In this document: one piece after another, positions 1-64,000 of the stretch
Layout of the letters: the number at the start of each line of letters is the position of its first letter
Position numbering within the stretch: position 1 is the stretch's first letter
Origin: Siphonodentalium dalli
Lineage: Eukaryota > Mollusca > Scaphopoda > Gadilida > Siphonodentaliidae
Assembly: GCA_032622095.1 (NCBI GenBank)
Contig: CP136063.1
Location: forward strand, 34,818,106 to 34,882,105
Direction of reading: 5' to 3'
DNA length: 64,000 nt
Notes under the pieces: generated by a model
What the model was told of the DNA's origin: nothing
The model's input: only the letters and a program-made list of their open reading frames with translations
Database searches by the model: none
Translations under genes and position numbers: made by a program

Positions 1-279
1 TATAGCAATATACGATTCGACATTACTTTATTTTCCTCAGCTGGCTCCAAATAAAAGAGTCTTAATCTCGTAGCCTTGATGTGACTCATATGCCTATTCA
101 TGTCTATTATTAATAGCGAGCATGACATTCACTAGAAAGCGACTTCTCGTGAGCACAAGTCAATGAAATTTCAATTGCTGGTTGCACAATCGTCGTTGTC
201 ATAGTTGACTACTCGGCGTTGTCAATTGAGTGCGATGATACCCCGCAAATATGGACACAGCGCCATCAATCACAGAACT

Positions 280-376
280 GAGGTGAACACACTGTGTAAG
301 AACTGTTACATCGGAAATCGTTCTATCGCCAGTTTGTGATGGTTCTTGCCTGATTTGTGACGGTTCTTGTTGATCG
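280..376. repeat. Left arm of 15-kb-spaced inverted repeat
   Basis: The segment that starts with an aactgttacatcggaaatcg phrase and ends near ttcttgttgatcg is found again in reverse complement at about 15517-15612, with only scattered mismatches. The two copies enclose the retrotransposon and the Helitron-like repeats. They could be the termini of one large composite element or two independent insertions of one repeat family in opposite orientation. Confidence 0.65.
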
Positions 377-1591
377 CAATTATACATTTTCACGACTTTT
401 TGACAGTTAAAACGCAATTTTGAGGCATCTAGGTGATAATTCGATTAGTTATTTTCGATCCCATAACAATCTGTGGCACCAATGAGCGTGTTAATAACGA
501 AAAATTCATTGTGCGAGTCATAACAACGACAAGAACCGCGAATTTTGATTATTGTTTGGGTTCTCTCCTGATCGAGTCGGTTCTATCCCCATTAATCGTT
601 CTATACGGGTAAAACTATTGCTAATATTTGCCATGGTACATGGTTCAAACTGCCAATTTTGTGAAAGTATACAAAGATAAACACAACAAACTATGCATTA
701 AGTTGAAATTTGCACCACTTGTCATTAATTTCGACGAATTACACTGCCTTTCTATGCTTATCCAATAAGCTGTGTTACGACTATCAAAATTCACAAAGTC
801 GCCAGCTAGTTTGAAAAATAACGCGTTTTGCAGGCCCGACATTTCCATGAGTCAACAGCCGGTTAAAGGATTTGTTCGCTCTAGAAACTACAAAACGCAA
901 TCGGAAAGCCCTCCCTGTTGTGATTAAAATGATCCAAGTCCCATTCCGATCGCATAATAAATAACCCGTAAAATAAATAAATAATACCAGCACCGGTATT
1001 CGGAGATTTCCGTGACTAAACTACGAGTGACGTACTTGTGGGGAGCGAATTAAAAACACGGATTCGGAGCCGGAGTTTATTATGCAGACTACGAGGACGT
1101 AATCGTAAGTCAGCCGATACTAAAATGCGGAGTCGTATGTGCGCGTGTGGTGTATAGATTACGTTACGCTTTGGCCGTTTATCTGGAATAGAAGACAATA
1201 GCTATGTGAATAAAGTAATTAATAGCCCCTAGAATGATTGTTGTTTTTGTAGCCATTAATAATTAACATGCCGGCACATGTCTGTTTTGGTAAATATATG
1301 GCAGTAATAGTGCTTTGATTGTCTCGCGTATTCACTCGGTGATTTGTAATCACTCAGTGACTATTCATCAGTGTCAGTCGCGAACTTGTTTGCACTCTAT
1401 ATGCCCCAAAGTGAATAGAAAGAATTCGAACATTATCTCTCTGATCATACATATATAAGAAGCGCCCAAATTTATATAAACACTGGGCTGAATAATGTTA
1501 ACTCTATTTATGCGCCTTTGTTTTGTGTTTGTTTGTTGTTTTACTTTCGATATAAATATCGCGAGTATCTGTCATCTCCACATATTCCAAG

Positions 1592-1681
1592 ATGGCTAGT
1601 AGATGTAGTGTGTTCAGTTGTGGGCGGGCTAGCGATCCATTATTTAGTACCTCCAAAAAGACAACACAGTGCGTAATTTAG
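1592..1681 (+). other. Short THAP-like N-terminal reading frame (speculative)
   Basis: An ATG in good context (AAGATGG) opens a 29-codon frame beginning MASRCSVFSCGRAS and then stops. The Met-x-x-x-Cys-x4-Cys-Gly spacing resembles the start of THAP zinc-binding domains, which are found in host proteins and in P-element-type transposases. No continuation (the later Cys-His pair or the AVPTIF box) was found and no convincing donor was located. It could be a broken first exon or chance. Confidence 0.12.
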
Positions 1682-1683
1682 AA

Positions 1684-1856
1684 CGCTCTTTATTGTCTAC
1701 CGCTTTTGGGAGACGGAAACATGGACGCTCTTTATATTGAATTGTCACAATACCACATACAAAATCACCCATGACATTGAAATAGAGCACGTTCATAATT
1801 GAGAACGCTCTTTATGGTCTACACCGCGACGAAAACATGGACGCTCTTTATTAGAG
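1684..1856 (+). repeat. Cluster of ACGCTCTTTAT phrases
   Basis: The phrase (A/G)ACGCTCTTTAT occurs four times in about 170 bp (near 1683, 1725, 1804 and 1841), each near a 'gtctac' or 'aacatgga' phrase. Related single copies lie near 44229 and 44404. It is probably a degenerate internal repeat of an unclassified element. Confidence 0.4.
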
Positions 1857-2678
1857 GCAATCATTGGAGTTTTTCTATGCTAACAATTCAAAAAAAATCC
1901 TCTCTAGAAAGTCAATATGTGCCATCAAAACGTAAAATAAAACAAACAACAAACTGAAAAACAATGCCAGGCTAGCCTTCAATTAAAAAAAATATCGTTA
2001 TGCCAAACTGCAGCCTAACTAATAATTATTGTAGTTTCAACAGTCTGTTGTGTATTCGAGTGAATTATTTTGTTTACTCACTTATCGATCTTGACTGGAA
2101 GGATTTTAGCAAGCTGTTCACAGTCGTGCACTTCTCCACAGAAAATGTTTCGTGTGAAGAAACAGACAGGAACATTATTATGACGAATTCAAGCCATCAT
2201 GATACATGTACTAGTACAATAACTACCACCTTTTTAATCACACCCATTTGTTATTAATTGTACGCATATAGCGCACAACGTGGTGACACTAATGTGTAAA
2301 CTAGCTTCCGAAATTGGTACCATACAACGAAGAATGAAGTACCGGTATATGCCAAACTTGTATTCTTTCAGAAACAGTTAAATTAGTTTTGCACGAAATT
2401 CCGCTCGCTCATTGCATTTCTGCATAAATTAATCTCATTTCAAATAACTTTTATCGCATCAAAGTGCATTTTAGCCATCATTATTCGTTATATAATCCAC
2501 ATTCTAGTAAAGCCAGTTCATAATTCAGCACATTCAAACAGTTTTATTCCGTGAGCGCTATTTATCGTAAAGGCTTAGGTAATTATCCAGCGTAATTTAT
2601 CAACTCGTTATGCGATTGGCGGAATTATTTCAAGCTCCACCCACCGCTGTCATCGGTAAGCGTCGATGCATATGATCG

Positions 2679-2707
2679 GTCATGTGACCGCGTTGTGGTC
2701 ATGTGAT
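2679..2707 (+). promoter_or_regulatory. Pair of GTCATGTGAY E-box sites
   Basis: GTCATGTGAC (2679-2688) and GTCATGTGAT (2698-2707) lie 19 bp apart, start to start. TCATGTGA is the M-box form bound by MiT/TFE-type bHLH-ZIP factors in animals. Whether they act here is unknown, because no transcription unit is seen immediately downstream except the retrotransposon. Confidence 0.25.
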
Positions 2708-2959
2708 CGCACTCATTGACTGACTTCGGATATTTCCGCGATTTTTTTAATATCATAATAATATAAATACTATCTGCTCGATTTTGAATTTTCTTGGCGA
2801 AATGGGTCTGTTAGACATATATTATTATTATTATGACGATAAACAAAATATTTTTTTGAGAGACTAATTCCTTCAACAATAGTGAAATTTCATTGCGCTG
2901 GACTTCGTAAAGCGTGATCGTAGACGGGATATATAGAGTTATCTGTCTTGTATTTTATC

Positions 2960-3200
2960 TATTATATATTTTGGAACTTCTGTCTGTATGTATGTATTTG
3001 TGTTATAGACTCGAAAAACTGCTCGACCGATCCTACTCAAATTTGGTGTGTATGCCTACTTTGATCCGGGGGACAATATGGGCGGGTCATCAATGACGTC
3101 ATCAATGGCGGGAAGATAGTTTTTTCTCCGGTGTGCTAGTGGACGGGGAATTAAGTTAAAATTCCATGATAAACAGCCTGCAACTACTATTATAAATGTA
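2960..3200 (+). mobile_element. Helitron-like repeat, upstream piece
   Basis: A tctgtctgtatgtatgtat tract leads into a module with 'gaccgatcctactcaaatttggtgtg', 'ctactttgatcc' and 'caatatgggcgggtc' phrases. The same module recurs in tandem at 11321-11690, on the far side of the retrotransposon. This suggests the LINE was inserted within, or next to, one repeat unit. The exact 5' end was not determined. Confidence 0.4.
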
Positions 3201-3555
3201 CTGTGTTATTCCTTAATCAATGTGCAATGTTTGTGTAAAATTACTGGACTGAAAAAATAACCGTTTGAAGATAACTTTGATGTCAAGTTCTGAAGCGACG
3301 AATATTTCTTTGTCAACACGACGCCATATTGGATTCTTGAAAATATTCTATCAACAACGCCAGACCCGAAGACCTTACGGTGAGAACGTTCCAAACTTAA
3401 TATCAATATACATTTCCAATCACCCTTGTTCTAAAAGTCAGTTTAACATACATTATATCGAACAAACATTACGTTTTGTGGACAACCGCGCCAACGTGTG
3501 ATTGCTCACTGATAACTAATACAGATAATAATATAATCTGTCCCAATTATCCGCA

Positions 3556-4707
3556 ATGAGTGACCCGATCAGCTTTAAGCCGCCCAACCGGGACGACCAC
3601 GATACTATTCTAAAATCTACGGAAAAGGAAAATGTTCTTCATTCTGTCTCAGAGGAATCTCCTGCGAATGCATCCGGCACGTATCGTAAATCAAATCCGA
3701 AGAGGGACTTGACCTCTCCATCATCCCCATCGGAATATATCGACTATAAGAAAAAAACCGTGACGCAGCCAAAATATCAGGAATCTTTGGTTGATGAATC
3801 ATTCAACTACTCGGCAACTTATGATGGTGAAAAAGAGCACGAAATGTCGGTTAATGCGGAAGTATATTTCGAAGACAGCTTAATCAAGGCACTAAGCAGT
3901 CCCCGCGTCCAAAATTCTTTTGGCCAAATGTTAACCATGACCTTTGAAACAGTAATTGCTAAATTGACTAAATGTGAATTTGACAACATGGCCAAGGACA
4001 AACTGGTTACTCAGGATAAATATGCGTCGGAAATGCGACAAATTAGGGGCGACGTTGCAGACCTTCGACGAGAGCTTCAATTGGAAAGGGACGCAAGGCA
4101 AACCGAAGTACGGGAGCTAAAAGCAGAAATTGACGACTTGCAGCAATATGGTAGGAGGACCAATCTAAGGATATCTGGGGTCCCAGAAAACAAGGGAGAA
4201 GATACAGACCAGGTAGTGTTAGACGTGGTTAACCAGCTTGGTATAGGCATTGGACCATATGATGTACACCGTAGTCATAGGGTGGGCCCTCCACCACTCG
4301 CCAGTAAAACAAACCATGACACTCAGACACCCGTGGATCCAGATTCTACCATACCAAAATCAGCGGCTAATTCCAACTTGGCTCGTGGAAAAGCACCCCA
4401 ACCGAGATCTATAATATTCCGCCTCCCTTCTTATAAGATCCGGAGAGAAGTATATGGTCGACGAGTGGAGACGGGAAAGGTGAGGCTACAAAACTGTCAC
4501 AATAGGATCTACATTAACGAGGACTTGACGGCAACCAGAGCCCGGATGTACAAAAAAGCCAGGGATCTCCGCAAAGATGGATTTATCTTTGAAACATGGA
4601 CACGAGATGGCGTTGTATATGTTCGTGTGAGGGAGTCGGACAAAAAACCATATCGCTTCACAAAAATGGAGCAGATTGAGGACCTCGATGCATCGCTCCG
4701 ATCCTAA
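3556..4707 (+). CDS. LINE ORF1 protein (coiled coil + RRM-like nucleic-acid chaperone)
   Basis: This 383-residue protein starts at an ATG after a stop-rich leader. Residues 1-140 are polar and probably disordered. Residues about 145-198 are a heptad-rich coiled coil (DVADLRRELQLERDA). Residues 199-310 look like the RRM of L1-type ORF1p, with RRTNLRISGVP as its first strand, HRVG near 241 and RSIIFRLPSYKIRREVY after a Pro-rich insert. The tail about 320-370 (INEDLTATRARMYKKARDL) matches the C-terminal domain of the same family. ORF1p forms trimers on LINE RNA and helps target-primed reverse transcription. No gag-type CCHC knuckle is visible. The frame is unbroken. The family call is firm; the LINE clade is not. 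Confidence 0.88.
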   Translation: MSDPISFKPPNRDDHDTILKSTEKENVLHSVSEESPANASGTYRKSNPKRDLTSPSSPSEYIDYKKKTVTQPKYQESLVDESFNYSATYDGEKEHEMSVNAEVYFEDSLIKALSSPRVQNSFGQMLTMTFETVIAKLTKCEFDNMAKDKLVTQDKYASEMRQIRGDVADLRRELQLERDARQTEVRELKAEIDDLQQYGRRTNLRISGVPENKGEDTDQVVLDVVNQLGIGIGPYDVHRSHRVGPPPLASKTNHDTQTPVDPDSTIPKSAANSNLARGKAPQPRSIIFRLPSYKIRREVYGRRVETGKVRLQNCHNRIYINEDLTATRARMYKKARDLRKDGFIFETWTRDGVVYVRVRESDKKPYRFTKMEQIEDLDASLRS

Positions 4708-7242
4708 GGAGACAGCTGATCCGCTATGATCAGTTTCGTGATCAGTGTACAGTTTGGTCGTATTCGAAAACATTTCGGACCCTTCAATAACATAATATCG
4801 ACATTATTTTGTTTCAATTGGCCCTGCCACTAGCTAGCGGCCATGTTGTGCCCGCTGGGTCCGGTTCCGTGGTCTGATGCCGTGGGCCGGGGTTCTGGAG
4901 TGGCATTTCCATGTGTGAAAGTCATGAACATTCAAAAGCTCCACACATGGCGGTGCTGCTCCCGATCCTTGACCTGTGGTACTAGAGCCGCTGAACTAGC
5001 GCTGAATGAATGTCTGGGGCCGCGGACCCGGGTCTGGTGGATCCGGTGTGGCCGCGGGTTGGTGACATGGCGTTTTTTAACAGTCGGCTAACGGTTTTTA
5101 TGCAAACCTTGCATGTATTCCCCCGTGTACATAGCAGCTCTGAACCAATTCTCGCATAATATTAAGAAAATGTCAGTGCATAAGGAGCCATACAAAAGAT
5201 CGGCTATGTTCAGTTTCGTGATCCATATATAGTTTATCGTCGTATTCAAACACATTATGCTCGATCAATAATTGCACTTATCCAAATACCGTGATTCTGC
5301 GCCGACTCCCAATCATAAACACTAATCCGACCTGTGGTCACATATTGTCCTAAATATCAATTGTCCTAAATATCAATGTCACACACCAACATAAATGCAT
5401 GCCTGACCCACTCACCTTCCCGTTGTAGTATTGTTATGAACGTCTGTCCAATCGACCGTGTAGCTCATGCGAGCGATTTCGGCGAGATGTCTGTCCAGAT
5501 TAAATACAACTGTCTGCCACACGCAGATAATTCGCAGTCATCGCTGGTTTTTATTTGTTTTGGTTAAACTCGTCTGTTTAAAGTTTTAACTACCTGCAAT
5601 ACCTTAAACATCGAATAGTAAGTATATATTATCGTGATAACGAACATATATATCAACCACCACAGATATACCTTCTCGTTTAATATACAATCACACCACC
5701 CTCTCCGCTGGCCTCACTTTAACCCCCACGAGTCTGTAAGTGCAAGTGTATGGTGGAGTTTTCCCACAAGATCCGCACAAACCAGTATGTTATGAAACTT
5801 TACCGAAGTTAGTACCCTATACTATATATATACAGTTTAGACATATACATACGACTCGGTACCACTGTATATATAAGTTAACCTATTATTACAGTTCTCG
5901 CTGTTTATGAACTATACTCTCGTTGGTCCCAAATTAACCATACCAACGTTGCATTCCCCATATTGTATATCCCGATTTGTTAACCCTTCTAGTTCCATTG
6001 TATGGCTTCATGTCATTCGCGCACTTAGACGTTGTTACCACAGCAGTCGCCAAGACAATTATTTTTTGCTCAACATACAATATGTCACGTTAACCCTGCT
6101 TCGTTAGCTTCATGTTGATAACTTAGTCTCCGATGAACTTATCATCACACGGTTCTTGTATACCGTTTCTATATTTGGTTTAAACAATATTTAATTTGAA
6201 CTAATACAGAACATAATTACATACAATAAATACAAAAAAAAAAATAAAAAATAAAAAATTTAGTGTTCAAAAGAGTGTTTCTATATTTAAGTTGACAATT
6301 CGACAATTCAATGATGCTGACGTCCTCGTATTAACCCTTCGTGTTTGCGTAGCCACCGTAAGATATTTTTCCCTTGTTAACCATTCAGCCGGCACTGAAT
6401 CTCACACGCGCAACATTCAACTAGCCTGGTAAAATTAAGTTAACCTTCTTTTGCTAGCTTCGTGCTAACCATCTTTATAGTCTTTGCTGGACCGACCGTC
6501 AAGATTGTGTATGCCGGAGTTACGTACAATGACAATTCATCAATTCTACTGTCTTCTGATAACTTATCTTGTATATCTTCACTCCTATACTAATTACGAT
6601 GCGGGCCCATACCATTGGATGTTTTTCTTTTTTTACATGTATTATCATTTTCTTTACTAAATTTACTTTCGATTTAAAGCACCGAGGAACGGTGCACGTG
6701 TCTTCAAATAATGTAATACACGCACTTTTTTCACTTCATTGCACTGTATCTATACGTGTTTGACCCGGAACTGGATGAGACAAATAATCCATACATATTT
6801 ATAATTTCGGCCTATAGTATATTCTGTGTGCATATTTACGCAACTTGGTAAACGTTACAATTGTCAATAGGTAGTAAGGTTCATATAGATGCTTGACGCG
6901 CAGTATATATAACACAAATAAATAATGTGAACTAGTTCAATGTTTGTGAACATCCATTTATCCCTAAGTAAGGCTGCAAACTCCCAACCCCACTCACTGG
7001 TACTGATTCTGTGATGTTTTTTTTTAAAATGCCTTTGTTCATTCAACCTATCTTTCATTTCCTTTTTCTTTCACTTCCATTTCTCTCTTCTGCTCCCAAC
7101 CCAAACACCAGAATTTCTATAACTATGTTAGAGGGCTGTAAAGTTGTACAGATACAGACAAAAGTTTTCTGTGAAGTCACTATGAGACACCCACAGTGCC
7201 CATTCTCGGGACAAATACACTACTTATTTCCCCACTTTGAAA
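4708..7242 (+). other. Long inter-ORF spacer of the LINE
   Basis: There is no ORF above about 82 codons. The spacer begins with a GC-richer block (about 4830-5090) and then turns AT-rich. It contains a direct repeat (4724-4800 and 5204-5280) and an A-rich run preceded by AATAAA-like sequence (about 6225-6262). Most two-ORF LINEs have short spacers, so this could be an internal promoter region, a second insertion inside the element, or the join of two elements. Confidence 0.5.
4724..5280 (+). repeat. Direct repeat pair inside the LINE spacer
   Basis: The stretch from 'gatcagtttcgtgatca' through 'gtcgtattcgaaaacatt' to 'ttcaataa' at about 4724-4795 is repeated with changes at about 5204-5275 ('ttcagtttcgtgatccata', 'cgtcgtattcaaacacatt', 'gatcaataat'). 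The copies are about 480 bp apart. They look like diverged regulatory or promoter repeats, or the scar of a duplication. Confidence 0.5.
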
Positions 7243-10200
7243 ATGATTGAAATTGCTATATATAGGGCCAAAGTTGGTGTCTTTCATGGGATCGCAGTCA
7301 GGCTTTCCAGTAAGGGCCGCCTCGATTTGAGACAGTCCTATACTCTTCTTGTACTTTCTATCCTGATGGCAAATAAAATAAGACCCCATGTAGCACTGAG
7401 TATCATATTATTGTGCTTTGTCATGTGGAACGACCTAAACTTGTCGGAATCATTACTTAGAATTAGGGATTTGAGCACACAGAAACGTGTGTCAATGCCA
7501 AAAAACGTTAAAAATATTCCCATTTCCAATTCAAATTATACGGTCTTATGTATGACAGTGATATTGGCTGGGGCCATGTCTATGCTCTTATTACTTGCGG
7601 GTGATGTGGAAACTCACCCAGGGCCACTTAACACAACTAATACCGAACCCAATTGTTCTTTCATGCTTCTCAATACTCAGAGTATACGTCGTAAAATTGA
7701 CAATATTGCCGCCGAAACGACTGAAGGCAAATATGATTTCTGTTTATTCACCGAAACCTGGCTTAGTCGATCTATACCCGACAGCGATATCAAACTTCCT
7801 GGATACCATGACCCTGTACGCCATGATAGGGACGATGGAAGAACAGGGGGTGGGGTTTGTATATATGTGCGCGACTCGATTCCATTCCACGTCAGAAATG
7901 ACCTCTTTTCCCCAGACATTGAAGCATTATGGATAGATGCCACGGTTAAGAAAAAAAGGTTATTAATCGGCTGTTTCTATAGACCACCAAACACACCCGT
8001 GAGTATATGGAAAAAAATTGACAAGAGTATAACAGTTGCACGCGACGAAGACCTTGACATTGTAATAGGTGGCGATTTTAATGAAAACTATTTTGTAGAC
8101 GGTAATGGAAAAATTAATGAACTCTGTAGCGAGCGGGGATTTGCCCAACTAGTTAGCGACAAAACCCATTATACGGAGAGGACATCAACCATGTTAGATC
8201 TTTTCTTGACAAATAATAAGAGTATTATTGAATCTTGTAATGTACATGGAAACTTTTTCGACAATACCGTGAGATACCACTGTCCGGTTGTCCTGCGACT
8301 AACTCTAGAAACGTTTAATACATCAACAACTCTAATGCGAAAGATATGGAATTATAATATGGCGAATTACAATGATATGAATAAAACTTTTAGCGATTGG
8401 AATTATAAGGAGCCTTGCAACTCCCCAGTTTCAAAACATGTTGAAATCTTAACAGATAAACTGATTACGACATGCCGAGATTATATCCCGAACAAAAATG
8501 TGACCGTCCGTAAGGGACTACCACCCTGGCTTACATGCAATATCCGAAAACTAATGAGACAAAGGAATAGACTACATAGGTTAGCTAAAGGAAAGAATAC
8601 TCCACACGCGTGGGCAAACTTTAAAAACAAACGTAACGAGGTCATTTCGGCTATTCGAAAAAGCAAGAGACAATTTGATAGCAAAAATGAAAAGCTGCTC
8701 AATGATCATACAACTGACCAATCATCCTGGTGGAAAACACTCCAGAGCTATCTCTTTTCTAATGATAGTAGATCTATTCCCCCGATCGCGTCAAATGGCG
8801 AATTCCTGATCTCATCAACTGACAAAGCCAACGCATTTAATACATACTTCTCTACTATTTCGTCAGTTGATGATACTGGGAAGAGCCTACCCCAATCCGT
8901 ACTTGACCCTGACCGCCCACAAATATCTTTTATAAAACTTACACCTGTCGACGTGTATACCGCACTGAGGGGCCTCAAGGTGGCAAAATCCAGCGGACCA
9001 GACTGTGTAAGCCCAAAAGTCCTGAAGAATTGTGCATCATCACTGTGTGAACCATTATCATTTTATTTCAATTCTTTTATCAAGAATAGCTATTATCCAC
9101 CAGAATGGAAAATATCAAATGTCACGCCGATATTTAAAACTGGTGATACCAGTCTTGTGAACAACTACCGCCCAATCTCTCTTTTGAGTTGTGTATCAAA
9201 AGTATTCGAGAAGTGCATTCACAAATATCTCTCGGAATTTCTTAAAGAAAACAATATCTTATCTAATTATCAATCGGGGTTTATGAAGGGTGACTCGACT
9301 GTATTTCAGCTAACAGACATATACGATTACATAAGCATTTCTTTAAACGAGGGTAAAGTAGTCCGATGCATATTTTGTGATATCAGCAAAGCATTCGATA
9401 AGGTCTGGCACTTGGGACTAATCCATAAACTCGAAAAAGTCGGAGTATCTGGGAATTTGCTTAACCTCATCAAATCATACCTTGCTAACAGGAAGCAGAG
9501 AGTAGGGATTGAAGGAAGTTTTTCCGAATGGCAACAAGTAACCGCCGGTGTACCCCAGGGATCTGTGCTTGGCCCTCTTTTATTTTTGGTCTACATAAAC
9601 GATATTGCAGTAAATATAACAAGTAACATCCGCCTCTTTGCCGATGATACCTCAATATACCTGACAGTTGAAAGTCCTGCGCTAGCCGCTAATGTACTAA
9701 ATGATGACCTATATACGCTCGATCAATGGTCAAAAAAATGGCTTGTCGAGTTCAATCCACTAAAAACGGAATCAATGTTAATAGCAAGAAAGGATACAGA
9801 CGTCCACCACCCCCCACTAACTATGGGAACTACCACCTTAATCGAAGTTCCTTTTCATAAACACCTCGGACTGATCTTCAATAACCGAGGTACGTGGTGC
9901 ACACACATCCGCATCACGATCGAAAAGGCATGGAAACGGGTTAATCTAGTTAGGAAACACAGATTTACATTGAACCGTAAAACACTGGAAAGAATATACT
10001 TTGCCTATGTAAGACCAGTGCTTGAATATGCATCACCAGTATGGGATAATTGTCCTAATTATCTCAGCAATGATATAGAGAAAATACAATTTGAAATGGC
10101 AAGGATCGTTACTGGAGCGACGAACAGCGCCAGTAAAGAGAGCCTACTATTAGATACTGGTTGGGAGACCCTGGCATCAAGGAGGAAAAAACAAAAGCTT

Positions 10201-10785
10201 ATACAATTCCACAAAATAGTTAATAGTACAGCACCCGTGTACCTACGAAATTATATTTGTCACTCTGAAAACCAAACCGGTTATAATCTTAGACATCATG
10301 CAATACGACTACCATTGGACGCCACAAAGGATATTTATAAAGATACATTTTTACCCTCTACAATAAGCGATTGGAATAGACTGCCAGAGTGTGTAAAAAA
10401 TTGTACCAACCTGGACAAGTTTAAAGAGTCACTTGCTGACGATCGTATATACACACATCCATACTACTATCATTGCCATAGTCGCAAATCCCAAGTATAC
10501 CACACACGGTTGAGACTGAAATGTAGTAATTTGAATTTCGACCTCATGACCAATTTTGTTAGGCCCGACCCATATTGTGCATGCGGTGCTGTTGAAACAG
10601 CCCACCATTACCTGTTAGAATGCCATTTATACCAGGCATCAAGATTGGAATTGCTATCATCTCTACCAAACATAATATTATCAGAAAGAACCCTACTCGA
10701 GGGTTCACCCGAAAGTTCCATTAGGGAAAATCATAGTATTTTCGAGGCCGCACAAAGATACATAATTAGTACAAAACGATTCTAA
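7243..10785 (+). CDS. LINE ORF2: APE endonuclease - reverse transcriptase polyprotein
   Basis: The protein has 1180 residues from the first in-frame ATG; the true start is uncertain because several Met codons follow. A hydrophobic N-terminus ends in a 2A-like GDVETHPGP (residues 120-128). The APE-type endonuclease follows, with LNTQSI (143), ETWL (171), GGGVCIYV (202), YRPP (246), GGDFN (276) and YHCP (345). The usual SDH at that last site reads R-Y-H. The reverse transcriptase has SSGPD (583), DISKAFD (713), GVPQGS (769) and the catalytic FADD (799-802). A C-terminal Cys/His cluster (C1112, C1114, H1121, H1122, C1127) resembles the zinc-binding tail of many non-LTR enzymes. It nicks target DNA and copies LINE RNA there. 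No stop or frameshift is visible. Confidence 0.93.
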   Translation: MIEIAIYRAKVGVFHGIAVRLSSKGRLDLRQSYTLLVLSILMANKIRPHVALSIILLCFVMWNDLNLSESLLRIRDLSTQKRVSMPKNVKNIPISNSNYTVLCMTVILAGAMSMLLLLAGDVETHPGPLNTTNTEPNCSFMLLNTQSIRRKIDNIAAETTEGKYDFCLFTETWLSRSIPDSDIKLPGYHDPVRHDRDDGRTGGGVCIYVRDSIPFHVRNDLFSPDIEALWIDATVKKKRLLIGCFYRPPNTPVSIWKKIDKSITVARDEDLDIVIGGDFNENYFVDGNGKINELCSERGFAQLVSDKTHYTERTSTMLDLFLTNNKSIIESCNVHGNFFDNTVRYHCPVVLRLTLETFNTSTTLMRKIWNYNMANYNDMNKTFSDWNYKEPCNSPVSKHVEILTDKLITTCRDYIPNKNVTVRKGLPPWLTCNIRKLMRQRNRLHRLAKGKNTPHAWANFKNKRNEVISAIRKSKRQFDSKNEKLLNDHTTDQSSWWKTLQSYLFSNDSRSIPPIASNGEFLISSTDKANAFNTYFSTISSVDDTGKSLPQSVLDPDRPQISFIKLTPVDVYTALRGLKVAKSSGPDCVSPKVLKNCASSLCEPLSFYFNSFIKNSYYPPEWKISNVTPIFKTGDTSLVNNYRPISLLSCVSKVFEKCIHKYLSEFLKENNILSNYQSGFMKGDSTVFQLTDIYDYISISLNEGKVVRCIFCDISKAFDKVWHLGLIHKLEKVGVSGNLLNLIKSYLANRKQRVGIEGSFSEWQQVTAGVPQGSVLGPLLFLVYINDIAVNITSNIRLFADDTSIYLTVESPALAANVLNDDLYTLDQWSKKWLVEFNPLKTESMLIARKDTDVHHPPLTMGTTTLIEVPFHKHLGLIFNNRGTWCTHIRITIEKAWKRVNLVRKHRFTLNRKTLERIYFAYVRPVLEYASPVWDNCPNYLSNDIEKIQFEMARIVTGATNSASKESLLLDTGWETLASRRKKQKLIQFHKIVNSTAPVYLRNYICHSENQTGYNLRHHAIRLPLDATKDIYKDTFLPSTISDWNRLPECVKNCTNLDKFKESLADDRIYTHPYYYHCHSRKSQVYHTRLRLKCSNLNFDLMTNFVRPDPYCACGAVETAHHYLLECHLYQASRLELLSSLPNIILSERTLLEGSPESSIRENHSIFEAAQRYIISTKRF
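7600..7626 (+). other. 2A-like recoding motif in ORF2 leader
   Basis: The codons read GDVETHPGP, against the 2A consensus D(V/I)ExNPGP, directly after a hydrophobic run (MLLLLA) and before the endonuclease domain. Several invertebrate APE-type non-LTR retrotransposons are known to carry 2A at this place, where it can release the N-terminal leader during translation. Here the key Asn is His, so activity may be reduced or lost. Confidence 0.6.
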
Positions 10786-11320
10786 ACGTAATACTATGTC
10801 ACATGTCTTCTGCCATTGAGTCATATATAAAGTCATACATAATGTCATAATTCGGAAAGCCTGACTGCCCAGCTAACTCATGTAGTCTCTGTACGCCAAG
10901 TTATACACAATTGACATATAATTCTACAGCCGAATGTTAAACTACCCCGCCCCCATTGACAATCCTATCTTTCTGACCTTTCTTAAACCTAACTACTCTC
11001 CTTTCGTCCCATTGGTTACCTTTAATTCCTTAATCACACCCCACTCCAGTTCTTATCTTATCTCTTGTTATCTTTTGTTGAGTGCGATCTATATCAAAAT
11101 CACCAATAAGTTATTTAAAGTACAAACCAGAAAAATTCCCGTCTGACACGCTCGAACGGCCTTATGTAGTTCGGAAAATTTAAGCGATCTGGGAGAGGAC
11201 TTACAAAAAAGCCACAATATAGGCTTGTTGTCTCATCCCTTTCCAATCACCCATACTCATCCATTAGCATTTTTGTAAAATATTCAACTTGTTTTGTATT
11301 GGGAATAAATATTGTTTACA

Positions 11321-11690
11321 CCAATATGGGCGGGTCCAATTTCACGTGCGTCCTTGACCTTGACCTCGCTCAAATACGCTCATAAAGGCATGTTTCTGGA
11401 CCTCGACCGATCCCACTCAAATTTGGTAGCTGGTTCTACTTTGATCACGGGAACAATATGGGCGGGTCCCATTTCAATTGCGACCGTTTCCTTGACCTTG
11501 ACCTCGCTCATATACGCTCATATAGGCATCTTTCTGGACCTCGACCAATCCGACTCAAATTTGGTATAATGTAGGCCTACTTTGATCCCGGGAACAATAT
11601 GGGTGTGTCCAATTTCACGTGCTACCATGTCCTTGACCTTGACCATATTCGCTCATATAGGCATGTTTCCGGGCCGATCAAACAATAGTT
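11321..11690 (+). repeat. Tandem ~131-140 bp modules of Helitron-like repeat
   Basis: The phrase 'caatatgggcgggtcc' recurs at about 11322, 11453 and 11594. Each copy is followed by 'ccttgaccttgacc', 'cgctcatataggcat', 'cctcgaccgatccc' and 'actcaaatttggta'. That gives about 2.8 copies of a 131-140 bp unit. A single copy lies upstream of the LINE at about 3006-3090. Confidence 0.7.
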
Positions 11691-11731
11691 TGTCCAGGCG
11701 GAGATCGACGATCACAAAAAATCCCTAAATA

Positions 11732-11765
11732 GCCCGTTCGAAGAGGGCCGGGCACATCGGCTAGT
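11732..11765 (+). mobile_element. Helitron-type 3' terminus (hairpin + CTAG|T)
   Basis: A short stem gcccg (11732-11736) pairs with cgggc (11749-11753). Eight bases later comes CTAG (11761-11764) followed by T. A GC-rich hairpin just upstream of CTRR, with insertion before T, is the standard Helitron 3' end. It closes the tandem modules above. No Rep/helicase coding sequence is present, so this is a non-autonomous element. Confidence 0.5.
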
Positions 11766-12324
11766 GTTGTCTATTTCGAAGACGTATTTTACTCAACAAA
11801 AAGTCAAAAATAAGACGTTAAAAGTTAGTTGACACCACAGGGGCCTGTAACGCGCTCCGCTGTCCGCCCCCCCCCCGTTTGCACTGCCCATATACGCCGA
11901 CCTATATATATACGCGCCCTCTTCGCGTTAATGGAACCTTATATAGACAACTATGACAGGGGTGCTGGAATTGACAAGACAATGAATGAGCGGTGAGTGC
12001 ACACACTCAGTTCAGAGCTTATATTTCGGTGTGAATCTAGATTCTTGTAAATATTCTCGCAAATTACCCTGGATTCTCGTGAAAAAGTATATATGGATTC
12101 TCACAAATTCAGATGAAATATATGCCCTGCAGTTAAAGCCTAAATTCTGAAAATGCAATAATTTGGTGATCCAAATGATAGAATAGTACTAAATCATAAT
12201 ACATTGTGGACAATTTAATACCTACTATCTGAAAGCATATTATATAACCAAAAAAAATAATGTAAAAAAGATGACTTTAATTATAGTTTTAGAAGGGAAA
12301 TTTTGGGAACAGTGTTCTCAGAAA
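11766..12324. other. Non-coding, unclassified
   Basis: There is no ORF or recognisable element. A run of about 10 C lies near 11867-11876, and 'gattctcg(c/t)(a/g)aa' phrases recur at 12040-12110. I see nothing else. Confidence 0.5.
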
Positions 12325-12540
12325 ATATACTGTGAAACCTCTCCAAACCGGACCCTCTACAATACGAACCCCTCTCCATTCCGAACGAATTATTCGGTCC
12401 CGAATTTACCCAAGTGCATTGTCACTAATGATTACCTCTGTAATCCGAAACCTCTGTACTCCGAATACCAGACAGCTTTATTAGTTCATAACTGAACATA
12501 TACACTAATTTTTACCTCCAAAATCCGAACGCTTATGGCG
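12325..12540 (+). mobile_element. Tigger/pogo-like transposon end (relic)
   Basis: Repeated phrases of the form acctct-(gt/cc)-aa-tccgaa occur at about 12338-12530 ('gaaacctctccaaaccgg', 'acctctgtaatccgaa', 'acctctgtactccgaa', 'acctccaaaatccgaa'). Such phrases are typical of the terminal repeats of pogo/Tigger-type mariner relatives. No transposase and no opposite end were found, so this is a fragment or an MITE end. Confidence 0.4.
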
Positions 12541-13776
12541 ATGGAATAGACCGAACGCAATCAGTTAAAAGGCCATCGAAAGTCACTGCATTTAATTAAT
12601 ATATAAGAATGACGGTGTGTGTTGTTAATTTGGATATAATATTTGTAAAAATTACTACTTTAAACAAGATTATTCTCCACTTAAATGTGAGCACCCTACC
12701 GAAGTGTTTCACATCACTTTAAACAGTGTAGTTGCAAACAATACTGACAGTGCTATTAAGCGGAACAGGCCATTTGGTGGATCAGTAAATACCATGCTGT
12801 ATGCCTGTAATTTCTATAGGGTTCTATATATTTCATTATCCAATTTGTATATTGTTTAATTTCATGACAGGGGTTAAATTAAAACATGCTGAATGAAAAC
12901 TGATATTTTCTTGATTCAACTAGTAATTGACATATATATATAAACTTTTGGATAATATCTAGGGACTTACCCGATAGAAGTTTAACTATTTGGCATCACC
13001 AACAACAAAATGACATTCAATATTTTTCAGCAAAAAACATAATTTAACCCTTCCATCGTTCAGTAGTTCCAAATGAAATGTTCTGATAATATGTTCAACA
13101 AATGACCTGAACTTATTATCTAAACTTTAACCACCAATGAATAATGAATTACTAGATGAGGTACCCGGTACAACACGTCATCTCCCCCAGGATATCTTCA
13201 CCCCCTTCCACCCAGGATAGCTCCCTCCATATATGACTAAAAATAATTTCACTCATTTAAGACAAGGGTAACTGTGGAAATTCAACGTTTTACCATCGCT
13301 CGGGAGTCGCACAAATTTAGCCCATTCACCCCAGTAATGATAACGATATATACACGGATGGATCGGCAAAGAATTCATCTTTCAATAAATACCACAAACT
13401 CCCATCAGAAACATTCATAATTTCATACACGTTGCATTTGATAAAATTTTAACCACCGAATATTGTCTCCGGAGAGCGTAATTTTTTGGTTTGATCCGGC
13501 TCAGACAGCAATGTCGGACATGTGTCTCTAAATTCACCACCTATACAGTTTACTATCATTAAAATTGGTTCAAACGATCAACTAAATATCTGGAACTTAG
13601 TGATTTCTTGTCGGCTAATAATTGATTTACTCATACAAATCAACACATTGTCAGTAAACAATTCTAATAGAGGAGAAATCTGTCGATAATTCCAACTTTA
13701 AAAAAGATATTTGTCAAGTGACACAGTTCCTAATTTTAATATTCATTGTGACCTGACCTTTCCATGACTGACATAG
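12541..13776. other. Non-coding, unclassified
   Basis: AT-rich and without supported genes. C-rich phrases 'ctcccccaggatat' and 'cacccaggatagct' (13190-13225) form a short imperfect direct repeat. I see nothing else. Confidence 0.5.
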
Positions 13777-13881
13777 TAGAAACAGCCAATCACCGCTCAG
13801 TGTTAGAATCGAGGTCAGGTCATAATGAATATTAAAATGAGGACCTCGATTCTAACACTGAGCAGTGATTGGCTGTTTCTA
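13777..13881. repeat. 40-bp-arm foldback
   Basis: The 40 bases at 13777-13816 are the reverse complement of 13842-13881 with one mismatch, across a 25-base spacer. The arms begin 'tagaaacagccaatcac'. A transcript would fold into a near-perfect stem. It is most likely a small foldback MITE; a hairpin RNA precursor is possible. No clear target duplication was seen. Confidence 0.75.
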
Positions 13882-15516
13882 CAAACTCATGCACAAGGAC
13901 TGGGCTTTGGTTTTCCCCAACTGCATGACACATTATAGCTCTAGATTGTATACCATTCTGAAGTGAATTGATCAGTAGCCTTTGATTGGCCACCATGCAA
14001 ACCGGGGGGAGAAACTCAGGATAGATGGGCCCAGTGAGAAAATGTGGATATCTGAACCTGAAAATTGCAAAAAACATATAGACTGGCTTCAAGATTCCCA
14101 AGTGTTGGAAGTTTCCAACCTGGCGCCCCACCCTCACAAGATTGGAAATGTTCCCAACAGATGGAGAGAGAGATGATTTATTTTGCAAAAGAGCATACAT
14201 TATTTAATACAAAGCATACTAATTAAATTGAATTAGATTATTTGTCCATTAAACCAGTTTCTTGCCAATTGGGGGGGGGGGGGGGGGGGGGGTAAATGTG
14301 ATATAGAAAACTAGATCACACCTGCTCCCTACTAGTACTTCATGTCTACCCATCATGAGTTTTGGATCAACTCTAAAGAATAGGTGTCCATTTGTATATG
14401 TCAAATATGGTTGATTACATGTTTAAAGTGTAGGAAAGTATGCAAATGTTAGTCTAAAAACGAAAAAATCCCCACTATTAAATTGTTGTCAAATCAAATT
14501 AAGAGAACAATTTCAACATATTGTTTGTGTTAAATTTCAAACCAATCTATTGTAAGATAAGAAATTTGTAACTGTTGAACATTTTTACCAAAGTTGGGGA
14601 TAGACACCGATTAAGCACCCCCTCCCCAATCCCCCCCACCACCCCCACCCCAATCACGTCATAACCTATCAGTGATTCAGTTGAACGTGATTTCATAAGT
14701 TATATTCATGTCTGGGCGACAAAAATGTGTAAATGTCCCCCAGGCGGACTTCAGAGGAGGAAATATGATGGCGCTGGCATTGAAATATTGTCACACCTGG
14801 ATCTTTCAATAATGCCCAGATTAAGTAAATGAATATAACATATCATATTCTCCTGAGGGTAGATTTATATTACCATTGGTCATTTATATAGGCGGGCATG
14901 CTTATGATACTATACTCATCGGGACTTTCAATATTTTATTTCTGCCTATTAATGTCACTTAATCTCCAGTATTAGGTATTTATTGTGTTATTTCTTAATA
15001 TACCTGTTCTATTATGCAAATTACATAAGCTACAGTCATTATCTGGTTTAAAATGTCAGATACACAAGACGATTTTCGGACCCAAGTGCAGAAATCGTTC
15101 GAATAAATCTCATGGACAGAACCGTCACAGCCATGATCGGTTTGAAATAGAACCGTAACACGCACCCGTGTTGATTACGAGGTCACAGCTCCCAATTATC
15201 AACCCCTATCGGGATACTTTCTCAGCTATTTTACAAAAGAATAACACGGGTACACTTTATAGTCAGTGTTTGTCTTCAGAATGCGTTTCATATTTTATAC
15301 GCCACGAAAAACAAAGAAATTGCGTCCACGTGGCTTGATTTTCAGTGGTAACATGTTGATATTTACGCGTTAACTCGCTAATACCAAGTTAATTGTGGTC
15401 TAGAGTTCAGGTTTCGATAACACGGCACTTCTGCAGCCTCTGTTCATTCAGGAAAGTTTAATATATTCAAGATATCTATAATTATGCGTGATTTTGTCAC
15501 AAAAATGATTATTTTC
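13882..15516. other. Non-coding, with poly-G tract
   Basis: No gene is supported. The region holds 22 uninterrupted G at 14271-14292 and a C-rich stretch at about 14612-14655. 'gaaccgt(c/a)ac' phrases at 15118-15160 resemble sequence next to the left arm of the long inverted repeat. Confidence 0.5.
14271..14292 (+). repeat. 22-nt homopolymer G run
   Basis: Twenty-two consecutive G. It could form G-quadruplexes and is prone to length errors in sequencing, so its exact length should be treated as uncertain. Confidence 0.9.
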
Positions 15517-15612
15517 AATCATCAGGAACCGTAACAAATCAGGCAAGAACCATCACACTACCGGCGATAGAACGATTTCCGATGTAACAGTTACTACACA
15601 GTGCCAAGTGAA
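15517..15612. repeat. Right arm of 15-kb-spaced inverted repeat
   Basis: This is the reverse complement of about 280-376. The matching core covers 'aaatcaggcaagaaccatca' and 'cgatagaacgatttccgatg'. The outer part ('ctacacagtg..aagtgaac') also pairs with 280-300. Confidence 0.65.
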
Positions 15613-16712
15613 CATTAGTTGTGAAAAATCACCCAAAGATGTATGGCTATGTTATTATTTGGTTTTCACTCAATTTTATAGGACGTTATATATATTTTCT
15701 CAACTCTAAAGACGAATTTCACACAGTGATGTGTGTAAAACCAAAACAACCGGTCTATTTATGTCAAAGATTATGTAGTGTTATGCTAACTGTCTAGTGC
15801 TGAACTCTTTACAGATTATTGAATCGAAGATCGCCGTACCTAATAGAAATATAATATATGGTACATAATACATTCCTGTCCGTATTTCTGGAATTATTCA
15901 TATCTCAATATTTTTTTCTTCGTGTTTATCGCATCAGCCTGGTCGCAGAATCGTTAAACCGCCGTAGCACCGTGGTTGTCAAGCCGCAGAATCGTGGAAT
16001 TGGTCGTAGAATCGTCGAAACGATTGTGCCGTGTGTACATGTGTATCATACATAATTATAATGTTTTTACAAATGCTTTCACAAATTGTTAATGTTAAAC
16101 TTTAATAATTGCTAAGTTTAAAACAAATTAAATTTATACTTTTTCAAATAACTCTTTGTTACATCTAATCAGGCTAATAGCCTCCTTAACTTAGTTTTCC
16201 TGGGGTTTTTCATAAATACTACTTGGTTAATCCTGGCTTATGTATCAGCTCCCGGTGATAGGCATTTTAACGTGTGACTTCGTTATCTTCGTGATGTGGC
16301 GGGAAACACTCCATGAGACTTTCCATTGGAAAGTCTCCTGAAGCTTGTCATATTGCCAGTTTCGGGGGTGGGTATAAGACCACATGTGGGTGTGCATACC
16401 ACTTGGGTGTTACACAACTGAGTATGACGATAACGACACCTGGAAAAAATATGTATTTTGCAGCACTCGATCGTTACTCTTTTTTCAGTTGAACATTGAC
16501 AGTTAATATGTGTCGTAACCTCTCTGTCTTTTGTGCCACATTTGTTCCAACATGTGATCGAAGTTATAGCAGATTCTACATATCCATACAATTTTAAACG
16601 AACCAGAACTTTATTTCTATACTGAAAAGGCATGTTTAATAGTATACCATAGTATGCCGTAGGCCTATATATAATTTCTTGACGATAATATAATGTCGTC
16701 AATGCAGTTCGA
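15613..16712. other. Non-coding, unclassified
   Basis: No supported gene. The phrase 'cagaatcgt' or 'tagaatcgt' recurs at about 15945, 15986 and 16006, each preceded by a short GGTCG or CCG phrase. The remainder is AT-rich. Confidence 0.5.
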
Positions 16713-16886
16713 TGGTTAGTCTAAGTCTTCTCATACTAAACCCGGCTAGATATTATGATGCCGAGATGCTGGCATTTAGTCCAAGTCTTCTCGTACTAAA
16801 TCAAGCTAAGATATTATGATGGCGAGATGCCAGCATCTCGGCATCATAATATCTTAGCTGGGTTTAGTACGAGAAGACTTGGACTA
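16713..16886. repeat. Triple-copy foldback with 54-bp arms
   Basis: Arm 16777-16830 pairs with 16833-16886 across a 2-base centre (few mismatches around 'tcaagct'/'agctggg'). A third copy in direct orientation lies at about 16717-16772. All copies carry 'taagatattatgatg' and 'cttctcgtactaaa' type phrases. This is an almost loop-less palindrome that would extrude as a cruciform or give a long RNA hairpin. It is probably a foldback element with a partial duplication. Confidence 0.8.
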
Positions 16887-17581
16887 TTCGATGGTATGAG
16901 GTTCGATAGTCCGAGGCAAACCTCTGTACTATATATCGAATGCTCTGGCTATATAGGGCCTATATACGTTGTATATATAGGCTTATACCAAAGTTTAGCC
17001 CTCTCATTTCTTTTGCTACCGGTACGTGCATATAGAGATGGAATACACATTTGACACCACAGTTAGAATTGTTTTTTTCTGTATTTATAGAAAAATTTCG
17101 GGCGCCTATAAAACTTGGCGCCGGGCCAGATACATTCCGACGCCCAGAAACAAATTATGTTGACAGAATTATTTTGCTTTGCCATGTTTGCATGCATGGC
17201 GAAAATAGTCCGTGAGGGGCGCGCCCATGCATATGCACGTCGCGGGATGTTGGATTCGCCCTTGCATGGATATACCGAATCTGCAAAACAGAGTTCAGTC
17301 CCCTCACTACCCGAAAATTTACTTTTATTTGCGCAAAAAGCTGATTTTTTTCCTCAATATTTATCCTGCTATCGCTGGTCATAAAAAACTCGTTTAAGAA
17401 ACGAAATTCCGCGCGTTTTCATTTAAGAAGCACATGCAGGTCACCAGAAAAAAAAATTGACCCTACCCCAATAATACTTAATTATATACATGTAGGAGTA
17501 AGTATTTTTGGGGTGTGTTAACACTGTCGCCTATGGGAAACCATTTAGTTCAGTGATTCCCTATGATGGGGAATTCCATGC
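16887..17581. other. Non-coding, unclassified
   Basis: Short ORFs in both strands around 17115-17397 overlap one another and show no domain. The phrase 'gatggggaattccat' at 17565 is the same one repeated at 20629-20733. Confidence 0.45.
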
Positions 17582-18060
17582 TTTTTAGCTCACCTGAGAC
17601 GAAGTCTCCGGAGCTATAGTCATCACTCCTCGTCCGTCTTTCGTCCGTCAAGAATCATCTTCTTCTCCAGTACCATGAGGCCAAATGGGTTCATATTTGG
17701 TGTGGGTGTTCCCTGGGTGACTCAGACTTAGACTTGTTAAAATAAGGTCACCGAGTCAAATAGTTGCGAAGCCAGGGACATAACTCTTCCCCACCATATT
17801 AATTCTTAAAATGACTTCTTCTCAAATTTCTTTGGGTCGAATGGGTTCATATTTGGTATGAATGGTCCTTGGGTGACTGGGGTTCAGATTTGTCCAAATG
17901 ATGTCACTGGGTCAAATGTGGGCGGAGCCAGGGACATAACTAAAAAAAATCAGATTGAACCCATTGCTCAATTAAAAAAAATATATTTAGATTGAACACC
18001 TTTGCTCAATTAAAAAAATAAAAATAATAATTAATTAAATTTAAAACTTTTTTTTATTTA
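17582..18060 (+). mobile_element. Hairpin-headed element family B, copy 1
   Basis: A T-run (17582-17586) is followed by AGCTCACC and a hairpin (gagacgaagtctc core). Then come GTCCGTC-rich sequence and two tandem modules containing 'gggttcatatttggt' with 'ggtgactc' or 'ggtgactg' and 'gccagggacataact'. The copy ends in a degenerate A-rich stretch. It has no coding capacity and belongs to the superfamily described in the findings. Confidence 0.7.
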
Positions 18061-18418
18061 TTTCAATAATAATATATTTTTTAAAGTTAATTATTAAAGA
18101 CACAAATATATAAAGAAGCCCACCACCCTTGCCCATTGGTGCTTCTAGCATACCTGTTACCAAACACTTGTTTTAAATTTATTTCACAGTCACAATACAA
18201 TACACCCTGTGCATATGCTAGAACCAATCAAACCAAGTTTATGGTTCATCTGAGGATGACAGCTTTGATAACAATCGCCTTTACATGGCAGAAATTTGTC
18301 TGATTACCATATATGTGCTCTGTATCCATTTAACCCTTGTCAGTAAGGCCAGTCTGCTCTGTTGATAATTATCCACATATCAAATCTGACAGTGCAGTAT
18401 CAATATTAAGCACACAGC

Positions 18419-18449
<31 letters not shown>

Positions 18450-18815
18450 CGCTCTGGCCAGACTGGAGAGGTTGTTTTGGCAATTAATTTGGAAATTGAA
18501 TGTCAAATATATTCCAATAAGCCTTCAGTCTCTACTCATATGAACTATTACTGGTTACAGGTAAAGGAATTTGTGGGTCTGTCGAAATATGTCATTTATA
18601 CAGTTTTAACACTTCCTTTCAGTGAATTAATTTCTACCCTATGAATGGTTCTGTAGTTCTGTGTGTACCACCACCTTTTGTTTATTGAGACTGTTTCTAA
18701 TTGAGACAGCTTTATAAGTTTAAGAATCAGCCACTCACTACAAAAACTTTAACCCCCTCCATAAGACAAACTATTTGAGTTGTTGAGTTCAAGTTTGGTA
18801 CTGATTATAGGTTTA
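18061..18815. other. Non-coding with CT microsatellite
   Basis: A (CT)n tract at about 18418-18454 is the only clear feature. A short ORF running through it is not a gene. Confidence 0.55.
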
Positions 18816-19072
18816 AGCTCACTTGAGGCAAAGTCTCCGGTGGAGCTACCGGGTATAGTCATCACTCCTCGTCCATCAAAAATTGTTTAAACATCTTCTC
18901 CAAACACATCAAACCGAATGGGTTCATATTTGGTGTGTGGTGTTCCCTAGGCGACTCATATTCAGATTTGTTAAAATGATATCACCAAGTCAAATAGTTG
19001 CGAAGCCAGGGCCATAACTCTTTCCCTCCATAGTAATTCTTAACACAACTTCTTCTCAAGAACCTATTAAGC
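18816..19072 (+). mobile_element. Family B copy 2, left part (interrupted)
   Basis: The head hairpin (AGCTCACTTGAGG...) at 18816-18847 leads into a first module ('gggttcatatttggtgtg') and breaks off after 'cttctcaagaacctatt'. The element resumes at about 20367 with 'ttggtatggagggtcc', so a LINE fragment has split it. Confidence 0.7.
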
Positions 19073-19138
19073 TTATATATATATTATATATAGTTTATTT
19101 AATTCAGGCTCAAATGGCCCATATGATAGAAATATCAA

Positions 19139-20366
19139 TTATATGTAATACAGAATTTCTTTCCTATATTGCCTCATAATATCATCATCATCAATAAGAT
19201 CGTCTCTGAGAATATGTCCAAGGTATTTATAGGCGGGAACAAACTTAAGTTCTCTGCCCATGAGAAAAAGTTTTGGAAAGGTCGTGAGGGATAGGGATTT
19301 TAGTATGAACGCCATCCCTACTGTTTTTGTGCAATTATATACCAAATTTATGGGTAAAGCTTCGGCTTCACATATTCTCACGAGACGACGAAGTCCCTCT
19401 AGAGAGGGTGCAAGTAGACACATGTCATCAGCATAGCATAAATGGTTTACTCTCTTACCACCTATCACACATCCACTCTCGCTTTCATTCAACCTCTCAC
19501 TTATACCATTTATGTACACATTAAACAAATAAGGACTGAGAACCTCGCCTTGTCGAACTCCACTCGTTGGCCGGAATGGAGGCGAGTGCGATCCTCCCCA
19601 TCTGACGTTGTATTCCTGATTTCCAAACCAATTACTGAGGACATTGATGACTGAGGTCGGTACACCGCGTTTCCACAATAATTGGGTTAATGTTCTGTGA
19701 TTGACTCTATCAAATGCTTTGCTGGCGTCAAGCAAGCAGACGAAAGCAGGGGTATTCTTCGATATATAGTGATTTATTGTCTCTTTGAGTGCCAGAATGC
19801 AACTGTCAGTGGAATGTCCGCTCTTGAAACCGAATTGATTATCGGTTGTATGAAGGCGATGAGAAATTTTCTGCAGAACAACTTTTTCGAATATTTTTGA
19901 TATGAGTGTTGATAGAGCTATAGGTCGATAATTTTCAGATGACGAGATGTTAGCATTCTTATTCTTTAAAATCGGAACAAGCGTTACTTTCAGCAGTTTT
20001 GGTGGAAGGTGACCGGTTTCCAGTATTTTGTTGAACAGAAACATGAGGCATGTATTGATTCTTTCGTCACAGTATTTAAGGTGTTCAGCTGCTAACCCAT
20101 CTGGGCCTCGTGATTTACCCGATTTTAATGATTTTATTGATGTTTCGATTTCCTTCTCTGTGATGAAAATTCGTTTTTCAGGTTCGTCCTCGTATGTGTG
20201 AAGATCGTGCTGTTGAACGGTGTTACAAAATATGTTCTGGAAGTGTTCTCCCCAATACAATGTAATATCGGATTCGCCACTTTTCCCGTCTATGCAGTTA
20301 ACATTTCCACCGGAGTTACCACCTGTTACTGATTTCCAAAATTCCTTATAGTTTTTGTTCGTAAAT
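19139..20366 (-). pseudogene. Truncated non-LTR reverse transcriptase
   Basis: Read on the minus strand, an open frame runs from about 20366 to a stop at 19139 with no in-frame ATG at its start, so both ends are missing. It begins in the endonuclease-RT linker (NYKEFWKSV). It then carries GKSRGPDG, YRPIALSTLISKIFEK, DASKAFDRVNH, SGVRQGEVLSP (Arg in place of the usual Pro) and a catalytic YADD, and ends in the thumb region (DDDDIMRQYR). It differs clearly from ORF2 at 7243 and belongs to another non-LTR clade that I cannot name safely. It interrupts a family B element. The missing 3' end is unusual for LINE insertions, which normally lose their 5' end. Confidence 0.85.
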
Positions 20367-20598
20367 TATTTGGTAATAATTGGTATGGAGGGTCCCTGGT
20401 TTACAGGGGATTCAGATTTGGGGCAAACATGGGCAAAGCCAGTGTCAATATCTTTAAACAAAAATTTGATTTAAAAAACATTTATATTTTACTCCTTGCT
20501 CAATTTCATTAAAACAAAAATTCAATTTTAAATTCAGAGTCCCAGTCTTCTCTGTCTTTAGTCTTGTTAGCGACCCCACAGTCATTGACTGTCTTGTT
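20367..20598 (+). mobile_element. Family B copy 2, right part and 3' terminus
   Basis: The interrupted module resumes ('ttggtatggagggtccctgg') and the copy closes with 'gagtcccagtcttctc', 'agcgacc' and the hairpin ACAGTCATTGACTGT followed by CTTGTT. The same terminus occurs at 63473-63536, which defines the 3' end of family B. Confidence 0.65.
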
Positions 20599-20627
20599 TA
20601 CCTCCTTTGTTCTGTGTTTCGAACTAT

Positions 20628-20733
20628 ATATGGGGAATTCCATATGCTATATATAGAATGATGGGGAATTCCATATGCTATATATAGAACTTTTTATATG
20701 ATGGGGAATTCCATATGCTATATATAGAATTGT
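20628..20733 (+). repeat. Three copies of a 29-bp palindromic phrase
   Basis: 'atggggaattccatatgct' plus 'atatatagaa' occurs three times with variable spacers (34 and 43 bp periods). A related 'gatggggaattccat' lies at 17565, just before family B copy 1. Confidence 0.8.
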
Positions 20734-21782
20734 TTTTATCAGAAACACAGACAAATAAAGGAAGTATGACTGGTGCGCTCTGGTTGAGATTGGTGGTCTT
20801 CAGTGAATAACAAGAACAATGGATTCGATTATAATACTGAATATGTTCCATTGCCTGATGTTTTCCAATTTCAATCCAACGCTGGCAGTGGCACTAGTGG
20901 CAGGTAATTTATTAGTCCAAAATTGACTATACATTGAATATCTTTAGTATCCCGTAGATTTTCGACTAGTAATTTATATGATCTATATCGGGTCAAATTC
21001 AGGGCCCTCGAAACTGCGAAACAGTGCGCGAATGTGGCGCAGTACAAATTAAACAGTTATTATGAACATGATGCAGGTGGTGTTGAATTACTAGTAGAGC
21101 ATTTATATTAATGAAATATACTATTACATGTCCATTACAATTCCAACGTGGTACATCCAATTATATTTACATACCCCTAATATCTCTTCCGATTTCTCCA
21201 TAGCGTTACTGTAGACACGCCCCCTTATTCATTGCGTTCATAAACCTATGAACGTAACGTGACGTCACTTCCAATGTCGTTCATAGGTTTATGAACACAT
21301 TGGTCCCGGAAATCACCGGGGATTGTCGGACATTACCGACTGCTTGAGTATCTAGTCAGCCAATACGCCAAGGATTTGATAGCAAACAATATGGTTCGAA
21401 AGATCACGATTGGATGGCTAGTGGTATCTAATCGCGAGCACGGGTGGCACGAGATGTTCGATTGACTATCATAATGTTGGTTAATATCATATAATCCCAT
21501 ATCCCATACTATGTCACATATAGCGAATTATCAAATTATGAAATACAACGAAAAAGCGAAATATGAAAATACAGCGAAATAGTACGAAAAATCGAAATAG
21601 GAAAATACAACGAATAGCGAAATAGGGCGAAATATAGAGCGAAATATAGAAATAGGAAATTATTTTTATAAACGAAATAACGGAGATATTTGAAAAAGTG
21701 TTTTTGACGAAATAACGGACATATTTGGAGAAGTGTTTTTTAAAGAGCGTAAGTATATAAATATAAATAATAAACAGCGGAT
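20734..21782. other. Non-coding, unclassified
   Basis: No supported gene. 'gttcataaacctatgaacg' (about 21237) and 'gttcataggtttatgaac' (21275) form a short inverted repeat around 20 bases. The 3' part (21535-21680) is a degenerate array of 'cgaaata' phrases. Confidence 0.5.
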
Positions 21783-21900
21783 TCAACGTGGTCATGGGTT
21801 TTGACCGCGATAAAAAATCAGCAAACTCCGCATGAACCCCTTCGGGGTTCATGCAGTTTGCTGAATTTTTCTCGCGGTCAATAGCCCATGACCACATTGA
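21783..21900. repeat. 56-58 bp-arm foldback with TTCG tetraloop
   Basis: 21783-21840 pairs with 21845-21900 around a TTCG centre (21841-21844). The innermost pairs are 'gcatgaacccc' and 'ggggttcatgc'. Few mismatches are visible over the whole stem. Arm length, the small loop and the lack of coding suggest a foldback MITE. If transcribed it would make a long hairpin suited to Dicer/Drosha-type processing. Confidence 0.8.
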
Positions 21901-22150
21901 AACCGCCGTTCATTTCTTATTTGTCTCTGCTAACTCTAGTCAAAAGACCACAAAGATATTATTCATTTTCAAGTGGTATCATTCATAATCTTATGTTCGT
22001 TTAGAAGATACCACGCAGTAAGCTTTCTCGTAACAGTGTGCAAAAAATTCTACCTCTCGCTCTCTCTAATAAAATGTTTTTAAAAAATTACAAATTGCAA
22101 CTGAATACCTTCTACTACAGTATAGGCCTATTGCATTAATATGTATAATT

Positions 22151-23070
22151 CAACCCCACCTACACCCAGAAGCCACGAGAAATGGTTTTCGCGGCTGGCT
22201 CAACCATTTCGTGGCTGGTTAGCAAGCTAAGCCGTCTCAGTCACGATGTTCATGGCTGACGAAATATGGCGGCTGAGCCGGCTGAGACGTTATCAATCAG
22301 CGTATTTCTGTTTACAAAATTTTCCTAATCCCCGGTTATAGACCCTGTTTGTTTTAGCGTTTGTGGTGAACCCGTAGAATCCCATACCACATGTGCTCTT
22401 TTTGGTGTTTGGCTTTTCCAATATGGCAAAAATACATGAAGGACTGGCATGGATGTACTATGTAGTTTCCCATCTAATGGGTATAATTTACATTGGAAGT
22501 TTTGTTGACTTCAGACTGCTATATCATCACAGGCATCTGGCGATACACATGTACATGTATGCATGTATCATTGAATGATGAATCCGATAGTAGCTAGGTC
22601 CTAATGATATAATATAAAACTATTTTCTATTCTCTTCTACAGGTTATGTGCATATATTGACAAATTCCAGGTATGTCTGCTCTGAGACTGAGTTGTGTCG
22701 AAATAAACAATTTATACTTTAACCCTTTCAATACTGAACAGATTTTCCCATTCAGTTACATGAAAGCATTCATTGGAATAGTTTATTCCACATTGAGAGG
22801 CCCGGGTGTTCTAATAATATAACAACCATGCCGAGTCCTTGCGAATATGTATACCAATATGGGCAATGTGATTTATTTCTTTGCGATTCACAGTGAAGTT
22901 GTGCTTGACATATAAGCCCATGCCTCCGGCTCAGCCATTTGACAATTCCGGCGTCGGAGATTTTTTTATGTGGCTGGCATAGAGATAATATGGCTGGTGG
23001 TGGCTTCTGGCTAATATGGCTGGCAGCGGCATGCAATGGCGGCTTCGGGTTCTAACCCCACCTCCCCCAT
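22151..23070. mobile_element. GGCTGG-rich element with partly inverted ends
   Basis: The left end has 'aaccccacctacaccc', 'agaagcc' and then many ggctgg/ggctcag phrases. The right end has repeated 'atggctggc' and 'ggcttcggg', then 'taaccccacctccccc'. The outermost 'aaccccacct' is in direct orientation on both sides, while the inner ggctcagcc/ggcttc parts are inverted. It may be a degraded transposon; the superfamily is unknown. Confidence 0.3.
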
Positions 23071-23548
23071 GTGCATAAAAAAGTCTATTCATTGTTTTAT
23101 TTGTACTGCGCAGTTCCGCACACTGTTTCTAGGTGCCGAAAATTCAGCTACAATATTTTTTTGGCTGAATTGCTGAATTCAACTTCCCTATAGATTATAC
23201 CCTCCAGTCGGTAATATATATTTTATCTGACCAAAGAAACATTGAATTGCGCACGAGTTTCAATGTTGACAGTAAAAAAAGAACACACCGAACACTTTGT
23301 CCGACGTGAAATCTGATAATATATTCGGGTCAAATGACGGGATGTGAGGTACAGTAATGCCCTAAATAATCGACTCCTTAACCACAGCAGAATTATGGGT
23401 AATTTTTCAGGATTTAGTCGGAAATATGGCTTGTTGCCATTCATTGGAAAGCTCTCAATATTCCTAATAGGTATTCTCCAGGGGCATTATGACATTGGAG
23501 GTGATCAGCGATCTGCTGGGGCATAGAGATACCACAGCCTGTTTACCA
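23071..23548. other. Non-coding, unclassified
   Basis: No gene or recognisable repeat was found. Short overlapping ORFs on both strands at 23223-23526 are shadows of each other. Confidence 0.45.
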
Positions 23549-26035
23549 TTTTTTAGCTCAACTTTACTTTGTAAAGTTTGAGCTATTGCCATGGCTTGGT
23601 ATCCGTCGTCCGTGTGTGCAGTGTATGTGTGTGTGTGTGTGTGTGCGTGTGTGATGCGTCAACAATTTCCTTTAGCACGGGCTGCAGTTCGTACCTTTTG
23701 TCCGATTATTATGAAATTTGTCATGGATGTTGACATTGACATGTAGATGGGAACGAGTCATTTTGGGGTCATTCGGAAAAAAAACATGGCCGCCAGCAGC
23801 CATCTTGGATTTCAAAATTCAGCCCATTAGCACGGGCTACAGGCCATACTGTTCATCTTATTGTCATGAAATTTGTCATGGATGTTAATATTGACATGTA
23901 GATGGGAACGAGTAATTTTGGGGTCATTCGGCCATTTTAGATTTTACTCTTTGCATGACTAAATCCTTTGACACGGGCTACAGGTCGTACCTTTGGTCAG
24001 ATCATCATAAAATGTGTCATGGATGTTAACAATGACATGATGATGGGAACAAGTTATTTTTGGGTCATTCGGGCAAAAAACATGGCCACCAGCAGCCTTC
24101 TTGGATTTTACTCTTTGTATGACTAAATCCTTTAGCACGGGCTACAGGTCGTACCTTTAGTCTGATCATCATGAAATTTGTCATGACTGTTGAAATTGGA
24201 ATGTAGATGGGAATGAGTCATTTTGGGGTCATTAGGACAAAAAACATGGCCGCCAGCTGCCATCTTTGATTTCAAAATTTAATCCATTAGCACGGGCCAC
24301 AGGTCGTACTGTTCGTCTGATCATCATGAAATTTGTCATGGATGTTAATATTGACATGTAGATGGGAACGAGTAATTTTGGGGTCATTCGGCCAAAAAAC
24401 ATGGCCGCCAGCAGCCATCTTGGATTTTACTCTTTGTATCACTAAATTCTTTAGCACGGGCTACAGGTCGTACCTTTAGTATGATCATAATAAAATTTGT
24501 CATGGATGTTAACAATGACATGTAGATGGGAACGAGTCATTTTGGGGTCCTTTGGCCCAAAAACATGGCCGCCGGCAGCCATCTTAGATTTTACTCTTTG
24601 CATGACCAAATCCTTTGACACGGGCTACAGGTCGTACCTTTGGCCAGATCATCATAAAATGTGTCATGGATGTTGAAATTGGAATGTAGATGGGAACGAG
24701 TCATTTTGGGGTCATTCGGGCAAAAGACATGGCCGCCAGCAGCCATCTTGGATTTTACTCTGTGTATGACTAAATCCTTTAGCACGGGCTACAGGTCGTA
24801 CCTTTAGTCTGATCATCATGAAATTTGTTATGGCTGTTGAAATTGGAATGTAGATGGGAACGAGTCATTTTGGGGTCATTTGGACAAAAAACATGGCCGC
24901 CAGCTGCCATCTTTGATTTCAAAATTTAATCCATTAGCACGGGCCACAGGTCGTACCTTTAGTCTGGTCATCATAAAATTTCTCATGAATGTTAATAATG
25001 ACATGAAGATGGGAACGAGTCATTTTGGGGTCATTCGGCCAAAAAACATGGCCGCCAGCAGCCATCTTGGATTTTACTCTTTGTATGACTAAATCCTTTA
25101 GCACGGGCTACAGGTCGTACCTTTAGTATGATCATCATGAAATTTGTTATGGCTGTTGAAATTGGAATGTAGATGGGAACGAGTCATTTTGGGGTCATTT
25201 GGACAAAAAACATGGCCGCCAGCTGCCATCTTTGATTTCAAAATTTAATCCATTAGCACGGGCCACAGGTTGTACTGTTCGTCTGATCATCATGAAATTT
25301 GTCATGGATGTTAATATTGACATGTAGATGGGAACGAGTAATTTTGGGGTCATTCGGCCAAAAAACATGGCCGCCAGCAGCCATCTTGGATTTTACTCTT
25401 TGTATCACTAAATTCTTTAGCACGGGCTACAGGTCGTACCTTTAGTCTGATCATCATAAAATTTGTCATGAATGTTAATAATGACATGTAGATGGGAACG
25501 AGTCATTTTGGGGTTATTCGGCCAAAAAATATGGCCGCCAGCAGCCATCTTGGATTTTACTCTTTGTATGACTAAATCCTTTAGCACGGGCTACAGGTCG
25601 TACCTTTAGTTTGATCATCATAAAATTTGTCATGGCTGTTGAAATTGGAATGTAGATGGGAACGAGTTATTTTGGGGTCATTCGGACAAAAAACATGGCT
25701 GCCAGTGGCCATCTTGGATTTCAAAATTTAATCCATTAGCACGGGCCACAGGTCGTACTGTTCGTCTGATCATCATGAAATTTGTCATGGATGATAATAT
25801 TGACATGTAGATGGAAACGAGTAATTTTGGGGTCATTCGGCCAAAATACATGGCCGCCAGCAGCCATCTTGGATTTTACTCTTTGTATGACTAAATTCTT
25901 TAGCATGGGCTACAGGTCGTACCTTTAGTCTGATCGTCATGGATGTTAGCGATGACATGTAGATGGGAACGACTCATTTTGGGGTCATTCGGCTGAAAAC
26001 ATGGCTGCCAGCAGCCATCTTGGATTTTACTTTTC
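23549..26035 (+). mobile_element. Hairpin-headed element family A, copy 1 (about 15 modules)
   Basis: A T-run (23549-23554) and a hairpin (23555-23584, AGCTCAACTTTAC/GTAAAGTTTGAGCT) are followed by a TG-rich stretch. Then come about 15 tandem modules of 143-165 bp, each marked by 'agcacgggctacaggtcgta', 'atgaaatttgtcatgg', 'gggaacgagtcattttgggg' and 'catggccgccagcagccat'. Two module types alternate (..ggccacaggtcgtactgttcg and ..ggctacaggtcgtaccttt), giving higher-order units of about 320 bp. The canonical 3' end is missing after about 26035. Small ORFs here on both strands are artefacts of the repeat. Confidence 0.85.
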
Positions 26036-27064
26036 TCTTCATGTCTTTTAACTAGTATTAGACATGCGATAACTGCTAAGAGAAACAGGCGAGGACACTG
26101 AATGTGCATGCAAAAACTGACATAATGACTATGCTATACGATGTACTAAGACTCAATGTGAAATTCCAATTCGAATAGTGGGGATATTATGTAATGTTTC
26201 CCCTACCCCAAAATTCCCGATTTTTCTAGATTTTTCAAAAAATTACAAAAAAAAACTATTTTTGATGGTGAAATACTAGACCAATGGGTATTATTTTATG
26301 AATCGTCTTTGTAAGTATATATATCAAGTGTATATACACCACAAAGCACAAACTTTAGGAATATATAAGCCTGATTTGTTTAAAAAAAAACGATCATTTT
26401 ATGGTGTTTTCCAATCATAAATGCCTACAACTTTTGCAGCCGACATTGATATAAAAATTTATCAAATATACGATAACTTGCAATAATCTATATCCTGTTA
26501 ATTGGGTGATGTATCTGTGCTCACTATGACTCATAGCCATGCCCTAAATAAACAGGAAGGTGTCCACTTCCTATCTCCTTGACATTTTACTTATATTGAC
26601 ATGATACAACAAATGGGATAAGTGCATGCTGCTCTGCCAGAAACAACAAACGTAATTAAAACAAGAAAACCATAGTCAGAAATGGTAATGCCCTCAAGAT
26701 CATATTATTAGCCATATATACAATATAACAACTTTAATGTGGCGATTGTGAAAAATCTGTATATAGGTAACACCTATGTAGTTGATTATATGTGATATTT
26801 TTTTTTTCTAATTTCATTTGAAATAGTGGTCTGAATAGCGCATGAAATAGCATGCAGAATAATAATCGGGGGAAAATTTGCGATCTTCATAACATGGTTC
26901 AGGTACGCAAACACCGAGCACGTTTCTAATCACATTTATAATCCAATTACTAGTAGGCAAATACCGAGTATGTTTTAATCACATTTAGTCCACCACCTCC
27001 TGCTACAGGGTCAGATATTCTTGCCAATATACATCCTAGGAGGGTGTAATGCACTCCTGATATG
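26036..27064. other. Non-coding, unclassified
   Basis: AT-rich, with no supported gene. 'caaacaccgagcacgtttctaatcac' type sequence occurs twice (about 26907 and 26958). Confidence 0.5.
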
Positions 27065-27215
27065 ACCTCTCATAAGGATTAATTTAAATACATGTATGGT
27101 TCCATGAGGGTAAATTAAAATATGGTCACACTCAGAGAGGGTTAATTGAAATATGGTCCAATGAGGGTAAATCAAAATATGGTTACTTCACGGTTAAATA
27201 AAATATGGTCCCATC
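27065..27215 (+). repeat. Degenerate ~33-bp tandem repeat
   Basis: About four to five copies of a unit built from 'gagggtaaattaaaatatgg' (with 'gttaattgaa' and 'gttaaataaa' variants) and 'tcc(a/c)at' spacers. The SINE-like block on the minus strand ends at its 3' side. Confidence 0.6.
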
Positions 27216-27345
27216 AGATAACGATTTCGAGTTACAAAGTCCACGATGGAAACATGTGGATTTGAACCCTAATCGCCAGCGCTGGAGGGCGAAACGGCTT
27301 GGAGTTGTACCCCTAACCGATTGAGCCACCGAGGCCCCCCCCCCC
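27200..27345 (-). mobile_element. tRNA-derived SINE or tRNA relic (minus strand)
   Basis: Read on the minus strand from about 27345, a tRNA-like head contains an A box (TGGCTCAATCGGTTAGG) and, about 50 nt later, a B box (GGTTCAAATCC). The long arm between them suggests a Ser/Leu-type ancestor. No full cloverleaf with a paired acceptor stem is evident, so I call a SINE head or relic rather than a tRNA gene. A C-run of about 13 sits beside its 5' end. Confidence 0.55.
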
Positions 27346-28050
27346 CAGTAAATGCAATGACGACTGGTTCGATTTCCAAAACTCCAGTGGCGAGTCATGA
27401 TCAGTCATCCCATTTTAATATAACCCAACACGCGAGTATGCCCCCATTTCCTTGGTTAGCCATACATATAATGAATTTTCACCAGGGTCCAGTACATTGT
27501 CCCTCTCGTGGGCAGCTTCAACGTCAACATAGCGTCAACTAAACTATGGGTAGGTGGAGTTACCGGTTTATTAACTGCATTGCCCGAACTAGTAGACTGC
27601 TCTGTTTCATGGAGTCCATAGTGGGTCAAGCCCTGTTCTAAATATTTCTGTATTACTTTTAAATCGCGGATCCATGTATGAACCTGCGAGCAGGTGGGGG
27701 GTTTGGTGAGATCAAATCTGGATCGAAGTTGTGCATGAAGTTATTCTCTGAACTTTTTCACGCCTTTGGCGTCATTGAGTAGCAACTGCTTAGTCAGATT
27801 CTGGATATATAGGACCATCATTGATACAGTTATCGAACGATCCGCGCTCAAAAAGGACGTTTCCTCTGTCATTGGCTTAAGTAGATGTAGTGCTGCTATT
27901 TTTTCCAATGACTGCGACAAAAATGGCACGATCTTTGCGCGTTATATTTGATGTTGTTAAGATTCGTTTTGAGACGAATCGGACGAATGATATCGAATCG
28001 AATCGAATCATCGGGAGTATATCGAATCGAATCTCGAACCTTCGGCGGGC
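27346..28050. other. Non-coding, unclassified
   Basis: No gene. At 27975-28040 'atcgaatcgaatcgaatc' phrases resemble those at 63180-63260, which look like the end of a hAT-type repeat. Confidence 0.45.
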
Positions 28051-28056
28051 CCTAAA

Positions 28057-28490
28057 GTCAGTGGCCGAGTGGATAGCGTACTGGTCTCTTGTGCTAAAGG
28101 TCCGGGGATCGATTCCCGGTCGGGTATTCTGACAAAAAATCCAAACTTGTTCAGATTACCACGTTGTATGACTGAAAAGTCTCATTCTTGATCACACAAT
28201 ATATATCCGAATACAAAACTGACTTCCCTTCATGGCAATATCATGTCCAGGTATGCTGTTGTGAGTGTGGTATGCTGTCAGATCGGGAGCCAACATAAAT
28301 GGCTGACCCGTGTACATTGGTGACTATGTGCATGTTAAAGAACCTGGCTATAGGTTAGAGTAGCCCACCAAAGCACCGACCACAGTCGAGTCCTGAACCC
28401 TGTCTGTAATGCCCGAAAAGGGAGTTGACAGGTAATTCTAGATAGATACTAGTAGATAGTATTATATTTTTTTTGGCATTAAACCACATT
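28057..28490 (+). mobile_element. tRNA-derived SINE
   Basis: The tRNA-like head has an A box (TGGCCGAGTGGATAGCG) and a B box (GGGATCGATTCCC), which together drive RNA polymerase III. A body follows with 'gtgcatgttaaagaacc' and 'cgaaaagggagttgac'. It closes near a T-run with 'ggcattaaaccacattccc', a tail phrase common in invertebrate SINEs. It lies about 400 bp upstream of the first Ig exon, in the same orientation. Confidence 0.65.
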
Positions 28491-28534
28491 CCCCAAAGTT
28501 TTGCCCAAAAATTATAATCATAAATTTGGATATG

Positions 28535-28880
28535 TCATGCACAAATCAACAGAAGTAATTAGACATTTCAGCCATAAAATATGCTGAAATTATCTAATTT
28601 TCTAACCAACATTCAGTTAGTGTAGAATATGTTGTGTTTATAATTATATAGCAAAATTAGAATATTTAAGTTCCGATCAGTTGGGAATTTTGGACAACAA
28701 GAAGGTGAAATTCTATAGTGGACTTAACAAACACTCTTTAGAAACGTTCCAACCCATTTATCATCTTCTATGCTTGTTTATATATACATGTATTGTATAT
28801 ACCTTCTTTTTTAAATCCGTACAACCATTTGGCTACCTGTACGCATAGTGTTAAGATGTCACATTTGTTGAATTTTTCAG
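28535..28880 (+). repeat. Duplicated intron block upstream of Ig1 (paralogue of 33390-33696)
   Basis: The intron sequence leading into Ig1 ('gcacaaatcaacagaagtaat', 'catttcagccataaaat', 'ggaattttggacaacaag') is repeated before Ig2 at 33390-33696 with small changes. Ig1 and Ig2 therefore belong to a segmental duplication that includes flanking intron. The upstream copy contains a short extra insertion ('gtattgtatataccttcttt') before the exon. Confidence 0.85.
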
Positions 28881-29204
28881 ATTGGACAATTGAACCTGCT
28901 GGAAATGTGACTGCCTGCAAAGGTGGCGATATTAATCTGGGCGGGAAATATGCTGGGACATCAATGTCTGTCGGCTTTTATAAAAATGGCAGGAGAATAG
29001 CATACAGTTTCAATTCTATTACTCCTGTTGCTGAAGCTGGTTTTGAGGGAAAAGTTGAGTGTATTGGTGACACACAAGCAGGAAATGCTACAATAAAACT
29101 AGTGAATCTAGTTCCTGCGGACTCAGGGGTCTATACAGTAACTGTTAGTGTGGTGGAAACACCTGGCCTCATCTTATCAGGAACCTCTACGGTCAGTGTA
29201 CTAG
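28881..29204 (+). CDS. IgSF receptor, Ig-like exon 1
   Basis: A 324-bp exon between ttttcag (acceptor) and GTGAGT (donor), phase 1-1, encodes about 108 residues of one Ig-like domain. It starts DWTIEPAGNV and has the F-strand signature DSGVYTVTV near residue 81, with an NATIKLVNL E-strand before it. The canonical F-strand Cys is replaced (YTV, not YxC), as in CD2/SLAM- or CEACAM-type N-domains. Two other Cys occur (C13 and C61). The C-strand Trp site reads GG (residues 21-22). It differs from Ig2 at one residue. Retaining the intron would add Glu-Tyr and a stop. An in-frame ATG lies just upstream (28856), but the splice site and the paralogues favour an internal exon. Expected role: extracellular ligand or self/non-self binding. 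Confidence 0.85.
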
Positions 29205-29242
29205 GTGAGTACTAGTTCTATGTTTTCACGTTACATGTACAT

Positions 29243-29365
29243 CAGCCCTCATAATTCAGATTTTTCAGCTTCGGCAATCCACTACGGCAACCATTGATGT
29301 GGGGCCCATTTGCTTCGGCAAATGGCTTCGGCATTGCTGATTGCCGTAGCCAATTATGAGGGCTG
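29243..29365. mobile_element. hAT-like MITE, 123 bp, in intron after Ig1
   Basis: Ends are CAGCCCTCATAATT and AATTATGAGGGCTG, flanked on both sides by TGTACAT (29236-29242 and 29366-29372). The paralogous introns after Ig2 and Ig3 lack it and read through as 'acatgtacatg(c/t)acc', a natural empty site. The interior is itself palindromic ('gcttcggcaat', 'attgccgtagc'). The CAG ends suggest hAT, although the visible duplication is 7 rather than 8 bp. Confidence 0.8.
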
Positions 29366-29372
29366 TGTACAT

Positions 29373-30405
29373 GTACCATTCAAACCAGTCTTTTTGAATT
29401 ACCGATGATAATCTGATCAGATTTACATCTCTCACAGATTTCTTTTCTAGGACGGCGCGTCTTTTCCCAAGATGACGAAATAAATTGTTTCCAAATATGG
29501 AGCGCATGCCTGGTGTAGTAAACATTCGTGAGAACCGTAGAAGTATTTATAAAAACAACAGGATGCGAATAAATAATCACTAATAAATAAAGTTGACTGA
29601 TAAAAACTTTAAAAATAGGTTACACATACCGTACCGTCAGTATATCCAACCTTACATACTAAATCATTGTTATACTGCCCGGGGACTCAGATAATGATGC
29701 AAACACCAAAGTCTGCGAAATTAGGGAAACATACTTTACATTTTACTCAGAATGCTATTTCCTTATGGCTTGAATAGGAAGGATTTTTAGTCACCTCTCT
29801 TCATATTTTATTATTTTATTATCTTCCTATTCATACGATGGCCACACCGGTTGCGAATTATTGACATCACAATCGGAACGCCGACTCAGGGAAGCGACAC
29901 CGTCGCGTCATCTATAGCCCCATTATGGGATGGCTGTGGTTTATTGTCCGGAAACCTGATAATGTCCACACAGAGAACCAGCCTCTACATACACATCTGT
30001 TGTACATCAACAAACACGGCCGCAAAATCGCCTTATTCTTAGAATGAAGTATCTTCGCTAATAAGGAAGTCAATCATTCCCTGACTTCTACTCGGGTCAA
30101 TTTTACGACACTGTATTCATTGAGTAAATACAGGTCCATTTGCTTAGCATGACAAATTCATCCTTCATCCAATGGCGCCGACTTTTGATTGTTCCAAATG
30201 AAACGGAGCTATATCGAAGCTGGCTATGCCTGCCATTCAAGAAAAGAACCAAGGTCAGTAGTTAGCCCACTCCTCATTACAGATTAAAAACTATGCACAA
30301 TCATAAATAGCCACAGAGCAACGATCTCCCAAAATACACCATAAAAATGAATCACTATGACAAATGGCCCCATCACCAGAAATAACCATAACAACATGTG
30401 ACGTC
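29373..30405. other. Intron, partly paralogous to 34060-34300
   Basis: Up to about 29620 it matches the intron after Ig2 ('tgacgaaataaattgtttcc', 'gcgaataaataatcac'). The rest, to 30405, is unclassified and shows no exon that I can support. Confidence 0.55.
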
Positions 30406-30409
30406 ATTG

Positions 30410-31030
30410 GGAACCACTGTGACGTCATAGTGAACCACAAATGTGAACCACCTAATGAACTAAACATAGAATAAAGTTCAATGAACCTCAACCATGGCTA
30501 CTAATTTAGAGATCCTAAGCAACATGGTGAACCATAACACCTGAGTGAACCACACCAGTGAACCACATATGTGAACAACCATACTACACATCCAAAACAT
30601 CTCTAGCAAATAGGAGTGAACCACAGATGTGAACCACTATGGTTCACTATCCACTGTACCATATATATGAACCACAAACCAACTAGCTCACACAAATTAG
30701 TGAACCACAACAAATTAAGGAGTGAACCACAATAGTCCACACCCCAGTGAACCACAAAAAATAGGCTAAGATACTATTATTTTTTAACACCACCATATAA
30801 GGGAGTGAACCACTGAGTGAACCAGATATGGAAACCACACAGTGAACCACAGTGAACCAGAAATGGAAACAACATGAGTGAACCATATCAGTGAACCATA
30901 AATGGAACCAACATGAGTGAACCATATAAATTAGTGAACCACAGAGAACCAGAAATGGAACCAACATGAGTGAACCACATTAGTGAACCACAACTATTCC
31001 CCCACTCAGTGAGCCACAATAGTGAACCAT
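30410..31030 (+). repeat. Irregular cluster of GTGAACCA(C/T) phrases
   Basis: The 8-9 nt phrase (A)GTGAACCA(C/T)(A) occurs roughly thirty times in about 620 bp. The spacers vary widely (about 5-45 nt) and have no fixed period. This is not a normal tandem repeat. It ends just before a TATA-like box. Confidence 0.75.
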
Positions 31031-31092
31031 ACTCACAATCCCTTGACCTTAACAGTTTCAACCAATCACATGGAAGGATGCCGCACCAAGCT

Positions 31093-31101
31093 GCTATATA
31101 A
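31093..31101 (+). promoter_or_regulatory. TATA-like box
   Basis: 'ctatataaac' lies between the GTGAACCA cluster and a hammerhead-like motif. Its position about 40 bp upstream of that motif suits a retroelement promoter. Function is unproven. Confidence 0.3.
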
Positions 31102-31136
31102 ACAGAGTCAGCAAGCTACTTTTCTCACACCCACAG

Positions 31137-31181
31137 GTCCTGACAAAGGATAATAACAATCCGAAACTAGTAGACCATTTC
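31137..31181 (+). ncRNA. Hammerhead-ribozyme-like motif (degenerate core)
   Basis: GGTC-CTGACAA-AGGAT-loop-ATCC-GAAAC is followed by GACC. GGTC/GACC and GGAT/ATCC can pair, and CTGAnGA and GAAA are the hammerhead core, here with the core G changed to A (CTGACAA). Minimal hammerheads with a tiny third helix are known from Penelope-like elements and retrozymes. The G-to-A change would probably abolish cleavage, so this looks like a relic. Confidence 0.35.
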
Positions 31182-32640
31182 TAGCAAAGGATTATTCGTT
31201 GATGGTGATCTTCCCTGGAGATTAACCTCTCATCTCTCCTTATATACCTTTATACTTACCCAAGCATATACTTACATATACTGGCATATTACTGCTGTTG
31301 TTTTATGGTGCCCACATTCATAGTGAGCAATGGGGGATGCCGCAGTGTCCTGGGCCCACAAAAAAGGTACCCTGCCTTGCTCACCGGAAGCTGTATTATG
31401 CTAATGATGAACAGATAGTCTGCCGTAGGAGCAGTTTTAGCCAGTCGAAAGTATAAAGGCAGAAATAAAAGAAAAAATTAAAAAATTATAGAGCACCCTG
31501 GAAGTCAGTCAAATATCTTTTAAATATCAATATTGTATTTAGGTTGAATTATTTGTTATTATTGTTTATGTAACAATCATAGTATTCACTATGGTTATAA
31601 TTGAATGCACTTATAATAAGTTAACTTAAAATTGGCGTAGGTAATTATACAAAAATGTTAGTATGCATACCTTTAAATTATAATCAAAGTTGGTCAACAA
31701 GCCCATATAGGTCAAAAGTAAAGTCAATAATATGTATAATATACCAGCATATCTTATAATGAGGTATCTGGTTTTAGTTTATATACAAAGTATAGTCTGA
31801 TAATAATGGGTCTATAACCTGCTTTTTGATCGAATTGTTTTTAATTATATTTATACATATATGTTTTATATTTTATTATAATAAAACTTCCCTCATATCC
31901 TTCTTAATGAGATTCCATTGATAATCAATTATGTGCAGTGAGTATCAAACCCTATATAATTATGAATAAATCTAATTATTGTATTAATATTATAATAGTG
32001 TATAATGTAGTTTTTGGTTTCTAGCAGCATAGTATTGCTATAAAGGTTATGCTGTTATAGGGGTATGTCATAAAAGGGTATAAATGTTTTAACGGATTAT
32101 ATTTATAACAAACTCTTATGTGTCTTATATATACATTTTAAATTATAGTATTATATAATTGTAAAGTTCCTTTTCTTAAATATCCTTTAACATGATTAAG
32201 TCCATTTTATTTGTGCTTATAACTATGTCCGTTAAAATTAATATAGGATTTGGCATTTAATATAGTATCTCCTTATAATTAAGGCAATTATGTGAATATT
32301 ACAAGGTATTGCCCTATACCCCTTAATAATATTATGTTCTAGTACCCTATTGTTAGTAGTACTATGCTGGGTGCCAGCGTTCAAACCAGGCATACTAATG
32401 CACATAAATTATCGTGGTGGTGGACAGACAGTAAAACAAACAGACAGACATACATAACATATAGCCATACGTACATATAATTCTTATTACTTAGACATTT
32501 CTTCAACTTTCTGCATTCCTACATGTAGTTGCTTCATTGACTGTAACACATGAAATTATCCCCTCTCCCAAGTTGAGCTACAGTGTCAGTGACACTTTCA
32601 TTATTAATTATTATTTATTTTTACATGCTTTTGATAAACA
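31182..32640. other. Intron, AT-rich, unclassified
   Basis: It has no exon I can support. 31300-31440 is less AT-rich and may be the remainder of a retroelement. The 3' part from about 32490 ('cttcattgactgtaacacatg', 'aagttgagctacagtgtca') is a remnant of a family A terminus shared by all three Ig-module introns. Confidence 0.5.
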
Positions 32641-33076
32641 GGACCTCGTTCGTTATTGGTATGTGATATAAACAGGACCTCATTCGTTATTGGTATGTGA
32701 TATAAACAGGACCTCATTCGTTATTGGTATGTGATATAAACAGGACCTCATTCGTTATTGGTATGTGATATAAACAGGACCTCATTCGTTATTGGTATGT
32801 GATATAAACAGGACCTCATTCGTTATTGGTATGTGATATAAACAGGACCTCATTCGTTATTGGTATGTGATATAAACAGGACCTCATTCGTTATTGGTAT
32901 GTGATATGAACAGGACCTCATTCGTTATTGGTATGTGATATAAACAGGACCTCATTCGTTATTGGTATGTGATATAAACAGGACCTCATTCGTTATTGGT
33001 ATGTGATATAAACAGGACCTCATTCGTTATTGGTATGTGATATAAACAGGACCTCGTTTGTTATTGGTATGTGATA
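32641..33076 (+). repeat. 34-bp minisatellite, about 13 copies
   Basis: The unit is 'ggacctcattcgttattggt' + 'atgtgatataaaca' (34 bp), nearly perfect over about 12.8 copies. The paralogous introns before hinge b (about 34711) and hinge c (about 40929) carry one copy each, so the array expanded after duplication, in this intron only. Confidence 0.92.
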
Positions 33077-33316
33077 AGTTCTTTCACTTCAATAATCTTT
33101 CTGAGACTTGTTAAGTTAAAATAAAGATATTATGCTATTTATCAACCAATTATGATTCCAGAAATACAACACAATCATGCAAATACCTATACTTGGCTTA
33201 ATATGAGGATTTGAGATAGCTTTCTTTCAAATGGTGGATTCAACAATCTGGATTCATTTAATATGAAAAACATTATTGCATGTATATGCTTCAATATCTA
33301 TAACTTGACATTCCAG

Positions 33317-33364
33317 CTTCATTAGACAGTAACTGTGTTGCAGTATGGGAACCACCAATGGGAG
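33317..33364 (+). CDS. IgSF receptor, hinge exon a
   Basis: A 48-bp exon between ttccag and GTAAGT, phase 1-1, encodes a short linker (LDSNCVAVWEPPMG) with one Cys. The same exon occurs after Ig2 and Ig3, each time with the same phase, splice sites and length. The conserved Cys could allow interchain or interdomain disulfides. It lies 4.1 kb from Ig1 because of insertions in the intron. Confidence 0.75.
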
Positions 33365-33696
33365 GTAAGTCATTGTCTCAGGCTATCTGTCATGTACAAA
33401 TCAACAGATGTAATTAGACATTTCAGCCATAAAATAGGTTGAAATTATCTAATTTTCTAACCAATTTTTAGTTAGTATAAAATATGTTGTGTTTATAATT
33501 ATATAAGAAAATTAGAATATTAAAGTTCCAATCAGTTGGGAATTTTGGACACCAGGAAGGTGCAATTCTATAGTGGACTTAACAAACACTCTATAGAAAC
33601 AGTCCAACCCATTTATCATCTTCTATGCTTGTTTATATATATTTTAGCTACCTGTACACATAGTGTTAAGATGTCACATTTGTTGAATTTTTTCAG

Positions 33697-34020
33697 ATTG
33701 GACAATTGAACCTGCTGGAAATGTGACTGCCTGCAAAGGTGGTGATATTAATCTGGGCGGGAAATATGCTGGGACATCAATGTCTGTCGGCTTTTATAAA
33801 AATGGCAGGAGAATAGCATACAGTTTCAATTCTATTACTCCTGTTGTTGAAGCTGGTTTTGAGGGAAAAGTTGAGTGTATTGGTGACACACAGGCAGGAA
33901 ATGCTACAATAAAACTAGTGAATCTAGTTCCTGCGGACTCAGGGGTCTATACAGTAACTGTTAGTGTGGTTGAAACACCTGGCCTCATCTTATCAGGAAC
34001 CTCTACGGTCAGTGTACTAG
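33697..34020 (+). CDS. IgSF receptor, Ig-like exon 2
   Basis: 324 bp, phase 1-1, between ttttttcag and GTGAGT. It differs from Ig1 at about four nucleotides, giving one residue change (V for A at residue 51). C13, C61 and the Gly-Gly at residues 21-22 are shared with Ig1. The near-identity shows a recent duplication or ongoing conversion. An internal ATG is not a start. Confidence 0.85.
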
Positions 34021-34021
34021 G

Positions 34022-34630
34022 TGAGTACTAGTTCTATGTTTTCTCGTTACATGTACATGCACCATTCAAACCAGTCTCTTGGAATACGGATGATAATCTG
34101 ATCAGATTTCACAGAGTTCTTTTATAGGATGGCGCACATCTGTTCCCAAGATGACGAAATAAATTGTTTCCAAATATGGAGCGCATTCCTGGTGTAGTAA
34201 ACATTCGTGAGAACCGTAGTAGTATTTATAAAAACAACAGGATGCGAATAAATAATCACTAATAAATATATTTGACTGATAAAAACTTAAAAAGTAGGTT
34301 ACACATAATTGGGTAACCTGCAGGCCTGCGCCACGTTAACAAGATTGTGCATATCTTGATAATTGATAAATTAATGGCATACCAGAACAGTCATTTCAGT
34401 TGATAGACTTCATTAGCATGGTGATGTACACAAAGGATGCAGATAGGTTACTTTATAGTTTGTCAACATGTAGACATTTTGATGTATGTCAAACTATCAA
34501 AATGTGTACATAACATGTACGCAGTGGTAGTACAACAAAGTTATCTATATGCACAGCGACAGCATATACAGGTAGAAACCGAAATTACATATCACGTGAC
34601 ACTTAATTATGCTGTTGACTGAACACTTGA
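34022..34630. other. Intron after Ig2
   Basis: The first 280 bp match the intron after Ig1. The rest ('gggtaacctgcaggcctgcg' onward, about 34310-34620) is unique to this copy and unclassified. Confidence 0.5.
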
Positions 34631-35520
34631 AATTGTCCCCTCTCCCAAGTTGAACTACAGTGTCATTGACACTTTCATTATTAATTATTTTTACATGCTT
34701 TTGATAAACAGGACCTTGTTCGTTATTGGTATGTGATAATTCCTTTCACTTCAATAATCTTTCTGAGACTTGTTAAGTTCAAATATAAGATTTTAAGCTA
34801 TTTATCAACCAATTATGATTCCAGAAATACAACAAAATCATGCAAATACCTACATTGTATACTTGGCTTAATATGAGGCTTTGGGGTAGGTTTCTTTCAA
34901 ATGGTGGATTCAATAATCTGGATTCATTTAATATGAAAAATATTATTGCATGTATATGCTTCAATATTTATAACTTGACATTCCAGCTTCATCTGACACT
35001 AAGTGTGTTGCAGTATTGGAACCATCAGCGGGAGGTAAGTCATTAATGTCTCAGGCTATAAATACCAATTTAGGACAAAACATAGCATCAGGTTTGATTT
35101 AGGGACATTTTATGAAGGAAAATACAGTTTTAGCGGCGATGCGAGGAGTCAAAAAACTTATTTTATATATAAAAAAAACACAGAATTTTTTTCCAAAATC
35201 ACACCAGACTACACGTTATTGTATAGGCACTAAAAATATACCAAATTGTTACTGAACTGCATGGCTTACAGTTTATTAAACAGTCCATGTCACTTCCTAC
35301 TGGAAATTGTGTTTTGTTCCATTAAAATATAGTTAGCGGTACATACTTCGAAGAGAAATAAACCAAGCTATCGATACAAATTAGTGAAATCGATTAACTT
35401 GGATTCCATTTTGTGCCAATTTGATATTAATACTTGTTGGATATGTATAAATTATGTTCATAATTACATGTTCTTAATTACTAGTTTCATTTCCAAGTTG
35501 CATGAAGGTACCGGTAGTAC
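34630..35520 (+). repeat. Duplicated hinge-containing block (paralogue of 40810-41760)
   Basis: The block runs from a family A 3'-end remnant through the hinge exon into the next intron ('ggcgatgcgaggagtcaaaa', 'gaaggtaccggtagtacaga'). It is matched over about 900 bp around hinge c with small indels. Together with the Ig exons this defines the unit of segmental duplication. Confidence 0.8.
34987..35034 (+). CDS. IgSF receptor, hinge exon b
   Basis: 48 bp, phase 1-1, acceptor ttccag, donor GTAAGT. It encodes SSDTKCVAVLEPSAG. Cys is conserved, while the Trp of hinges a and c is Leu here. Confidence 0.75.
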
Positions 35521-35750
35521 AGACATCATGAAATTTGTCATGAATGTTAATATTAACATGTAACTGGGATCGAGTCATTTTGGGGTTATTCGACAAAAAA
35601 ACATGGCTGCCAGTTGCCATCTTGGATTTTACTCTTTGCATAACTATACCTTTCAACTTTGCCCACTCTTAATCACTCCATTGACTGTAACACATGAAAT
35701 TATTCCCTTTCCAAGTTGAGCTACAGTGTCATTGACACTTTCATATTATA
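35520..35750 (+). mobile_element. Family A fragment (one module plus 3' end)
   Basis: A single module ('catgaaatttgtcatgaatg', 'gagtcattttggggttattc', 'catggctgccagttgccat') is followed by the A terminus 'aagttgagctacagtgtcat'. The head is missing. Confidence 0.65.
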
Positions 35751-35918
35751 TCTTCAGGTTTCTCCTCCTTCACTTGCATGGAATTTTGTTGTTAAAAAAT
35801 AACCCTTCTCAACATTCCTGATACTTTAACAGAAATACTTGTTATCTGATATATCTTATTTTATATTGGATTATTTTGACACACTCTTTGCCCCTATTGA
35901 ATGATTCATTTATTTTTA

Positions 35919-36789
35919 TTTTTATGTGTACCCATTCCATAGTATGGTACACATAGCATCGATGTCCGGATTGACCAGTCGTCGTTTGTCCATCTGTCTG
36001 TTCATCTATCCGTAGACACTTTACGCATGGTGTGATAACGCAAACATTATTTATTCAATCGGAACCAAATTTTGTATATGTGTTTCTCAGCCCAAGTTCG
36101 TGTTCGATTAAATTTTTTTTTTTTACGGAGTTATGGCCCTTCTTCGACTTAGAATTCATGCATGCCGCAATAACTGAAAACAAATTTATCTGATTGAAAC
36201 CAAATTTCTAATGTGAGTTTCTGGGCCCAAAATACAGATAGAATTCATAATTTGGGTTTGATTAAATTTTTATGTGTACCCATACCATAGTATGGTACAC
36301 ATAGTGTCAACGTCCGGATTGACCACTCGTCGTTGGTCCGTCTGTCTGTTCGTCCGCCTGTCTGTCCGTCCATCCGTAGACACTTCACATGTAATGCGAT
36401 AACTCAAACATTTTCAATCTAATCAGAACAAAATTTTGTATATGGGTTTCTCAGCCCAAAATACAGATCGAGTTCGAATTTGGGTTCGATCTGAGTTTCT
36501 TTTACGGAGTTATGGCCCTTATTTGACTTAAAATTCATGAATTCTATGATAACTAAAAACAAAATTATCTCATCAGAACCAAATTTGGTATCTCAGTTTC
36601 TCCAGATAAAATACAGTTCTAGTTCGAATATGGGTTTGATCAGATTATTTATGATAGAGTTATTGCCCTTTGACATAGAATTTCATGCATGCTTCGATAG
36701 ATCTACCAGTTTTCATCTGATAGGAACCAAATTTGGTATGTGAGTTTGTCAACTCAAAATACAGATCGAGTTTGAATATGGGTCAGATC
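35919..36789 (+). mobile_element. Hairpin-headed family C, two heads in tandem
   Basis: Heads lie at 35924-35954 and 36272-36302. Each is a T-run plus a hairpin ATGTGTACCCAT...ATGGTACACAT, followed by 'gtccggattgacca' and GTCCGTC-type sequence. The modules carry 'aaccaaattttgtatatg' or 'aaccaaatttggtatgtg', 'tctcagcccaaaatacagat' and 'gagttatggccct'. The second copy is split by a hAT element at 36790. Confidence 0.75.
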
Positions 36790-37103
36790 CAGACTTGTTT
36801 ACTTTGAAAATCAGAAATAGGGAGATTCACCTTCATAAATAGGGAGATTTGGATAAAAATAGGGAGATTTTATCTTCGATGGTAAATTAGTAAAACATCA
36901 CGTATAGAAAGGAATTTATGGGCTACTATAAATAAAGAATAAGTTATTATGATTACGTGTATATATGATTTTATTTTATATATAAACTTAAAAATCAATA
37001 ATAATATATTACAACATTACTCGTCGCATCATTGATCTTCATGGTTGAACTTTGGAAGATTTACTGCAGTTTTGTAGTCGATTGAAATGAGTGTTTCTCT
37101 CAT

Positions 37104-37196
37104 ATGATATTTATGAAACTCGTCACAAATTTTCAGTTTTCTCGAGCCTCCGGCGAGAGAAAACTGAAAATTCGTGATGAGTTTTATAAATATCAT
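37104..37196. repeat. 41-43 bp-arm foldback inside the hAT element
   Basis: 37104-37144 pairs with 37154-37196 ('cagttttctcg'/'cgagagaaaactg' at the base of the loop) with a few mismatches. It lies beside the transposase relic. Confidence 0.7.
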
Positions 37197-37239
37197 TCGA
37201 CTGCGAGATCGTCGAATTGCTCATCTGTCTGAATTAGCC

Positions 37240-37656
37240 CAAAGCCTTTTGACAAATTATCAACGATGATTCTGTAACATTGTCCCTGGCTTCTTCCTTT
37301 GGATTAAGAATGGTCAAATCATCAAATATGTGTTCCTCAAAGGGAAATTTCTGAATCATTTTGTCAACAATTGACTGAACGTACGCGCACTGTCAAAATG
37401 TTTTCACTTCTCTTGGGCTTATTTGCCCTTTGACCTCCTCGATGTATGCGCGCGCTGTCATGCCAACTGCGAGACTAGTATACGGAAGTTGATTTTCTGT
37501 TAACTCATATCGTACCGAGGTGATAGTGTCACTGGCTTTTATCACGATGCTTTTCACGAACTTTCCTAAGAATTTCCATAACAACCTTTCCATCTCAGTC
37601 TGCATGAATCCCAGCATGGTTTCGTCTGATTGAAATAGCGTATTAAATTCGTTCAT
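37240..37656 (-). pseudogene. hAT-type transposase C-terminal relic
   Basis: On the minus strand, 37656-37393 reads as 87 residues with EMERLLWKFLGKFVKS and ENQLPYTSLAVG, a pattern familiar from hAT-family transposase-like proteins. After a frameshift the sequence continues as IVDKMIQKFPFEEHIFDDL and LTILNPKEEARDN, as in their dimerisation region. There is no intact catalytic triad. It sits in the correct place inside the 36790-38093 element. Confidence 0.6.
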
Positions 37657-38182
37657 TGGATGAAGAATGTAGTTTAGTAAATAAGTGATTTGTTATGATG
37701 AAAGAAAAATGTGTTTCGTTATATAGTCACACATAAGCTTGTAAGGAAATCCGCCGTTTATGATATTGACAAATACAGCTCAGTTTCCACTTACTCTTTC
37801 GTCACTTTCACAAAAGAATCAAAGCCGACATGAATACCAGTGTCGCTGGTAGGATTAGTCTAAATTGATTTATTGCACCCGCATGGCTTCATTGCGTGTG
37901 GTCAACCGCTAGCTAATTGATTTTTGCGCCTGTTTTAGTCGCCACAGGGACAGCCTATTAATCACTGTAAATTATTTTTTTATTCTGGTATAGACATTTG
38001 AAATCGGGAGATTCTGTTTCCGGATCGGGAGCGCGGGAAAAGACGATTAAAATCGGGAGTCTCCCGCGAAAATCGGGAGGGTAAACAAGTCTGGTCAGAT
38101 CCTGTTTTTTATACCAGAGTTATGGCCCCTTTTAAACTAAGAATTGAACATATTTGAGATTTGCTTACAATATATAACCATA

Positions 38183-39490
38183 GCAGTATTGAAATTTCAA
38201 TATCGGTATCGGTAAATTTTCGTTGATTTACCTCGGTATCGGTACGGTAATCGGTATTGCTATTAAATTATAAGACCAGAGCAGATATTCCCGGTAAATT
38301 GTTGTAATTCAAGTTTTTAGCTGACCAATATACATCTATATATGACCACGGTCCACGGATTTACTACATTCGTGACAATAGCTAAATTAGGCAACAAAAT
38401 GACCTACGCAATTAATTAATATTCACACATCTCTTTGATGATTTACACGCATGTCGTCGCACTGATTTGAAAAGAATAAGAGCATGACTACAATATTTTT
38501 TCGTGTCAATTTGATTTTCGTAACATTTCCATGAGTGAATAGAATTGTGAGTAGTAATCAGGGATCACAAATTGATGAAGGTTCGCGCGATGTCATGAAA
38601 ATCAGCAAACCATGGCAATTTCCGAACTGCAAATGCTCAAACCCACGGGTGGTTCATATTCTCCTCCTTGCAGCGTGATATACCATTCATGCATACAAGA
38701 GTCCCTCTTATTTATAGCAGGCAAGCTACCGGTGGCACATGGTGCCCAAGTGTTAATTTAAAGCTATCACGTGATCTTTTTCAGATATAAGCACATATGT
38801 ATAATATACCGGTAAGTAGATATATGTTTAATAAAGTAATTTATAGTAGGATATAAACTTATTTATACCGACATATATGTGCACAACTTTCCAAGAAGAT
38901 GTGCTACTTGCAATCGACAAGATCAGGTTGTATAAAAAAATCTGAATGCGTATATCAAGTCGCTATTGCATCACCGTCTAATTATAAAGTAACCTGTTTC
39001 AATTTGTTGTGCACAGGGACCCCCCCCCCATAACACGTTTTTCGATTCCACATGCTTCTATCCAACTTGGGACACCGATTATAGACTTGCGGCCTGTACC
39101 GATCGAGTTGCCCACGCATTGTCCAGTTTGCACAGATACCGAAATTGACACATACATGTAACACTCCAGCTATGAGTTGTCAAACGTCATGATGTTAGTT
39201 ATATTATCATTAATATGTCGTAAAGATCAAAGATGCATTCCGTCGGGCAGCTGTGCCCTTGATGTAACAATGTTGCAATAGACTGATACATGTAGTACCG
39301 ACTTGTTACACAGAGTTATCATAATTATCCGATTCTCGTTGCATACGGTTGACCGGTCATACAATTCATGCACGTCACGGCTGCGGTGACAAGGTGACGC
39401 ACATACGTTGGCAACACATGAATAATATCATTATCGAAAATACGGTATTTTTAGTTTTATTCGGTACGGTAAATCGGTATTACGCTGATA
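38183..39490. mobile_element. Probable degraded transposon with CGGTATCGG ends
   Basis: 'caatatcggtatcggtaaat' and 'cggtatcggtacggtaatcg' lie at 38200-38270. 'attcggtacggtaaatcggt' lies at 39457-39477. Such CGGTA-rich termini are common in hAT-like MITEs. Neither a target duplication nor exact ends could be set, and the interior is non-coding. Confidence 0.35.
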
Positions 39491-40252
39491 TTAGAGAGAT
39501 TAGAGTTAACCTGTATTATTGATAATGAATTCTGATACTCACTGCTGCACATATAGCCATCTGTTGTTTATTTCATTTCCATAGTGTGTGGACAGTGTTG
39601 GCTCATTATTTATCAACTCCAGCACAGCTCTCTGGTTTAGCCTATCAATGCAGTGTTCAAGTGACATACCTGGTACAGTCCCCTAATTTTATACAGGTTA
39701 AAATTGTTATCCCTTGTCATCGATTTTATGCTTTTGTATATTTTTCATGTAATCATTCACCTATTATTTTCCCTTCACTTGTTCGGTATGGATTTTTGGA
39801 TCTAAAATGAACCCTTCTCAACATTCCTGATCATTAATAGAAATACCTTTCATCTGATATATATCTCATTTTGTTGAGATGTATGTAAATTTGGTATGTG
39901 AGTTTCTCAGCCCAAAATACAGATAAAGTTCGAATTTGGGTTTGATCCATTTTTTAAAACAGAGTTATGGCTTATGAATTTTTGCATCCAGTCTGAAAAT
40001 AGCTGATCACTATCGCCAAGGTATGAGTTAAACATCTGCCGATCGTGATAGGCCTCTCGTTTTTAACAGAATTATGGCCCTTTTTAAAAAAGATAGGATT
40101 TTAGCATCCAAGCTGAAAATAGCTAATCACTAATGCCAAGGTATGGGTTAAAAATCTGCTGATTGTGTTCGACCTCTCGTTAAATCAGTGCAACCATTAA
40201 GCTACATGTACACATAGCGCTAAGATGTCACATTAGTTGATTTTTTTTTCAG
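39491..40252. other. Intron with family C modules
   Basis: 39895-40190 contains family C phrases ('aaatttggtatgtgagtttc', 'cccaaaatacagat') and two copies of a 'ctgaaaatagct(g/a)atcact' + 'gccaaggtatg(a/g)gttaaa' unit (about 39991 and 40113). 39586-39700 has an open frame after 'tttccatag', but phase and similarity give no support for an exon. Confidence 0.5.
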
Positions 40253-40576
40253 ATTGGACAAGTAAACCTGCTGGAAATGTGTCTGTCTGCAAGGGTGATG
40301 ATTTTATACTGGAATGGAAATACGTTGGGACATCAATGTCTGTCAGCTTTTACAAAGATAAACCAAGAATAGCATACAGTTTCAATTCTATTACTCCTGA
40401 TGTTCAACCTGGTTTTGAGGGAAAAGTTGAGTTTATTGGTGACACACAAGCAGGAAATGCTACAATAAAACTAGTGAATCTAGTTCCTGCGGACTCAGGG
40501 GTCTATACAGTAACTGTTAGTGTGGTGGAAACACCTGGCCTCATCTTGTCAGGAACCACTACGGTCAGTGTACTGG
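40253..40576 (+). CDS. IgSF receptor, Ig-like exon 3 (diverged N-terminal half)
   Basis: 324 bp, phase 1-1, acceptor ttttcag, donor GTGAGT. It encodes DWTSKPAGNV...KGDDFILEWKYV...SFYKDKPRIAYSF...DSGVYTVTV. Compared with Ig1 it has 19 replacement and 3 silent codon differences in residues 1-61, but one replacement and two silent in the last 48. It keeps C13, has Trp at residue 22 (Gly in Ig1/Ig2) and has lost C61 (Phe). The F-strand Cys is absent in all three. The second half is almost identical at silent sites too, which indicates conversion or recent exchange. The domain is probably the membrane-proximal Ig module. Confidence 0.86.
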
Positions 40577-40720
40577 GTGAGTACTAGTTCTATGTTTTTA
40601 TGCTTACATGTACATGTACCAGACTTTATATTTACATCTCTTGTACCACTACTATCAGTGTACTGGGTGAGTACTAGTTCTATGTCTTCACGTACTTTAT
40701 ATTTACATCTCTTGATCTCT
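40551..40720 (+). repeat. 90-bp tandem duplication of the Ig3 splice donor
   Basis: The end of Ig3 with its donor ('gtcagtgtactgggtgagt' at 40577) is repeated with changes 90 bp later ('atcagtgtactgggtgagt', GTGAGT at 40667). Both copies are followed by 'actagttctatg' and 'tttatatttacatctcttg'. Use of the second donor would include an in-frame TAG. Confidence 0.85.
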
Positions 40721-41197
40721 CTCAGAGATTGGATTTTACTTTCAATTTTACTTGAGATATATCTTTTCATGTTAATATCTAGTATTTCTTAGACATTTCA
40801 ACTTTCTGCAAATTCCTAGTTGCTTCATTGACTGTAACACATGAACTTATCCCCTCTCCCAAGTTGAGCTACAGTGTCATTGACACTTTCATTAATTATT
40901 ATTTATTTTTACATGCTTTTGATAAATATGACCTCGTTCGTTATTGGTATGTGATAATTCCTTTCACTTCAATAATCTTTCTGAGACTTGTTAAGTTAAG
41001 TTATAAGATTTTATGCTATTTATCAACCAATTATGATTCCAGAAATACAACACAATCATGCAAATACCTATACTTGGCTTAATATGAGGCTTTGGGATAG
41101 GTTTCTTTCAAATGGTGGATTCAACAATCTGGATTCATTTAATATGAAAAAAATTATTGCATGTATATGCTTCAATATTTATAACTTGACATTCCAG

Positions 41198-41245
41198 TTT
41201 CATCAGACAGTAAGTGTGTTGCAGTATGGGAACCATCAGTGGGAG
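41198..41245 (+). CDS. IgSF receptor, hinge exon c
   Basis: 48 bp, phase 1-1, acceptor attccag, donor GTAAGT. It encodes SSDSKCVAVWEPSVG, with Cys and Trp as in hinge a. Joined to the transmembrane exon it would read SVGG-LSGGEIAA. Confidence 0.78.
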
Positions 41246-42140
41246 GTAAGTCATTAATGTCTCAGGCTATAAATACCAATTTAGGGCAAAACATAGCGTC
41301 AGGTGTGATTTAGGGACATTTTATGAAGGAAAATACAGTTTTAGCGGCGATGCGAGGAGTCAAAAAACATATTTTATATATAAAAAAAACGGAAACATTT
41401 TCCAAAATCACACCAGACTACATGTTTATCCCTATTCTAATTCAAACTGACCGAAAATTTGTGCTACTTGTATAGGCACTATATAAATATACCAAATTGT
41501 CACTGAACTGCTTGGCTGACAGTTTATTAAACAGTCCATGTCATTTACTACTTCCATTAAAATATAGTTAGCGGTACATACTTCAAAGAGAAATAAACCA
41601 AGCTATCGATAGGAATAAGTGAAATCGATTAACTTGGATTCCATTTTGTGCCAATTTGATATTGATACTTGTTGGATATATGTATAAATTATGTTCATAA
41701 TTACATGTTCTTAATTACTAGTTTCATTTCCAAGTTGCACGAAGGTACCGGTAGTACAGACTATTGACATTGCATAGCATCAATAGTCGGGGTGCACATC
41801 AAAGTTAGTGAACAACGGTTCTGTTTTCACAAATTTATCAATAATCCTCCAGTGACGAGATTCCAAAAGCATTGTTGGTAAACCCGATCTGTAACAACAG
41901 TAAGGCATGTGTTCACTTTCAGCAACAAACAATATATATATTTAGACATAACTGTTATGATTTCCGCAGCGTGAACCTCCAAATACCCCATCGGCCGGTA
42001 TACCGGCCGCTGGACCGGCCATATATCGACCGCCACGTGTTTGTTGTTTACATACATCGTCGCAGTCGTCTGCTTGTCCAATAATTATGTTTTTGTTAGT
42101 GTCTTGTTGCTATTGTGTTTAAGCACTCAACATAATGAAT
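41246..42140. other. Intron, paralogous to 35035-35520 in first half
   Basis: To about 41760 it matches the intron after hinge b. From 41761 it is different and carries 'ggccggtataccggccgctggaccggcc' type palindromic CCGG clusters near 41992-42020. No exon was found. Confidence 0.5.
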
Positions 42141-42141
42141 T

Positions 42142-42660
42142 ATGAAGCCTAAAACATTTTCGGTAGACGAGATGGTCTGGCAAATTTTGGAATCGGACGC
42201 GGAAGATTTCGATGATGATGACTACGCCATTTGTGAGTTAGAATGGGAGAACGAAAGCACAGTGACACTGGGAGAGATTCAGACGTCAGTCGCTCCAGGA
42301 GCGGGTGGGGATGTCTTAAGTAGAGATACGACAAGAGATCAATGTATGGGGTAGTTGAGGTATTGTGGAAGTGGGCGGAGCTTATGTCGAGGTAGGGCGT
42401 GGCAGGGGGCGTGGCTTCATCCCTGCAATTAGTCACGATGATCATAATGTCCATACGTTGAAAATAGCAAATTCGCTTGTTATTCGTACCTTACACCGAA
42501 AGAGAAGCCGGGACCAAAGAATGTACCATCTTCAATAAGTATGGACAGTACACCCCAAGGTGGATTACTTAAATTTATTTTGGGATGATGCACTCTGGCA
42601 TTTGATTGTCGACGAGACCGACCGAAACGCTCGTCACGTGATTTCGGAAAAAGTAACATG
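42142..42660 (+). pseudogene. piggyBac-type transposase, N-terminal relic
   Basis: An ATG opens an acidic frame (SVDEMVWQILESDAEDFDDD) that stops at 42352. Further on, after frameshifts, it reads EKPGPKNVPSSISMDSTP and then VDYLNLFWDDALWHLIVDET followed by DRNAR. The order 'acidic N-terminus, GP...DSTP, ldyF.lf.dd.l..iv.ETNryA' is diagnostic of piggyBac/PGBD proteins. The DDE catalytic core downstream is missing. A matching right terminus is seen at 43123. Confidence 0.75.
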
Positions 42661-43059
42661 CACCTCGGAAATGTCTAAAATGTGGCATAATACGATTGAA
42701 TGCTCAGGGCAATGGTGTCATTGGATCATTTGGGGTTAGCAACCGTTGCTACCCTTAAACAAAAGTTTGGTTCACTCATACGGCCAGATATATAACAAAT
42801 TTCACAATGGGGCATGGGCTGCATCGAAAATGACATTTCCTATTTCCTAGGGCTGAAATACGTCGATAAAAGCTATAATTGCATTTTACATTCAATTTCG
42901 GGTAGCTGCATAGCAACCGTTGCCAGGGAGTGATCGTGCGGCAATGTATCCTGGTCTTAAAATACTCAGTGGTCCATGGGGAACATACATGTAAAATTTC
43001 AGATCTATGGCACCACTTAAACAGAACCCACACATTGCGCCTAAACAAAGTCTACAATA

Positions 43060-43127
43060 AATAAAAACACTGGGAGCCCAGGGTCATGGTGTCGATCATT
43101 GTGGAGAGCCAGGGTTCAAAGGGTTAA
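43060..43127. mobile_element. piggyBac right terminus with TTAA
   Basis: 'gagagccagggttcaaaggg' ends at 43123 and is followed by TTAA (43124-43127). In reverse complement it begins CCCTTTGAACCCTGG, the form of a piggyBac end. It probably belongs to the relic transposase at 42142. The left terminus was not found. Confidence 0.55.
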
Positions 43128-45103
43128 GGTGATATATGCTGGCACATATGATCGGCAAAGTTTAAACTTTCTATTCACTTATGAACACCTGAGGGCCTTT
43201 AACAGCCCACTTAATTTTCAACCCCCCAGATCACATATATGTATATAAAATACATGCCATATTATATATCATTTGAAAGAGGAAGCTCAAAAACAATGTA
43301 TTATCAACAGCTATCCGGTGTAATAAACTGTGAACATGTTGTTTTTGTTGAGTTACCGACGTGTTGTGCTTTAAAGTTTCATCTGGTTTTGTTGTTCAAA
43401 GTGTAATATTTTCAATGGAGGGGGAATTACTCAATATTTTAAAGATAGAGTTATTCTCCTTCCATTAAAAATACGTTTTTATTTTGCATTCTGGGAGCCA
43501 AAATGGGGGGGGGATCTTTTTATGATTTCAGCTGTTTTCTATTTCTCTATGGGCATCTTCTGAGACACAGACGTTTCAAATGGTTATGAATTGTAGTATT
43601 TTAATCATATTTTATGGCATAGATTGTTATTAAAACAGTATATCGAGGCACTATAAAAACAAAATCGGTGACTCGAAAATTAAGTGGGCCTTGAAACACA
43701 AAATGTAAACTAGACTTTGAAATAACAATTAATAAAAAAAATTATTTTAAAAACTAATTACCGCCGCCCCTTTAAATCATAAAAAATTCTTTATTTTTGC
43801 AAAATATATAATACTTTCTTTCAATATACCAATATTATATAATTAAAATGTCCAATTTGCCCAAATAATCTTGTGTTTGATCGCTAATTTTGCGAAGAAT
43901 GCCGAAGATCTTATGTTGTAGATTAAGTCACGTGATTGAAGTCACATGGTACTGGTCGGTGTGGTCACATGATATAACATGTGACAATGACGTAGCGATA
44001 GGGGGATTTCCGTTACTATCAAAACAAAGCAACCTTACTGTTTGCCAGCTTATCTATGTATATATGGTTTTGTGCATAAATTATCGACATCTTTGTGTCA
44101 ATTACGCTTAACAATAAAGCATTATAAAAGCGTGCTTACGTCGATATAAACATTGGCCGTGGTTCATTTGACCATCCAATTATGACACTTTTCGAAAGGA
44201 CGATAACATATATAAATACATGTACATGTACACATGAATGCTCTTTATTGAGTCATGGTGAAGGAAAGTGGGGACACGTTTTAGAATAGTTATCATCGTG
44301 AATATTTACTAATTACACCAATACATGTAAATACACGTACACAAACTTTCGATAAACATGTTTTAATATACCAGTCAAAGTCATAGCAATTTCCGGTTTA
44401 TTAAACGCTCTTTATTCGTACCATATTAGGAATATGCTTGACAGGGAACAATTTTTATTGATGGTGATATTCACGACTGGACGCTCCCGCAAATTTATAT
44501 TCTTTACGGGAGTTGACGTTTTTCTTGGGATGGCATTCTCGTCTGTGGTCGGTTTGGTTAATGTGGGTATTCACGTTGTTCTCAAAACAACTTTTTTCGA
44601 AGTGGACGGAATAAATTCTGGACCATTTCGTCGGCAATCACTTTAATAGTTTCTGATTTTGCGCAATGGGTTTCCCCCAGAAATCCCGCCAAATGTCAGG
44701 TAAACGAACATCGTTTGGAAATGAATGTAGAATTATACCCAATTGAGTGTCACTATACCGGCCACAGCCGAAAACACTGCATTTATTTGGAAATGTCACG
44801 AAAAATTATTGTGAATATACGGGACACTCGGGGCATATTTATGGAAAATTAAAACAACATCGTGAACATTCACCCGAATAGAGTTCACATGTCGGCTCGT
44901 GTTTTATTAGCTTTATTTTTGACACGACAGTGTTATCTACCCTGCTCAATTGGCCTTATAGTTTTTTCAAAACAATAACTTTTCCAACAGCACTGATGAC
45001 AAATCACAAATGAAGATAACTCACCGGGCGATGACAATTCACCACGCATACACGATGTTATTGACATTCCCCGCAATAATTCCATTACACTCACGCGCTC
45101 ATG
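43128..45103. other. Intron, mostly unclassified
   Basis: No exon is supported. It contains an E-box cluster at 43928-43985, single GCTCTTTAT phrases near 44229 and 44404, and no recognisable coding sequence. Confidence 0.45.
43928..43985. promoter_or_regulatory. Clustered E-boxes with perfect palindrome
   Basis: TCACGTGA (43928-43935) and TCACATGG (43942) are followed by GTCACATG-6 nt-CATGTGAC (43964-43985), a perfect inverted pair. A CRE-like TGACGTAG begins at 43988. Several bHLH-type sites within 60 bp are more than background would suggest. It lies in the intron before the transmembrane exon. Confidence 0.35.
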
Positions 45104-45965
45104 TCGATTCCGCACTTTACGTCGCCGCTCAGATAATGTCATATAGGTAGACACAATTAACTCCGATTCCGTGTTTTTAATTAGTCTACTCATTTGACGT
45201 CATATGAGGATTTACGATGGAGATAGCCGACAACCGGTGGGGATATTATTTATTTATTTCTCGGCATATTTATTACGCGATTGTTATGGGACTTGGATGA
45301 TTGTGATCATAATAGTGTTGGCTTTCCGATAGTGTTTTATAAATAAGTAGTATGATGTGAGCTCACCCACCCCCATCCCGCCACCCATAGTATCTTATGC
45401 GCCACAGGCGCCCGTATAGAGGCTACTGCCCACATAAATAAGTAGTATGATGTGAGCCGACCCACCCCCCATCCCGCCACCCATAGTATCTTATGCGCCA
45501 CAGGCGCCCGTATAGAGGCTACTGCCCACATAAATAAGTAGTATCATGCAATCCTTTAAACAAAACAATTATCCTATATGCTACTAATTATTTGATTCAT
45601 ATCAATATATGGTCTGCTATTTGTTAATGACTTCCAAAGTGAACCACGCTATCTTGATTACTTAAATAACTCATCGCATAGCGATGTAATCTATATGTAT
45701 ATGCACCGCGCACGCACAAACCGATTCCGCACTTCATTATCAATTATCAAGATTAAGTAATTATAAACTCTGGCTCCGGATCTGTGTTTTTAATTTTTAA
45801 TTTGCTCACTACTACATCATCCATAGTCATGGAAATCTTTGAATACCGGTGGTGGTATTATTTACCGTATTAATTTTGTGGCTTATTTATTATGCGATTG
45901 GAATGGGACTTGTGTCATTCTAATCACAACTGGAAGGGCTTTCCGATTGTGTTTGGTAATTTCTA
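45104..45965 (+). repeat. Pair of ~245-bp direct repeats with a 95-bp tandem duplication
   Basis: 45104-45345 and 45717-45965 are diverged copies of one sequence (shared 'gattccgcactt', 'tgtttttaatt', 'atttattacgcgattg'/'atttattatgcgattg', 'ggctttccgat'). At 45339-45433 and 45434-45529 a unit with 'cccgccacccatagtatctt' and 'gcgccacaggcgcccg' is duplicated in tandem, with a third partial copy after it. There is no coding potential. Confidence 0.7.
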
Positions 45966-46073
45966 GACCAGATAAATCCTTTAAGCAAAAATACCATTAG
46001 ATTTCCTACATTGTTACCTGAAACCATGAATCTTGGAATATTTACATGTGTATGATTGTCTCTTCCTCCACAG

Positions 46074-46177
46074 GTCTGTCTGGTGGGGAGATAGCTGCAA
46101 TTATTTTCGTTCCTGTCGTCATCATCATCATACTGATTATCATTGGTATGTTCTGGCGCAAGAAGAGGCAAGCCATC
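46074..46177 (+). CDS. IgSF receptor, transmembrane exon
   Basis: The acceptor is tcttcctccacag and the preferred donor is GTAAAT at 46178. The exon is phase 1 to 0, 104 bp. It encodes LSGGEIAA, then a hydrophobic helix of about 21 residues (AIIFVPVVIIIILIIIGMFW), then the stop-transfer sequence RKKRQAI. This fixes the protein as a type I single-pass membrane receptor with its Ig modules outside. A weaker donor at 46189 (AAG|GTCTGA) would end in phase 1, and an internal GTATGT (46146) would remove the basic anchor. Phase 1 at the start fits all the hinge exons. Confidence 0.82.
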
Positions 46178-46372
46178 GTAAATAAAGGTCTGAAAACAAT
46201 CATCTTCTAAACCAGTTCATATGATTTATTTGCTCCTTTGTGATAATTATATATTTAAATTTAATCAGAAGCTGTCAATTCACAAATAATGTAAAACAAT
46301 TTGGTGTCTATTGGCCATTAATTTCACATTATATCTTGATTAACTTACTAGTAATTGGTGTTACTATTCCAG

Positions 46373-46381
46373 AAAGCACAG
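46373..46381 (+). CDS. Possible 9-nt microexon of the receptor tail
   Basis: 'ttactattccag' is followed by aaagcacag and GTGCGT. In phase 1-1 it would add Glu-Ser-Thr after the alternative phase-1 donor of the transmembrane exon. The only support is splice-site fit, so this is weak. Confidence 0.15.
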
Positions 46382-46499
46382 GTGCGTGTGGACAGTTTGG
46401 GACAATGCCAGTATTGCTGATTGTAATTGACCGACCAATGAAAATGATCAATGTTATATGGAAAACTGTTTTAAAAACTGGATCTTTTTGACTAATACT

Positions 46500-46969
46500 G
46501 GGATTAAATTATAAGAAACAACTCTTATTTAGATTAAGGTTTTAATTAAAGATGTATACATTAAAGGTACTCAATCCGATCAGATGCTCCCAAATTAATA
46601 TTTCTTTGGCTTCGGGGGTAAAAAATATTTGATCCGTGTCAAGCCACCACCCATCAAAGCTCAGAGTGATCAGGTATCTATTTTTGAAATTTGTTGTTTC
46701 CCGAGATATGTAATTTTTTGTGGCCTGGAAAATATTCCTCAAGCTGATCGTCTTGGACCAAATTGTGGATGAAGGAGGATAACTCTAAAATCAAGTGGCT
46801 TTTGTTGTCAAATCCAGCCAGTTTCATTGAACAAAATGTTGATGGTGTAAATATTCAGGTTATCTGGTTAGCTGGCAAAAATGAGATATTTCTTTATCAC
46901 AGATGAACATATTTCAGCCATCGATCATCTAAATATAGAATTTGGCGCAATAATTTGTATATGATCAGT
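46500..46969. other. Intron, unclassified
   Basis: No exon or known repeat was seen. Confidence 0.45.
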
Positions 46970-47175
46970 AGCTCACCTTTACAATGTAAAGTTTGAGCTA
47001 TTGCCATGTGTTGGTGTCTGCCGTCCAATGTCCATGCGTGCGTGCATGCATCAACAATTTCTTTTGGGGTGCTTTAAAATATTTCCAAATAAAAACAGGG
47101 CCGCCAGCAGCCATCTTGGATCTCAAATTTGAATCCATCGGCACACCCTACAGCCCGCATATATGGCCAGATCAT
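46970..47175 (+). mobile_element. Family A copy 2, truncated
   Basis: The head hairpin starts AGCTCACC and ends GTAAAGTTTGAGCT. It is followed by one partial module and is cut at 'gatcat' by the insertion of copy 3. Confidence 0.65.
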
Positions 47176-48445
47176 TTTTAGCTCAACTTTACTTTGTAAA
47201 GTTTGAGCTATTGCCATGGCTTGGTATCCGTCGTCCGTGTGTGCGTGTGTAATGCGTCAACAATTTCCTTTAGCACGGGCTACAGTTCGTACCTTTGGTC
47301 CGATTATTATGAAATTTGTCATGAATGTTGACATTGACATGTAGATGGGAACGAGTCATTTTGGGGTTATTCGGAAAAAAAACATGGCTGCCATCGGCCA
47401 TCTTGGATTTCAAAATTCAATCCATTAGCACGGGCTACAGGCCGTACTGTTTGTCTTATCATCATGAAATTTGTCATGGATGTTAATATTGACATGTAAA
47501 TGGGAACGAGTTATTTTGGGGTCATTCGGCCAAAAAACATGGCCGCCAGCAGCCATCTTGGATTTTACTCTTTGTATGACTAAATTCTTTAGCACGGGCT
47601 ACAGGTCGTACCTTTAGTCTGATCATCATAAAATTTGTCATGAATGTTAACAAAGACATGTAGATGGGAACGAGTCATATTGGGGTCATTCGGCCGAAAA
47701 ACATGGCCGCCAGCAGCCATCTTGAATTTTACTCTTTGTATGACTAAATCCTTTAGCACGGGCTTCAGGTCGTACCTTTAGTCTGATCATCATAAAATTT
47801 GTCAAGAATGTTAATAATGACATGTAGATGGGAACGAGTCATTTTGGGGTCATTCGGCCAAAAAACATGGCCGCCAGCAGCCATCTTGGATTTTACTCTT
47901 TGTATGACTAAATCGTTTAGCACAGGCTACAGTTCGTACCTTTAGTCTTATCATCATAAAATTTGTCATCGATGTTAACAATGGCATGTAGATGGGAACG
48001 AGTCATTTTGGGGTCATTCGGCCGAAAAACATGGCCGCCAGCAGCCATCTTTGATTTCAAAATTAATTCATTAGCATGGGCCACAGGTCGTACTGTTCGT
48101 CTGATCATCATGAAATTTGTCATGGATGTTAATATTGACATGTAGATGGGAACGAGTAATTTTGGGGTCATTCAGCCAAAAAACATGGCCGCCAGCAGCC
48201 ATCTTGGATCTTACTCTTTGTATGACTAAATTCTTTAGCATGGGCTACAGGTCGTACCTTTAATCTGATCATCATAAAATTTGTCATGAATGTTAACAAT
48301 GACATGTAGATGGGAACGAGTCACCACATCCAATTGTCACCAAACTTCATATGGATCTTAAACATGGCAGCCAGTGGCCATCTTGGATTTTACTCTTTTC
48401 ATGACTAAATCCTTAGGCACACCCTTCAGGCCACATCCCTCATCC
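47175..48445 (+). mobile_element. Family A copy 3 (about seven modules)
   Basis: A T-run (47175-47179) and hairpin 47180-47209 are followed by about seven modules of 155-165 bp with the family phrases. It is nested in copy 2. Its 3' end is probably the A terminus at 49558-49595 ('aagttgagctacagtgtcat'), so 48446-49557 would be later insertion or divergent interior; the exon at 49282 lies within that stretch. Confidence 0.75.
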
Positions 48446-48454
48446 AATCGTCAC

Positions 48455-48600
48455 TAGTGATGCGGACCGGACCGCTTTGGACCGGTCCGGTCCGCGGTCC
48501 ATGGGTGGACCGCGGTCCGGTCCGGACCGGGTGTCACTGGACCGGACCAATTATTGCCGCCGGTCCGGTACTCTCTGGTCCGGTCCACTATTTTACTTCA
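48455..48600. repeat. GGACCGG cluster (hAT-end-like)
   Basis: Within 145 bp, GGACCGG/CCGGTCC occurs more than ten times, many of them overlapping palindromes. It follows 'cactagtgatgc'. Such GGACCGG-rich sequence is seen at ends of some hAT-like transposons. It is a strong local GC peak in an AT-rich intron. Confidence 0.5.
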
Positions 48601-49281
48601 GTTATAATAAACTATCGCGAATATTATTGCGTATTTGCCGTCATATCAATTAGCAACGATGTATTGACGCATTCAAGTGATTATTAATATCTATTAAACG
48701 TTTGATGCCACGAAAACAATGTATAGATGAACTTTGTCTCTTTCCTTATAATGTATTAATGTAACACTGGCCAACACTATGTAGCACCCTATCAATGTGA
48801 CAAACATGCAACTGAATGAGTATGGAACTATTTGTCATAAACAGTGTAACATGGCATCAACTAATCAATTTGGATGGATATCGAATCGAGTATTCTATTG
48901 TTTTTCACAGTTATACTTATCGAAGAAGCATGCAAACCACATTACATAGTACATACACAAGACAGTCACATTAATCCAATAGTAGTTGTACTTATATATA
49001 ACTGTAATTGTCAGGAATATATAATCAGCCATCACAATTTCCAAGACTCCAATATTAATGTAGTAGTCATATTAGTAGTACACATTTGTATAATTGTCAT
49101 CAGTATAGTTATTTAGTTTAAATTTCAATTTAATAAAAATAAGTATGATACGAATCATGCATACGATCAGTTGAGTGCCATGGTTATAACACATTCTGGC
49201 CCTAGCTATATATCTGTCCAATACATTTAATTAGTGCATGTTTGCATTACTAGAAATACTGTTATCGTGCATCGTTCCCAG

Positions 49282-49328
49282 TATATCCCACCAGAGACAG
49301 ACAATGATGCATACAATCGGCAAACAAT
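49282..49328 (+). CDS. IgSF receptor, candidate tyrosine-containing tail exon (X)
   Basis: The acceptor is gttcccag and the donor is GTAAGT. The 47-bp exon has phase 0 to 2. It reads YIPPETDNDAYNRQT, with two Tyr. Phase 0 matches the GTAAAT donor of the transmembrane exon and phase 2 matches the tail-exon array at 53472, so TM-X-Z1 gives a continuous frame. The Tyr sites do not fit a strict ITIM or ITAM. Support is phase fit and composition only. Confidence 0.5.
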
Positions 49329-49875
49329 GTAAGTTTTAACATATATGGACTCATTGCAATGCACTGAATGCAGTAACCTTATAGTTTGTACTATACAGAG
49401 TAAAAACTTTGAGAAACCAGAGAATTCATTAACATATAGCCTATTATAGGTGGACCGGACATTTCATATACACATTACAATGCCTTTACTGAAGCTTTTT
49501 GACTTTCCTTCTTTATCATTCTATTGACTGCTCAGCATAAAATTATTATCACCTCCCCAAGTTGAGCTACAGTGTCATTGACACTTTCATTAGTGATTCG
49601 AGTTTGGACATATTCACTCTTATGGGCAAAAACAATTGACTAGAGCCATCTTTGATGCACAACCCTTGTTTTTTTTTTTAAGTTGCAATGTCATAAATTT
49701 ATCTACAAGCAATGAACAAGCCATATATGATGGTTTTTCCAAGATTTTGATGTATTACGGTACCTCAGGATAACCAGATAATCAACTTTTTGTCAATCAA
49801 CAATTGTCTGACAAAATTATTGTGGTAGATAAAATTATCAAGATTGATCAACACATGGAAATTCTTTTCTTTCAG

Positions 49876-49903
49876 AAAAACAAAATTCAGATGTGGAGCA
49901 ACC
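49876..49903 (+). CDS. IgSF receptor, candidate alternative tail exon (Y)
   Basis: A 28-bp candidate exon lies between ttctttcag and GTGAGT. In phase 1 to 2 it encodes KQNSDVEQ and joins correctly to the 53472 exon, but it needs the weaker phase-1 donor of the transmembrane exon. After exon X it would put the array exon out of frame. X and Y would therefore be mutually exclusive, or one of them is false. Confidence 0.35.
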
Positions 49904-50151
49904 GTGAGTTTGTTTTTTCTTCGAATTATCTTATGTATTTGACAGCTACTGTCTTCTGGCTCCTCATTTTTGTGCTAATGTGATTTTTATGTCATAGTTA
50001 TGCTGTTCGATTGTGACGGTTGAGAAAGTAGGTTTAACATTTTAATTTTTTGTCTGGGTTGATATCCAGGGGAGATGACACCGGTCCAAGGAAAATTTCA
50101 TAAAAATTACCAAATTCTATACTTGTTTTGTACATTAGATACAAATATGTA

Positions 50152-50263
50152 TTTTTATACACCCTTTTGATAAAAGGTTGTATTGTGTAATCAGTCAAGC
50201 CGTTCATCTGTCCATTATGGGCGTCCGTTGGTCCGTCCATTAATCATTTTGGTTTCCAATCGA
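50152..50263 (+). mobile_element. Hairpin-headed family D, copy 1 head
   Basis: TTTTT (50152-50156) is followed by the hairpin ATACACCCTTTT/AAAAGGTTGTAT (50157-50183) and then GTCCGTT-type sequence. It is interrupted at 50264 by the TAA-flanked element. Confidence 0.6.
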
Positions 50264-50266
50264 TAA

Positions 50267-51517
50267 CCCTTGGATCAAACGTCGCACTACCGACGACTCA
50301 AATTCAATTATTTGAATTCAAGTCGACAAAAGTGCGACGTTTGTTTCAAATAAATGCGAGTAGATGCACTACCGACAAAGTATGCGTGTTGGCAACACGA
50401 ATCTAATTGCTGATGCGTCTGAGATCCGTGTTTGAAACAAACGTCGCATCACCGTCGACTCAAATTTATATCTGAGAAATGCAAACGAGCTGTATAATGA
50501 TATGCTAATGAGGGAATTCCAATTTAAACTGGAAAACACCAACGAACGTGACGTAATTTGGTTGTATTTGAATTCGAGTCGATGAAAATGCAACGTTTGT
50601 TTCAAATTAAATTAGAGTAGTCACACTAAATAAATATATATTCCATTTGGAGAAACCCGCTACTATGCATGGACGTGTACAAATTTCACATCAACGATGG
50701 GTTGATATTGTTCTTGTAATTTTATTTTCTAACAATGAATTATTGGGGAATTTGTTGTTTTTAGACCAACATTTGCATATGTTCCTACTTTTGGTCCAAC
50801 ATTTTGACTGATATGGCCATCAGTCGGGAAGCTTGTGTCCTGGTCCCTCATGACCCCCGTGGCCAGCCAAAAAACTGCTAATTATATTCCTATGCTTTTG
50901 TTCAAAATTATGAACTTAAATAGTCATCAGTTGGAAATTTTCCAACCTTCATGGGGCTTGAGGCCAGTCTAGATGCTATAGGTTTTTGCGATTTTCATGT
51001 TCAGATTTCAAAACTTTTCTCCCACCGTGCCCAACTAAGATCAGATGTTCAGGTTCAGATCTCTAATTTTCTTCTACTGGCAGAACCATGGTCCGCCCAG
51101 TGCATGATCACAAGTCTACTGATCCATTCAGAATAGGCTATCATCCAGGCATCTGAAGAAATTTAATTACGCAAATTTATTAGCCCCCCCCCAACGGAGA
51201 CCCTCTAGCTATACGTCCCTGCCCACCATGTTTATTTTACCACGTGGTTTTAGATAGGCATACCTACGTAATATAATGTTATACCGCATTGACCTCAACT
51301 TTTCTCACTAAATTTTACGTTTTAAATAAATATATAACTTCATATTTTAGCCGTTTTGACCAAAACCCTCATGAACGCTTTATGCCATTTTAAGAAATCA
51401 TTTAGATTCGTCTTGAATTAAATGCGACGTTTGTTTCAAGAGACGAATTTTGAATTAATCTCAAGTCTAATTCTAATTGAATTCGATTCGTCGGTTGTGC
51501 GACGTTTGTTCCAAGGG
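50267..51517. mobile_element. Harbinger-like element (TAA duplication) with repeated inner termini
   Basis: The 5' end is CCCTTGGATCAAACGTCGCA and the 3' end is the reverse complement of CCCTTGGAACAAACGTCGCA, flanked on both sides by TAA (50264-50266 and 51518-51520). Removing it restores 'cgataactcaagtttgg', a normal continuation of the surrounding repeat. Further copies of the end sequence ('aaacgtcgca'/'tgcgacgttt') occur inside near 50335, 50438, 50590 and 51422. A 3-bp TAA duplication suits PIF/Harbinger. No transposase is present. Confidence 0.75.
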
Positions 51518-51520
51518 TAA

Positions 51521-52110
51521 CTCAAGTTTGGATGATTATACCCCCACTCTTGACCTCGTTCGTCCGTCCGTGCGGACATTTATGGGCCCGTCTTGCCATC
51601 CATCCGTCTGGATAGATGTCTCATACATTAGAGTTCTAGAGTTATTCATCTTTGTTTATCTTGAAATGTTGGTTTTTTTGTCTGTCCGAGCAGATATCTC
51701 CAACAACGGTTGTCGGATCTGAATGAAATTTGATATAAATGTTCACTACTATAAAATTGATAGACTGGATGGAGTTTTCAATCATTTTTTTCTGGATTTT
51801 CCATTCTAGAGCTATTCATCTTTGTTTATCTGGAAATGTTGTTTTTTTTGTCCATCCGAGCAGTTACCTCAAACACCGGTTGTCGGATCTGAATGATATT
51901 TGGTGTGGATGTTCACTATTATGAGGGCAATCAATTGAGAGTCTATCAATTTTATTTTTTTTGGTTTTCCATTCATGAGTAATTCATCTTTGTTTATTTG
52001 GAAGTGTTGGTTTTTTGTCTGTATCTTCACCACCGGTTGATGGATTATCAATGAAATGTGCTATGGATGTTCACTATTATGATGGCAATCAATTGAGTGC
52101 CTATTGTTTT
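51521..52110 (+). mobile_element. Hairpin-headed family module array, interrupted by the TAA element
   Basis: It continues from family D copy 1 and holds three modules (about 51640-51760, 51805-51935, 51965-52100). Each has 'attcatctttgtttat(c/t)tg', 'ggttgtcggatctgaatga' and 'ggtgtggatgttcacta' type phrases. The sequence 'tatacccccactcttgacc' at 51537 resembles a family F head. Confidence 0.6.
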
Positions 52111-52290
52111 TATACGCCCTTTTGAAAAAAGGTCGTATTATGTAGTTTGTGAATTTACAATACATTACCGAAATAAAGTGAGGTTTTCGAAGAACTGGAC
52201 AAATATACCTATGGAATGTTGTAGATTGGCATCTAAGGTGTAAGAGGTACCAACAGTTTTTAGTGAAAATATATTTTTTGTAGGAATACA
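52107..52290 (+). mobile_element. Family D copy 2 head
   Basis: A T-run is followed by the hairpin ATACGCCCTTTTG/AAAAAAGGTCGTAT at 52112-52139. The body is short and its end is not defined. Confidence 0.55.
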
Positions 52291-52913
52291 GTTGAGTTCA
52301 AAATGGGTGGCAACAATTGTTTGTTTCGTTCCTTCCGTGACCTATGGTCCCGGGTGGTGATTCTGCCAATAAAAGAGGGGTTTTGACCAAATTCCAAGCT
52401 CCTGTGCTAGTACATACATACACACAGACAGAAGTTCCAAAATATATAATAGATGAATTGAAGACTATTGTCCAGAAATGAATGTATCGATTAATATTGA
52501 TTATATTTCGGAACATTTTCTGGTCTAAATAGGTCTGGTTGTTTAGCTAACGAACAATAGTGGTTTCTATTAAAAGAGACCAGGAATTTTATTTTGTAAT
52601 TTTGTCACAAATAAAGGTTAATTAGACTCGTTATCTCTTATAACTATGGAATAAAACAATAGAAACATCAAACTGGGACATTTGACATTCGGAACGTAGC
52701 TATGGGAACAGTCTAATGATCTCTATCACTATATGGTATCGCCTGAATTGTCTGTTCTAAAAATAGAAGAATAAAGTGTCCCATTTAGTCATCTCATTTC
52801 ATAATAAAATATTCAAAATAAAATCAATATTAATTGATAGAAGCGTTTCTGGACAGGGGTCTTCAATTCATATCTATTATTTTATACACAAGCAACTATT
52901 TCAAATTTGTTAT
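52291..52913. other. Intron, unclassified
   Basis: No exon or known repeat is supported. Confidence 0.45.
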
Positions 52914-52917
52914 TTAA

Positions 52918-53330
52918 CCCTTCGAGTGCCAGGTCTGATTTTTGTATCAACCCATATACCCTGTGCCAATGCATTCTCTTATATATGCAGGCGACCATAG
53001 GTCGCCTCGCATATATAAGAGAATGCATTGGCCTAACAATTTTTCATCATTTGTTATTATTTTTTACAATTTTTTTACAATTTTAATAATTTTTTCTTAT
53101 ATTCTTTAACAAACTTATTTTGTACGTTTAGTGCCAGGGAATCTTACGTTTTTCATGGGCATCAAAATTATCACTATGAATACTTGGTGATAGTTTTGAG
53201 TTATAACATGCCCCTAAGGTTTTATTCAGTTTGTTTTTAAATTCGCTATAGCATGCTTAAGCATACCCAAAAAAATATTTTACAGATCGTAAATTAGGGC
53301 CGATGAGATCGGCCCGTGGCACTCAAAGAG
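52918..53330. mobile_element. piggyBac-like MITE 1 (TTAA)
   Basis: TTAA lies at 52914-52917 and 53331-53334. The ends CCCTTCGAGTGCCA and TGGCACTCAAAGAG match at 12 of 14 positions. The 413-bp body contains a 66-bp near-perfect palindrome (52966-53031, arms starting 'ccaatgcattctcttata') that is also found twice in MITE 2. No transposase. Confidence 0.8.
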
Positions 53331-53471
53331 TTAAGGAGATAATACATCTTTAATGACATAATGCATGATTTATGTTACAGCATATATTACCATTATTATT
53401 ATTGTATTACATTACATTAGAGAAAATCACAAACGGTTATATTACAGCATATATTACCATTATTATTACAG

Positions 53472-53543
53472 CAGTGACCCAGTGTCTTTGGATACCGGTA
53501 TACCGAAAGATAAAGATGAGCCGCTTACAGATGTAAACAAAAA
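53472..53543 (+). CDS. IgSF receptor, tail exon Z1
   Basis: 72 bp, phase 2-2, acceptor attattacag (NAGNAG: cag-cag), donor GTAAGT. It encodes SDPVSLDTGIPKDKDEPLT then DVNK. Only phase 2 is open, in all three copies. The exon is acidic, lacks Tyr and belongs to a tandem series (Z1-Z3) with shared flanking intron ('cagcatatattaccattatt' before; 'tgatgctttgag' and 'tcctgaatctctca' after). Symmetric phase allows any number of copies to be included. Confidence 0.7.
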
Positions 53544-54130
53544 GTAAGTGCCTTTTATGATGCTTTGAGAGTTCCTGAATCTCTCAATATTGGCTGCAGT
53601 TGTGTCACTAAAATTGTATGAAGTTAGCTGTATGCACTGAGGAAGTTTGGTCTTTCATTGTTTACTGAATACGGGAGAAACTGTTTCCGATCGGGAGGGT
53701 GGGAGATGGGGCCGAAATTCAGGAGACTCCCGCCTAAATCTGGAAAGTTAACATGTATGTACTTGAGGTACCGATAGAACTGGAACCGTGTCAGTACTTT
53801 GAGAAGCCTGGTCTCAACCATGGGTTAACAGATCTCAATGGTATTGATTGTAGATATTCAGTACAAATACAGCTTTAATATAAAACAAATAATAATGGTC
53901 CGCTGATCTGATCGAAAATGGTTATGGTCCTGTGACTTTTTTATACCCCCACTTTCGAAGAAAATGGGGGGTATACTGGATTGACTGCTTCTGTCCGTTC
54001 GTCCGTCTGTCACGCTTTCTCCGTCCGTGCGTCCGTCCATCCGTCCGTCCGACCTCATAACTATGAACTGATTTAAGTAATTTTTTGTATGCAATATCCT
54101 TTTTGATGCTAATTGCGGTTCGGTCCCACT

Positions 54131-55535
54131 TTTTTTTTTTAGCTCAACTTACTTTTGTAAGTTTGAGCTATTGCCATGGTTTGGCGTCCGTCGTCCGTGT
54201 GTCCGTGTGTCCGTCAACAATTTCCTTTGGCGCGGGCTTCAGGTTGTACCTTTGGTCTGATCTTTATGAAATTTGTCATGAATGTTGACATTGACATGTA
54301 GATGGGAACGAGTCATTTTGGGGTCATTCGGCCAAAAAACATGGCCGCTGGCAGCCATCTTGGATTTCAAGATTCAATCCATTGGCGCGGGCTACAGGTC
54401 GTACTGTTCGTCTGATCATCATGAAATTTTTCATTGATGTTAATATTGACATGTAGATGGGATCGAGTCATTTTGGGGTCGTTCGGCCAAAAAACATGGC
54501 CGCCAGCAGCCATCTTCGATTTTACTCTTTGCATGGCTAAATCCTTTGGCGCGGGCTACAGGTCGTAGCTTTGATCGGAAGATCATGAAATTTGTCATGG
54601 ATGTTAACAATGACATGTAGATGGGAACGATTCATTTTGGGGTTGTTCGGCTGAAAAACATGGCCGCCAGCAGCCATCTTGGATTTTACTCTTTGCATAA
54701 CTAAATCCTTTGGCGCGGGCTACAGGTCGTACCTTGGTCTAATCTTTATGAAATTTATCATGAATGTTGACATTGACATGTAGATGGGAGTGAGTCATTT
54801 TGGGGTCATTCGGCCAAAAAACATGGCCGCTGGCAGCCATCTTGGATTTCAAGTTTCAATCCATTGGCGCGGGCTACAGGTCGTACTGTTCATGAAATTT
54901 TTCATGGATGTTAATAATGACATGTAGATGGGAACGAGTGATTTTTGGGGTCGTTTGGCCAAAAAACATGGCCGCCAGCAGCCATCTTGGATTTTACTCT
55001 TTGCATGACTAAATCCTTTGGTGCGGGCTACAGGTCGTAGCTTGGGTCAGATGGTCATGAAATTTGTCATGGATGATAACAATGACATGTAGATGGGAAC
55101 GAGTCGTTTTGGGGTCATTCTGTCCAAAAACGTGGCCGCCAGCAGCCATCTTGGATTTTACTATTTGCATGACTAAATCCTTTCGCGCAGGCCATTTTGG
55201 ATTTCAAAATTCAATCCATTGGCGGGGTCTACAGGTCGTACTGTTCGTCTGATCATCATGAAGTTTGTAGGTCGTAGCTTTGGTCAGATCTTCTTAAAAT
55301 TTGTCATGGATGTTAACAATGACACGTAGATCTATGGGAACGAGTCCTTTTGGGGTCAATTGGCCAAAAAACATGGCCGCCAGCAGCCATCTTGTATTTT
55401 ACTCTTTGCATCACTAAATCCTTTGGCGCAGGTTAGACATTTCAATTAGCACCTTTCCTATTCCTCCATTTACTGTCAACCATTAAATTATTCCCCTACC
55501 TAAGTTGAGCTACAGTGTCATTGACACTTTCATTT
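54131..55535 (+). mobile_element. Family A copy 4, complete (head, about eight modules, 3' end)
   Basis: A T-run and hairpin (54141-54169) are followed by about eight modules of the GCGGGCTACAGG type and the terminus AAGTTGAGCTACAGTGTCAT...TTTCATTT. The uninterrupted family F copy at 61650-61720 ('gctaattgcggtgcgg', 'ctttctttttt', 'aaagttacgcc') is the empty site. It shows insertion at the T-run/AAAG boundary. Confidence 0.8.
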
Positions 55536-55937
55536 AAGTTACGCCTCATTTTTGACTTATTTTGACTTAGAAAATTCTGTCCGACTTAATAACTTTAACA
55601 AATATGAACCGATTTCAATAATTTTTGGTATACATGCTTCTCGCAAATCCTCTCTACATGATGCGGCTAGGGATTGGCTCAGACTGTTTTTCATAATATT
55701 ACACTTCATTTTCGACTTATTTTGACTTAGAAAATTCGGTCCGACTTAATAACTTTAACAAATATGAACCAATTTGAATAATTTTTTCTGTACAAGCTTC
55801 TTGTGACACCATATCGATATTATTAGTCCACATTTTTCTTTAAAGTTAAAAATCGTTTTTGTTGGGTTTACGGATAATGCGGGTTGAATTTGCCACGCTG
55901 GGGGTATGCTCGAGTACACACCTCTTGTTTTACTTAG

Positions 55938-57022
55938 GGTACCACATGGGGGTATGCACCATGCGAGAGAGAGTACCACATGGGGGTATGCACCATGCGA
56001 GAGAGAGTACCACATGGGGGTATGCACCATGCGAGAGAGAGTACCACATGGGGGTATGCACCATGCGAGAGAGAGTACCACATGGGGGTATGCACCATGC
56101 GAGAGAGAGTACCACATGGGGGTATGCACCATGCGAGAGAGGGTACCACATGGGGGTATGCACCATGCGAGAGAGGGTACCATACCACATGGGGGTATGC
56201 ACCATGCGAGAGAGGGTACCACATGGGGGTATGCACCATGCGAGAGAGGGTACCATACCACATGGGGGTATGCACCATGCGAGAGAGGGTACCACATGGG
56301 GGTATGCACCAATCGAGAGAGGGTACCACATGGGGGTATGCACCAATCGAGAGAGGGTACCACATGGGGGTATGCACCATGCGAGAGAGGGTACCATACC
56401 ACATGGGGGTATGCACCATGCGAGAGAGGGTACCACATGGGGGTATGCACCAATCGAGAGAGGGTACCACATGGGGGTATGCACCATGCGAGAGAGGGTA
56501 CCACATGGGGGTATGCACATGCGAGAGAGGGTACCATACCACATGGGGGTATGCACCATGCGAGAGAGGGTACCACATGGGGGTATGCACCATGCGAGAG
56601 AGGGTACCACATGGGGGTATGCACCATGCGAGAGAGGGTACCATACCACATGGGGGTATGCACCATGCGAGAGAGGGTACCACATGGGGGTATGCACCAA
56701 TCGAGAGAGGGTACCACATGGGGGTATGCACCATGCGAGAGAGAGTACCACATGGGGGTATGCACCATGCGAGAGAGGGTACCATACCACATGGGGGTAT
56801 GCACCATGCGAGAGAGGGTACCACATGGGGGTATGCACCAATCGAGAGAGGGTACCACATGGGGGTATGCACCATGCGAGAGAGGGTACCATACCACATG
56901 GGGGTATGCACCATGCGAGAGAGGGTACCACATGGGGGTATGCACCAATCGAGAGAGGGTACCACATGGGGGTATGCACCATGCGAGAGAGGGTACCACA
57001 TGTGGGTATGCACCAATTGAGA
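55938..57022 (+). repeat. 34-bp minisatellite, 31 copies, with 39-bp variants
   Basis: The unit is 'ggtaccacatgggggtatgc' + 'accatgcgagagag' (34 bp). Seven units carry a 5-bp insert (taccataccaca). Several read 'caccaatcg' instead of 'caccatgcg', spaced in a 3-4 unit higher-order pattern. Because 34 is not a multiple of 3 and the unit has no stops, frames on both strands stay open for 340-440 codons. These are artefacts, not genes. The unit contains the GGGGGTAT terminus of family F, so it probably arose from the element's 3' end. Confidence 0.93.
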
Positions 57023-57126
57023 GCCCAGCTCTTGTTTTTAATGACATTATGCATGATTGTATTACATTACATTAGAGAAAATCACAAATGGTTATATTAC
57101 AGCATATATTACCGTTATTATTACAG

Positions 57127-57189
57127 TGACACAGAGTCTTTGGATATACAGAAACAGAAAGATGAGCCGCTTTCAGGTGTAAACAAAGA
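57127..57189 (+). CDS. IgSF receptor, tail exon Z2
   Basis: 63 bp, phase 2-2, acceptor attattacag, donor GTAAGT. It encodes DTESLDIQKQKDEPLSGVNK. It lacks three codons present in Z1 (near 'accggtata'). It is flanked by the same duplicated intron as Z1, and keeps the acidic DEPL core. Confidence 0.7.
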
Positions 57190-57344
57190 GTAAGTACCTT
57201 TATGATGCTTTGAGGGCTCCTGAATCTCTCAGTATTGGTTGGAGTATTCAGCGCCTCGTTATGACAAACTCTATAGAAATCTATAGAATTACATACTTTT
57301 ATGACTCATCTAGTGTTTATATATGACTGCTGGTGCCGGGTTAA

Positions 57345-57737
57345 CCCTTTACCCAACAAACCGGCCAAAACCGGCCAAATAAAGCTTCAACAGCCTAAAA
57401 TATCTTCGGTCTGTCTCAATAGAACCATACAAATATGGATATCATTGGAACCGGCTCCTTGACCACATTGTGATAGTTACAGTTATGCCCTGTGCCAATG
57501 CATTCTCTTATATATGCGAGTCGACCATAGGTCGCCTCGCATATATAAGAGAATGCAATGGCCTAAAAAAAAATCTTTTTTTAACACTTTTTACCATTTT
57601 TTCTTACATTCTTTAACAATTTTATAATTTTTAATGTGTTAAGCCAATGCATTCTCTTATATATGCGAGGCGACCTATGGTCGACTCGCATATATAAGAG
57701 AATGCATTGGCACAGGGCCCTTCTGTTGGGTAAAGGG
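57345..57737. mobile_element. piggyBac-like MITE 2 (TTAA)
   Basis: Perfect ends CCCTTTACCCAACA/TGTTGGGTAAAGGG are flanked by TTAA (57341-57344 and 57738-57741). The paralogous intron at about 63660-63670 reads 'gtgccgggttgagagag', an empty site with a mutated TTAA. The interior holds two 67-bp palindromes (57495-57561 and 57644-57710), the same as in MITE 1. Confidence 0.88.
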
Positions 57738-57741
57738 TTAA

Positions 57742-58240
57742 GAGAGAAGCAGTTACTACAAATACCCACCATCAAAAGACTAAAGAGAGCCCTTGTATGC
57801 TGCATATAATAGGTAGAACAAATTCAAGTATCATGAGAAAGAACTGTTTTATCCTTTCCAATAGCTTATATATGCTTGATCCTCGAAAGTGTTCAGAAAC
57901 TCTGCGTGACACACAATTTTGTCTTTTCAGCATTTGTATTTACAACTTCGGTGGTTCATGGAACATTATACATGTGACTATATGTTATGTTTGATATCTG
58001 CCTTTCATTGAAAACATCTGATATATCTAACAAGTATTGTGTATATTTAGTTTAGAAAATCAACATCATTCAGTTAGCTTCTCAATGAAATTTGAAGCAT
58101 GTGATGGGTATATTTCTAAAGTAGGAATACTTACCGGCATTAGTAATCAATGATGATTGATCAGCAGACACTCAGACTTTGGCTTACAAATCTTGCGTTG
58201 AATCATGGTTATGCATGATTGTATTACATTACATTAGAGA
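57742..58240. other. Intron, duplicated block
   Basis: From about 57742 to 58010 it is paralogous to 63690-63970 ('agtatcatgagaaagaactg', 'ttatatatgcttgat'). No exon beyond Z2 and Z3 is supported. Confidence 0.55.
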
Positions 58241-58288
58241 AAATCACAAATGGTTATATTACAGCATATATTACCATTATTATTACAG

Positions 58289-58351
58289 TGACACAGAGTC
58301 TTTGGATATACAGAAACAGAAAGTAAAGTGGCTTTCATGTGTAAACAAAGA
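58289..58351 (+). CDS. IgSF receptor, tail exon Z3
   Basis: 63 bp, phase 2-2, acceptor attattacag, donor GTAAGT. It encodes DTESLDIQKQKVKWLSCVNK. The DEPLSG core of Z2 has become VKWLSC through changes confined to about nine bases, so the frame is kept but the acidic core is lost. A 5.2-kb transposon cluster starts within 10-13 bp of its donor. It may be a decaying or non-functional copy. Confidence 0.6.
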
Positions 58352-59895
58352 GTAAGTGCTTTTTAGCTCACCTGAGACGAAGTCTCCGGTGGAGCAAAAG
58401 TCATCACTCCTCGTCCGTCATCCGTCCGTCAACAATTCTTTCAACATCTTCTTCTCTGGATCCATTGGACCGAATGGGTTTATATTTGGTGTGGATGTTC
58501 CTTAGGTGACTCACATTCAGATTTGTTCAAATGACGTCACTGCAGGTCACTGGGTCAAATAGTTGTGAAGCCAGGGCCTTAACTCTTTCCCTCCATAGTT
58601 ATTCTTAAAACAACTTCTTCTCAATTGCTATCAGGCTGAATGGGTTCATATTTGGTATGAATGGTCCTTGGTTGACTGGAGTTCAGAGTTGTTCAAATGA
58701 GGTAACTGGGTCATATGTGGGCGGAGCCAGGGACATAACTCAAAAAAACAAAACAAAAAACATAAATTCAGATTGAACTCCTTGCTCAATAAAAAAAAAC
58801 AAGTATTAAAGAGAAGAAAGAAAATATTTTTTTTATTAAATAAAGTTTTATTTTTTAATTTAATTTGGATTCAACTCCTTGCACAATGAATTTTTATTTT
58901 TTAATCTTGTTATAAGATATGAAAAACTATTGCCGTTATAACATCCCCAGGGGTACCTGGATGCTCAACAGCAAATTTGGTTTTAAACCGCTTTAAATCC
59001 AGAACATATGAAAACAGCACATAGCTATCTGATATATAGGAGTACACAGAATGTTTACTTAATAACAGCATAGAAGTCACAAAGGTGATTATAAATACAA
59101 TATAGAAGCTGTGGTTGAAATTAAACCTGCTTGTTGTGACAGCTCTGTGTGCAATATCCCATACTTCTGGTTACCAATAACCGGCATATGCCATGCCTGT
59201 GTCACAATTTGAGCTGTTTGTATATAAATGGCCCAGTATGTCTATGATAACTAACAATCCACATTCTTAAATTTGTTGTATTCTGGGAGACAAATGTTGC
59301 CAAGTGTAATTCTGACATTAAAAATAAATACCTGTGTTCTAACACAATTACATATATGGGAAACTGGATGGGAGAGGGGGGGGGGGCTTTTTAGTTCATC
59401 TGAGACCATGTCTCTGGTGGACCTATAGTCAAGTCAGAATTGAGTCATATTAGGTGACTGAGTTTTAGATTTGGGGTCAATGAGTCAAAAAGTTGCAGAG
59501 CTTGGGGGGGGGGGATAACTCTTTCCATAGTAATTGTTAAAACATCTTCTCAAGAACCATCAGACCTATTCAGCTAATTTTGGTATGGAGGGTCCTTGGG
59601 TGACTGCGATACATATTTTTTTTCAAATGGTATTCAGAGTCTTTGGATGACAGGTATTCAGATTTGGTCAAATTTGTTCACCAGGTCAAATAGTGATAGA
59701 CCAGGGAAGCAACTTGTTCCCTCTCTAGTATTTCTGAAAACACCTTCTCAAGAACCATCGGGCCTATTCAGCATATATTTGGTATGGATGGTCTTTGGGT
59801 GACTGTGATTCAGATTGGATCACTGGGTCAAATAGGGGCAGAGCCAGGGACATTACTATTTACCTCAATAGCTATTCTTAAAACATCTTCTCAAG

Positions 59896-61645
59896 AAACA
59901 TGGCCGCCGGCAGCCATCTTAGATTTACTCTTTGCATGACTAAATTCTTTGGCACGGCTTACAGGTTGTCATGAATGTTAACATTGACATGTAGATGGGA
60001 ACGACTTATTTTGGGGTAATTCGGCCGAAAAACATGGCTGCCGGCAGCCATCTTAGATTTACTCTTTGCATGACTAAATTCTTTGGTATGGCCTACAGGT
60101 CGTACCCTTGGTCGGATCATCATAAAATGTGTCATAGCTGTTAACATTGAAACGTAGATGGGAACGAGTCATTTTGGGTTCATTCGGGAAAAAAACATGG
60201 CTGCCAGTGGCCATCTTGGATTTCAATATTCAATCAATTAGCACGGGCTACAGGTCGTACAGTTCGTCTGATCATCATGAAATTTGTCATGGATATTAAT
60301 ATTGACATGTAGATGGGAACGACTTATTTTGGGGTCATTCGGCCAAAAAACATGGCTGCCGGCAGCCATCTTAGATTTACTCTTTGCATGACTAAATTCT
60401 TTGGTATGGCCTACAGGTCGTACCCTTGGTCGGATCATCATAAAATGTGTCATAGCTGTTAACATTGAAATGTAGATGGGAACGAGTCATTTTGGGTTCA
60501 TTCGGGAAAAAAACATGGCTGCCAGTGGCCATCTTGGATTTCAATATTCAATCAATTAGCACGGGCTACAGGTCGTACTGTTCGTCTGATCATCATGAAA
60601 TTTGTTATGGATATTAATATTGACATGTAGATGGGAACGAGTAATTTTGGGGTTGTTCGGCCAAAAAACATGGCCACTGGCAGCCATCTTAGATTTTACT
60701 CTTTGCATGACTAAATTCTTTGGCACGGCCTACAGGTCGTACCTTTGGTCGGATCATCATAAATTTTTTCATGGATGTTAACAATGACATGTAGATGGGA
60801 ACGAGTCATTTTGGGGTCATTCGGCAAAAAAACATGGCTGCCAGCAGCCATTTTTGGATTTTACTCTTTGTATGACTAAATCCTTTAGCACGGGTTACAG
60901 GTCGTACCTTTAGTCTAATCATAATGAAATTATGGCTGTTGAAATTGGAATGTAGATGGGAACGAGTCATTTTGGGGTCATTCGGACAAACAACATGGCC
61001 GCCAGTGGCCATCTTGGATTTCAAAATTCAATCCATTAGCTCGGGCTACAGGTCGTACCTTTGGTCCGATCTTTATGAAATTTGTCATGAATGTTGACAT
61101 TGTCATGTAGATGGGAACGAGTTATTTTGGGGTTATTCGGCAAAAAACATGGCCACCAGCGGCCATTTTGGATTTCAAAATTCAATCCATTGGCGCGGGC
61201 TACAGGTCATACTGCTCGTCTGATCATCATGAAATTTTTCATGGATGTTAATATTGACATGTAGATGGGAACGAGTCATTTTGGGGTCATTGGATTTAAC
61301 TCTTTGCATGACTAAATCCTTTGGCGCGGCCTACAGGTCATAGCTTTGGTCAGATCTTCATGAAATTTGTTACGGATGTTAACAATGACATGTAGATAGG
61401 AATTATTCATTTTGGAGTCATTTGGCCAAAAAACATGGCTGCCAGCAGTCATTTTGGATTTTACTCTTTGCATGACTAAATCCTTTGACACAGGCTACAA
61501 GTCGTATCATTTGTCAGATCATCATGAAATTTGTACGGGATGTTAATAATGACATGTAAATGGGAACGAGTCTTTTGGGGTCATTTGGCAAAAAAACATG
61601 GATGCCAGCGGCCATCTTAGATTTTACTCTTTGCATAACTAGTTT
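59896..61645 (+). mobile_element. Family A modules without a head (copy 5)
   Basis: About ten modules of 155-165 bp follow directly on family B sequence ('cttctcaagaaacatggccg'), which suggests recombination or truncation. A two-module unit of about 315 bp is duplicated (59988-60300 and 60300-60620). Confidence 0.7.
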
Positions 61646-62066
61646 TTTGTATGCAATCTCCTTAGGACCGCATGATGCTAATTGCGGTGCGGACAGACTT
61701 TCTTTTTTAAAGTTACGCCTTACTTTTCGACTTATTTTGACTTAGAAAATTCTGTCCGACTTAATAACTTTAACAAATATGAACAGATTTCAATAATTTT
61801 TGGTATACATGCTCCTCACAATACCCTCTCTACATGAGGGTTGGCTCGGACTGTTTTTCCTAACATTACACTTCATTTTCGACTTAGAAAATTTTTTGAT
61901 TTTTTTTGTGTGGATGCTATCTAGTTAGGATTTTCCGGACGCATATCGATATTATTAATCCTAATATTTCTTTAAAGTTAAAAATCTTTTTTGTTGGATT
62001 TACGGATAATGCGGGTTGAATTTGCCACAGTGGGGGAATGCTAGCACGCGAGTGCACACCTCTTGT
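61646..62066 (+). mobile_element. Family F fragment with intact 3' part
   Basis: It contains the uninterrupted junction used as empty site for A4, 'cttaataactttaacaaatatg' modules and the terminus 'gaatttgccacagtggggg', 'cacacctcttgttgtg'. The head is missing. Confidence 0.65.
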
Positions 62067-63472
62067 TGTGAATGTGTTGCGTTCAGAATACACGTGCATT
62101 ATGCAAATTATGTGCTTCGATCGCAACCCGTGACGGTGATCAATTGCCGAATGTATTTGTAATCTGTATTGACACTGTATAAATTATCTACACGGTGATC
62201 AGGTGCTTGATCGCTAGATGCGGAATTTAACTCAATTGATTTCCGTATGTTTAGAACTTCAGTATTCAGATTATATGAATAAAATTCAATGTCAGCTGCC
62301 ATTATGCATGACAAAACATAGAGTGGAATGAACATAAACCATAGAACAATCGGTGTATTACGTTCTTAAAAGGACGTCATTACGTGCGACCAGTTATCTG
62401 CAACACTGTCGGCAGAATTCCTAGAAATTTCCTACTTTCAGTTTCTGTTTCCTGGGAAATCGAGCGCGTTGCACCAAGTTACGATCTGTTGAATATTGTT
62501 GATAACCAAATTCCATGCAGCGCACTCTACGTTATCACTGCGATATAGCACTGCCACAAGAATGGTACTTTGCAGGCCGATACATCTATTTTTATATATC
62601 GTCACAACTAAACACGTAAGCAGAGCGATGGGAGATAACTCTACCTGGAGTTTGGTTGAAAACATTTAACACTTGTAATTTATGTGTGTTTTCGAGGACC
62701 CCTCCATGAAGACAACTATACTGTGAATATGGGATGTAGGTGTTATACTGTGAATATGGGATGTAGGTGTTTGATCTGTTGTGGGTTGAAAAGTTTAACA
62801 GATAACTATCATTGCAATTATATACATGTAGCTGAACGGTGTACCCATGTCCAAGTGTGTCAAATCTGTATTATCTTTAATGTAGACAGGATTAGTGACT
62901 TCGATCCATATGTTTATTGAACTGTCTTTATGTGTCTTACTGTCACTTCTTGGTGTCACGTTCGCCGGACACAGCTAGATAGAAATTCAATGCAACATAT
63001 CCCAAACCCTCCATGAGAGTGAGAATGACTTGCCTATGTCATGATTATCCTAAACAATAACACAAGCTCCCTACAGATGTTTATGGCGATTAACATTGTT
63101 ATACAGTTTCTAGTGAATTTTGCAGTTTTTTGTCATGATACACGAAAATAAACACTTGTAAACAATGTCAATCACTAGCTGATTCGATTCGAGATTCGAT
63201 TCGATGTCGATATCGGGAAGAAGATTCGATATCGAGATTCGATTCAATGCAAAATCCCCGATTCGCAGATCCCTACTTGGGAGTGTTTGCTTAAGTTGGG
63301 AGGGGACAGACAGGCTATGGACTATATGGGGATGAGAGGTATCATGGGCTGCAGTTGAAAATTTCAAGGTGGACACCCTACTGCTTAACGGAGACCCTCT
63401 AGCTATGTTCTTGTTTAGAACTACTTGTTTTTATGTGATTTTGACAAGTACTATATAACTCTTATGGTGTTC
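62067..63472. other. Interior of family B composite, unclassified
   Basis: It contains a 27-bp direct repeat (62717-62743 and 62744-62770), 'gattcgattcgagattcg' type phrases at 63180-63260 ending in 'cgcagatccctac' (a hAT-like end) and 'cggagaccctctagctat' at 63391, also found at 51193. No gene is supported. Confidence 0.5.
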
Positions 63473-63536
63473 AGAGTCCCAGTCTTCTGAGTGTTTACAG
63501 TCTGGTGAGCGACCCACAGTCATTGACTGTCTTGTT

Positions 63537-64000
63537 ATGAGGCTTTGAGGGCTGCTGAATCTCTCAGTATTGGATGCAGTATTCAGAGCCTCGTTATGAC
63601 AAACTCTATAGAATTACATACTTTTATGACTCTTCTAGTGTTCATATACGACTGCTGGTGCCGGGTTGAGAGAGAATTCATTACTATAAATACCCACCAT
63701 CAAAAGACAAAGGAGGCCCCTTGTATGGTTCATATAATAGCTAGAAAAAAAGTATCATGAGAAAGAACTGTTTTATCCTTTCCGATAGCTTATATATGCT
63801 TGATTCTCGAAAGTGCTCAGAAACACTGAATGACACAATTTTCTCTTTTCAGCATTTATATTTTACAACTTCAGTGGTTCATGGAACATTATACATGTAG
63901 CTATATGTTTTGTTTAATAGCTGCCTTTTCATTGAAAACATCCCATATATGTGGCAAGTATTGTGAATATTGACATGCATATTACAGCACATATTACCAT
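63537..64000 (+). repeat. Duplicated intron block leading to a fourth tail exon
   Basis: It is paralogous to 57200-58030. The last 26 bases ('catattacagcacatattaccat') match the sequence before the Z1-Z3 acceptors. By alignment the acceptor of a fourth copy should lie about 11 bp beyond the window. Confidence 0.7.

Follow-up and report, generated by a model that had tools for sequence, protein, structure and literature searches.

We have found that a 64,000-nucleotide stretch of the Siphonodentalium dalli genome (the window) carries three tandem cassettes, each pairing a V-set-like immunoglobulin (Ig) exon with a short hinge exon, and that the third Ig exon, Ig3, is a recombination mosaic. 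The near identity of its second half to the neighboring exons is the product of recombination, and its replacement-rich first half represents near-neutral divergence of an older segment together with a few selected sites. Overall, we consider it likely that the locus is an array of V-set and hinge cassettes in which Ig3 is recombinant and some codons are under modest selection, and that it would encode the ectodomain of a recognition or adhesion protein.

In each cassette, a hinge exon of 48 nt lies downstream of the V-set exon, and all of these exons are on the forward strand. The exons Ig1 (28881-29204), Ig2 (33697-34020) and Ig3 (40253-40576) are each 324 nt long, and the hinge exons lie at 33317-33364 (hinge 1, SLDSNCVAVWEPPMG), 34987-35034 (hinge 2, SSDTKCVAVLEPSAG) and 41198-41245 (hinge 3, SSDSKCVAVWEPSVG). 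The AG/GT splice sites are intact at all three Ig exons, and the three hinge exons likewise have an open frame and AG/GT splice sites. Since the Ig and hinge exons are all of phase 1-1, joining them in any number or combination keeps the reading frame. Hinge exons with an open frame and splice sites occur at five places in the genome; hinge homologues lie downstream of the paralogue on chromosome C5 and about 15 kb downstream of one paralogue on C3. When cross-locus conservation was examined against the paralogue loci on C5, C3 and C8, where introns are long, no coding exon was recognized beyond the hinge; transmembrane exons were sought in the same comparison, and otherwise only non-coding-looking blocks were seen. 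The intron before hinge 1 contains a 34-bp minisatellite (32634-33076; 13 copies, 98%), the unit of which resembles a single-copy motif preceding hinges 2 and 3. Each of these units contains GGTATGTG and AACAGG, which are splice-site-like.

The array belongs to a dispersed family. A search of the whole 2.2 Gb assembly (nine contigs, TACATGTA-rich sequence) gave exon-sized matches at 37 places with Ig1 as the query and at 37, largely the same set, with a distant member as the query. About 40 related Ig exons are present genome-wide, on the six chromosomes C2, C3, C5, C6, C7 and C8; nearly all have an open frame and the same splice pattern, and a few are truncated. At one place on C8 (C8:18260144-18260827; L063 7609-8330), two family Ig domains lie in one unbroken 240-aa frame with no inter-domain intron. 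Near-identical Ig copies were observed 1.36 Mb apart on C8, with flanks differing by 1.1% (L026/L027), and 0.9 Mb apart and inverted on C3, with flanks differing by 0.3% (L031/L032). These pairs are either recent large duplications or unmerged haplotypes.

Within the window, only 4 nt separate Ig1 from Ig2, with one change being a replacement and three being silent. Between Ig1 and Ig3, 22 codons differ in codons 1-61 (19 replacement, 3 silent; 29 nt) and 3 differ in the remaining 46 codons (1 replacement, 2 silent). These counts, which our recount found to be right, had been reported in the original prediction, and the uneven spread between the halves is not due to chance (29 nt vs 3 nt, binomial p = 5e-5). 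The prediction had further held that the split goes beyond neutral divergence. However, when substitutions were counted over paths by the Nei-Gojobori method, the first half showed 22.2 replacement changes per 140 sites and 6.8 silent changes per 43 sites (NG86 dN 0.177, dS 0.181, dN/dS 0.98), so that its excess of replacements lies within neutral expectation; the second half gave a dN of 0.010, a dS of 0.052 and a dN/dS of 0.20. Random changes are mostly replacements, and several codons carry two or three base changes; as a proof of selection, the 19:3 count was ruled out. Accordingly, with a dN/dS of about 1 in the first half, positive selection is unsupported by the Ig1/Ig3 pair alone.

The contrast between the halves tracks genealogy and not a half-specific selection regime. 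In a GENECONV-like permutation test, none of 4000 shuffles was as extreme as the longest identical run between Ig1 and Ig3, and among 78 pairs only this one remained significant in the longest-run test once corrected (p 0.00025). The split between halves was absent from every other close paralogue pair tested, and in those listed the differences were evenly spread. The split is therefore local to this array. We then mapped site patterns with the C5 paralogue as a fourth sequence beside Ig1, Ig2 and Ig3. Across the 5' intron and codons 1-52, most sites set Ig3 apart from Ig1, Ig2 and the C5 copy; across codons 56-97, most sites set the C5 copy apart from the three window exons, which agree with one another. 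The genealogy in this map changes near codons 52-60, and the map and the permutation test together define a breakpoint interval in Ig3 at 40408-40433 on the forward strand (29036-29061 in Ig1). Freezing of the second half by constraint was ruled out, as differences in this half are just as numerous for the C5 copy and others.

The flanking DNA was also compared. On the 5' side, the intron of Ig3 differs from those of Ig1 and Ig2 by 12-15%, although it is alignable over 51-67 bp only, so that the older age of this side depends partly on the exon itself. The first halves of Ig2 and Ig3 differ at 27 of 183 sites (15%), a level equal to that of the 5' intron. On the 3' side, the second halves of the two exons differ at 5 of 138 sites (2-4% for Ig3 against Ig1 and Ig2), and the 3' intron and hinge region at 60 of 1034 (5.8%). 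Tested against the 3' flank for the same pair, the first half stands apart (p = 4e-5) and the second half is statistically indistinguishable (p = 0.54). In cassette 3, the young side of the mosaic includes the 3' intron and hinge segment at 40828-41761, which is about 5% (43/885) different from its cassette 2 counterpart (34615-35524). Since the 5' flank diverges like the first half and the 3' flank like the second half, Ig3 is a mosaic, and a single breakpoint near codons 52-61 explains the divergence pattern.

In Ig3, the codons from 1 to about 52-60, together with the 5' intron, derive from an older lineage, and the rest of the exon, the following intron and the hinge were shared recently with Ig1 and Ig2. 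The exchange was either an unequal crossover or a gene conversion continuing to the hinge, and the two are indistinguishable here. The original prediction had proposed gene conversion of the rest of the exon. Homogenization of the second half by recombination is borne out, but the tract need not end with the half, as it fits the 3' intron and hinge too. A conversion limited to the second half, of about 114-139 bp and bounded on both sides, would agree with the Ig3-unique differences that reappear at codons 98-107 and in the 3' intron. However, the 3' intron and hinge region are as young as the second half, so a 3' tract boundary is unnecessary, and we regard a conversion bounded in this way as unlikely.

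The AlphaFold2 model of Ig3, made with 24 paralogues, predicted a V-set fold with a pLDDT of 95.6, and the PF07686 V-set profile was matched by 21 of 25 members. The best structure matches of the model were JAML, Nav beta-2, P0, CAR and TIGIT, with Z of about 14-15 over about 100 residues. The Cys of strand F (the Y-x-C position) is absent in every full-length member examined. The disulfide between strands B and F is common in the V-set fold but not universal, and in terms of predicted fold and profile, the domain is placed in the V-set as a variant without the canonical disulfide. Trp21 lies in a strand of the model and within an L-x-W-x-Y pattern, which makes it a candidate for the canonical B-strand Cys position, and it may occupy this position; the profile alignment to Nav beta-2 disagrees and pairs Trp21 with the Trp of its LNW motif. 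Every other full-length copy in the alignment keeps Trp21, which is lost in Ig1 and Ig2 (W21G in Ig1), and Cys60, which replaces Phe or Tyr, is unique to these two exons (F60C in Ig1).

The loss of the otherwise invariant Trp21 and of Phe or Tyr at position 60 is what would be expected if Ig1 and Ig2 were turning into pseudogene exons under relaxed constraint, with replacements at the neutral rate; the dN/dS of about 1 and the truncation of a few other family copies point the same way. However, the reading frames and splice sites of both exons are intact. They also differ by 1 replacement in 236 exon sites against 37 of 593 sites in their introns (p = 6e-5), a closeness in the exon that comes from either purifying selection or conversion restricted to the exon. 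We consider such decay improbable.

Selection was further evaluated with the codon site models M7, M8 and M8a on 13 close paralogues, the halves being treated separately; the models were coded by us and used the branch lengths of a nucleotide tree, and M8 can be inflated by recombination and alignment gaps. The first half had an overall dN/dS of 0.85, near or below 1, so that the value above 1 anticipated for the whole first half over more copies did not appear. The model comparisons for this half were significant (M7-M8 p = 6e-4; M8a-M8 p = 2e-4), also without the window copies (p = 0.001 and 0.002, the latter for M8a-M8), and in a parametric bootstrap with 37 null data sets, none gave a value as large for M8a-M8 and one did for M7-M8. 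The second half had an overall dN/dS of 0.76 with an M7-M8 p of 1e-5, and p = 0.04 / 0.007 after removal of the indel-rich codons 89-100. Among the codons with dN/dS > 1, codons 31 and 36, located just before and just after the FYK motif, were the most consistent, and codons 4, 7, 18, 105 and 107 were also found. In distant paralogues the selection signal was absent (dN/dS 0.46 and 0.32). Sites 93-99 in the F-G loop were rejected as selected, being mostly beside indels and in a half with weaker support after trimming. Faster evolution of exon than intron was also rejected as proof of positive selection: the nonsynonymous/intron ratio was 0.4-1.7 in diverged pairs, and the lowest p for a ratio above 1 was 0.04, uncorrected.

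Diversifying selection at a minority of sites is real and modest, and it acts in both halves, more weakly in the second. The predicted diversifying selection on the N-terminal half thus survives for a minority of sites across the 13 paralogues; it does not follow from the Ig1/Ig3 counts, and it is not confined to the first half. Strong diversifying selection on the N-terminal half with strong purifying selection on the C-terminal half, acting without recombination, would agree with the sites of dN/dS > 1 in the first half and the dN/dS of 0.2 in the second half of Ig1/Ig3, but it is highly unlikely: in other close pairs, among them comparisons of window copies with the C5 copy, the differences are divided evenly; sites of dN/dS > 1 occur in the second half too; the 5' noncoding DNA matches the first half in its divergence; and the genealogy changes at the breakpoint. 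A striking contrast in replacement and silent changes between exon halves can therefore be a genealogical mosaic instead of half-specific selection, and a site-pattern map combined with flanking introns is a tested way of separating the two.

In terms of function, the predicted V-set fold, the roughly 40 exons and the fast evolution make a recognition-receptor family plausible, and the family may have a role in immunity or allorecognition. Positive selection at some sites across copies, a trait of diversifying receptor families, was found here to a modest degree. We infer that the cassettes would encode the ectodomain of a protein for recognition or adhesion, and that cassette exchange together with weak diversifying selection at some positions may renew its binding surface. 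A bolder and doubtful proposal is that of an animal receptor family built from in-frame V-set and hinge cassettes without the canonical disulfide, in which exchange between neighbors would make hybrid binding domains tuned by selection, and in which the Ig1/Ig2 form, having lost the conserved Trp and gained a Cys, would represent a structural variant maintained by selection. Should its expression be found in immune cells or upon allogeneic contact, the family would be a further invertebrate case of Ig diversification through cassette exchange, in V-set domains lacking the usual disulfide.

Several known systems can be compared with this locus. Dscam has phase-compatible Ig-module exons in tandem, as is the case here, but the window holds only three cassettes, with whole-domain exons and separate hinge exons, and mutually exclusive splicing is not part of the likeness. 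The vertebrate V-set adhesion and co-receptor proteins JAML, CAR, P0/MPZ, Nav beta-2 and TIGIT share the fold (Z 14-15), with weak sequence-profile matches (JAML, Nav beta-2), whereas identity is 13-26% and the Y-x-C of strand F is absent in the exons here; a fold in common with these proteins does not imply a function in common. The N-terminal domains of the Alr allorecognition proteins of Hydractinia are fast-evolving. The Alr family has 41 members (PMC11999971) and is likewise a family of diverged V-set/I-set-like genes, but the Alr genes lie in one complex, whereas the copies here are on several chromosomes. Allorecognition receptors of this type are recognized by their high allelic polymorphism and a fusion/rejection phenotype.

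The molluscan FREP/VIgL proteins of Biomphalaria and Aplysia carry tandem V-type Ig domains along with linkers (PMC7588048, PMC9334734) and are reported to diversify by point mutation and recombination (PMC11999971). Their tandem arrangement with linkers is like the Ig and hinge cassettes here, although the F-strand Cys is absent in the exons of the window. By definition, a FREP/VIgL protein joins one or more Ig domains to a lectin domain, of the fibrinogen or another type; haemocyte expression and binding to the surfaces of parasites or microbes are further traits of the group. The genome contains 677 fibrinogen-C candidates, which from their sequence would represent a very large candidate expansion of this domain; the best 150 of the 677 were scored, with clusters on C2, C3, C4, C6, C7 and C9, and among these 150 none is near the array (C3:34.8 Mb), where introns are long, and none is linked to the Ig exons. 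On this comparison, the family resembles FREP/VIgL and Alr in kind, as fast-evolving V-set families.

The remainder of the window contains repeats and mobile elements. A LINE-type element at 3532-10785 has an ORF1-like frame (3532-4707) and a 1199-aa endonuclease/reverse-transcriptase ORF (7186-10785), and a second reverse-transcriptase fragment lies on the minus strand at 19139-20365. Another 34-bp minisatellite (55936-57015; about 31 copies) is open in several frames on both strands, and its long ORFs are probably not genes. A 155/164-bp satellite forms four blocks (23931-26031, 47266-48323, 54223-55192 and 59966-61291), and related pieces adjoin Ig paralogues elsewhere in the genome.
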